Position numbers and translations under genes: made by a program. The notes beneath the pieces are model-generated. The model was not told the DNA's origin, ran no database searches, and was given only the letters and a program-made list of their open reading frames with translations. Below, one piece after another: positions 1 to 35,248 of a stretch of DNA of 35,248 bases. The DNA is from Sphingobacteriaceae bacterium (lineage in GTDB: Bacteria; Bacteroidota; Bacteroidia; Sphingobacteriales; Sphingobacteriaceae). The stretch spans positions 1 through 35,248 of the forward strand of contig CANKAT010000027.1 of assembly GCA_947479815.1 (NCBI GenBank), read 5' to 3'. The first letter of the stretch is position 1, and each line of letters starts with the position of its first letter.

Positions 1-3000
1 TATGATGTTAGTCTTAATATCAAATCCATAAATAGTTCCTTGATCACTTGTGAAAATCAGTTTTCGATCTCCTGTAATTACTGCAGATGCATTTATTGGC
101 GCATCAGAAATTATATTCCAGGCAACTTTACCTGTTTTTGAATCAATTGCAAAGAAATTCTTATTTGAAACCCCTAGATAAATTCTTTCAAATTGAGAGT
201 CAATAGTTGGAGTAACTAAAGATAAACCACCTAGGGGGATAGTTGGCCAAAGTGGTGCTCCAGTTTTGTTAAAACCATTTAAGGAACTTCCACTGGTAAT
301 GAATACAGAAGAATCTGCTGTAACAGATGGCGTAGTAAAAATTTTAGATGAAACTACCAAGGGGAAAATAGAATTTCCAGAACGATTAACTAAACTTACA
401 GACGCTCCATTGATCGGATCAAAATTTGAATCAGCTGCATATATTATATTGGAATTTAATGCAGTAATACCACCATAAAATGCTCCTTTAAAAGTTTTTG
501 TAAAAGAAACTAAGGAAATATATGCAGTCGTTGAATCTTTGCCCCCATCATTATCAGTAATTCTCAACATCAACTTATTCGTTCCTTGCTTATAATAATT
601 GACGAAAATAGTGTCACTTGAGTTAACTAAACTATCATTTACAAACCATTCGTATTTAGTTATTTTTCCATCAATATCCTTACTGCCGTATGATGAATAG
701 GTTGCTCTGATAAAGTTGTATTCTCCAACATTGTTAAATGTCTTATTTTCAAATTTTATTACTGATGGTCTTGAATTAAATGGTATTGCTTCTAAAACAT
801 TACTATACTCACTTTCTTCATTTTCAAAATTACCTGCAACCATTCGATAATAATATTTTCGATTTAATTGTAGCGTAGATTTATCAATATACGTATTCAC
901 TTTGCCAGAAATTGAATCAATTAATTTGCTTGGGTTTATAAGTGTATCTCTATAAATTTTAAAGTATTTTATGTTCTTATTCGAATTGGTAGCCCAAAAA
1001 AGCGTATCGATTTTATTTCCAGCTTTTATACTTAATAGCTTTGGAGAAGCGATAAAAGTTTTAAAATTAAATTTTGGAGACCATTTACTATATGCCTTCC
1101 CGGAACTTGACTTTACCTTCCAATAGTATTTTGAATTATGAGTTAAATTACTTTGAACCAAGAATGTATCAGGTACTATTTTCTCAGTCAAGTCAGTACT
1201 AAAAGTTGAATCTTTACTAAATTGAAGAGTGTAAAGTGAAGCACTATCTATCTTTGACCACGAAAATGAAATAGTTGTATCTATCTTTAATGAAAGATTT
1301 AAGGGAGCTTTTAGCTTTGGGGAGGTAAAAGCAATTGTTTTTATTTCATTAGAAAAACCACTCTCTCTATCTGATAAATCAACCGAAGTAAACCTATAAT
1401 GAAGTGGCTTATTAAATTCCTGATTTAAGCTATCCGTAAATTCTATGTTTGGATTTATTGACTGATATTTTGTAGATGGGGCTGAGGATAATCCCTTATA
1501 AACATTTATTTTTTTCAAATTATTTAATCCCGCCAGCTTAAATTTAAAAGATATCATACCATTATTAGAGCTATCAGCTACAACGTAGGGCGAAGGCTGG
1601 CTATAAATATTTTCATAAGCTCCTGCATCTGGATTAGATGCCGAGGGTCCTGGTCTAGGCAGGTCTAGAATGTCTGTAGTTATTCCAGAAATGGAACGAC
1701 CTAGCCCAATAGCCGGCGAATAATTAGCTAGTCTAAAGTCATTGTTTAAACTATCTAAAAATCTTGGGCTTGTATCAATATTAGATGTTGTACCTGGAAA
1801 ACCTCCCTTGACTATACTATTTTCTATGGATAAACCCCCTTGATACTTAATAGCTGATGAATTCCAGATAATCGAATTTTTTACATTTGGAGCAAATGTT
1901 GTTATACCAGTGGCATAAAACCAATTATTGGTATTATTTGTATAGGTTATGTTGTTGATGTATGGAATCGAATCTAAACCATTCGCTAAATCTAAAAATA
2001 CATTTGCATTATTATTATATACCAAGCAATTAGTGATAGTAAAATTATTTCGGTTTAATTGCAAAATACTCCCTTGTGAATGGTTTCTGAAAATGCAATT
2101 TTCAATTATTGGATTTGAAGTTTGTGTATAAATAGCCGATCCTGCAGAATTTCCTCCATCGGCAAATGTTAATCCTTTAAATAAACTTTTATCTCCATTT
2201 TGAGTAATAGCCATAATTTGGCTTGACAATAATGGTTTCAAAATAACTTTAGTAGCACCATTTATTCCTATAAAGCTTAATTGCTTATCACGATAACTAA
2301 TATTTTCAGTATAAGTTCCATCATTAATTAATATCGAATCACCAGAAACTGCATCAGTGCTGGCAGCAGAAATTTTTAATTTCGGACTTGTTTTACTGCC
2401 AATATTCGCGTCGTTCCCATTTTTAGCTACATAAATTATATTATTGGGTGAAGCAGATACTACATCTGAAAACTGGCTTTCTAATCCATAATTATCATAA
2501 CTTAAATCCAGGCTATCTATTGCAGATATTTTATAGTAATATTTTGTTTGAGCCGTAAGTCCGCGATCAATAAAATTTGAACTTACAGCGCTTCCTACTT
2601 TTGCATAAGTTGTGCCATTGGTAGACCTGTAAACATAATATGCATTTACACCAGTGGAAGTACTTGCAGTCCAACTTAATTTTATTTTCTTGGCAGCAAT
2701 ATCTGTTTTTAAATCTGCCGGTGCCTCAGGCGTTTTATTAGCAGGTGAATACCAGGATTCATTGCCATCAAACTGATCATCAGTTCCATCCTTACTTGTA
2801 TCATAAGCAGTAACGGCAATGTCATCGTTAATACCTACTCCTGCAGGCAATGTATAGGTTAATACATTTCCGACATCAACAGATGTAGTATATGAATAAC
2901 CAGTGTATCCACCGTAATATACTTTGTAACCGGCAATGTCGGATTCAGTGTTGGCAGACCAGGTTAAAATAATTCTATCATTGGCAAGATATTTGGCAAC

Positions 3001-4356
3001 ATTTGAAACAGGAGTTATTGGAGAATTTAAATTTTTCTGTTGAACATTGTTATTCAATGTTATTAGTCCTTTATTAAAATCATCATTATAATCAAATGTT
3101 TTAGAATCTATACTGCTACTTGATTGCCCATCAAAATATGTATTGTTTAGCGTTAATGGTTTTGTTGAATTATTATATAAAAAATAATTTCCATTGTTAT
3201 TTATGTTTGTATTTGTAAATGATATAGATCCAAAATTACTGAAGTAAATTGCATCCCTAGATTTGGAGAATGATGAATTTAAAATTGTGCTATTTCCAGA
3301 ATTGAACCTAACAGCATAATAATCTTTAGAAGATATGTTTAGCTTAGTGATACTCCCACCTCCCATAGAAACTAATGCATCAATACTTGCAGATCCTCCA
3401 AAATCCCTTGAGGTAGTTAAATTATTTTTATTTGATAATATAATTGAAGAAGTTATGTTGACTGTTGATGATGGATAATTTATTGGAGTATTTATTAAAA
3501 TAGATTTGGTAATATCCATTTGCCCATAATCACCTCTTCCACCAAATTGACAGTCTAGAAAACTTGTTCTTTGAATTGTAAAATTAGCACCGCAACAACC
3601 CATTAAAAAATTACTGTTTTTCGAAATGCATTCATTTAGCGTTATACCATAGTTATATGAATCGGAGTTAATTGTTGAATTATTAATTAATGAATTACTT
3701 AAAATAATTGGTTCAGTTCTTGGGTATCCACCCATTATATAAACATTAATTAACTCAGAATAATTAATTAATAATCTGCTAGAAGTTGAATATCCTTTTG
3801 TTAGTAAGTAGGTATTAGTAAATTTTGAATTAGAAATCACTAAATCACCTGAATTTTTTGGCGTTTGTTCTGCATGTTCAGCTTCATTCCCTATTCTCAA
3901 AAAATTTTGTCTTTGATCTATTGTATTATTAAATAAGATGTAGCTAAGTTGAGAATTAGCTAAATTTGTCTTCTGAAAATCTAAAAAGAAATTAACAGCA
4001 GATGCATAACTTGATGTAAATTTTATGTTATTGTTTGTATTTCCTATTGCATTTATAGTGCCATTAATTATGATTGTGTAGTCATTTTCTCTGAACACTT
4101 CAACACCAGGCTCAATTGTCAATGTTGCACTTGATGTGATTCCAATATTGCCAGTTAATTTATAAGGACTACCCAATTTCGTCCAAGTAGTATTAGCAGA
4201 AATAACTCCACTCACATTAGTCTGCCCAAACAAAAAGTTTACAGAAAAAGTAAGACAAGTAACTAGAACAATAATGAAATTGTTTTTAGTTAAAAATACT
4301 CCATTTAAATAAAGTGTTTTTAAAAGAAGATTACTTAGCTTTTTGATTACTCTCAA
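1..4356 (-). CDS. Giant exported beta-helix / FN3 / PQQ-propeller protein (C-terminus outside window)
   Basis: I read this frame line by line: it has no stop from 4368 down to base 1, giving at least 1452 codons. The only plausible in-frame start is TTG at 4356. It yields a 45-residue leader with a hydrophobic stretch ending in LFGQ, which fits a secretion signal. Visible modules are: a right-handed beta-helix rich in Asn, Ser and Ile (residues about 50-435); two FN3-like domains (about 450-635, with WSA/WTAS and TKYYYKI patterns); a second beta-helix opening with YVAKNGNDANIG and ending in PDAGAYE (about 640-910); roughly three more FN3-like repeats (to about 1190); a PKD-like module (WFVNDSL, ITDNDGG); and the start of a PQQ-type propeller (GKVAWN, GTIYGFD). 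In Bacteroidota such proteins are usually surface-bound or secreted adhesins or polysaccharide-binding proteins, often with a C-terminal T9SS sorting domain, which would lie outside the window. Substrate unknown. The ATG at 4304 is one base out of frame (see findings). Confidence 0.85.
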   Translation of the reverse strand, partial: MRVIKKLSNLLLKTLYLNGVFLTKNNFIIVLVTCLTFSVNFLFGQTNVSGVISANTTWTKLGSPYKLTGNIGITSSATLTIEPGVEVFRENDYTIIINGTINAIGNTNNNIKFTSSYASAVNFFLDFQKTNLANSQLSYILFNNTIDQRQNFLRIGNEAEHAEQTPKNSGDLVISNSKFTNTYLLTKGYSTSSRLLINYSELINVYIMGGYPRTEPIILSNSLINNSTINSDSYNYGITLNECISKNSNFLMGCCGANFTIQRTSFLDCQFGGRGDYGQMDITKSILINTPINYPSSTVNITSSIILSNKNNLTTSRDFGGSASIDALVSMGGGSITKLNISSKDYYAVRFNSGNSTILNSSFSKSRDAIYFSNFGSISFTNTNINNNGNYFLYNNSTKPLTLNNTYFDGQSSSSIDSKTFDYNDDFNKGLITLNNNVQQKNLNSPITPVSNVAKYLANDRIILTWSANTESDIAGYKVYYGGYTGYSYTTSVDVGNVLTYTLPAGVGINDDIAVTAYDTSKDGTDDQFDGNESWYSPANKTPEAPADLKTDIAAKKIKLSWTASTSTGVNAYYVYRSTNGTTYAKVGSAVSSNFIDRGLTAQTKYYYKISAIDSLDLSYDNYGLESQFSDVVSASPNNIIYVAKNGNDANIGSKTSPKLKISAASTDAVSGDSILINDGTYTENISYRDKQLSFIGINGATKVILKPLLSSQIMAITQNGDKSLFKGLTFADGGNSAGSAIYTQTSNPIIENCIFRNHSQGSILQLNRNNFTITNCLVYNNNANVFLDLANGLDSIPYINNITYTNNTNNWFYATGITTFAPNVKNSIIWNSSAIKYQGGLSIENSIVKGGFPGTTSNIDTSPRFLDSLNNDFRLANYSPAIGLGRSISGITTDILDLPRPGPSASNPDAGAYENIYSQPSPYVVADSSNNGMISFKFKLAGLNNLKKINVYKGLSSAPSTKYQSINPNIEFTDSLNQEFNKPLHYRFTSVDLSDRESGFSNEIKTIAFTSPKLKAPLNLSLKIDTTISFSWSKIDSASLYTLQFSKDSTFSTDLTEKIVPDTFLVQSNLTHNSKYYWKVKSSSGKAYSKWSPKFNFKTFIASPKLLSIKAGNKIDTLFWATNSNKNIKYFKIYRDTLINPSKLIDSISGKVNTYIDKSTLQLNRKYYYRMVAGNFENEESEYSNVLEAIPFNSRPSVIKFENKTFNNVGEYNFIRATYSSYGSKDIDGKITKYEWFVNDSLVNSSDTIFVNYYKQGTNKLMLRITDNDGGKDSTTAYISLVSFTKTFKGAFYGGITALNSNIIYAADSNFDPINGASVSLVNRSGNSIFPLVVSSKIFTTPSVTADSSVFITSGSSLNGFNKTGAPLWPTIPLGGLSLVTPTIDSQFERIYLGVSNKNFFAIDSKTGKVAWNIISDAPINASAVITGDRKLIFTSDQGTIYGFDIKTNII

Positions 4357-4592
4357 TTTAAAATGTCGTTATTGTTTAAAATACAATTGGTTAGTATTAT
4401 CAATACTTAAGTCTATAAATCAATGAAAGTATAATCTTGAAAGGATTACACAATTTTTCATTCCTTTATAAGATTACTTAAACGCTTGAAAATTAATATT
4501 TTACATCAGATTAAATAAATGTACATTAAATTATATTCATAGAATAAATATTTCTTGTGAATCGTGTGAACTAACCTGTTATTGCATAATTA

Positions 4593-4887
4593 TTAATTGA
4601 AAAACCTATCCGGTACCCACTGATTTAACACCCTGTACATTATTTTATGCTTCTTGTGCTGAGCCACAGCTTCCACATATACAATTGTTCCTTCTTTAAT
4701 GATTCCTACAGCTTGTACCACTTATTAAACCCTTTCAGGTTTGAGGGTATGTAGAGAGTAAAATCGTAATCGTTCCAGATAGGAATTAATTTGTGTGAGG
4801 ATGTTTCTTCATTTTCTATGGTGTTTCAATTATCTTTGTCACCAAAAGCTGTCACCAATTGATGATTAATTCATCGAAAACAGCTTT
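4593..4887 (-). pseudogene. Decayed gene remnant of unknown family
   Basis: The intergenic region contains protein-like sequence split over reading frames. The 3' part (4718-4593) encodes a 41-residue open stretch beginning VQAVGIIKEGTIVYVEAVAQ and ending in VPDRFFN plus TAA. Just upstream, another frame carries IPIWNDYDFTLYIPSN followed by LKGFNKWYKL and a stop at 4708-4706. Further upstream, pieces reading KAVFDELIINW (4887-4855) and an in-frame TGA are seen. The frames join end to end, as expected for a gene disabled by indels and stops. I do not recognise the family. The 41-residue 3' part could instead be a small real gene, but it has no obvious start or ribosome-binding site. The remaining bases between 4369 and 4912 show nothing else. 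Confidence 0.4.
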
Positions 4888-4912
4888 TATACCAATTTAA
4901 TACACTTAGTTT

Positions 4913-5317
4913 ATGAACTATTGGTTAGTTAAGTCAGAACCTTTTAAATACAGTTGGGAAGCATTCAATCAGGATGGTCGTACCTTCTGGGATGGTGTGC
5001 GTAATTATCAAGCAAGAAATAATTTGAGAGAGATGAAAGAAGGCGATCTGGTTCTCTTTTATCATAGTAATGAAGGTAAATCAGTTGTAGGGATAGCCAA
5101 AGTGGTAAAAGAGTCCTATCAGGATCCCACAACAGAAGACAAAAATTGGGTAGTAGTTGATTTGGTACCTATTGAAACCCTTAAACATCCAGTTACTTTG
5201 GAGCAAATTAAAGCAGATTCACGCCTCCAAAATATCGGTTTGGTAAAGCAGGGCCGCCTTTCTGTAATGGGAATGAAAGTAGAGGAGTTTGACAGGATTG
5301 TGGAATTGGGAAGCTAA
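4913..5317 (+). CDS. EVE domain (PUA-like) protein
   Basis: This 134-residue protein is essentially a single EVE domain. It opens with the family signature MNYWLVKSEP, followed by WDGVRNYQARNNLREMKEGD and LVLFYHSN. EVE domains share the PUA-like fold and are thought to bind modified nucleobases in RNA or DNA. Stand-alone versions about this size (THYN1-like) are widespread in bacteria and eukaryotes, and their exact cellular target is usually unknown. The length matches the family, and the ATG at 4913 places the conserved N-terminus exactly at the start. The stop codon is followed within a few bases by a repeat array. The gene has no operon partner here; the sequence upstream is a decayed remnant on the opposite strand. 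Confidence 0.92.
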   Translation: MNYWLVKSEPFKYSWEAFNQDGRTFWDGVRNYQARNNLREMKEGDLVLFYHSNEGKSVVGIAKVVKESYQDPTTEDKNWVVVDLVPIETLKHPVTLEQIKADSRLQNIGLVKQGRLSVMGMKVEEFDRIVELGS

Positions 5318-5321
5318 TTGT

Positions 5322-5752
5322 TGGGTTGTCTGTTATCAGTTGTCAGTTGTCAGTTATCAGTTATCTGTTGCCAGTTGGTTAGTTGGTTAGTTGGTTAGGT
5401 GGTTAGGTGGTTAGTTGGTTAGTTGGTTAGGTGGTTAGAATTGCCTTCAACTACTTCATTTCAAATGATTGCTCTTCTCTGCTTTTACCTTTCTTCTGTT
5501 ATCAGTTATCAGTTATCTGTTGGCAGTTGGTTAGTTGGTTACCCGATAGCTATCGGGTTGGTTAGGTGGTTAGAATTGCCTTCAACTACTTCATTTCAAA
5601 TTATTGCTATTCTCTGCTTTCACCTTTCAGCTTTTACCTTTCAGCTTTCACCTTTCCGCTTTCCCCTTTCAACTTAAAACCTACAACTTATAACCTACAA
5701 CCTACAACTTATAACCTACAACTTACAACTTAATACTTACAACTTACAACTC
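5322..5752. repeat. Degenerate word-repeat array with two 71-bp direct repeats
   Basis: The gap between the EVE gene and the thioesterase consists almost entirely of short degenerate words. It begins with variants of gttatcagttgtcag, passes into gttagttggtta words, then cagctttcaccttt words, and ends in acctacaacttataacct/acttacaactt words. Two 71-bp segments, 5423-5493 and 5558-5628, differ at only three positions and are separated by a 64-bp spacer. The array starts a few bases after the EVE stop codon and reaches into the last codons of the thioesterase. An open frame at 5423-5677 is made only of repeat sequence and I do not treat it as a gene. The words at the right end are the reverse complement of those at 24683-24870. 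Confidence 0.85.
5541..5558. repeat. Perfect 18-bp palindrome within the repeat array
   Basis: ACCCGATAGCTATCGGGT is its own reverse complement with no mismatches and no loop. It interrupts the gttagttggtta words directly before the second 71-bp repeat copy and is absent from the first copy. It could be a protein-binding palindrome, a hairpin-forming element, or a dispersed intergenic repeat. Nothing in the window decides between these. Confidence 0.8.
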
Positions 5753-6274
5753 ACTTTGATTCAAAAAAAGCGCTTTCAACTCTGTTGCATCATTGGCTTT
5801 CATTTTTCCTGCAAGAACAAGTCGTAACTGTCGGCGTCGCAGGGCCCCATCAAATAGTTTTTTTTCTACTTCGCTTTCAGGCGTTAATTCTGGAACTGGG
5901 ATTGTTTTTCCATTAGCATCGATTGCTACGAAGGTGTAAAAAGCTTCGTTAGAACGTACTCTTGTTCCAGAAGGGATATTTTCAGCCCAAACGTCTAATC
6001 GTACCTCCATCGATGTGCTAAATGCACGTGTAACCTTGGCTTCAATCGTGATCACATCGCCCAGTTTGATTGCATGCTTGAAGGATACGTTATCTACTGA
6101 TGCGGTAACTACAATATTATTACAATGCTTTTGTGCTGAGATTGCTGCGGCTATATCCATCCAATGAAGTAGACGGCCACCCATCAGGTTATTTAATGTA
6201 TTGGTATCGTTTGGAAGTACCAGTTCATTCATGATCGTAAATGAACCTTGCGGGCTTTTCAATATTGTACTCAT
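5744..6274 (-). CDS. Acyl-CoA thioesterase, hotdog fold (YciA/BFIT-like)
   Basis: The protein has 176 residues from the ATG at 6274. I chose this start because the 13-residue upstream extension would use GTG and run through a promoter-like box. Motifs typical of acyl-CoA thioesterases of the hotdog superfamily are visible: NDTNTLNNLMGGRLLHWMD, then ASVDNVSFKHAIKLGD (the helix and following strand of the hotdog fold), then SNEAFYTFVAID. Such enzymes hydrolyse acyl-CoAs to free fatty acid and CoA in the cytoplasm; the chain-length preference is not readable. A basic C-terminal tail (about residues 135-176) follows the hotdog domain. The last codons and the TAA stop lie inside a repeat word (gttgtaagttg), so the present C-terminus was probably set by the array. 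Confidence 0.88.
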   Translation of the reverse strand: MSTILKSPQGSFTIMNELVLPNDTNTLNNLMGGRLLHWMDIAAAISAQKHCNNIVVTASVDNVSFKHAIKLGDVITIEAKVTRAFSTSMEVRLDVWAENIPSGTRVRSNEAFYTFVAIDANGKTIPVPELTPESEVEKKLFDGALRRRQLRLVLAGKMKANDATELKALFLNQSEL

Positions 6275-6278
6275 GAAG

Positions 6279-6286
6279 CAAAGATA
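6279..6286 (-). promoter_or_regulatory. TAnnTTTG -7 box of the thioesterase gene
   Basis: On the minus strand the sequence TATCTTTG lies 4 nt before the ATG at 6274, an exact match to the Bacteroidota -7 consensus TAnnTTTG. At this distance transcription would begin at or very near the start codon. I see no clear -33 element. Confidence 0.5.
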
Positions 6287-6382
6287 ATCCTTTTTGTGAT
6301 TGCTAGTCTGCACTATATGGTAAGCTCATACAGACGTAAATGGTTACAGACTATTTATGATAATTTGTTTTATATTAAGAGT

Positions 6383-6408
6383 TTAGCGTCTCTGCGTCTC
6401 TGCGAGAC
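6383..6408. repeat. Short intergenic repeat of the gcgtctctgcgtctctgcg type
   Basis: The sequence gcgtctctgcgtctctgcg contains back-to-back copies of a tctctgcg word. On the other strand it reads as the cgcagagacgcagag motif. From memory, similar CGCAGAGxCGCAGAG words occur as intergenic repeats in several phyla. It is non-coding, and the rest of 6314-6540 shows no gene. Confidence 0.45.
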
Positions 6409-6540
6409 TATTTTTAAAAAACTATTATTGCCGATTTTGTAATTTGAATTCAAGTGTTGATTATACATAAAAAGATATTTCTTGCGATGACGTTAAGGGT
6501 TACCGTACCAAGCTTAAAATCTTTTTTGAATCTATATCAG

Positions 6541-6557
6541 TCCGGACTTGATCCGGA
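6541..6557 (-). terminator. Inverted repeat TCCGGA-loop-TCCGGA after the Plug gene
   Basis: Directly after the stop codon of the 6558-7853 gene lies TCCGGA, a 5-base loop, and TCCGGA again, which can fold into a 6-bp GC-rich hairpin. It has no strong T-tract. It may be a transcription terminator or a dispersed palindromic repeat. Confidence 0.35.
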
Positions 6558-7862
<1,305 letters not shown>

Positions 7863-7898
7863 TTATGCCCTTGCTTTAAAAATGTGGAAATCGAAATT

Positions 7899-9818
7899 TT
7901 AGTTTCCTTCGAGTTCCATGATCTCTTCTGCCATGCGTTCCCATTCAGCCTGGGCTTTTAATAAACGTGGACCTAACTGCTGATAACGCCTGTTGGCTTC
8001 AGCAAGTTTCTCTGGATCACTATAAACTTCTTCTCTGCTCAATTCCAACTCGGCTTCTTTAACAGAATTTTCCATTTCTGCAATCTCAGCTTCAAGCTTT
8101 TGAAGGTCAAGATTTAGTTTCTTGATCTCTTTACTTTTATCGTCAGTTTGAACCTTTGCTTTCTCTTCTTTCTTTTCCTCTTTTTTAGGTGTTGCTACTA
8201 TATTTTTAGGGACATAAACTCTTTTAGAGTTCCATTCTTCGTATTCTTCATAGGTACCCGGGTACTCTTTGATTTCCTGATCTTCAATGAACCAAATCTT
8301 ATTGGCGACATTATCAAGTAAATATCTATCGTGAGATACTACAATAAATGTTCCTTCGTACTGTTTTAAAGCAGATATTAGAATGTTTACAGAGGCAATA
8401 TCCAAGTGATTGGTAGGCTCATCTAGAATCAGGAAGTTTGCATCAGCAGTTAAGGCCTTGGCAAGTGCAACCCTTGACTTTTCTCCTCCAGAAAGAACCT
8501 TGATCTTTTTGAAAACATCATCTCCTGTGAATAAAAAACATCCTAAAATAGAACGCAATTCTGTTTCTGTATGCTTTGGAGCAAATGCTTGAAGCTCTTG
8601 AATTAGCGTGTTCTCTAAATGAAGAGCTTCTAACTGATGCTGTGCGAAAAATGTTTGTGTTACATTATGTCCAGTTTCACACATACCGGTAAAATTATTT
8701 TTATCTGCACCGGCAATGATCTTAAGTACTGTTGATTTACCACGACCATTTGCACCGATAAGAGCTATTTTATCTCCCTTTTCAATGGTTGCTGTCGCAT
8801 TTTTAACAATTGGCACACCCGGATAAGACTTGTTCAAATCTTCAATACGTATAACATGCCTTCCAGATTGCTTGCTAAATTTAAAGCTGAAGTTAACCGA
8901 TGGGTTGTCATCGTCCACATCATCTACACGCTCCATTTTTTCAAGGGCTTTGATCCGCGACTGAGCCATTTTAGCTTTGCTGGCTTTAGCTCTAAAACGC
9001 TCAATTAGACGCTCTTCTTGTTTGATCTTAGCCTGCTGGTTTTTAAATTGTCCGCTTTGAATTTCTTCTCTTAGTCCTTTTTCCTCTACATAAAAACTGT
9101 AGTTTCCTGCATAAGGAATTAGTTTGCCTTTTCTTGACTCAACAATCTTCTTAACAACTCTATCTAGGAAATACCTATCGTGTGAAACGATCACGATTGC
9201 TCCTTCAAAAGCCTGTAAATAGGTTTCAAGCCATTTGATAGATGGAAGATCCAGGTGATTGGTAGGTTCGTCTAACAATAGGATGTCGGGATTTTGGAGC
9301 AATATCCTTGCAAGCATTACACGCATGCGCCATCCTCCTGAAAATTCTGAAAGAGTACGCTGTGTATCTACCTCACTAAACCCCAGACCTGCCATGATTT
9401 CATGTGCGCGGTATTCGATACTATATCCGTCAAGTGCTTCAAATTCATTTTGCTTATCACTTAACTTATGAAGAAGGTCATCGGTATACTCCGTTTCTAG
9501 TTTCTTAAGAATGGATTCTATTTCTGTATGAAGTTGGTTTTGGCGCTCAAAAGCCTCCATGGCAACATGCAAAATGCTTTTATCACTCTGGTAAGAAAGA
9601 AGATCCTGATTCAGATAACCGATCTTAATATCTTTTGCCATGGAGATGGTTCCACTTGTAGCGGCGTAGTCTCCAACAATTATTTTTAACAGTGTAGTTT
9701 TACCAGTTCCATTTGCACCGATCAGACCGATTTTTTCACCCGGTTTGATGTGCCAGTTTGCTTCGTCGTATAATGCCCTTGCACCGATCTCGAATATTAG
9801 ATTATTTATTGCGATCAT
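7899..9818 (-). CDS. ABC-F family ATPase
   Basis: The protein has 639 residues from the ATG at 9818; a TTG three codons upstream is less likely because it overlaps the promoter box. It has two nucleotide-binding domains and no membrane segments. NBD1 has Walker A GANGTGKTT (34-42), signature LSEFSGGW (157-163) and Walker B with LLDEPTNHLD (181-190). A charged linker spans about 240-300. NBD2 has Walker A GANGRGKST (355-363), signature LSGGE (442-446) and ILDEPTNHLD. The C-terminal ~90 residues are rich in Lys and Glu and should form a coiled coil, as in Uup/YdiF-type members. ABC-F proteins bind the ribosomal E site and rescue or regulate translating ribosomes. Resistance-type members usually have a longer inter-domain linker and no target is visible here, so I read it as a housekeeping factor. 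Confidence 0.93.
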   Translation of the reverse strand: MIAINNLIFEIGARALYDEANWHIKPGEKIGLIGANGTGKTTLLKIIVGDYAATSGTISMAKDIKIGYLNQDLLSYQSDKSILHVAMEAFERQNQLHTEIESILKKLETEYTDDLLHKLSDKQNEFEALDGYSIEYRAHEIMAGLGFSEVDTQRTLSEFSGGWRMRVMLARILLQNPDILLLDEPTNHLDLPSIKWLETYLQAFEGAIVIVSHDRYFLDRVVKKIVESRKGKLIPYAGNYSFYVEEKGLREEIQSGQFKNQQAKIKQEERLIERFRAKASKAKMAQSRIKALEKMERVDDVDDDNPSVNFSFKFSKQSGRHVIRIEDLNKSYPGVPIVKNATATIEKGDKIALIGANGRGKSTVLKIIAGADKNNFTGMCETGHNVTQTFFAQHQLEALHLENTLIQELQAFAPKHTETELRSILGCFLFTGDDVFKKIKVLSGGEKSRVALAKALTADANFLILDEPTNHLDIASVNILISALKQYEGTFIVVSHDRYLLDNVANKIWFIEDQEIKEYPGTYEEYEEWNSKRVYVPKNIVATPKKEEKKEEKAKVQTDDKSKEIKKLNLDLQKLEAEIAEMENSVKEAELELSREEVYSDPEKLAEANRRYQQLGPRLLKAQAEWERMAEEIMELEGN

Positions 9819-9824
9819 TTGCCG

Positions 9825-9832
9825 CAAAAGTA
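9825..9832 (-). promoter_or_regulatory. TAnnTTTG -7 box of the ABC-F gene
   Basis: The minus strand carries TACTTTTG 6 nt before the ATG at 9818, an exact TAnnTTTG match. Transcription would start near or at the start codon. The box overlaps the alternative TTG start, which argues for the ATG. Confidence 0.5.
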
Positions 9833-9954
9833 CGGATTTTATAGATTATTTTTTTCTAAAAGCACGCTCCGGGATGATTTTGCTTTGAAATGGAATATTG
9901 TCTTATATTTTGATGTAAATCGTATTGAATTATTCAGGTTGCTTAGCTTAATTC

Positions 9955-10704
9955 TTATTGAGGGTCTTGAAGTAGATTCGTTTTATACTTGATGAATTTC
10001 AATATGAAATAGAAAACTATTGAAGCTGCTCCTGCAAAATATAAGGCTTCATTAAAGTTTTTTTCCTCTTTAACCATTTCTCCGACAAAATCAAAAAGGC
10101 AGAATAGGATAAGAAGTGCCGCAAGTCCATTTTTTTCTTGGCGAAGAACTTTTTTCCAATTGAAATTATAATTGACTTTTTTGAAAGAGCTAAGTTTTGG
10201 AACGATGATCGGTGTTTTTTGGGCCCATTCTAAATAAGTTTCTCCAAACTTATTTTTTAAGAACTGCTCTTCGGTAAAGATGATTCGTTCATAGTATAAA
10301 AAGTAAAATAGGGTAAAGGCAATTATAAACCAGAAATTACCAGTTAGCATTGCAATCCCAAGCCACATGAAAAAATTGCCTACATAAAGTGGATTTCTCA
10401 TGATTGAATAAATACCCGTTGTGTTTAAAACATCAGCTACCTGATGCTCAGTATTTCTACCTGAGGTATTTGGGCGACTATACCCAACGGTATATATACG
10501 GATAAAGAATCCAAGGAAAGCAACCAGCAGACAAGATAATTCATAGATACTCTCTTGAAAATTGTCTTTTAGAATCCAGTTTTCAGGATTTGACTCATTA
10601 ATTAAAAATAGGATGATTCCGATCGCGAAAATGATCAGTGGTAAAATGCTTCGGTACTTAAATAGCCAGGCACCCTGACTTTCCATTTGCTCAGTTAAGG
10701 CCAT
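9955..10704 (-). CDS. Isoprenylcysteine carboxyl methyltransferase-family membrane methyltransferase (LmtA-like)
   Basis: This 249-residue integral membrane protein has hydrophobic segments at about 19-36, 55-72, 110-137, 190-205 and 218-236. The ICMT/PEMT-type SAM-binding signature is present: GIYSIMRNPLYVGN (RNPLY at 103-107), followed by the EEQFLKNKFGETYLEW segment (about 145-160). The family transfers methyl groups to lipid-like or prenylcysteine substrates at membranes. The N-terminus (MALTEQMESQGAWLFKYRS) resembles what I remember of LmtA, the lipid A 1-phosphate methyltransferase first described in Leptospira. That resemblance is from memory and unchecked. The gene stands between the ABC-F gene and pyrD and has no obvious partner. 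Confidence 0.75.
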   Translation of the reverse strand: MALTEQMESQGAWLFKYRSILPLIIFAIGIILFLINESNPENWILKDNFQESIYELSCLLVAFLGFFIRIYTVGYSRPNTSGRNTEHQVADVLNTTGIYSIMRNPLYVGNFFMWLGIAMLTGNFWFIIAFTLFYFLYYERIIFTEEQFLKNKFGETYLEWAQKTPIIVPKLSSFKKVNYNFNWKKVLRQEKNGLAALLILFCLFDFVGEMVKEEKNFNEALYFAGAASIVFYFILKFIKYKTNLLQDPQ

Positions 10705-10891
10705 TCATTATTTTTAGGTTAAGATAATGTTAACCAAATGTAAATATTAAAATTCTATTTACAAATCTTGTAAATTACTGATGTTAAGGTTTTGTTCAAT
10801 TTATTGGGTAATATGGTTTTGAAATTAAACAATGGATAAAAAATTGTATGGTATTATATGGCTTCTGAAATAAAAATATAAATCAAACCTG

Positions 10892-10899
10892 TAACTTTG
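10892..10899 (+). promoter_or_regulatory. TAnnTTTG -7 box of pyrD
   Basis: TAACTTTG ends 4 nt before the ATG of pyrD and matches the Bacteroidota -7 consensus exactly. The spacing is the same as for the thioesterase gene. It implies a leaderless or very short 5' UTR. Confidence 0.5.
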
Positions 10900-10903
10900 C
10901 TGT

Positions 10904-11923
10904 ATGTACAAACTGATTAAACCCCTGTTATTTCAATTTGACCCTGAAAACATTCATTATGTCGTTACCGGAGCATTACGAAGAGTAAATCAGATTTGGG
11001 GTGTAAAATCATTCTTGAAAAACTTCTATCAATTAGAAGATAAACGACTTGCCAGAGAGGTATTAGGTTTAAAGTTTAAGAATCCACTTGGATTAGCTGC
11101 AGGTTTTGATAAAAATGCTTCATTGATTGAGGAGCTAGCTGAATTCGGATTTGGTTTTATTGAAATAGGAACGGTTACTCCCTTGCCGCAACCCGGTAAT
11201 GAAAAGCCGCGGATGTTTCGTTTGCCTCAAGATGATGCATTAATAAACCGAATGGGCTTTAATAATCAGGGGGTTGATGTTGTTGCAGCACGTTTAAAGC
11301 AGTTAGATAGGAAAGGATTGATCATTGGAGGAAATATAGGTAAGAATAAACTTACTCCCAATGAAGATGCAGTTAATGACTATATCAAATGCTTTGATCG
11401 GTTATTTGATGTTGTGGATTATTTTGTTGTAAATGTGAGTTCGCCAAATACACCTGGATTACGTGAATTACAGGAAAAAGAACCCCTTAAACATATCCTT
11501 AATACACTTCAGCAGCGTAACAATAAAAATCAGATATCGAGGCCAATTTTGCTTAAAATAGCTCCAGATCTGACTAATTCTCAATTGGATGATATTATTG
11601 AGATTGTGATTGAAACAAAGATTGCCGGGGTTATCGCTACTAATACCACGATCTCTCGTGATGATTTATTGTCATCAGATAATTTGAAAAAAGAAAGTGG
11701 GGGCTTAAGCGGAAAACCTTTAAGTATTCGTTCAACTGAAGTTATTCGCTATCTTTCTGAACATTCAAATAAATCTTTTGTGATTATAGGAGTTGGTGGA
11801 ATTCATTCACCTGAAGATGCCATTCAAAAGATCCAAGCCGGAGCATCGCTCATCCAGATCTATACAGGTTTTATCTATGAAGGACCGGGATTGGTTAAGA
11901 GGATACTAAAAGGCTTGTTATAG
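10904..11923 (+). CDS. pyrD: Dihydroorotate dehydrogenase (quinone), class 2
   Basis: The 339-residue protein is a full-length class 2 enzyme, the FMN-dependent oxidation of dihydroorotate to orotate in pyrimidine synthesis, with electrons passed to quinone at the inner membrane. The N-terminal helical region typical of class 2 is present ([19 protein letters not shown]). The barrel follows with [13 protein letters not shown] (about 60-72), [16 protein letters not shown], and the active-site loop [14 protein letters not shown] with the catalytic serine at 179/180. ATNTT and SGGLSGKPL then follow, with the phosphate-binding IIGVGGI near the C-terminus. The gene is monocistronic in this window and has a promoter box immediately upstream. 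Confidence 0.97.
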
Positions 11924-12061
11924 ATCAAAATACTACAAGAATTATCGTCATCTCAAACATGCAAAGCATTTTAGTTTCAAAAATAAAATGTCGCGTGTAG
12001 AGATCTGTTGATCAATCCACTAATTTGTATTGGATTATAATTTTGATCCTAATAGCATAAA

Positions 12062-12095
12062 ACAAAAAAAATCCTGATCAAATATGATCAGGATT
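12062..12095 (-). terminator. Rho-independent terminator of the tRNA-Cys / 60-aa protein unit
   Basis: An 11-bp stem (AATCCTGATCA / TGATCAGGATT) with a 4-base loop lies at 12070-12095. On the minus strand it is followed by a run of eight T residues. It sits 22 bp after the stop of the small protein gene and points in its direction. The pyrD side lacks a comparable T-tract. Confidence 0.8.
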
Positions 12096-12117
12096 GAATT
12101 CTTAGATCAAAGAAAAA

Positions 12118-12300
12118 TTATTTCTTAGCAGCGGCCTCGATTGCAGCTAAAACAGCATTGTTTTTGCTAACCTGACTTTTCGCAGATTCTGCCGAACGGC
12201 TACCGATTTCAATATCTCGGCCTAGTTTTAAAAATTGAACCTCTAAACGTGAAGTGGTTTTATTTTTTCTGTCTTTTCTTTTTAAACGTGTAACACCCAT
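12118..12300 (-). CDS. Small basic conserved-type protein, 60 aa
   Basis: The ATG at 12300 gives a 60-residue protein. I reject the longer upstream extension because it would run through the tRNA-Cys gene. The N-terminus is strongly basic (MGVTRLKRKDRKNKTTSRL) and the C-terminus is Ala/Lys-rich (NNAVLAAIEAAAKK). No membrane segment or signal peptide is visible. From memory, Bacteroidota genomes carry small proteins starting MGVTRLKRK-RKN annotated only as hypothetical. The composition resembles a nucleic-acid- or ribosome-associated protein, which is inference. It lies 25 nt after tRNA-Cys on the same strand and shares its terminator, so the two are probably transcribed together. Confidence 0.8.
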   Translation of the reverse strand: MGVTRLKRKDRKNKTTSRLEVQFLKLGRDIEIGSRSAESAKSQVSKNNAVLAAIEAAAKK

Positions 12301-12325
12301 GGTTTTAAATTTTATTTTTTTTATG

Positions 12326-12396
12326 AGGTCAGGAGCGGATTCGAACCGCTGTAAAAGGTTTTGCAGACCTCTGCCTAGCCACTCGGCCACCCGACC
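12326..12396 (-). tRNA. tRNA-Cys (GCA)
   Basis: The 71-nt gene folds into a full cloverleaf: acceptor stem GGTCGGG/CCTGACC with one G-T pair, anticodon loop CTGCAAA (anticodon GCA), and T arm AGCGG TTCGAAT CCGCT. The discriminator base is U, as expected for tRNA-Cys. The CCA end is not encoded. Confidence 0.96.
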
Positions 12397-12447
12397 TTAT
12401 GTAAAGGATTGCAAAAGTAGCAAATTATTATTGCTACCCAACAATTT

Positions 12448-13191
12448 TTAATAATTTCTTCTTATTTCAGAACAGAATATGGATGCAGAAATTGCAACGT
12501 TTAGAGATTCTGCACTTCCGAAGCGTGGAATAGTGACCGGAAAGTCAATCATTTTTATCAGATCAGCATTAATTCCCTTTCCTTCGTTGCCTAATAACAG
12601 GATTCCTTCCTGACCGAAAGTAGTTTTGTAAATTGATTGGCCATCTAATAAAGCGCCATAAACAGGAAGCTTTGTTCTTGAAAAAAGATCTTCCAAGTCT
12701 GAATATATAATCTTAACCCTAGCCAGTGAACCCATACTTGCCTGTACTACTTTAGGGTTGAATGCTTCAACAGTATCCTGAGAACAGATAATGTGCTTGA
12801 TTCCGAACCAATCTGCCGTTCGTATGATTGTGCCTAAATTACCAGGGTCCTGAATACCGTCTAATGCTATTGAGAAATTGCCTTCTAGTAATTCTATTTT
12901 TAATTTCTCAGTACTGGGTATTTTAATTATTGCCAGTAATTGTTGAGGAGCACTTAAAGCACTTATCTTAGATAAATTATCAGAGCTTATTTGATGTAGC
13001 TTTATATTTTGTGATAATTTACCCAACTTTGGCACTACATCTGTAAGATGATAGATAGAATCAATTTCAAATTCTGAATTAATGAATTCGATAATTGATT
13101 TTAATCCTTCAACAATGAAAAGACCATGTTCTTTTCTGAACTTTTTTTGATGTAAAGATTTTATAAAACTTATTTGAGACTTTGAAATCAT
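12448..13191 (-). CDS. SpoU/TrmH-family RNA 2'-O-methyltransferase
   Basis: From the ATG at 13191 the protein has 247 residues. The extension upstream to 13290 would overlap the divergent neighbour deeply and lacks family similarity. It has an N-terminal substrate-binding domain (KKFRKEHGLFIVEG, about 16-29) and the C-terminal trefoil-knot methyltransferase domain with all three SpoU motifs: DGIQDPGNLGTIIRTADWFG (111-130), LLLGNEGKGI and IPRFGSAESLNVAISASI. These enzymes methylate the 2'-O of ribose in rRNA or tRNA using SAM; RlmB or a related 23S enzyme is a possible counterpart, but the exact site cannot be assigned. It is divergent from the TamA-like gene, and the two coding starts overlap by 10 bp. 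Confidence 0.92.
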   Translation of the reverse strand: MISKSQISFIKSLHQKKFRKEHGLFIVEGLKSIIEFINSEFEIDSIYHLTDVVPKLGKLSQNIKLHQISSDNLSKISALSAPQQLLAIIKIPSTEKLKIELLEGNFSIALDGIQDPGNLGTIIRTADWFGIKHIICSQDTVEAFNPKVVQASMGSLARVKIIYSDLEDLFSRTKLPVYGALLDGQSIYKTTFGQEGILLLGNEGKGINADLIKMIDFPVTIPRFGSAESLNVAISASIFCSEIRRNY

Positions 13192-15554
13192 ACCTTCTCT
13201 GCCGTAGTTGTTTACCTGCAAGTATACTGCTTTTGTTCCTAATATTTGCCGGCTGTAATGCATCCAAGTATCTGCCCGAAGATCAGGCATTGGTTAAGAA
13301 AGTTAGGTTACAGGGGGTAGATAAGCAATTTTTAGAAACTGCACTAACCTTTGTTCAGAGTGATATTCGCCCCAATTCAAGACAGAATCTGGCTTTATAT
13401 AATTTTTTCAATACTCGTAGAGGAAAATACCGTACCGACAGGATTAAAGCAATTGGAGAGGCTCCGCATGTCCTTGATAGTTCATTATTGGAGATATCAC
13501 GTGTTCAGATTGAGAAATTCCTTGCCTCAAAAGGGTATTTTAATGCCAAAGTAAAAAGCGACCTGAAGATTAAGAAGCAAAATGCCGAAATTAACTTCAC
13601 GGCTGATATTGGTTCTGAATTCAAAATCAAGAAAATAAGTTTCGAAATTGAAGATACCACAGTTTCTGCTCTTTATCTGGCTAACCGTGATAAGTTTACC
13701 CGTTTACAGGAAGGAAAGCGCTTCGACTCAGATAGCCTTGCCTATGAGCGGGAACAGATATACAAACTAATGAAGCAGCATGGTTATTATGATTATGTTA
13801 GGCAGTTTGTGAGGTTTGATGTGGATAGTAACCTGCTTAACAATGAAGCTAATCTTAGATTATTTCTTGCAAATCCTGCAAATAAATCTGCGCATCAAAC
13901 CTATACTATTGATAATAGTGTCCTAACTATTTCTAATAGCAATGGACTAAATGCCGGACTAAAGACTGACACCGTTGCAATTGATTCACAATTTCATTTT
14001 GTTGATTATTCTGGAAAATTTAATGCTAAGCCAATTAGTCGTTATATTTATTTAAAGAAAAATGATCTTTATAATATTGATAATGAGGAAGTTACTTATG
14101 ATCGTTTGTATGATTTTAATGTTTTTAGAAATTTGAAGATTGAGTATCAGAAGTCAGGCGACAGTACCTACAAATTAGTACCGAATTATTCGATTACACC
14201 ACTTAAAAGGATGAGTAACAGGGTTGAAGGTGAATATACTTTTAATTCAGGACGGAATGGATTCAATATTGGAAATACGTATACCAATCGAAATCTATTT
14301 GGGGGTGCCGAACATCTAGAAATTAAGGCAAAATATGGAATATTTTTCAATGCAGATGGAAGCGGCAATGTTTTTGACCGGGTATTTAGCCGCGATCTTC
14401 AGCTGGGAGCAAATCTGGTTATACCGAAATTATTCGTTCCATTCAATATCCCCTCAATGGGAAGAAATGGGATACCACGTACCACAATTTCAAGTAGTTT
14501 CCAGCTTTTTGATCAAAGGCAAGCCTTTTCAAGCAGGGTCTTTATTAATTCTATAATTTATGATTGGGTAGAAACTAAAACTAAGCTACACTCTTTCACG
14601 CCTATAAATATTGAATTCAGGAAGGGAAAACTTGATCCTGTATTCAGGGATAGTTTAATTCAGAGAGGCTTTGAATTATATGTCAGGACCAACGATAGGC
14701 GTTTTTTCAATTTGGGAAGTCAGTATGCTTTTACCTCTAATGCTATTAAGCTAAATACGTATAGTAATTTTTTATATTTCAAAGGATCAATTGACGCAGC
14801 TGGCAATTCGCTTGGATTATTGAATAAGATAGTGAACTTCAATGTAGATAATGATGGTTTCAGAACTATAATGGGATTACCTTATCAGCAATATTTAAAG
14901 ACAGAAATAGACCTTAGATATTATTGGTCATTTGGTGGAGAGAAGCAATTGGTGGCTCGTATTAACCCGGGTGTTGGTATTGCTTATGGTAACAGCGATC
15001 AATTAACTTTTGAGAAGAATTTCTTTGCAGGTGGATCAAGTGGAGTAAGAGCATGGCAGGCACGTACTTTAGGTCCCGGTAATTACAATAGAGCTATTCT
15101 GGGGAGTGATGGCAAGGCAGATACATTGAGAGCCAATCTGCGTAATCTCGATCAGTTAGGAGAGATTAAAATGGAGGGTAATTTGGAGTATCGTTTTAAG
15201 ATAGCAGATAATATTTTGAATGCAAAAGTCAAGGGAGCAACTTTTGCAGATATTGGAAACGTTTGGAGACAAAAACAAACTGTTGAAAATCCGGGTGGTG
15301 AATTTAAATTCAATCAGTTTCTGGGTCAGCTTGCAGTTGGAGTTGGCGCTGGTTTACGTTTTGATCTTAACTACTTTGTGTTCAGATTCGATGCTGGTAT
15401 CAAGGTGAAAGATCCACAATTCACGGGTTCAGATCAATACGTAATAAAGCATCTATTTAATAAAAAGCAATTTAAACTCGATTATTCAGAAACGCATCGA
15501 CCAGATATTTATCGCTTTGTGCAGTATAATTTCGGTATTGGTATGCCATTTTAA
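13182..15554 (+). CDS. BamA/TamA-family outer-membrane lipoprotein
   Basis: The 790-residue protein starts with TTG at 13182. No ATG or GTG lies between the upstream in-frame stop and the signal sequence, so TTG is the only start that keeps the leader. The leader ends in a lipobox (LIFAGC, Cys25). POTRA-like regions follow (for example SKGYFNAKVKSDLKI and QHGYYDYV). The C-terminal half (about 390-790) is a 16-strand-type surface-antigen/D15 barrel with NRNLFGGAEHLEIKAKYG, FFAGGSSGVRAWQARTLGPG and a terminal YNFGIGMPF. The family inserts or translocates proteins, or possibly lipids, at the outer membrane. Lipidated TamA/TamL-like versions are typical of Bacteroidota. The 3' end converges with the next gene, with a 9-bp gap. 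Confidence 0.9.
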   Translation: MKSYLLCRSCLPASILLLFLIFAGCNASKYLPEDQALVKKVRLQGVDKQFLETALTFVQSDIRPNSRQNLALYNFFNTRRGKYRTDRIKAIGEAPHVLDSSLLEISRVQIEKFLASKGYFNAKVKSDLKIKKQNAEINFTADIGSEFKIKKISFEIEDTTVSALYLANRDKFTRLQEGKRFDSDSLAYEREQIYKLMKQHGYYDYVRQFVRFDVDSNLLNNEANLRLFLANPANKSAHQTYTIDNSVLTISNSNGLNAGLKTDTVAIDSQFHFVDYSGKFNAKPISRYIYLKKNDLYNIDNEEVTYDRLYDFNVFRNLKIEYQKSGDSTYKLVPNYSITPLKRMSNRVEGEYTFNSGRNGFNIGNTYTNRNLFGGAEHLEIKAKYGIFFNADGSGNVFDRVFSRDLQLGANLVIPKLFVPFNIPSMGRNGIPRTTISSSFQLFDQRQAFSSRVFINSIIYDWVETKTKLHSFTPINIEFRKGKLDPVFRDSLIQRGFELYVRTNDRRFFNLGSQYAFTSNAIKLNTYSNFLYFKGSIDAAGNSLGLLNKIVNFNVDNDGFRTIMGLPYQQYLKTEIDLRYYWSFGGEKQLVARINPGVGIAYGNSDQLTFEKNFFAGGSSGVRAWQARTLGPGNYNRAILGSDGKADTLRANLRNLDQLGEIKMEGNLEYRFKIADNILNAKVKGATFADIGNVWRQKQTVENPGGEFKFNQFLGQLAVGVGAGLRFDLNYFVFRFDAGIKVKDPQFTGSDQYVIKHLFNKKQFKLDYSETHRPDIYRFVQYNFGIGMPF

Positions 15555-15563
15555 AGCGTATTC

Positions 15564-16124
15564 CTAGATCAGGTTCTTCAAGCCATCAAATATAGTTTCA
15601 AAAAATGTAGGTAGTTTAAGTCCGTTGGTTGAATTGTAATAGAATATAAATACCAATATGATAATGGCAATAATAATGAATTTTCGAAAAAGGAGAGCCA
15701 GTATGATTAAAATTAAGGGCACGATCACTAATACCCACCAGTTTATATTTATAGGATTTATTGAATCACCTCTACGGATTACATAATATAATTTACCATG
15801 AGTGCCTGATTCGTTCTCATGACGTAAATAAAGAAAAGTGGATTTATCAATTGCTTGTGCTGCTACAGCTACACCATTATTGAATTTTAATACCTGACCG
15901 AATCCATTGATGCTAAATTGAAAGGTGCCATTTAGACTCTCTAAAGGCTTTTCCAATGAATCAACAGCAATAATGGCAATCTTATTATTCTTGAGTAAAT
16001 TCTCTTTCACAATGAAATTATTGAGAACCACTTCATTTCCCAAACTTAATTCCGACTGAGAATACACCTGATTGCTTGACAAAATAAAAAATAGTCCGAT
16101 GAAAATACTTCTGAAATTATTCAT
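15564..16124 (-). CDS. Exported small membrane protein of unknown function
   Basis: I do not recognise this 186-residue protein. It has a signal peptide (1-23, ending VYSQ), then a domain of about 100 residues with alternating hydrophobic strands (NNKIAIIAVDSLEKPLESLN, FNNGVAVAAQAID, YLRHENESGTHGKLYYVIR). Two adjacent hydrophobic segments follow (129-146 and 149-163) separated by RKF. A short tail completes it (LPTFFETIFDGLKNLI). The soluble part should be periplasmic. It is on the same strand as the TraB-like gene, 51 bp downstream, so co-transcription is possible. Confidence 0.8.
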   Translation of the reverse strand: MNNFRSIFIGLFFILSSNQVYSQSELSLGNEVVLNNFIVKENLLKNNKIAIIAVDSLEKPLESLNGTFQFSINGFGQVLKFNNGVAVAAQAIDKSTFLYLRHENESGTHGKLYYVIRRGDSINPININWWVLVIVPLILIILALLFRKFIIIAIIILVFIFYYNSTNGLKLPTFFETIFDGLKNLI

Positions 16125-16175
16125 TCAAATGATCAATTATTATAATTAAAAAGCCAACATGGAACATGATAAAAA

Positions 16176-16937
16176 TTAATGGTCTTGAACTTGTGTGACA
16201 AGATTTACAGATCTAACTTTTCTCAATTCATTCACTGCTCTATTATGATGATTCGCTCCGGTTAGAACGATAATTCGTTTTCCTTTATTATTTATTGCCA
16301 AGGCTTTGATATTATCTGCAATTCGCTGATCACGGCTAACTTGAAAGTCATCGTAATACTGATAGGGTGTATTTTTCAGAACCTCAGTTTGCCCCTTTGT
16401 AAACTCCTCGGTTAAAGCATCATACTTTCCATCCATTAAATGGTTTGCACCCAAATTCGCCATCATTTCTCCTCGTTTAGTGATAATTGCAGGGAGGTCT
16501 TTGGCAATTCTAGCTTTCACAATCGCACTGTCGCGCATTATTTGTTGATTCATTGCTCTAAATTTACCGAACTCACCAATTGTTTCCTTCATAAAATTTG
16601 CGGGGAGAGGCTTGCCTTCAAAATCTGACCCCATGAAGTCAATACCAGCCTTTACAGCTTCTGGGAATTCATTTTTGAACATAATCATTTCCGGATTATA
16701 TAATGGATTTAAATAATTTGTGTCTCTATTCATATCCTCTGGCCTGATCTCTACGGCAATGATATCGGGTTTAAAGTTCTGAATGATTCGTCTGACATGT
16801 TCAAAATTATAATTCACATTCTTTTTATGTCCGCCATGAATGGTTGGAAGGATGAGTACCTCAGTTTTTTGAGCAAAAATTGGGTTTGTAAAACTGCTGA
16901 TCAAAAATAGTACAGCTAAATAGATTTTAAATTTCAT
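16176..16937 (-). CDS. TraB/Tiki-superfamily-like exported protein
   Basis: The 253-residue protein has a signal peptide (1-22, FAQ). The mature part begins with VLILPTIHGGHKKN (H34, H37), continues with PDIIAVEIRPEDM (E63) and ends with RIIVLTGANHHNRAV (GANH at 227-230). An N-terminal GxxH-like motif, a conserved Glu and a C-terminal GxNH motif are the landmarks of the TraB/PrgY/Tiki/ChaN-like superfamily, some of which are metal-dependent proteases. A short internal MANLGANH (about 159-166) echoes the C-terminal motif. The exported location fits an extracytoplasmic hydrolase; its substrate is unknown. It lies 4 bp downstream of the CBM9-like gene and is probably co-transcribed with it. Confidence 0.7.
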   Translation of the reverse strand: MKFKIYLAVLFLISSFTNPIFAQKTEVLILPTIHGGHKKNVNYNFEHVRRIIQNFKPDIIAVEIRPEDMNRDTNYLNPLYNPEMIMFKNEFPEAVKAGIDFMGSDFEGKPLPANFMKETIGEFGKFRAMNQQIMRDSAIVKARIAKDLPAIITKRGEMMANLGANHLMDGKYDALTEEFTKGQTEVLKNTPYQYYDDFQVSRDQRIADNIKALAINNKGKRIIVLTGANHHNRAVNELRKVRSVNLVTQVQDH

Positions 16938-16941
16938 GTGA

Positions 16942-18060
16942 TTAAGGTAAAATTAAATTACTGATCAATCCATCCTGATCAAGACTGATTATAGTATTGC
17001 TTCCTTCCTCTCTGATACTAATGAGAAACTGCTTACTATTTACTTCAAGATTGAGACTGTTCTTTTTTCCGTTTATCTGAATATCATTTTCAGGAACTTT
17101 TAGTTCATTCAGACTTGAAGCGTATTTTTTATTTTTTTTCAAGTATTCTTTCTGCTTGTAATAGGCCAGCCATAAGTATTGACGTTGTTTTTCTGAATAG
17201 GGAAGAACAAATGTTTGAACACTAGTATTAGGAGTGTTTTCAGAAAATAGGGTATATCCCCATCTTTCCGGATAATGCATATTGATTATACCCTGTGGGC
17301 TCCAGCATGAATAATGAGGAGGGTAAGCCTTTCCGGTACTATCTAATGCTTTGGAATAAACTCCATCTTTTACTAAAAAATCAAAATTAGTTCTCAAAAA
17401 GTTGATTCTGAGATTCGTATTTTGTTTCGCATCTTTTGGATTAAAATTGAACGCTGAAAGTGGTAAGGCAATCTCTGCAGTCCACCCATTATCAATATCC
17501 TCTGCTTTGTTGATCGTCCCGTTTATTTTAACAGCTGATTGGATTCCTATAGGTATCCATCCGCTAACCGGAACACCAGCATCCCTGTAAGGCTTATTCA
17601 TGATCAAAAAGAGCATGTTATTTTGAGGATTAATCTGTATCTCAAAATCATCATTCATAGAATTATCGGGGTCGATAAAAATCTTAAAAACATTATCTCG
17701 GAATATAATATCTTTTTCAGGTTTAGTATTGGCCCAAACATGTGGCTCCTGTAATTGAGCAGCGATGTATAGATATTTTTCATCCCAAAGCATCTTAACC
17801 CTGGTTTTAGTTGTAGGAATAGGTTTAAGATCTCCTTCAATGTCTACAAAAAAGTCTGACCATCGAGTATCAAGCCATGCTTTTTCATCCAGTTCTCCAT
17901 CAATTTTTAGTATAGTCTTAGTATGAAATAAAGTATAGGCTTTGGGTTCTGAAAATAGATTTTCAATCCCTGTGAATGGAGATTGTGCAAATAAGTTAAT
18001 AGATGCAAAACAACCTAATGATATGATTATTAGGCTTTTTAAATTGATTTTTGCTTGCAA
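16942..18060 (-). CDS. Exported carbohydrate-binding family 9-like protein
   Basis: The 372-residue protein starts with TTG at 18060, the only start that preserves the signal peptide (about 1-26, LFAQ). An in-frame TAA lies six codons upstream. The CBM9/DOMON-like beta-sandwich occupies about 45-265: ILKIDGELDEKAW, TRVKMLWDEKYLYIAAQLQEPHVWAN, DNVFKIFIDPDNS, GWTAEIALPLSAFN, and the closing SCWSPQGIINMHYPERWGYTLF. In related proteins this fold binds sugars or heme in the extracytoplasmic space. Residues 290-372 form a less conserved tail. The protein may deliver a glycan-degrading activity; no catalytic motif is apparent. Confidence 0.85.
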   Translation of the reverse strand: MQAKINLKSLIIISLGCFASINLFAQSPFTGIENLFSEPKAYTLFHTKTILKIDGELDEKAWLDTRWSDFFVDIEGDLKPIPTTKTRVKMLWDEKYLYIAAQLQEPHVWANTKPEKDIIFRDNVFKIFIDPDNSMNDDFEIQINPQNNMLFLIMNKPYRDAGVPVSGWIPIGIQSAVKINGTINKAEDIDNGWTAEIALPLSAFNFNPKDAKQNTNLRINFLRTNFDFLVKDGVYSKALDSTGKAYPPHYSCWSPQGIINMHYPERWGYTLFSENTPNTSVQTFVLPYSEKQRQYLWLAYYKQKEYLKKNKKYASSLNELKVPENDIQINGKKNSLNLEVNSKQFLISIREEGSNTIISLDQDGLISNLILP

Positions 18061-18137
18061 AAGGTTTATTTAAATTTTATGATATTATCTTAATGATTGT
18101 TAAAGCTATACTAAATTGTTCGCAGATTCATCTTCAA

Positions 18138-18949
18138 CTACCAGTTATATCGTAACAATGCTATAACAGGTAAATGGTCTGATGCATAATGCTCCTGAAC
18201 CACTTTATGTTCAATGGTATTAAATGGGTTGCCTGTCCGGAAGGCGATAAAATCAATTGTCCTATTGGGTTTTACTACAGGGAATGTTGGGTCACATTTT
18301 TGACAGGTACGGGTAAATACTTTGTCCATTTTTTGTATTGCCGATGATTCCTCCACAGCGTTCAGGTCGCCTGCAATGATAAATGGTAAGGTTTCTTTCA
18401 ACGCTATCCGATTAATTTCTTCCATTTGCACCTCTCTGTTAACCGACATATTTAAGTGATCAAGGTGCGTGACTCCAAACCTGATGAATTTCCCATTTTT
18501 AAGATCGATTTTTGCCGTTGCAAGAACCCTAGGCTCCCCACCGGTATCTTTTATTTAGTTAAATGAGTTGTTTTTGCCTCTGAAATAGGGTATTTGGAAA
18601 GAATACATACTCCATAATCTCCACCATCATGGTCTATAGCCTTTGCAAAATAAAAATTCATTTTTAGGCTTCTTGCAATGTTTTCAGCCTGATTAATCTT
18701 TCCTGATCGGTTGGTATTAACATCTACCTCCTGTAAAGCTACAAGATCTGGATTTTCTATTTTTATTGCTTTGATTATTGCTTCCATATCTATAATACCT
18801 GGCTTTGAAGGCGGATTTCCGATATGAATATTATAGCTCATGATTTTTAAAACTCTGCCTGGAACTCTATTTTTACCGCGATTTTGGTTTTTAGATACCC
18901 CGCAAGCAGTTAGAATTAAAAGCACATAAGCGAAAATAAGTACTCTCAT
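18138..18949 (-). pseudogene. Endonuclease/exonuclease/phosphatase-family lipoprotein, frameshifted
   Basis: Two consecutive pieces together make one EEP-fold protein. The first (18949-18551) has a lipobox leader (LILTAC, Cys16), MSYNIHIG (N40) and ALQEVD (catalytic Glu74), and stops at TAA just after THLTK. The second is in another frame and open from about 18548 to 18138. It reads KDTGGEPRVLATAKIDLK, GVTHLDHLN, IIAGDLNAVEES, TIDFIAF and YASDHLPVIALL. All EEP catalytic motifs are therefore present, but adding one base near 18548-18555 (in aaataaaa) is needed to join them. It is either a recent pseudogene, a sequencing error, or a programmed shift. The closest relatives by motif are exported nuclease/phosphatase/sphingomyelinase-type proteins. 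Confidence 0.8.
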
Positions 18950-19090
18950 TTTTATTGATTTTATAGCGTTGAATTTAGCATATTATTAGAAATAATTTCT
19001 TTGGTTGCCTATTTTTACCTTTTTTATTTTTTTTAAATAGAGCATAGATTGAAATGAGCAGTAATTTGTACATTTATTAAAACTATATAT

Positions 19091-20440
19091 ATGAAATCTA
19101 AATTTATTTTTCTTCTAACCTTATTATGTTCAATCAATGTTTACGCTCAGCCTGGTGAAGGTAAATGGGAGAACTTGTTTAATGGTAAAGACCTGATCGG
19201 TTGGAAGTTATTGGGTGGAAAGGCTACCTACGAAATTAAGGATGGAGAATTAGTAGGAACCACAGTATCAAATACTCCTAATTCATTTCTGTCAACCGAA
19301 AAAGAGTATGGAGATTTTATTTTGGAGCTTGAACTTTTAGTGCATCCATCTATGAATTCGGGAATACAGATTAGAAGTCTGAGTAAGAAGGAATACCAGA
19401 ATGGAAGAGTTCATGGCTATCAGGTAGAAATTGACCCGGCTGCCCGTGCATGGAGTGGTGGAATTTATGATGAAGGAAGAAGAGGCTGGTTATATAACTT
19501 GGAATTGAATCCTGCAGCAAAAACTGCTTTTAAAAATAATGTTTGGAACAAATACCGTATTGAATGTATTGGTAATAGCATCAGAACCTGGGTGAACGGA
19601 ATTCCTGTGGCACATTTAATAGATGCTGAAACCAGTAAAGGGTTTATCGCCATGCAAGTTCATGCAATTCCTGCTTCAGAACCAGCTGGTAGGCAAGTTA
19701 GGTGGAAGAATATCAGAATTCAAACAGGTAAATTAAAACCTTCTGCACCAGAACCTATTTTTGTTGTCAATACAGTGCCAAACGATTTATCCCAATCTGA
19801 AAAAAGTTTGGGTTATCGTTTATTATGGGATGGAAAATCAGAAAAGGGCTGGATAGCTGCTAATAATGAGATATTTCCAAAAAATGGCTGGAATATTCAG
19901 GATGGTGTTTTATCTGTACTTAAAGATCAGAAAGGTCAACCAGCAGCGGGAGGTGACATTGTTACTACTAAAGAATTTGCTTCATTCGAATTGAAGTTTG
20001 ATTTCAAATTGGCTGAAGGTGCAAATAGTGGATTGAAGTACTTTGTGAATACGTTCAATGGTTCTGCTCTTGGATTGGAATACCAGATTCTAGATGATGA
20101 AAAACATCCAGATGCCAAGCTGGGAATAAAAGGTAACCGAACATTGGCTTCTTTGTATGACTTGATCCCAGCTCAAAAAGTACCGGCTTCAATTAAAAAG
20201 GTGGGTGAATGGAATCAAGGAATGATCAGAGTATTACCTGACAATAAAGTGGAACATTGGTTAAATGGCTATAAGGTTCTTGAGTTTAATCGTGGATCTG
20301 ATGAATTCAAATCATTTATTGCTCAAAGCAAATTTAAGAATGTACAAGGATTTGGACTTTCTTCAAGAGGAAAAATTATGCTTCAGGATCATGGAGATGA
20401 GGTTTCTTTTAGAAGTGTGAAGATAAAAGAACTGAAATAA
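19091..20440 (+). CDS. Exported protein with two DUF1080 (3-keto-disaccharide hydrolase) domains
   Basis: The 449-residue protein has a signal peptide (1-20, VYAQ) and two concanavalin-like DUF1080 domains. The first (about 25-215) opens with WENLFNGKDLIGWKL and contains NSGIQIRS and VHGYQVEID. The second (about 240-449) opens with YRLLWDGKSEKGW and contains ANSGLKYFVN and LGLEYQILDD. Both keep the family's N-S-G and E-I-D/Y-Q-I-L elements. DUF1080 proteins have been linked to hydrolysis or lyase cleavage of 3-keto-glycosides in the periplasm. Whether both domains are active here cannot be told. It is divergent from the EEP/CBM9/TraB group, and no oxidoreductase that would generate 3-keto sugars lies beside it. 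Confidence 0.88.
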   Translation: MKSKFIFLLTLLCSINVYAQPGEGKWENLFNGKDLIGWKLLGGKATYEIKDGELVGTTVSNTPNSFLSTEKEYGDFILELELLVHPSMNSGIQIRSLSKKEYQNGRVHGYQVEIDPAARAWSGGIYDEGRRGWLYNLELNPAAKTAFKNNVWNKYRIECIGNSIRTWVNGIPVAHLIDAETSKGFIAMQVHAIPASEPAGRQVRWKNIRIQTGKLKPSAPEPIFVVNTVPNDLSQSEKSLGYRLLWDGKSEKGWIAANNEIFPKNGWNIQDGVLSVLKDQKGQPAAGGDIVTTKEFASFELKFDFKLAEGANSGLKYFVNTFNGSALGLEYQILDDEKHPDAKLGIKGNRTLASLYDLIPAQKVPASIKKVGEWNQGMIRVLPDNKVEHWLNGYKVLEFNRGSDEFKSFIAQSKFKNVQGFGLSSRGKIMLQDHGDEVSFRSVKIKELK

Positions 20441-20791
20441 TTGAAAATTCAGTACCTGATTTTATGATTTTCAGAAAGATTAATTTCTTTTAATGAAGGC
20501 TTAAATTAGTGAAAATCAAAATTGCAGGTTGTTTAATTATTCATCGTAATTGCTTTCATTTATATTGTAAAGTATTGATTAACAAATCATTATTATTTAT
20601 TTTAAAATTTACTCTACCTTGTTATACATGCATCAAATGCTTTTTTAGTGATGAATTATTGCTTGCCTGAATTGTCAATTATATAACATATTGCTCTTTT
20701 TGTTTAAATCTATCAACTAAAAATTGCTTTTTGTTATAAATTTCGCACTTTTGTATACTGGCTATATGGTATGCCTAGCAATTAAATTTAA
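20441..20791. other. Intergenic region upstream of ppc
   Basis: This AT-rich 351-bp stretch holds no open frame I would call a gene. Near 20735 the sequence TAAATTTC differs by one base from the TAnnTTTG box and could be part of the ppc promoter, about 50 bp upstream of its ATG. I see no clear terminator for the DUF1080 gene. Confidence 0.4.
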
Positions 20792-23371
20792 ATGAAACTC
20801 AGTGAAAAAGAATCGATTTTTACAAATGAAGTTGTAAATAGATTTGAACTATATAATAGCCTATTTCTGACATTACCCTTTTATCAGATCAAGCATACCG
20901 GTACCCTATTACCTTTTTTTACCTCACATTGTGAGGATGGTGTGAAGTCTCAGTCAAGTCCAACAGATATTATAGAAAGCTTTTTTGGACAATATGAGCA
21001 GTATATTCAGGCGGCCGACCGTTTTGACCTCTTATTTCGTTTTATCCAGTATATTGAGCGTCAGGTAGTTTTATTTGATGCGGTTGAAGATGCTTCATTT
21101 AACAAAACAGGCCGCTGGGAAGATACCGGTTCTTTAAATTCACTCTTCCAACAGGCTGCAGCTAATCCATTGATCGATAAAAAGATCAAGGAAAAATTGA
21201 AGGATTTCTCCTTAAGGTTAGTGCTGACCGCTCATCCAACCCAATTTTACCCGGGTCCGGTTTTAGCTATAATTACAGATTTGATTGAGGCCTTGAAGCA
21301 AAATGATATCAATTCAATCAACCTACTTCTGCAGCAGCTAGGAAAAACACCTTTTTTTAATAAAAACAAGCCAAGTCCTGTTGATGAGGCAATAAGTCTA
21401 GCCTGGTTTCTTGAAAATGTATTTTATGAAACTACTTCAAGTATCCAATCGCAGATTGATAAGGAGTTTGATCTGACTGATCAATCCCAATTTATAGAAT
21501 TAGGATTTTGGCCTGGTGGAGATCGTGATGGCAATCCAAATGTGACCACCGAAAGCACAAAAACAGTTTCTGCATTATTGCGTACGGTTTTATTTCGATG
21601 CTATTACCGTGATTTCCGAAGCTTGAAAAGACGTGTAACCTTTCGGGGGGTTGAAAAGTATGTGGCTACTTTACAAAACCTGTTTTATGAAAACAGTTTT
21701 AAAGTAGTTGATGAACCTAAAAATCAGCAAGATGAAATTATAAGTAATTTAGAGGCCATTAAAAAAGTGTTGGTTGAGGTTCACGATGGATTGTTTTTAG
21801 ATAAAGTTGAACACCTTATCCGTAAAGTAAAGCTATTTGGTTGTTATTTTGCTTCTCTGGATGTTCGTCAGGATAGTCGAATCTTACGTTCAGTCCATCA
21901 ATTCGCATTACAGGAGAATGGTTGGGAAATAACTAAGAATGATAAACATTCAACGCTAAATGAAGATGAACGAATTTCAGGACTTGCTTTTCAGGAATCT
22001 GATTTTCAGTGTCCCGCCAAAGCTGATAAGCTGACCAAAGATACGCTGGATACCATTCGTTTGATTCATCAATTACAATATGCAGGTGGAGAAAAAGCAT
22101 GCCATCGATTTATTATAAGTAATTGTCAGCAAGCCTCAGATATTCTGCAATTAATGGAGTTATTCCTTTTGAGCGGATGGGAAAAGGAAAAGTTAACGAT
22201 TGATTTCGTACCGCTATTTGAAACCATTGAAGATTTATCAAATGCAACTCAGATAATGGAAACGCTGTATGCTCATCCATTCTATAAAAAGCATTTAAAG
22301 CGACGTCATAATAAGCAAACCATCATGCTTGGTTTTTCAGATAGTACTAAAGATGGAGGCTATTTAATGGCAAATTGGTCTATTCTGAAATCAAAAGTAG
22401 CCCTAACTTATACTGCCCGAAATAACGATGTTGATTTAGTATTTTTTGACGGTAGGGGTGGTCCACCGGCAAGAGGTGGGGGTAAAACTCATTTATTTTA
22501 TGCATCAATGGGCAAGGATGTGGCAAATGACCATATCCAATTAACCATTCAAGGCCAGACCATCAGTAGCCAGTATGGTTCTTTTGATAGTGCTCATTAT
22601 AATATGGAACAATTGATTAATGCTGGAATTGTATCCTCATTTGATCAGAATAATATCAATACACTTAATAATGCTCAAACCGATTTGATAGCCAATCTTG
22701 CCGGCGAGAGTTATCAGGTTTTTGCTGCCTTAACAGCACATCCATTATTTTTAAAATATCTTGAAAAACACAGTCCGCTAAAGCTTCTTTCGCAGATTAA
22801 TATCAGCAGCAGGCCGGTAAAAAGGAATGTTGATGCTGAATTAAGACTTGAAGACCTTCGTGCAATAAGTTTCGTTACAGCTTGGAGCCAGTTGAAACAA
22901 AATATTCCGGGTTATTATGGAGTAGGTTCTGCCTTGAAAAAGGCAAAAGATGCGGGTTTATTCAACGAAATTAAGCAACTGTATATCGATTCAGGACAGT
23001 TTAAAACCATGATTGATAATTGCATGATGTCTATGTCTAAATCAGATTTTCGGGTAACCGCTTATCTTGAGAATGATGATACTTTTGGTCAATTTTGGAG
23101 AATGATCAAAGAGGAGTTCGAACTTACCAGAGATTTGTTATTGGAGGTTTCGGATACTCAAACCTTGATGGAAAAGTATCCTGTAGAACGCAAATCTATC
23201 GCTTTAAGAGAAAAAATCGTTTTGCCCTTAGTTATAATCCAGCATTATGCCTTGCAGCAACTTAATAAGATGAAAGCTGAAAATATAGTTAATGCCCAAT
23301 CTGAAATTTATGATAAGTTGATTATACGCACGGTATATGGAATTGTAAATGCAGGTAGGAATTTGGTTTAG
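20792..23371 (+). CDS. ppc: Phosphoenolpyruvate carboxylase
   Basis: The 859-residue cytoplasmic enzyme converts phosphoenolpyruvate and bicarbonate to oxaloacetate, replenishing the TCA cycle. The conserved catalytic histidine loop is LVLTAHPTQ (His148). GFWPGGDRDGNPNVT, ASLDVRQDS, MLGFSDSTKDGGY and the phosphate-binding loop FFDGRGGPPARGGG follow, then TIQGQTISSQYG. The length is close to other bacterial PEPCs. The C-terminus (IVNAGRNLV) corresponds to the GMRNTG terminus of enterobacterial enzymes and keeps the Arg-Asn pair associated with aspartate/malate inhibition. The gene stands alone and ends at a strong bidirectional terminator. Confidence 0.97.
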   Translation: MKLSEKESIFTNEVVNRFELYNSLFLTLPFYQIKHTGTLLPFFTSHCEDGVKSQSSPTDIIESFFGQYEQYIQAADRFDLLFRFIQYIERQVVLFDAVEDASFNKTGRWEDTGSLNSLFQQAAANPLIDKKIKEKLKDFSLRLVLTAHPTQFYPGPVLAIITDLIEALKQNDINSINLLLQQLGKTPFFNKNKPSPVDEAISLAWFLENVFYETTSSIQSQIDKEFDLTDQSQFIELGFWPGGDRDGNPNVTTESTKTVSALLRTVLFRCYYRDFRSLKRRVTFRGVEKYVATLQNLFYENSFKVVDEPKNQQDEIISNLEAIKKVLVEVHDGLFLDKVEHLIRKVKLFGCYFASLDVRQDSRILRSVHQFALQENGWEITKNDKHSTLNEDERISGLAFQESDFQCPAKADKLTKDTLDTIRLIHQLQYAGGEKACHRFIISNCQQASDILQLMELFLLSGWEKEKLTIDFVPLFETIEDLSNATQIMETLYAHPFYKKHLKRRHNKQTIMLGFSDSTKDGGYLMANWSILKSKVALTYTARNNDVDLVFFDGRGGPPARGGGKTHLFYASMGKDVANDHIQLTIQGQTISSQYGSFDSAHYNMEQLINAGIVSSFDQNNINTLNNAQTDLIANLAGESYQVFAALTAHPLFLKYLEKHSPLKLLSQINISSRPVKRNVDAELRLEDLRAISFVTAWSQLKQNIPGYYGVGSALKKAKDAGLFNEIKQLYIDSGQFKTMIDNCMMSMSKSDFRVTAYLENDDTFGQFWRMIKEEFELTRDLLLEVSDTQTLMEKYPVERKSIALREKIVLPLVIIQHYALQQLNKMKAENIVNAQSEIYDKLIIRTVYGIVNAGRNLV

Positions 23372-23413
23372 TTAGAGATTAGAATGATCTATTTCTTGAA
23401 TTAATACTCCATT

Positions 23414-23449
23414 AAAAAAGCCCTTCTAATAATTTAGAAGGGCTTTTTT
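23414..23449. terminator. Bidirectional terminator between ppc and tRNA-Arg
   Basis: A 16-bp perfect stem (AAAAAAGCCCTTCTAA / TTAGAAGGGCTTTTTT) with a TAAT loop gives a T-tract on both strands. It ends ppc on the plus strand and tRNA-Arg (and possibly ychF) on the minus strand. Confidence 0.9.
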
Positions 23450-23450
23450 G

Positions 23451-23522
23451 TGTACCCAGAGGGATTCGAACCCACATCAGCAGAACCGGAATCTGCAATT
23501 CTATCCATTGAACTATGGGTAC
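23451..23522 (-). tRNA. tRNA-Arg (CCG)
   Basis: The 72-nt cloverleaf has acceptor stem GTACCCA/TGGGTAC, anticodon stem GCAGA/TCTGC with loop TTCCGGT (anticodon CCG), and T loop TTCGAAT. The discriminator is A, and CCA is not encoded. It lies 59 bp downstream of ychF on the same strand. Confidence 0.95.
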
Positions 23523-23581
23523 AATCTTTCGAAGAAAAAGATTATTGACAAATATACTTAATCCACTATCAGTGGCAATGT

Positions 23582-24682
23582 TTAAACATTAAATCTGAAG
23601 TGCATAATGTCACCATCTTGCACGATATAGGTTTTTCCTTCTACACCAAGCTTTCCCGCTTCCTTACATGCTGCTTCAGAGCCGAGGCTCACAAAGTCTT
23701 GGTATTTTATAACTTCTGCACGGATAAATCCTTTCTCAAAGTCTGTGTGTATCACACCAGCCGCCTGAGGGGCAGTAAATCCCTGTGTAATTGTCCATGC
23801 TCTCACTTCCTGAACACCGGCAGTGAAATAGGTTGCTAATTTCAATAGTTTGTAAGCTGCGCGGATCAATTGTGCAACTCCAGATTCGGTTAGTCCCAAA
23901 TCTTCAAGGAACATTTGACGTTCTTCAAAACTCTCTAGTGAAGCGATTTCTGCCTCTATCTGTGCTGAAATGATCAAAACCTCTGCATTTTCTTCTTTTA
24001 CAGCTTCTCTAACCAAATCAACATATTTATTTCCATTCACAACAGACTTCTCATCCACATTACACACATACAAAACAGGCTTTTCAGTCAAAAGAAATAA
24101 ATCTGAAATAAATTCTTTGTCTTCTTCGCTGATTGGTGCTGTACGTACAGATTTGCCTGTTTCTAGGTGATTTTTAACAATATTACATACCTCATAGGTT
24201 TTCTTGACATCTTTATCATTTCCGGTTTTAGCCATTTTCTCAACCTTTTGGATTCTTTTGCTGACCGCATCCAGATCTTTTAACTGCAATTCAGTATCAA
24301 TGATTTCTTTATCACGGATAGGGTCTACAGAACCATCTACATGGATTACATTATCATCGTCAAAACAACGGAGCACATGAATGATTGCATTGGTGGCCTT
24401 GATATTACCCAAAAATTGATTCCCTAATCCTTCGCCCTTACTTGCACCTTTTACAAGCCCGGCGATATCAACTATTTCAATGTTATTTGGCTGTACTTTG
24501 ACTGGCTTAACAAGTTCAGCTAGTTTTGTTAAACGTGCATCAGGTACTGTAATAACACCAATATTAGGTTCAATGGTGCAAAATGGAAAATTTGCAGCCT
24601 GTGCTTTCGCATTTGATAAACAATTAAAAAGTGTGGATTTTCCAACATTTGGTAACCCGACTATACCGCATTGTAATGCCAT
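23582..24682 (-). CDS. ychF: Redox-regulated ATPase YchF (Obg-type P-loop)
   Basis: The 366-residue protein matches the universal YchF/Ola1 family in length and motifs. P-loop GLPNVGKST is at 9-17. [17 protein letters not shown] is the switch I region, [20 protein letters not shown] the G3 segment, and NVDE sits in place of the usual NKxD, which explains the family's ATP preference. A coiled-coil segment (about 130-170) and a C-terminal TGS domain ([41 protein letters not shown]) follow. It is implicated in ribosome binding and stress responses. The bases directly before the ATG are repeat words instead of a normal leader (see the array at 24683). Confidence 0.97.
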
Positions 24683-24905
24683 TTATAAGTTGTAAGTAAT
24701 AAGTTGTAAGTAATAAGTTGTAAGTAATAAGTTGTAAGTAATAAGTTGTAAGTTGTAAGTAATAGGTTATAAGTAATAGGTTATAAGTAATAAGTTGTAA
24801 GTAATAGGTTGTAAGTAATAGGTTATAAGTAATAGGTTATAAGTAATAAGTTGTAAGTAATAGGTTGTAAGTTTTCGGCTTTGAGCTTTTAGCTTTTAGC
24901 TTTCA
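24683..24905. repeat. 14-bp tandem word array (aagttgtaagtaat and variants) upstream of ychF
   Basis: From 2-3 bases before the ychF start codon, the plus strand runs as near-perfect copies of aagttgtaagtaat and variants such as aggttataagtaat. After about 24870 it changes to gctttgagcttttagctttc words. The unit length, lack of spacers and lack of associated cas genes rule out CRISPR. The words match, in reverse complement, those at 5655-5752, and the gctttcagctt words also recur there. The rest of 24926-25041 shows no gene. Confidence 0.9.
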
Positions 24906-24917
24906 GCTTAATTGGCG

Positions 24918-24925
24918 CAAATATA
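24918..24925 (-). promoter_or_regulatory. Displaced TAnnTTTG -7 box of ychF
   Basis: TATATTTG followed by CGCCA on the minus strand is an exact TAnnTTTG match, but it lies about 235 nt upstream of the ychF ATG. In three other genes of this window the box sits 4-6 nt before the ATG. The repeat array fills the distance. Confidence 0.45.
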
Positions 24926-25041
24926 GAAATTATGTTCTGAGTTTTGCTTTGTAATTGGGCTTAGAAGGAGTTATCCCTTAGAATTAGAATCATTTTTAAC
25001 CCTATATGTGGCTTTTATTTAAATCCAACCTACTTGTATAA

Positions 25042-25914
25042 TTAAAAAATACAGGGATTGGATTCAAATCCTTTTGCATCCACTTTAAGACAAAAGGTAT
25101 TTCCACTTTCTGGATAACGAGCAAGATCTTTTTGATTCAGATCGCCTTTGGCTGTGGTTATGACCAAATGATCTAGGTTTTGGCCTGCAAATGTACAGGA
25201 AGTAACGTAAGGGGCGGGAATTTCAATTTTATCCAATAGAGAACCATTCAATGGGTTCCATTTATAAATACCGTATCCACCCCAGTGTGCAATCCATAGC
25301 ATTCCTTCCTGATCGATGGTCATTCCATCAGGGATTCCTAGTTCTGAAGGAATTTCGATTGCATTTTTTTCAAATCTTATTTCTCCGGTTTTTTCATTAA
25401 AAATAAATGATTGAATAACCCGTGTTGGACTATCAATAAAGTAAAGTCTTGAATTATCCGGTGACCAAGATATTCCGTTTGAAATAGTAAGATCAGTTAA
25501 TACTTTATTGATTTTCAGATTTTTATCAATGACATATAAAGAAGCAGCACCCTGTTTAAAGGTCTTATGCATAGAACCTATCCATAATCTTCCCTGGCTG
25601 TCGCACGCAGCATCATTGCAACGTATATCTTTATTTTCAGTTTCGATATCAAGGATGGAATCCAGTTTTGCAGACACTGGATCAAAGCGTCCGATACCAC
25701 CGTTTAATCCTAAAATAAGTGAATTGTTCTGACCTATTACAACCATAGCGACCTTAAAATCAAAGGTCCATGATCTAGTAGATTTATTGATCCAATGATA
25801 TTCAAATAGTATACCACTTTCAATGTCAACCCAATAGCAGCAATTTTTTACAGCATGCCAGATTGGGCCTTCTCCAAGTAGGCATTGTGATGGATATAAT
25901 ACGCTTGCTTTCAT
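25042..25914 (-). CDS. SMP-30/gluconolactonase family protein
   Basis: The 290-residue cytoplasmic beta-propeller matches the regucalcin/SMP-30 family. Metal ligands are visible as E15 (CLLGEGPIW), N146 (ISNGISWSPD) and D196 (GIPDGMTID), with the substrate-binding N100 in IRCNDAACDSQGRLWIGSM. The family hydrolyses sugar lactones to aldonic acids. It is the last gene of the minus-strand cluster, 40 bp after the SDR gene and followed by AT-rich DNA. With the SDR and IlvD/Edd-type genes it forms a coherent oxidative sugar route; the sugar itself cannot be named. Confidence 0.93.
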   Translation of the reverse strand: MKASVLYPSQCLLGEGPIWHAVKNCCYWVDIESGILFEYHWINKSTRSWTFDFKVAMVVIGQNNSLILGLNGGIGRFDPVSAKLDSILDIETENKDIRCNDAACDSQGRLWIGSMHKTFKQGAASLYVIDKNLKINKVLTDLTISNGISWSPDNSRLYFIDSPTRVIQSFIFNEKTGEIRFEKNAIEIPSELGIPDGMTIDQEGMLWIAHWGGYGIYKWNPLNGSLLDKIEIPAPYVTSCTFAGQNLDHLVITTAKGDLNQKDLARYPESGNTFCLKVDAKGFESNPCIF

Positions 25915-25954
25915 CTGATCAATAAGTAATAAATAGGGAGCTATTCAGGAAAGA

Positions 25955-26722
25955 TCAATACGGAGAAGGACTAATACATGACCATCCTCCATCAATTACA
26001 AGACATTGACCCGTAATTTGTTTTGCTTGATCAGATACAAGGAACAGTGCTGAATCTGCAATATCTTTTGCTGTGGATGGCCGGCCGGTAGGAGAGAGCC
26101 TTGACCAGGTTGCTTCATATTCTGGGTCGTCAAGCGTTCGCTCGGTCATTGTTGCACCTGGTGCTATGGTATTCACATTTATTTTATAAGATGAAAGTTC
26201 AATAACCAGGTTTCTTGCAAGCATTTCTATTGCCGCCTTAGTCATGGCATAAGCAGCCAAATTTTTGTGGGCTTGATGACCTGTTACGGATGATGTGAAT
26301 AAAAGTGAACCTCCTGAGCCCTGTTTGATCATTTGCTTCGATGCTGCTTGTGCCAGGAAGAAAGTCCCTGCCAGGTTAACCTGCAAAACAGCATTGAATG
26401 ATTCAGGGCTATAGGTTAAAAAATCACCGAATAAGGTAATGCCTGCATTGGCGATAACTATATCCAGTTGTTTGAAATCTTTTACTGCCAGATCAACCAT
26501 GCTCTGTATAAATTCCAGATTGCTGGAATCTCCTGATAGAGCGATGCAAATGCCATTTTCTTCCCTGATATTTTTTGCGGCATTCTCAGCTAAATTGGAG
26601 TCAAGATCATTAAGTATAACCTTAGCCCCCTGTAGTGCCAACTGTCTGCATATTTCAAATCCTATACCTTGTCCAGCACCGGTTACAATAGCTACTTTAT
26701 TTTCAAAAGGTTTATTTGACAT
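25955..26722 (-). CDS. SDR-family oxidoreductase (probable sugar dehydrogenase)
   Basis: The 255-residue classical SDR shows the cofactor motif TGAGQGIG (14-21), an acidic D39 after strand 2 that favours NAD, and NAG (92-94). It also has N116, S144/S145 and Y158-x3-K162 as the catalytic set. The C-terminal ITGQCLVIDGGWS is typical of the fabG/glucose-dehydrogenase-like branch. Between a lactonase and a sugar-acid dehydratase, the likely role is oxidation of an aldose to its lactone. Oxidation of a 2-keto-3-deoxy acid, as in fucose-type pathways, is an alternative. The gap to the dehydratase gene is 15 bp, so the two are almost certainly co-transcribed. Confidence 0.93.
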   Translation of the reverse strand: MSNKPFENKVAIVTGAGQGIGFEICRQLALQGAKVILNDLDSNLAENAAKNIREENGICIALSGDSSNLEFIQSMVDLAVKDFKQLDIVIANAGITLFGDFLTYSPESFNAVLQVNLAGTFFLAQAASKQMIKQGSGGSLLFTSSVTGHQAHKNLAAYAMTKAAIEMLARNLVIELSSYKINVNTIAPGATMTERTLDDPEYEATWSRLSPTGRPSTAKDIADSALFLVSDQAKQITGQCLVIDGGWSCISPSPY

Positions 26723-26737
26723 AGTATAATTTTGAAT

Positions 26738-28450
26738 TTAATGAGAATCTCTTGGTACCTCGCTGCCAGATCCTCCCTTTAGGAAGTGGAAATCTGCGCC
26801 TAAATGAGCCTGTTCAACATTATTGATGTAAAGTCCGGTATACCCTCGGTCAACTAAGTTTTTAGGTTTGATCCATTTCTCTTTTCTCGCATTTAATTCT
26901 GCATCACTGAGATCAACATTCAGGCTTCTTGCCTCTAAATCAAGTGTAATAATGTCGCCTGTTTCCAGAACACTAAAGTTTCCTCCAAGAGTTGCTTCGG
27001 GCGATACGTGTAAAACCACTGTTCCGAAGCCTGTTCCGCTCATCCTACCATCAGATATTCTAATCATATCTTTAACCCCTTTTTCAATTAGTTTCAAGGG
27101 TAAGTTCATATTTCCAACTTCAGGCATCCCTGGATATCCTTTTGGGCCTACATTCTTCAATACCAGAACACTGGTTTCATCTACTGGCAAGTCAGGGTCA
27201 TCGATCCGGGCTTTGAAGTCTTCAATGTTTTCAAATACTACGGCTTTGCCGCTGTGTTTGAATAAATGTGGACTAGCAGCAGATGGTTTTATAACCGCGC
27301 CATTCTCGCAAATATTGCCTTGAAGTACTGCTAGAGCAGTTGCGTTGTTAAATGGCTTATCAAGACTTGCAATAACATCTTGGTTAAAGCAACGTGCATT
27401 TTTGTAATTTTCAGAGATCGTTTTGCCATTTACGGTAATACACTCTTTGTTTAGGAAAGTATCCAGCTCCTTTAAAAGGGCTGGAAGTCCGCCGGCATAG
27501 TACAGATCTTCCATGAAAAACTTCCCTGAAGGCTGCAGATTTGCCAGAAGTGGAATAGGAGCGGATATTGGGTCGAACTCTTGCAGTTCGAGAGGCACTC
27601 CAATCCTTCCTGCAATGGCGGTTAGGTGGATCACAAAATTGGTGGATCCCCCTATTGCTGCATTTACTTTGATCGCATTTTCAAATGCTTTTTTAGTCAA
27701 AATATCAGATGGCTTAAGGTCTTCTTTTACCATGTTCACTATTCTCCGGCCTGATAACTGTGCCAACACCTTGCGGTTTGAATCTGCGGCAGGAATTGCA
27801 GCATTCCCAGGTAGGGTAAGGCCGAGCGATTCTACCATACAAGCCATTGAAGATGCAGTACCCATAACAGCGCAATGACCGCGGCTTCGGCATAAACCGG
27901 CCTCAGCTTCATTTAATTCATCTTGGGTCATTAAGCCTGCCCTAAGATCAGTTGTGAAGCGCCAAACGTCGGTTGTACCTATGTCATTGCCCTGATATTT
28001 TCCGGTAAGCATTGGTCCGCCAGATACAACAATAGTCGGAATATCTACACTGCAAGCCCCCATAACTAGGGCAGGGGTAGTTTTATCACAACCGCACAGT
28101 AATACCACTCCATCTAATGGATTTGCTCTAATCGACTCCTCTACGTCCATGCTGACTAGGTTTCTGAATAACATGGCAGTAGGTTTGATTAGGGTTTCAC
28201 CTAAAGACATTACAGGAAATTCAACCGGAAAACCACCGGCTTCCAGAATGCCCCTTCTAACTGATTCAGCTAGTTCACGGAAATGTGCATTACATGGAGT
28301 AAGTTCTGACCAGGTATTGCAAATGCCAATCACTGGCTTACCCTCAAATTCATCAGCAGGAATACCCTGATTTTTCATCCATGCACGGTATATAAAGCCA
28401 TCTTTGCCTGTCTTCCCAAACCATTGTCGGCTGCGTAATTTTTTATCCAT
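26738..28450 (-). CDS. IlvD/Edd-family sugar-acid dehydratase (arabinonate/xylonate dehydratase-like)
   Basis: From the ATG at 28450 (the upstream extension is unsupported) the protein has 570 residues. It starts KLRSRQWFGKTGKDG and ends HFLKGGSGSEVPRDSH, which is the pattern I remember for L-arabinonate dehydratase and related pentonate/hexonate dehydratases, not dihydroxy-acid dehydratase IlvD. The likely [2Fe-2S] ligands are C53 (NTWSELTPCNAH), C121 (LLCGCDKTTP) and C193 (SRGHCAVMG). The enzyme dehydrates an aldonic acid to a 2-keto-3-deoxy acid. Together with the adjacent SDR and SMP-30 genes it suggests a non-phosphorylative sugar route. No aldolase or keto-acid dehydrogenase for the next step is in the window. 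Confidence 0.93.
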   Translation of the reverse strand: MDKKLRSRQWFGKTGKDGFIYRAWMKNQGIPADEFEGKPVIGICNTWSELTPCNAHFRELAESVRRGILEAGGFPVEFPVMSLGETLIKPTAMLFRNLVSMDVEESIRANPLDGVVLLCGCDKTTPALVMGACSVDIPTIVVSGGPMLTGKYQGNDIGTTDVWRFTTDLRAGLMTQDELNEAEAGLCRSRGHCAVMGTASSMACMVESLGLTLPGNAAIPAADSNRKVLAQLSGRRIVNMVKEDLKPSDILTKKAFENAIKVNAAIGGSTNFVIHLTAIAGRIGVPLELQEFDPISAPIPLLANLQPSGKFFMEDLYYAGGLPALLKELDTFLNKECITVNGKTISENYKNARCFNQDVIASLDKPFNNATALAVLQGNICENGAVIKPSAASPHLFKHSGKAVVFENIEDFKARIDDPDLPVDETSVLVLKNVGPKGYPGMPEVGNMNLPLKLIEKGVKDMIRISDGRMSGTGFGTVVLHVSPEATLGGNFSVLETGDIITLDLEARSLNVDLSDAELNARKEKWIKPKNLVDRGYTGLYINNVEQAHLGADFHFLKGGSGSEVPRDSH

Positions 28451-28522
28451 TTCTATTAATATTTGTGCCTTAGCGTTGCAAGTTAGAAAAAACAATAAAT
28501 TTTAGATCCGATTAAAACAAAC

Positions 28523-29368
28523 TTAGTCTTTCTTGCCTTTAATATATTTTGCTACAGTACCCACAGGTGCAAGCCAGATTCCATTTGCCGGGTTTTGAGC
28601 ATATTCAATCAGCTTTTTCAGCATGCTTAGTCTGGTGGTTTGATTTCCGGATGCACCCATTTCATGGCCGGCAAGAACTAACCAGGCGCCGCTTTTTTTT
28701 GCATTTTCGATCAGTGGTAAAATTTGGTCAAAATCTTTACCATCCATTTCCATCCCTGTTAACTGGGCAAGATCACAGAATTGAGGTGCATTTGGACCTT
28801 CGTCTAGCCAGCCTCTGCCACTCAGAAATAGCTTGGATACAACAGGAACGTAGCTTTTTGTATTTTTTCCTCTGCCGATATAGGTTTGCCCGCAAGGATA
28901 AGCAAACACCTCAGCCTCAACTCCAAGTAATTCCTTTATGGCCTTATTGGTCAGAATTAATTCATTCTGCATTTGTTTCAGTGTATAATTTTCAATAGCC
29001 TTTTGTCTCGACCATGGGAAATTACCGGTACAGGGATGGTTGAAAGAATGATTCCCTATCTCATGACCACTGGCAACCGCTTTCTTCCAGCCTCCTAGTC
29101 TTTGCTTAACAGAATTTGGAACCACATAGAACGTGGCTTTAACTCCATATTGATCGAGCAGTGCTGTTCCTGCATCCACCTGACTTGCCCGGGCATCATC
29201 AAAACTTAAACTGATGGCTATTTGCTTTCCCTCAGGCCAGGTAAATGTTGATTCAGCTTGTTGAGCAAATAGCATTTCACTAGAAAGAAAAATAGATAAT
29301 ACAATTAGAAATAATTGCTTATATGAACAAATTATAGTTCTTTTTAAGATTGTCGGGAATGATTTCAT
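28523..29368 (-). CDS. Exported polysaccharide deacetylase (CE4/NodB-type)
   Basis: The 281-residue protein has a signal peptide (to about residue 35, LFAQ) and a NodB homology domain. Motif 1 is SLSFDDAR (D57, D58), motif 2 is HSFNH (H107, H111), motif 3 is FAYPCGQTY (about 155-163), and a late histidine sits in VLAGHE (H235). These are the metal ligands and catalytic residues of the family, so it should be an active deacetylase of an acetylated glycan or amino sugar in the periplasm or at the surface. It lies between the sugar-isomerase-like gene (47-bp gap) and the dehydratase gene (72-bp gap) in the minus-strand cluster. Confidence 0.92.
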   Translation of the reverse strand: MKSFPTILKRTIICSYKQLFLIVLSIFLSSEMLFAQQAESTFTWPEGKQIAISLSFDDARASQVDAGTALLDQYGVKATFYVVPNSVKQRLGGWKKAVASGHEIGNHSFNHPCTGNFPWSRQKAIENYTLKQMQNELILTNKAIKELLGVEAEVFAYPCGQTYIGRGKNTKSYVPVVSKLFLSGRGWLDEGPNAPQFCDLAQLTGMEMDGKDFDQILPLIENAKKSGAWLVLAGHEMGASGNQTTRLSMLKKLIEYAQNPANGIWLAPVGTVAKYIKGKKD

Positions 29369-29415
29369 ATGTTGTTCAGATTGATTTCTTTTAATTATTT
29401 TGATTTCTTAGCTAT

Positions 29416-30270
29416 CTAATTGACTTTATTATATAATTCCTCGAAATATTTCTTTCCCGCAATCACTTCAGCCAGATTATTTTCCATTTTGTGCTCACAT
29501 TCAACATGAATCACACCCTTAAAACGCTGACGTTTTAGTTCATTTATAATAGCGGGAAATTTAATTACACCTTTGCCTATAATTACATCATTTGCATCCG
29601 GGTTGTCAGATTGATGAATGTCTTTAAGATGGACTCCAAGTATTTTCCCTTCCAGTTTTTTTAGACATTCTGCAGGATTTAAACCGCTTCTTTCCCAATG
29701 TCCCAGATCCGCACATACACCAAAATTGGGATGGTTTTTTAAAGCTGCAAGTACTGAATCTGGATGCCAGTACATACTTTTACCTTTTGCATGTTCGTGA
29801 ATCGCAATTTTTATTTTATATAAACCTGCTAGGCTGTCGAGCATGTCCCATGATTTCTTTTCAGGTTCACATACCAGGTGTTGCATATTCATTTCTTTAG
29901 CCAGCTCAAAATAATGCTTCCAATCGGCTTCATTTTTAGCACCACTAACATACATGGATTGCATTTTGAGATTTTTTTTATTGAGCATTTCCTTCATTTT
30001 GCGGATGTCATTTTTTGTTGTCGAAGCCATCGTTTTGCCATTGAAGTCGTTCCCTAGATTATGGAATGAAAAACCTTCTACATAATTTACTCCGGCAATT
30101 GCTGCCTTATCAAGGGCATCAGCGAATGAAAAGCGGTTGAAAGAATACAAGGCTACTCCCATATTCCATTTTGCATTTTGAACCTCCGATTTCTTTGAAC
30201 TTTCCGCAAATCCAATGCATAATACAGAGAGAAAGCATAAATACCAGAGGTTATTTTTTAAGATTTGCAT
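29416..30270 (-). CDS. Exported sugar isomerase/epimerase-like TIM barrel
   Basis: The 284-residue protein belongs to the xylose-isomerase-like TIM-barrel family (AP_endonuc_2 type). Probable metal ligands are E135 (VCEPEKK), H158/H160 (AIHEHAKG), D188 and H191 (CADLGHW), H214 (VHLKDI) and E257 (HVECEH). Unlike the cytoplasmic enzymes it has a hydrophobic leader (8-22), so it is probably exported. Periplasmic members of this family occur near keto-sugar-processing genes in Bacteroidota and Planctomycetes. The substrate is not known. It follows the first ceramidase-fold gene by 26 bp. Confidence 0.88.
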   Translation of the reverse strand: MQILKNNLWYLCFLSVLCIGFAESSKKSEVQNAKWNMGVALYSFNRFSFADALDKAAIAGVNYVEGFSFHNLGNDFNGKTMASTTKNDIRKMKEMLNKKNLKMQSMYVSGAKNEADWKHYFELAKEMNMQHLVCEPEKKSWDMLDSLAGLYKIKIAIHEHAKGKSMYWHPDSVLAALKNHPNFGVCADLGHWERSGLNPAECLKKLEGKILGVHLKDIHQSDNPDANDVIIGKGVIKFPAIINELKRQRFKGVIHVECEHKMENNLAEVIAGKKYFEELYNKVN

Positions 30271-30296
30271 TTTCTATTGATTTTTAAGATAAGTGT

Positions 30297-32069
30297 TTAT
30301 TTCTTTTGAACCAGACTTAGTTTAATTTCTCGAAGGTCTAACATTCCAGCTTCTACAGAAGTCTTGTTTGATTTGAAAATAATTTTCTGTTTGCCCGGTT
30401 TAAGTTTGATTGTTCCTATATTTTTTGTCTTGAAAATTTCCCAGGAACCGCTGCGGTCAATAGTTCCAATCAGTTTTTGTTTACCAGCTTCGAGCAGAAA
30501 CTCATTTCCGGCTGTTTTATCAGAAACTGACCACACCAGTTCGGCATTGTATTCACCTTCAAAATCAACTTCAACATCCCACTCAACCCTGTCTAAATTC
30601 GTAAACCATCCAAAAGCCCACCACTCAGGCATATATTTAATTTTCGGTCCAATTCCCTTTCCATGTCGGGCAGTTAGTCTGAGCATGCCATCGGTTTCTG
30701 TTTTCACGATTGTGGGTCTGTTTGCTGATTGTGGCTGGAAGGAGGGTGTGCTCTTCATTTCTCCCTCCAGATATCCCAGGACAGCTTCTTTTAAATGTTT
30801 TTCCACGACAGGAGTATAGGGTGAAACGGTTTCGATTTCATATCCTCCATGCTTCCATTCTTTTTCTGTGGGAAGATATCCAAGCCATCCATTTGTATAT
30901 CCATAGAAAAATGTAAATGGAAACGGAGAGCGATCCCGAATCTCGTTTGAGATCTCACAAAATAATTCAACCGGCAAACTCCATATAGCCACATCTTCAT
31001 TAATCTTAAGGAACCTTGCTGGCAGCAGCACCTGATGGTCTCCATTCGCTGAGGTCTGGCTATATCTCGACAAATCCTTAGGCCAGCTTAAATTGGGTTT
31101 TCTCGGGGTTTCTATGATTAGGGATCCTGTAAATAACTTAATATCAGACCTGCTGGATACAATTTCTTTATTAGCCGATAGAATCTTGTCTCCTAAGAGC
31201 ACCTTGAATTGACTTAGATGTCCTGCCTGGGGATTTGGATAGACACTGTAAATAGGAGCCAGATTACCTGCTGCACCATTGATGAATAAAAGAGGAACAC
31301 CTAGTTTTTGTTCTACATATTCAGATACGATTCCGGGAGCATCCCCACTAATCTCAGTTTGAGCAGGGCCAAGCACTGTTCCATGGATCGCATAATTTGC
31401 AATCAGTGCAAGCGGACTTCCATCTTCTTTATCGAGACGTATTAAACCAATTTTGCGGTCAACAGCGCCTTCCGGATTTAATCCAAGAGATGATTTCCCA
31501 TCTACATCTATTGCCCGCCGATTAATATTTGCTTGCGAAAAACCCCAGCCAACACCCAGTTTAGCTTTAGCCAGTTTGCTTCGGGCTTCTATAATTCCTT
31601 TTATCAGGGAGCGTTCCACCAGAGAGGTATATGCTGTATCTACATCATGCTTATAACGATCACCCATAAATACTTCGGGTAAGCCCGGAACTCCAACCTC
31701 AGGAGCGGAGTGGGTGTGTGTTAATGTCCACCAAAAATTTTCGGAATCAATACCCAGATCTTTCTGAAGAATAGCTGCAACATGGTCATATTCGGAAGGA
31801 GACATGACACAAATGTCTGTTGACACCAAAAAGAATTGCTTCTCGCCATCATCCATTGCCACGATCCGATGGTAAATACGGTCATGAATCCCAGTTGATT
31901 TTCTTGCTGCATAACCCAATAACATTTTCGGTTCATCGGGTGTTATATCCATTTTAACCACAGAGGCCCTGAATCTTTTTGATTGAATTGCATTTTGTTG
32001 GGCATAAATTAATTGTACCGAAGAAAGCAGTAAAATCAGGAAAATAAAATTTAATTTATTGTTGATCAT
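30297..32069 (-). CDS. Neutral-ceramidase-fold exported protein, copy 1
   Basis: The 590-residue protein has a signal peptide (1-23, IYAQ) and a neutral/alkaline ceramidase N-terminal domain. Signature elements are ASVVKMDITPDEPKMLLGY (about 35-53), the zinc site THTHSAPE (H118, H120), IHGTVLGP (H229) and GDAPG. A distinct C-terminal beta-rich part follows (about 480-590: GEYNAELVWSVSDKTAGNEF, TIDRSGSWEIF, LKPGKQKIIFKS), which looks like a carbohydrate-binding or beta-sandwich module. At the position corresponding to the catalytic serine of true ceramidases (G-N/D-L/V-S-P) I read GNLAP (268-272). It has a tandem paralogue upstream at 32183-33625. Ceramidase activity is therefore doubtful. Confidence 0.88.
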   Translation of the reverse strand: MINNKLNFIFLILLLSSVQLIYAQQNAIQSKRFRASVVKMDITPDEPKMLLGYAARKSTGIHDRIYHRIVAMDDGEKQFFLVSTDICVMSPSEYDHVAAILQKDLGIDSENFWWTLTHTHSAPEVGVPGLPEVFMGDRYKHDVDTAYTSLVERSLIKGIIEARSKLAKAKLGVGWGFSQANINRRAIDVDGKSSLGLNPEGAVDRKIGLIRLDKEDGSPLALIANYAIHGTVLGPAQTEISGDAPGIVSEYVEQKLGVPLLFINGAAGNLAPIYSVYPNPQAGHLSQFKVLLGDKILSANKEIVSSRSDIKLFTGSLIIETPRKPNLSWPKDLSRYSQTSANGDHQVLLPARFLKINEDVAIWSLPVELFCEISNEIRDRSPFPFTFFYGYTNGWLGYLPTEKEWKHGGYEIETVSPYTPVVEKHLKEAVLGYLEGEMKSTPSFQPQSANRPTIVKTETDGMLRLTARHGKGIGPKIKYMPEWWAFGWFTNLDRVEWDVEVDFEGEYNAELVWSVSDKTAGNEFLLEAGKQKLIGTIDRSGSWEIFKTKNIGTIKLKPGKQKIIFKSNKTSVEAGMLDLREIKLSLVQKK

Positions 32070-32182
32070 GAATATTTATTTTGATTAAAAACACAGTATA
32101 ATAGATTCATTTATGCTTAATTTTTGCATTATTTTAATAATACTAGGGTTAATCAGGATTTTCAGGATATTGAACTATTTAT

Positions 32183-33625
32183 TTATTTTTTGATAATCGG
32201 CTTATATGATAATGGCAACAAATCATGAACGCTTTTAACAATCAGATCCTCAATAATCTCCTGGAAACGTCCTGGTTGATTATAAGAGTACATGGAAGAT
32301 TCGACTTCGTAGCCACCTTCTCTGATAACTCTTTTGGATGCGATATAACATGGGACATCATTAGAATAAGCACTTACCCATAAACGTCCTGGAGCTAATT
32401 CCTTTTTAAGTCTTAGGGAGTAGTCTACTACTACTTCACCAGCTAGAAAAACCATTGCCAAATCATTGCCAAATGTCCAAGTAGTAATAGGGTAGTTAAG
32501 ACTTTTTGGAATAGATTCTCCGCGGGCTATTTTATCAAGAGTAAGTTTTGCAAAATAGGCTTTTGCTCCTTTTTCATTGGTTTGTTCTACAAATTCCTGG
32601 ACAGTTGGAATGTGTTCAAAAGGAAGCTGGATTACCTTAGTGCGGCTCATTGGAGCGGAGCTTATTGGCTTTAGCTTAGATGCCAGAAGTTTTTGTACTT
32701 CGTCAGCAACCTCTCTGCCATGTTGAGCAGCATAATCAAGTTGGAGATTGGTAACCCGCGGTTCAGGATTAGCATCAGCTCCGCAACCTAAAGAAACCAT
32801 GGCGATAGCGCCAGGGTTTTTTTCCTCAATAAATTTTTGTGCTTCTCCAATCCAATCGCCATGAATTTTATTAATATCAGGACCTAATGTTGTACCATGA
32901 CAGGCGTATGAAACCATCACTGCTCTAAGTTTTCCGTCCAGGTCTGTAATGCTTAATAATGGGAGAGCGTGATCAACCGGTCCTTCAGGGACGGGTGTCA
33001 TCCCCACTGATTTTCCATTTACAATCTTGCGGCGGTTCATTGCGAACCCCACTTTTCCTTGACCCCATGCTACTTTGGCTGGTTTTCGTGCATTTAATGC
33101 CTCTATACTTACTTGCTCTAGCTTTTTAGTTAGTGTTTCTAAATAGTTATCAATTCTTCCTATTTCTTCTGGTGGTAATTGCCTTGCAAAGTGATTTAAC
33201 AGATTGCCGATCTCAGGACCGGTATGAGTATGAGAAGCACTAATAACAAAGCGTGAAGGATCAATCCCTATTTTACCGGAAAGGCGCCTTGCAACTTCTT
33301 TTGTCATGTAGTATTGTATACCTATCAGGTCTACCGTAATAAGAATAGATGGACCTTCACTATCACTTCCAAAAGCAATTGCTTTGGCTTTAAGTGGTAG
33401 AATAACCCCCTCAGATTCTGACTTACGTCCACCATAACCTGCTAGTAGGATTGGCCCATCTGGTGTTATATCTATTGCAGAAATACCCACAAGCATACTT
33501 CCTTTTGGCGATTTTGATTTGGAAGATGTGTTTGATTGTGCAGCTACTTTCTGTGAAGAAAAAATACTATTCAAAACCATTAAGATTAAAAAAATAGTAG
33601 GTATTAATTTTTGCCTTATCTGCAT
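32183..33625 (-). CDS. Neutral-ceramidase-fold exported protein, copy 2
   Basis: The 480-residue protein has a signal peptide (1-30, AAQ) and the same fold as its downstream neighbour, without the extra C-terminal module. Key elements are VGISAIDITPDGPILLAGYGGR, the zinc site SHTHTGPE (H132, H134), CHGTTLGP (H243) and FLAGEVVVDYS. The nucleophile loop reads GCGADANPEPR (281-290), with Asn where active ceramidases have Ser. From memory, the GCGADxNPxPR form is common in exported relatives from planctomycetes and Bacteroidota that are annotated only by fold. It lies 42 bp after the cytochrome gene and 113 bp before copy 1. Confidence 0.88.
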   Translation of the reverse strand: MQIRQKLIPTIFLILMVLNSIFSSQKVAAQSNTSSKSKSPKGSMLVGISAIDITPDGPILLAGYGGRKSESEGVILPLKAKAIAFGSDSEGPSILITVDLIGIQYYMTKEVARRLSGKIGIDPSRFVISASHTHTGPEIGNLLNHFARQLPPEEIGRIDNYLETLTKKLEQVSIEALNARKPAKVAWGQGKVGFAMNRRKIVNGKSVGMTPVPEGPVDHALPLLSITDLDGKLRAVMVSYACHGTTLGPDINKIHGDWIGEAQKFIEEKNPGAIAMVSLGCGADANPEPRVTNLQLDYAAQHGREVADEVQKLLASKLKPISSAPMSRTKVIQLPFEHIPTVQEFVEQTNEKGAKAYFAKLTLDKIARGESIPKSLNYPITTWTFGNDLAMVFLAGEVVVDYSLRLKKELAPGRLWVSAYSNDVPCYIASKRVIREGGYEVESSMYSYNQPGRFQEIIEDLIVKSVHDLLPLSYKPIIKK

Positions 33626-33667
33626 GTCTGTTGGTGTTTAAAAGAGGAACAAAGTTTAATATCAGTT

Positions 33668-35248
33668 TTAATTTTTCCGTAAAAAAGCCAGTAGATCTGC
33701 CATTTCCTGCTTATTGATCTTCTTTTCAAATCCTGATGGCATTGCTGATGCATTGAGACTTTTTATTGACTTTATATCTTGACGGTTGATGGTTTTATCA
33801 AGCTTCCCATTATTTCTAAGAGTTAATGCAGTAGAAGTTTCGCTTGATATGATTCCCTGAGCGAGTTCGCCATTTTTCAATTCTACTTCCCATAAATCAT
33901 AACCACTTGAAATGGAGAGATTTGGATCAAGAATGTTAGCCATAATGTCTTCTCGTGTCCAGTTATGAACAGTACCCATATCTGGGCCGAATTCTACACC
34001 TATTTTCCCCCTTACTTGATGGCAAATAGCACAATTCTGAATAAAGACCGCATTCCCATTTGTAACATTTCCTTGGATTTCCAATGCTTTTTTAAACTCT
34101 TTATTTACTTTTTTACCATCTTCATCATCTTTGGTAAATAGCTTTCTGGCTCTATTGCGCAGATTTTCATCCGTATTTTGCATAAGCCCAACACTTCTTC
34201 CAAAACTTACACTACTGGCTTGAATTTTATTTGTTTCAATAGCAGTTAATAGTAGCTCAATTCGATCCTGCTTATCTTTACCTAGAAATGTGCCAATTGC
34301 TGCCTCCCTTATTTCGGGAGTTAGTACTGGCCATTGTTTGATAACATACTCACTAAGGGTAGTAGTTGGAATTTTGTTTAAAATTTTTAATGCTGCTAAT
34401 TGTATTATTGGTTGCTCTTGTGGAACTATTAATTGTTTCAATACCGTTGAATGTGGGCTTGGATCAGTTAAAGCAATGAAATTTATAGATTCAGTTCTGC
34501 TTTTATCTGATAAGCTACGATTGGTAGCAATTTTTAAAACGCTTTGAATGGATTTATTTTTGAGTGATTCATCTTTTAACCCAATTACTCTTAGCATTTC
34601 TAGTGCAGCTTGCCTGACTTCTAGGGTTGGATGGTTGAAAAATGTACTTACCAATAAACTTTGATCTCTATCAAATAAAGAAATAGATTCTGGCAATTTC
34701 GACTTTCTGGAATCAAGTCCAAGTGCAAGTCCATCTAGCATAGGTCCTTGCCATGCATTCTGTTTATTTACAACTAATGAAGTTGATTGTTTGATCAGTT
34801 TATCAATATCTACTTGACTCCCACTAGTACCAACCATTCTTGTTAATTTTTGAACCAAAGAAGCATATTCAGGAACATCAGTACGATAATTCTTTAAAAC
34901 AACTTTCAATAAGGGGGCTATTTGGGATGGGGGAGCAGATAAAGCAGCAATTTGTACCCACTTATCTGTTACATCTTTGAATAAAATTTCATTTCTAACA
35001 CGGGCTGCCTCACTGCTATTTAGGTATCCTAGTGTTAATAATAATTGAAATCTCACTTTTGCATCACTATCTTTTTGAAGGCTAAGAAGTACTTTAGCTA
35101 ATTCAGGTGATTTTGATAAATGTAATTCAGCAAGTTTGATAGCGTTTGTGCGTACCCCTGCAATTTCATCTTTTAGTGCAATTTGTATTAGCTGGGAGGA
35201 AAGCTCTCCCAAACCTTCTAATGTCCATAAGGCATGAAGACGCCCTAA
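33668..35248 (-). CDS. HEAT-repeat c-type cytochrome (PVC-type heme-binding protein), 5' end outside window
   Basis: The frame is open to the window edge, so the N-terminus is missing; 526 codons are visible. The first visible residues (LGRLHALWTLEGLG) are the family's usual stretch leading into the repeats. About 370 residues of HEAT-like helical repeats are followed by a c-type heme site, CAICH (encoded at 34033-34019), with EFGPDMG and a C-terminal segment ending MADLLAFLRKN. This is the C-terminal layout of the putative membrane-bound dehydrogenase or heme-binding proteins named after planctomycetes. The missing N-terminal part is usually a propeller-type domain. It could pass electrons from sugar or glycoside oxidation in the periplasm. 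It is the first gene of the visible cluster. Confidence 0.88.
   Translation of the reverse strand, partial: LGRLHALWTLEGLGELSSQLIQIALKDEIAGVRTNAIKLAELHLSKSPELAKVLLSLQKDSDAKVRFQLLLTLGYLNSSEAARVRNEILFKDVTDKWVQIAALSAPPSQIAPLLKVVLKNYRTDVPEYASLVQKLTRMVGTSGSQVDIDKLIKQSTSLVVNKQNAWQGPMLDGLALGLDSRKSKLPESISLFDRDQSLLVSTFFNHPTLEVRQAALEMLRVIGLKDESLKNKSIQSVLKIATNRSLSDKSRTESINFIALTDPSPHSTVLKQLIVPQEQPIIQLAALKILNKIPTTTLSEYVIKQWPVLTPEIREAAIGTFLGKDKQDRIELLLTAIETNKIQASSVSFGRSVGLMQNTDENLRNRARKLFTKDDEDGKKVNKEFKKALEIQGNVTNGNAVFIQNCAICHQVRGKIGVEFGPDMGTVHNWTREDIMANILDPNLSISSGYDLWEVELKNGELAQGIISSETSTALTLRNNGKLDKTINRQDIKSIKSLNASAMPSGFEKKINKQEMADLLAFLRKN

Follow-up and report, generated by a model that had tools for sequence, protein, structure and literature searches.

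CerA and CerB, two neighbouring proteins related to neutral ceramidases, are probably not ceramidases themselves. The reading we prefer makes them exported, zinc-dependent hydrolases that serve a carbohydrate pathway and form part of a sister group of the neutral ceramidases. Both are encoded on the reverse strand of the window, the whole 35,248-nucleotide stretch of Sphingobacteriaceae DNA that was analysed. The original prediction held that both copies lack the nucleophilic serine, each with a different replacement, and proposed a metal-dependent reaction other than ceramide hydrolysis. That conclusion is likely right but the serine argument does not carry it, because the serine is not the nucleophile, its column is variable and the copies are not recent duplicates. 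Better evidence, independent of the serine, suggests a different substrate: extra arginines, the absence of the Ig-like domain, a module of CBM6/35 fold and a carbohydrate operon.

CerA (30297..32069, reverse strand, 590 aa) comprises a catalytic domain and a C-terminal module; CerB (32183..33625, reverse strand, 480 aa) is a ceramidase-fold catalytic domain alone. Both are complete open reading frames whose ends coincide exactly with the coordinates first given for them, and both have N-termini that look signal-like by eye. The Pfam family PF04734 (Ceramidase_alk, cut-off 32.1) matches CerA with 66.5 bits and CerB with 44.0 bits, spanning just residues 37-256 and 45-270. Scores to the NCBIfam equivalog NF041649 are 38.9 (CerA) and 21.7 bits (CerB) for a cut-off of 1200, to which P. 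aeruginosa CerN itself scores merely 530.9; for this reason the equivalog was given no weight in the assignment. The sole convincing sequence relatives in the PDB are the neutral ceramidases, CerN of P. aeruginosa (2zws, 2zxc) and human ASAH2 (4wgk).

The site residues are R56, H118, H120, R184, R185, H229, A271, E368, Y398 and Y410 in CerA and R67, H132, H134, R198, R199, H243, N286, E397, Y427 and Y439 in CerB; the His, His, Arg, His, Glu, Tyr and Tyr of CerN and ASAH2 are all kept. Neutral ceramidases bind zinc through the first His of HTH, another His further along, a Glu and a Tyr; the aligned positions are occupied likewise in both copies (H118/H229/E368/Y398 in CerA; H132/H243/E397/Y427 in CerB). 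His196, Arg257, Tyr579 and Tyr591 of the human enzyme are listed as critical for catalysis (PMC6952831) and fall on conserved columns of a 64-sequence profile, mapped by count. All four are intact, as H120, R184, Y398 and Y410 in CerA and H134, R198, Y427 and Y439 in CerB. The second His of HTH (H120/H134) is thus the counterpart of human His196. An intact set of zinc-site histidines had been claimed for both proteins (H118/H120/H229 and H132/H134/H243); the residues are numbered correctly, but H120 and H134 match the catalytic His196 and not a zinc ligand.

The structure model of CerB (pLDDT 93.6) is a ceramidase catalytic domain, sharing the fold of CerN and ASAH2. It matches 2zws with a Z score of 38.9 over 401 residues and 4wgk with 35.6, at 17-19% identity, and the following rows score about 5. 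Matches at Z ~5 and below, to Ntn hydrolases and xanthine oxidase, were set aside. Over its entire length CerB can be aligned to the 2zws chain, where the match covers residues 1..490. The C-terminal Ig-like domain present in the human enzyme (PMC6952831) is missing from CerB, and CerA has its CBM6/35-fold module in that place. The CerA model, built on a shallow alignment, has an overall pLDDT of 43.6 and only the module part is usable (block pLDDT 56-88); judged by its sequence, the CerA catalytic domain is of the ceramidase type.

The serine of the ceramidase loop is indeed missing in both copies, and the alignment to the P. aeruginosa ceramidase that had been suggested as a check places Ala271 of CerA (loop GNLAP, 31254..31268, reverse strand) and Asn286 of CerB (loop GADANP, 32765..32782, reverse strand) in the column of Ser274. 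The GADANP sequence had been read correctly; it is Asn286, and not the preceding Ala285, that stands in the serine column. Both loops align gap-free with the GNLSP of the P. aeruginosa enzyme: phmmer shows this for CerA, the 64-sequence profile for the group around CerB, and MAFFT for the two together; the phmmer alignment of CerB alone ends ahead of the loop. A chance or misaligned loop is ruled out, as phmmer (for CerA), the profile and two MAFFT runs agree on the residues. Neither protein has the serine (Ser354/Ser274) of the GDVSP/GNLSP loop. A relocated serine was sought among the sequence columns shared by 85% or more of 157 relatives, and none of these columns is Ser.

The nucleophile of neutral ceramidases is a zinc-bound water. 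Human Ser354 instead stabilises, that is positions, Arg257 (PMC6952831 section 3.5, a review of the human structure), and the nucleophilic role originally given to the serine does not hold. Among 11 ceramidase-type sequences, of which P. aeruginosa CerN alone is tested as an enzyme, the column reads S6 T3 M1 E1, which makes Ser354/Ser274 a weak criterion for a neutral ceramidase. In 158 other relatives it is mostly N111 A18 S10. It is the most variable of the ten positions tested: in those 158 sequences its entropy is 1.77 bits, and the remaining nine columns range from 0 to 0.71; the seven catalytic columns are retained in 147 to 157 of them. The Ala or Asn state is nevertheless conserved and not noise, since GNLAP occurs in 11/11 CerA genes of the genus, Ala in 15/15 sequences of the CerA clade and Asn in 102/104 of the clade containing CerB. 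The serine of the ceramidase 'amidase motif' is an unsafe marker of activity.

Two arginines separate the family from the lipid enzymes. The motif around the catalytic Arg is NRR in CerA and CerB and NRS in 11/11 ceramidase-type sequences, a group marker derived in this analysis and not from the literature; Arg takes the place of the NRS serine in 141/158 non-ceramidase-type relatives. Neither CerA nor CerB has NRS. Both also carry an inserted arginine (Arg56 in CerA, Arg67 in CerB) that CerN and ASAH2 lack; the column is Arg in 144/157 non-ceramidase-type relatives and a gap in 9/9 ceramidase-type sequences.

CerA and CerB share ~25% identity and fall in different clades, which rules out a recent tandem duplication followed by divergence, and just 3/11 CerA-bearing genomes of the genus have CerB at this locus. 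The different replacements in the two copies thus lose the weight that had been placed on them. On the clade tree, which is midpoint-rooted and has many weakly supported inner nodes (0.2 to 0.88), serine may be read as the ancestral state, later lost. Before counting, sequences of <330 aa were removed, as were fragments that lie wholly within a longer sequence. The family is large: in one scan at least 571 stretches encode CerB relatives, and the source genome holds 12 members. A GDQSP-type sister paralogue, found in some of these operons, is devoid of the zinc His.

The C-terminal module of CerA (residues 446-590; 30300..30734, reverse strand) has a CBM6/CBM35 fold in the model. It matches the N-terminal part of FucWf4, a GH29-like fucosidase (9pnk), with Z 15.8, an agarase CBM6 with 14.9 and CBM35 modules with 13.5-13.8, and the similarity in sequence is marginal: profile matches to 2vzp (E 0.11), 9pnj (E 0.28) and 2cdp (E 0.88) are weak, and that to 8zvk has an E of 0.00019. 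No Pfam CBM matched CerA; in the relatives L107 and L098, CBM_6 scored 22.7 and 24.0 bits, below its cut-off of 28.9. RecA chains among the PDB rows match ~20 residues and were dismissed as chance; Cry-toxin rows were read as a common beta-sandwich arrangement. The module also occurs on four CerB-type proteins, on one free-standing protein and, at 47% identity over 137 aa, on the CE4 deacetylase homologue of genome G214.

The surrounding operon, all on the reverse strand, is of carbohydrate type. Upstream lies the C-terminal part of a gene for HEAT repeats and a c-type cytochrome (33668..35248; TIGR02603 121.9 bits, cut-off 68.15), the rest of which is cut off by the contig end; its full-length relatives (L054, L097) contain DUF7133, HEAT and Cytochrom_C, with DUF7133 at the start. 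Downstream of CerA follow a xylose-isomerase-like TIM barrel (AP_endonuc_2, signal-like N-terminus, 29416..30270), a polysaccharide deacetylase of CE4 type (Polysacc_deac_1, with a signal-like stretch, 28523..29368), an IlvD/Edd-family dehydratase of aldonate-dehydratase type (26738..28495), a short-chain dehydrogenase (SDR, 25955..26722) and an SMP-30/gluconolactonase-family protein, a putative sugar lactonase (25042..25914). The dehydratase scores 880 bits to PRK06131 (cut-off 539) and 830.6 to L-arabinonate dehydratase (below the cut-off of 882), and among solved structures the dihydroxyacid and L-arabinonate dehydratases are closest to it. The order HEAT-cytochrome, (CerB), CerA, TIM barrel, CE4 is kept across the genus: the TIM-barrel gene adjoins CerA in 11/11 CerA-bearing genomes, the HEAT-cytochrome gene is upstream in 10/11 CerA loci (the eleventh contig begins inside CerB), and dehydratase, SDR and lactonase are downstream in 6/11. 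G214 has genes for a GMC oxidoreductase, a gluconate 2-dehydrogenase subunit 3 and Amidohydro_2 upstream of CerA. No sphingolipid gene stands next to CerA and CerB within the window.

Relatives elsewhere keep varied company. The CerB-type domain is joined in one chain to DUF7133 and cytochrome c (L156), to DUF7133 and HEAT (L133) and to DUF7133 (L137), the last two cut by contig ends; it is also fused to a sulfatase (L141) and to a glucuronoyl-esterase-like hydrolase (L123). Two alphaproteobacterial members adjoin NagA-, SIS- and NagB-like genes, as in amino-sugar-type operons; Sphingopyxis and Agrobacterium members have no recognisable sugar operon around them. Among 79 named CerB-type loci, PSCyt2/PSD1 neighbours occur in 16 and DUF1501 neighbours in 13, neither with a known function; the CE4 and TIM genes that accompany CerA are found in just one each. 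Because neighbours vary among members, the family as a whole is unlikely to share one substrate. Relatives of two reference phospholipase C/sphingomyelinase genes are absent from 79/80 named loci. The exception is Daejeonella lutea (L104), where a phospholipase C relative lies 6.6 kb downstream of the CerB orthologue; this locus duplicates L062 and was omitted when neighbours were counted, though it is the sole bearer of the gene. Its arrangement resembles the setting of true ceramidase genes.

CerA and CerB could be read as true ceramidases, or N-acyl lipid amidases, that recycle the cell's own sphingolipids and tolerate Ala or Asn for Ser. Sphingobacteriaceae make sphingolipids, the fold is the same, the zinc/Arg/Tyr site is complete and loss of the serine alone is not disqualifying, as 5/11 ceramidase-type sequences have T, M or E; the phospholipase C relative in D. 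lutea also fits. We nevertheless consider this very unlikely, given NRR for NRS plus the inserted Arg, the CBM6/35-fold module on CerA where the C-terminal ceramidase domain is missing, the dearth of phospholipase C relatives and the carbohydrate operon. The family is moreover present in just 1/17 sampled genomes of the same taxonomic family outside the genus, despite the sphingolipid synthesis of that taxonomic family. That the proteins are non-catalytic, their ceramidase fold being dead and serving as a binder or scaffold, might be argued from the loss of a conserved-looking active-site residue and from the GDQSP-type paralogue; the remaining active-site residues are so strongly conserved in 158 relatives that a dead site is not expected, and we give this the slimmest of chances.

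A sugar-lactone or sugar-acid ester hydrolase, whose zinc site opens the product of a neighbouring oxidation system (DUF7133-HEAT-cytochrome c, or the GMC oxidoreductase in G214) and not an N-acyl bond, is unlikely. It would account for the fusions to DUF7133 proteins, the upstream HEAT-cytochrome gene and the oxidoreductase genes of G214, and the extra arginines would suit a carboxylate. It sits poorly with an operon that already has an SMP-30-type lactonase and with characterised relatives that are amidases, and DUF7133 is without known activity.

We propose that CerA and CerB belong to a sister group of the neutral ceramidases that is large, spans bacteria and archaea and is active in carbohydrate breakdown. 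Four residues (the first HTH histidine, the later His, Glu and the GY/CY tyrosine) would bind a zinc ion that activates water, and the site would be completed by the other HTH histidine together with the NRR arginine and a further Tyr. The loop residue at the serine position may merely shape the pocket beside the NRR arginine, and each subfamily would therefore fix its own residue, Ala in the CerA clade and Asn in that of CerB. The additional arginines, R56/R67 and the latter of the two in NRR, would suit a polar or acidic, sugar-like substrate over a lipid. Together with its CBM6/35-like module and the CE4 deacetylase, CerA is predicted to act outside the cytoplasm, trimming a glycan that carries N-acyl, O-acyl or other substituents, and the freed sugar would be oxidised and catabolised via dehydrogenase, lactonase and aldonate dehydratase. 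As to the bond cleaved, our guess would be amide or ester deacylation, with a lactone or other bond second.

More tentatively, and with somewhat more doubt than conviction, we suggest that CerA and CerB represent an uncharacterised class of zinc hydrolases that share the neutral-ceramidase fold, act on carbohydrates and are widely misnamed. Its members, in Bacteroidota, Planctomycetota, Verrucomicrobiota, Acidobacteriota, Alphaproteobacteria and haloarchaea, would as a rule have Asn at the serine position, with Ala in a single branch, and would strip sugars or glycans of acyl or similar groups. Should the carbohydrate reading be true, the neutral-ceramidase fold serves sugar chemistry too, a function that can be tested is gained for a sizeable unknown in planctomycete, verrucomicrobial and Bacteroidota genomes, and the module common to both proteins points to the CE4 deacetylase as a concrete partner enzyme of CerA.

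RefSeq names several CerB-type proteins after ceramidase, and through such names sphingolipid metabolism is assigned to organisms and operons where it probably has no part. Papers on Tenacibaculum and Fibrobacter that name a ceramidase concern a P. aeruginosa-type ceramidase and a GH116 glucosyl-ceramidase. Proteins called 'neutral/alkaline non-lysosomal ceramidase N-terminal domain-containing protein' in RefSeq (Nitratireductor, Ponticoccus, Natronosalvus, Agrobacterium) belong to the same subgroup as CerB, and we found no known substrate for any of these RefSeq-named relatives. Among the 30 matches listed, they match over 55-93% of the CerB length at ~22-34% identity. NRR is present in 5/6 of those aligned, with NRH in the Agrobacterium protein, and 5/6, unlike CerA and CerB, have no signal-like N-terminus by eye.

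CerA (30297-32069, minus strand) and CerB (32183-33625, minus strand) are read from the window as open reading frames of 590 and 480 amino acids with exactly these ends. Each protein has a stretch of about 220 residues that matches PF04734 in Pfam, and neutral ceramidases are the pair's sole convincing relatives in the PDB (phmmer; CerA to 2zws, the Pseudomonas aeruginosa enzyme CerN, at 1.5e-7 and CerB to the human enzyme 4wgk at 1.9e-7). The position of CerN Ser274 (human Ser354) is occupied by Ala271 in CerA (GNLAP) and Asn286 in CerB (GADANP). The loop aligns to neutral ceramidases without a gap for CerA (phmmer), for the CerB-group profile and for both proteins in two multiple alignments; the phmmer alignment with CerB alone ends before the loop, whose placement comes from the group profile and the multiple alignments. 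The original prediction that both copies lack this serine is confirmed, and the residue numbers it named agree with the two sequences.

The same prediction took the serine to be the nucleophile, and its loss beside intact zinc-site histidines to indicate a metal-dependent reaction other than ceramide hydrolysis. In neutral ceramidase two His, a Glu and a Tyr hold the zinc, and the attacking group is a water bound to it. A review of the human structure does not make the serine a nucleophile: Ser354 stabilises Arg257, and His196, Arg257, Tyr579 and Tyr591 are named as critical for catalysis (PMC6952831). This review puts the crystallised construct at residues 99-780; adding 98 to a chain position should then yield the human residue number. 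In the profile alignment to 4wgk, counted by hand, the four residues lie in the motifs HTH (second His), NR (Arg), HYI (Tyr) and RYE (Tyr), and all four are kept in CerA (H120, R184, Y398, Y410) and CerB (H134, R198, Y427, Y439).

Family members were drawn from 60 related genomes and 296 genomes of the phylum (own genome included in each), from plasmid records and from named genomes scanned for relatives, with part of the matches from the genus, family and further genome searches taken into the set. Removal of duplicates and short pieces left 166 sequences, or 169 with Nocardia, Tsukamurella and a twelfth paralogue from the own genome. Eleven are classed here as ceramidase-type, namely the nine-member CerN clade of the tree plus the Nocardia and Tsukamurella proteins, which share 47-52% identity with CerN across the compared stretch. 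All 11 carry NRS, and their serine column reads S6 T3 M1 E1. The other 158 have N111 A18 S10 T4 R4 K3 G3 M2 and three further residues in this column, and keep His97 (155), His99 (157), Arg160 (155), His204 (149), Glu411 (150), Tyr448 (156) and Tyr460 (147). When each of the 92 clusters at 60% (82 of them not ceramidase-type) contributes a single sequence, entropy is 1.77 bits in the serine column versus 0 to 0.71 in the nine other columns tested. Asn is over-represented, since 80 loci were chosen by a scan of named genomes with CerB-group patterns (the best 80 of 571 relatives, not a random sample); the clustered count, 57 Asn of 82, corrects this excess in part. Serine loss is thus a weak argument for a non-ceramidase function; the conclusion itself is probably right, for other reasons. 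Among ceramidase-type proteins of Bacteroidota and Kitasatospora (L019-L023, L064), the 'catalytic' serine column holds Thr or Met in four of six. The neutral ceramidase equivalog NF041649 has a cut-off of 1200 bits, and CerN itself reaches 530.9.

In a midpoint-rooted FastTree tree (166 sequences, 449 columns), the nine ceramidase-type sequences cluster together (support 0.976). The CerA clade (15 sequences, support 1.0) has Ala throughout, and the CerB clade (104 sequences, support 0.964) has N102 D1 K1; several nodes between groups are weakly supported (0.2 to 0.88). Two features mark the large groups cleanly: NRS in the ceramidase type versus NRR in the other group, and an extra Arg (R56/R67), found in 144 of 157 others versus none of nine ceramidase-type sequences, which have a gap there. 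CerA and CerB, whose metal-site residues are intact, belong to a large group of ceramidase-fold proteins that is probably misnamed. Thirteen sequences in the tree alignment bear the serine: four ceramidase-type, eight of a GDQSP group in which Pro replaces the zinc ligand His204, and one from L079; the counts differ slightly in the 169-sequence alignment, where 10 Ser and 9 Pro belong to sequences not of the ceramidase type. In four genomes the CerA operon holds a third ceramidase-fold protein of this GDQSP kind (ACPAQE at the zinc His), which is absent from the window's operon. Such proteins lie at L051:12420-14000, L054:12508-14082, L055:4903-6477 and L057:6803-8377, and also in L058, L120 and L122; the type is a mirror image of CerA and CerB, and its eight sequences make one clade.

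The CerB model (64-sequence alignment, mean pLDDT 93.6) matches 2zws, 2zxc and 4wgk at E 4e-27 to 7e-25 in Foldseek, with nothing else better than 4e-4. VIA-align gives Z 38.9 (401 aligned, rmsd 3.9), 37.8 and 35.6 to neutral ceramidase structures, the next being 5.2, and the modelled match spans residues 1-490 of the P. aeruginosa chain, the catalytic domain. The CerA model, from ten close orthologues, has pLDDT 43.6 and is unusable for the catalytic domain; residues 451-590 have block means of 56 to 88. This part matches FucWf4, a GH29-like fucosidase (Z 15.8), an agarase CBM6 (14.9) and CBM35 modules (13.5-13.8), and CBM support at sequence level is marginal. Within the DNA collected here, the module is also C-terminal on four CerB-type proteins (L098 and L099, Fodinibius; L103, Segetibacter; L107, a Chitinophagaceae MAG) and forms a short separate protein adjoining the CerA copies in L097. 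In G214, a genome outside the genus, CerA is without the module, which is carried instead by the downstream polysaccharide deacetylase (47% identity over 137 residues). Because the module moves between all three, this suggests that CerA, CerB-type proteins and the deacetylase meet the same material.

The operon in the window begins with HEAT-cytochrome c, truncated at the contig end, and continues with CerB, CerA, a xylose-isomerase-like TIM barrel, CE4-type deacetylase, IlvD/Edd dehydratase, SDR and SMP-30 protein, neighbouring genes being 15 to 113 bases apart. CerA, CerB, the TIM barrel and the deacetylase are predicted to be exported, judging by eye from their N-termini. Of the 20 genomes of the genus, counting the own genome, 11 have CerA, which is rarer than the family as a whole; outside the genus CerA was found only in G214 among 395 genomes of the class, plus two copies in a Chitinophagaceae MAG (L097). 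TIM barrel and deacetylase lie downstream of CerA in all 11 (for G008 the two are on another contig, which begins within CerA). Upstream, 10 have the HEAT-cytochrome gene, with or without CerB; the eleventh contig begins within CerB, and CerB is at the CerA locus in three. The dehydratase-SDR-SMP-30 part is present in six; in L047 it did not appear within 6.2 kb, and the contigs of the four other loci end within about 2.5 kb. The dehydratase passes PRK06131, reaches 830.6 with the model for L-arabinonate dehydratase (cut-off 882) and has dihydroxyacid and L-arabinonate dehydratases as nearest solved relatives. Around CerA in G214 are a GMC oxidoreductase, gluconate 2-dehydrogenase subunit 3, Amidohydro_2, an enolase-superfamily protein and a TIM barrel.

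Carbohydrate work is the best-supported role for CerA and CerB. The P. aeruginosa CerN gene has phospholipase C next downstream and the Kitasatospora ceramidase gene a sphingomyelinase, whereas two reference queries found relatives of these enzymes in none of 79 named loci (of the 80; phmmer E 1e-8, single query per family, fetched DNA only). Counting against the carbohydrate reading, a phospholipase C relative lies 6.6 kb downstream of the CerB orthologue in Daejeonella lutea, a locus left out of the 79 as a duplicate. Neighbours in the 79 are DUF7133-HEAT-cytochrome c (16), PSCyt2/PSD1 (16), esterase-like hydrolase (14), DUF1501 (13), DegT (11), sulfatase (10), DUF1080 (6), Gfo/Idh (4), CE4 (1) and TIM (1), so CerA's own partners are not general companions of CerB-type genes. 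CerB-type domains are fused to DUF7133 and cytochrome c (L156), DUF7133 and HEAT (L133), DUF7133 (L137; L133 and L137 are cut by contig ends), sulfatase (L141) and a glucuronoyl-esterase/acetylxylan-esterase-like hydrolase (L123). The ceramidase-fold gene of Nitratireductor and of Ponticoccus stands between NagB-, SIS- and NagA-like genes, immediately upstream of it, and a sugar ABC transporter downstream; SIS is above its cut-off, and NagA (189.0 and 192.9; 225.65) and NagB (109.2 and 113.6; 236.9) fall below their equivalog cut-offs. The Sphingopyxis and Agrobacterium loci inspected are without this context. No paper on the subgroup was found among the matches listed in a literature search covering few subscription journals.

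The family was found in 17 of 296 genomes of the phylum (own included), in one of 17 sampled from the rest of the taxonomic family and in 12 of 19 other genomes of the genus, with 2 to 15 match rows apiece. The own genome (3.2 Mb, the window being one entire contig) has 12 members, 11 from the first search and one from a later search, whose serine column reads N9 A1 K1 T1 and in none Ser. Four further paralogues stand in a row at 8062-14558 of L017 (G000:C1:45000-64900), a stretch that also carries a DUF7133-HEAT-cytochrome relative. Close to the window's operon are further carbohydrate-type genes, a protein with two 3-keto-disaccharide hydrolase stretches (PF06439, DUF1080; 19091-20440, plus) and a CBM9-like protein (16942-18060, minus). 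An endonuclease/exonuclease/phosphatase-family gene at 18138-18949 (minus) is seemingly split, two ORFs matching the start and end of PF03372. At 1-4356 (minus) a very long open frame of 1452 aa with a signal-like start runs off the contig end and resembles a repetitive extracellular protein.
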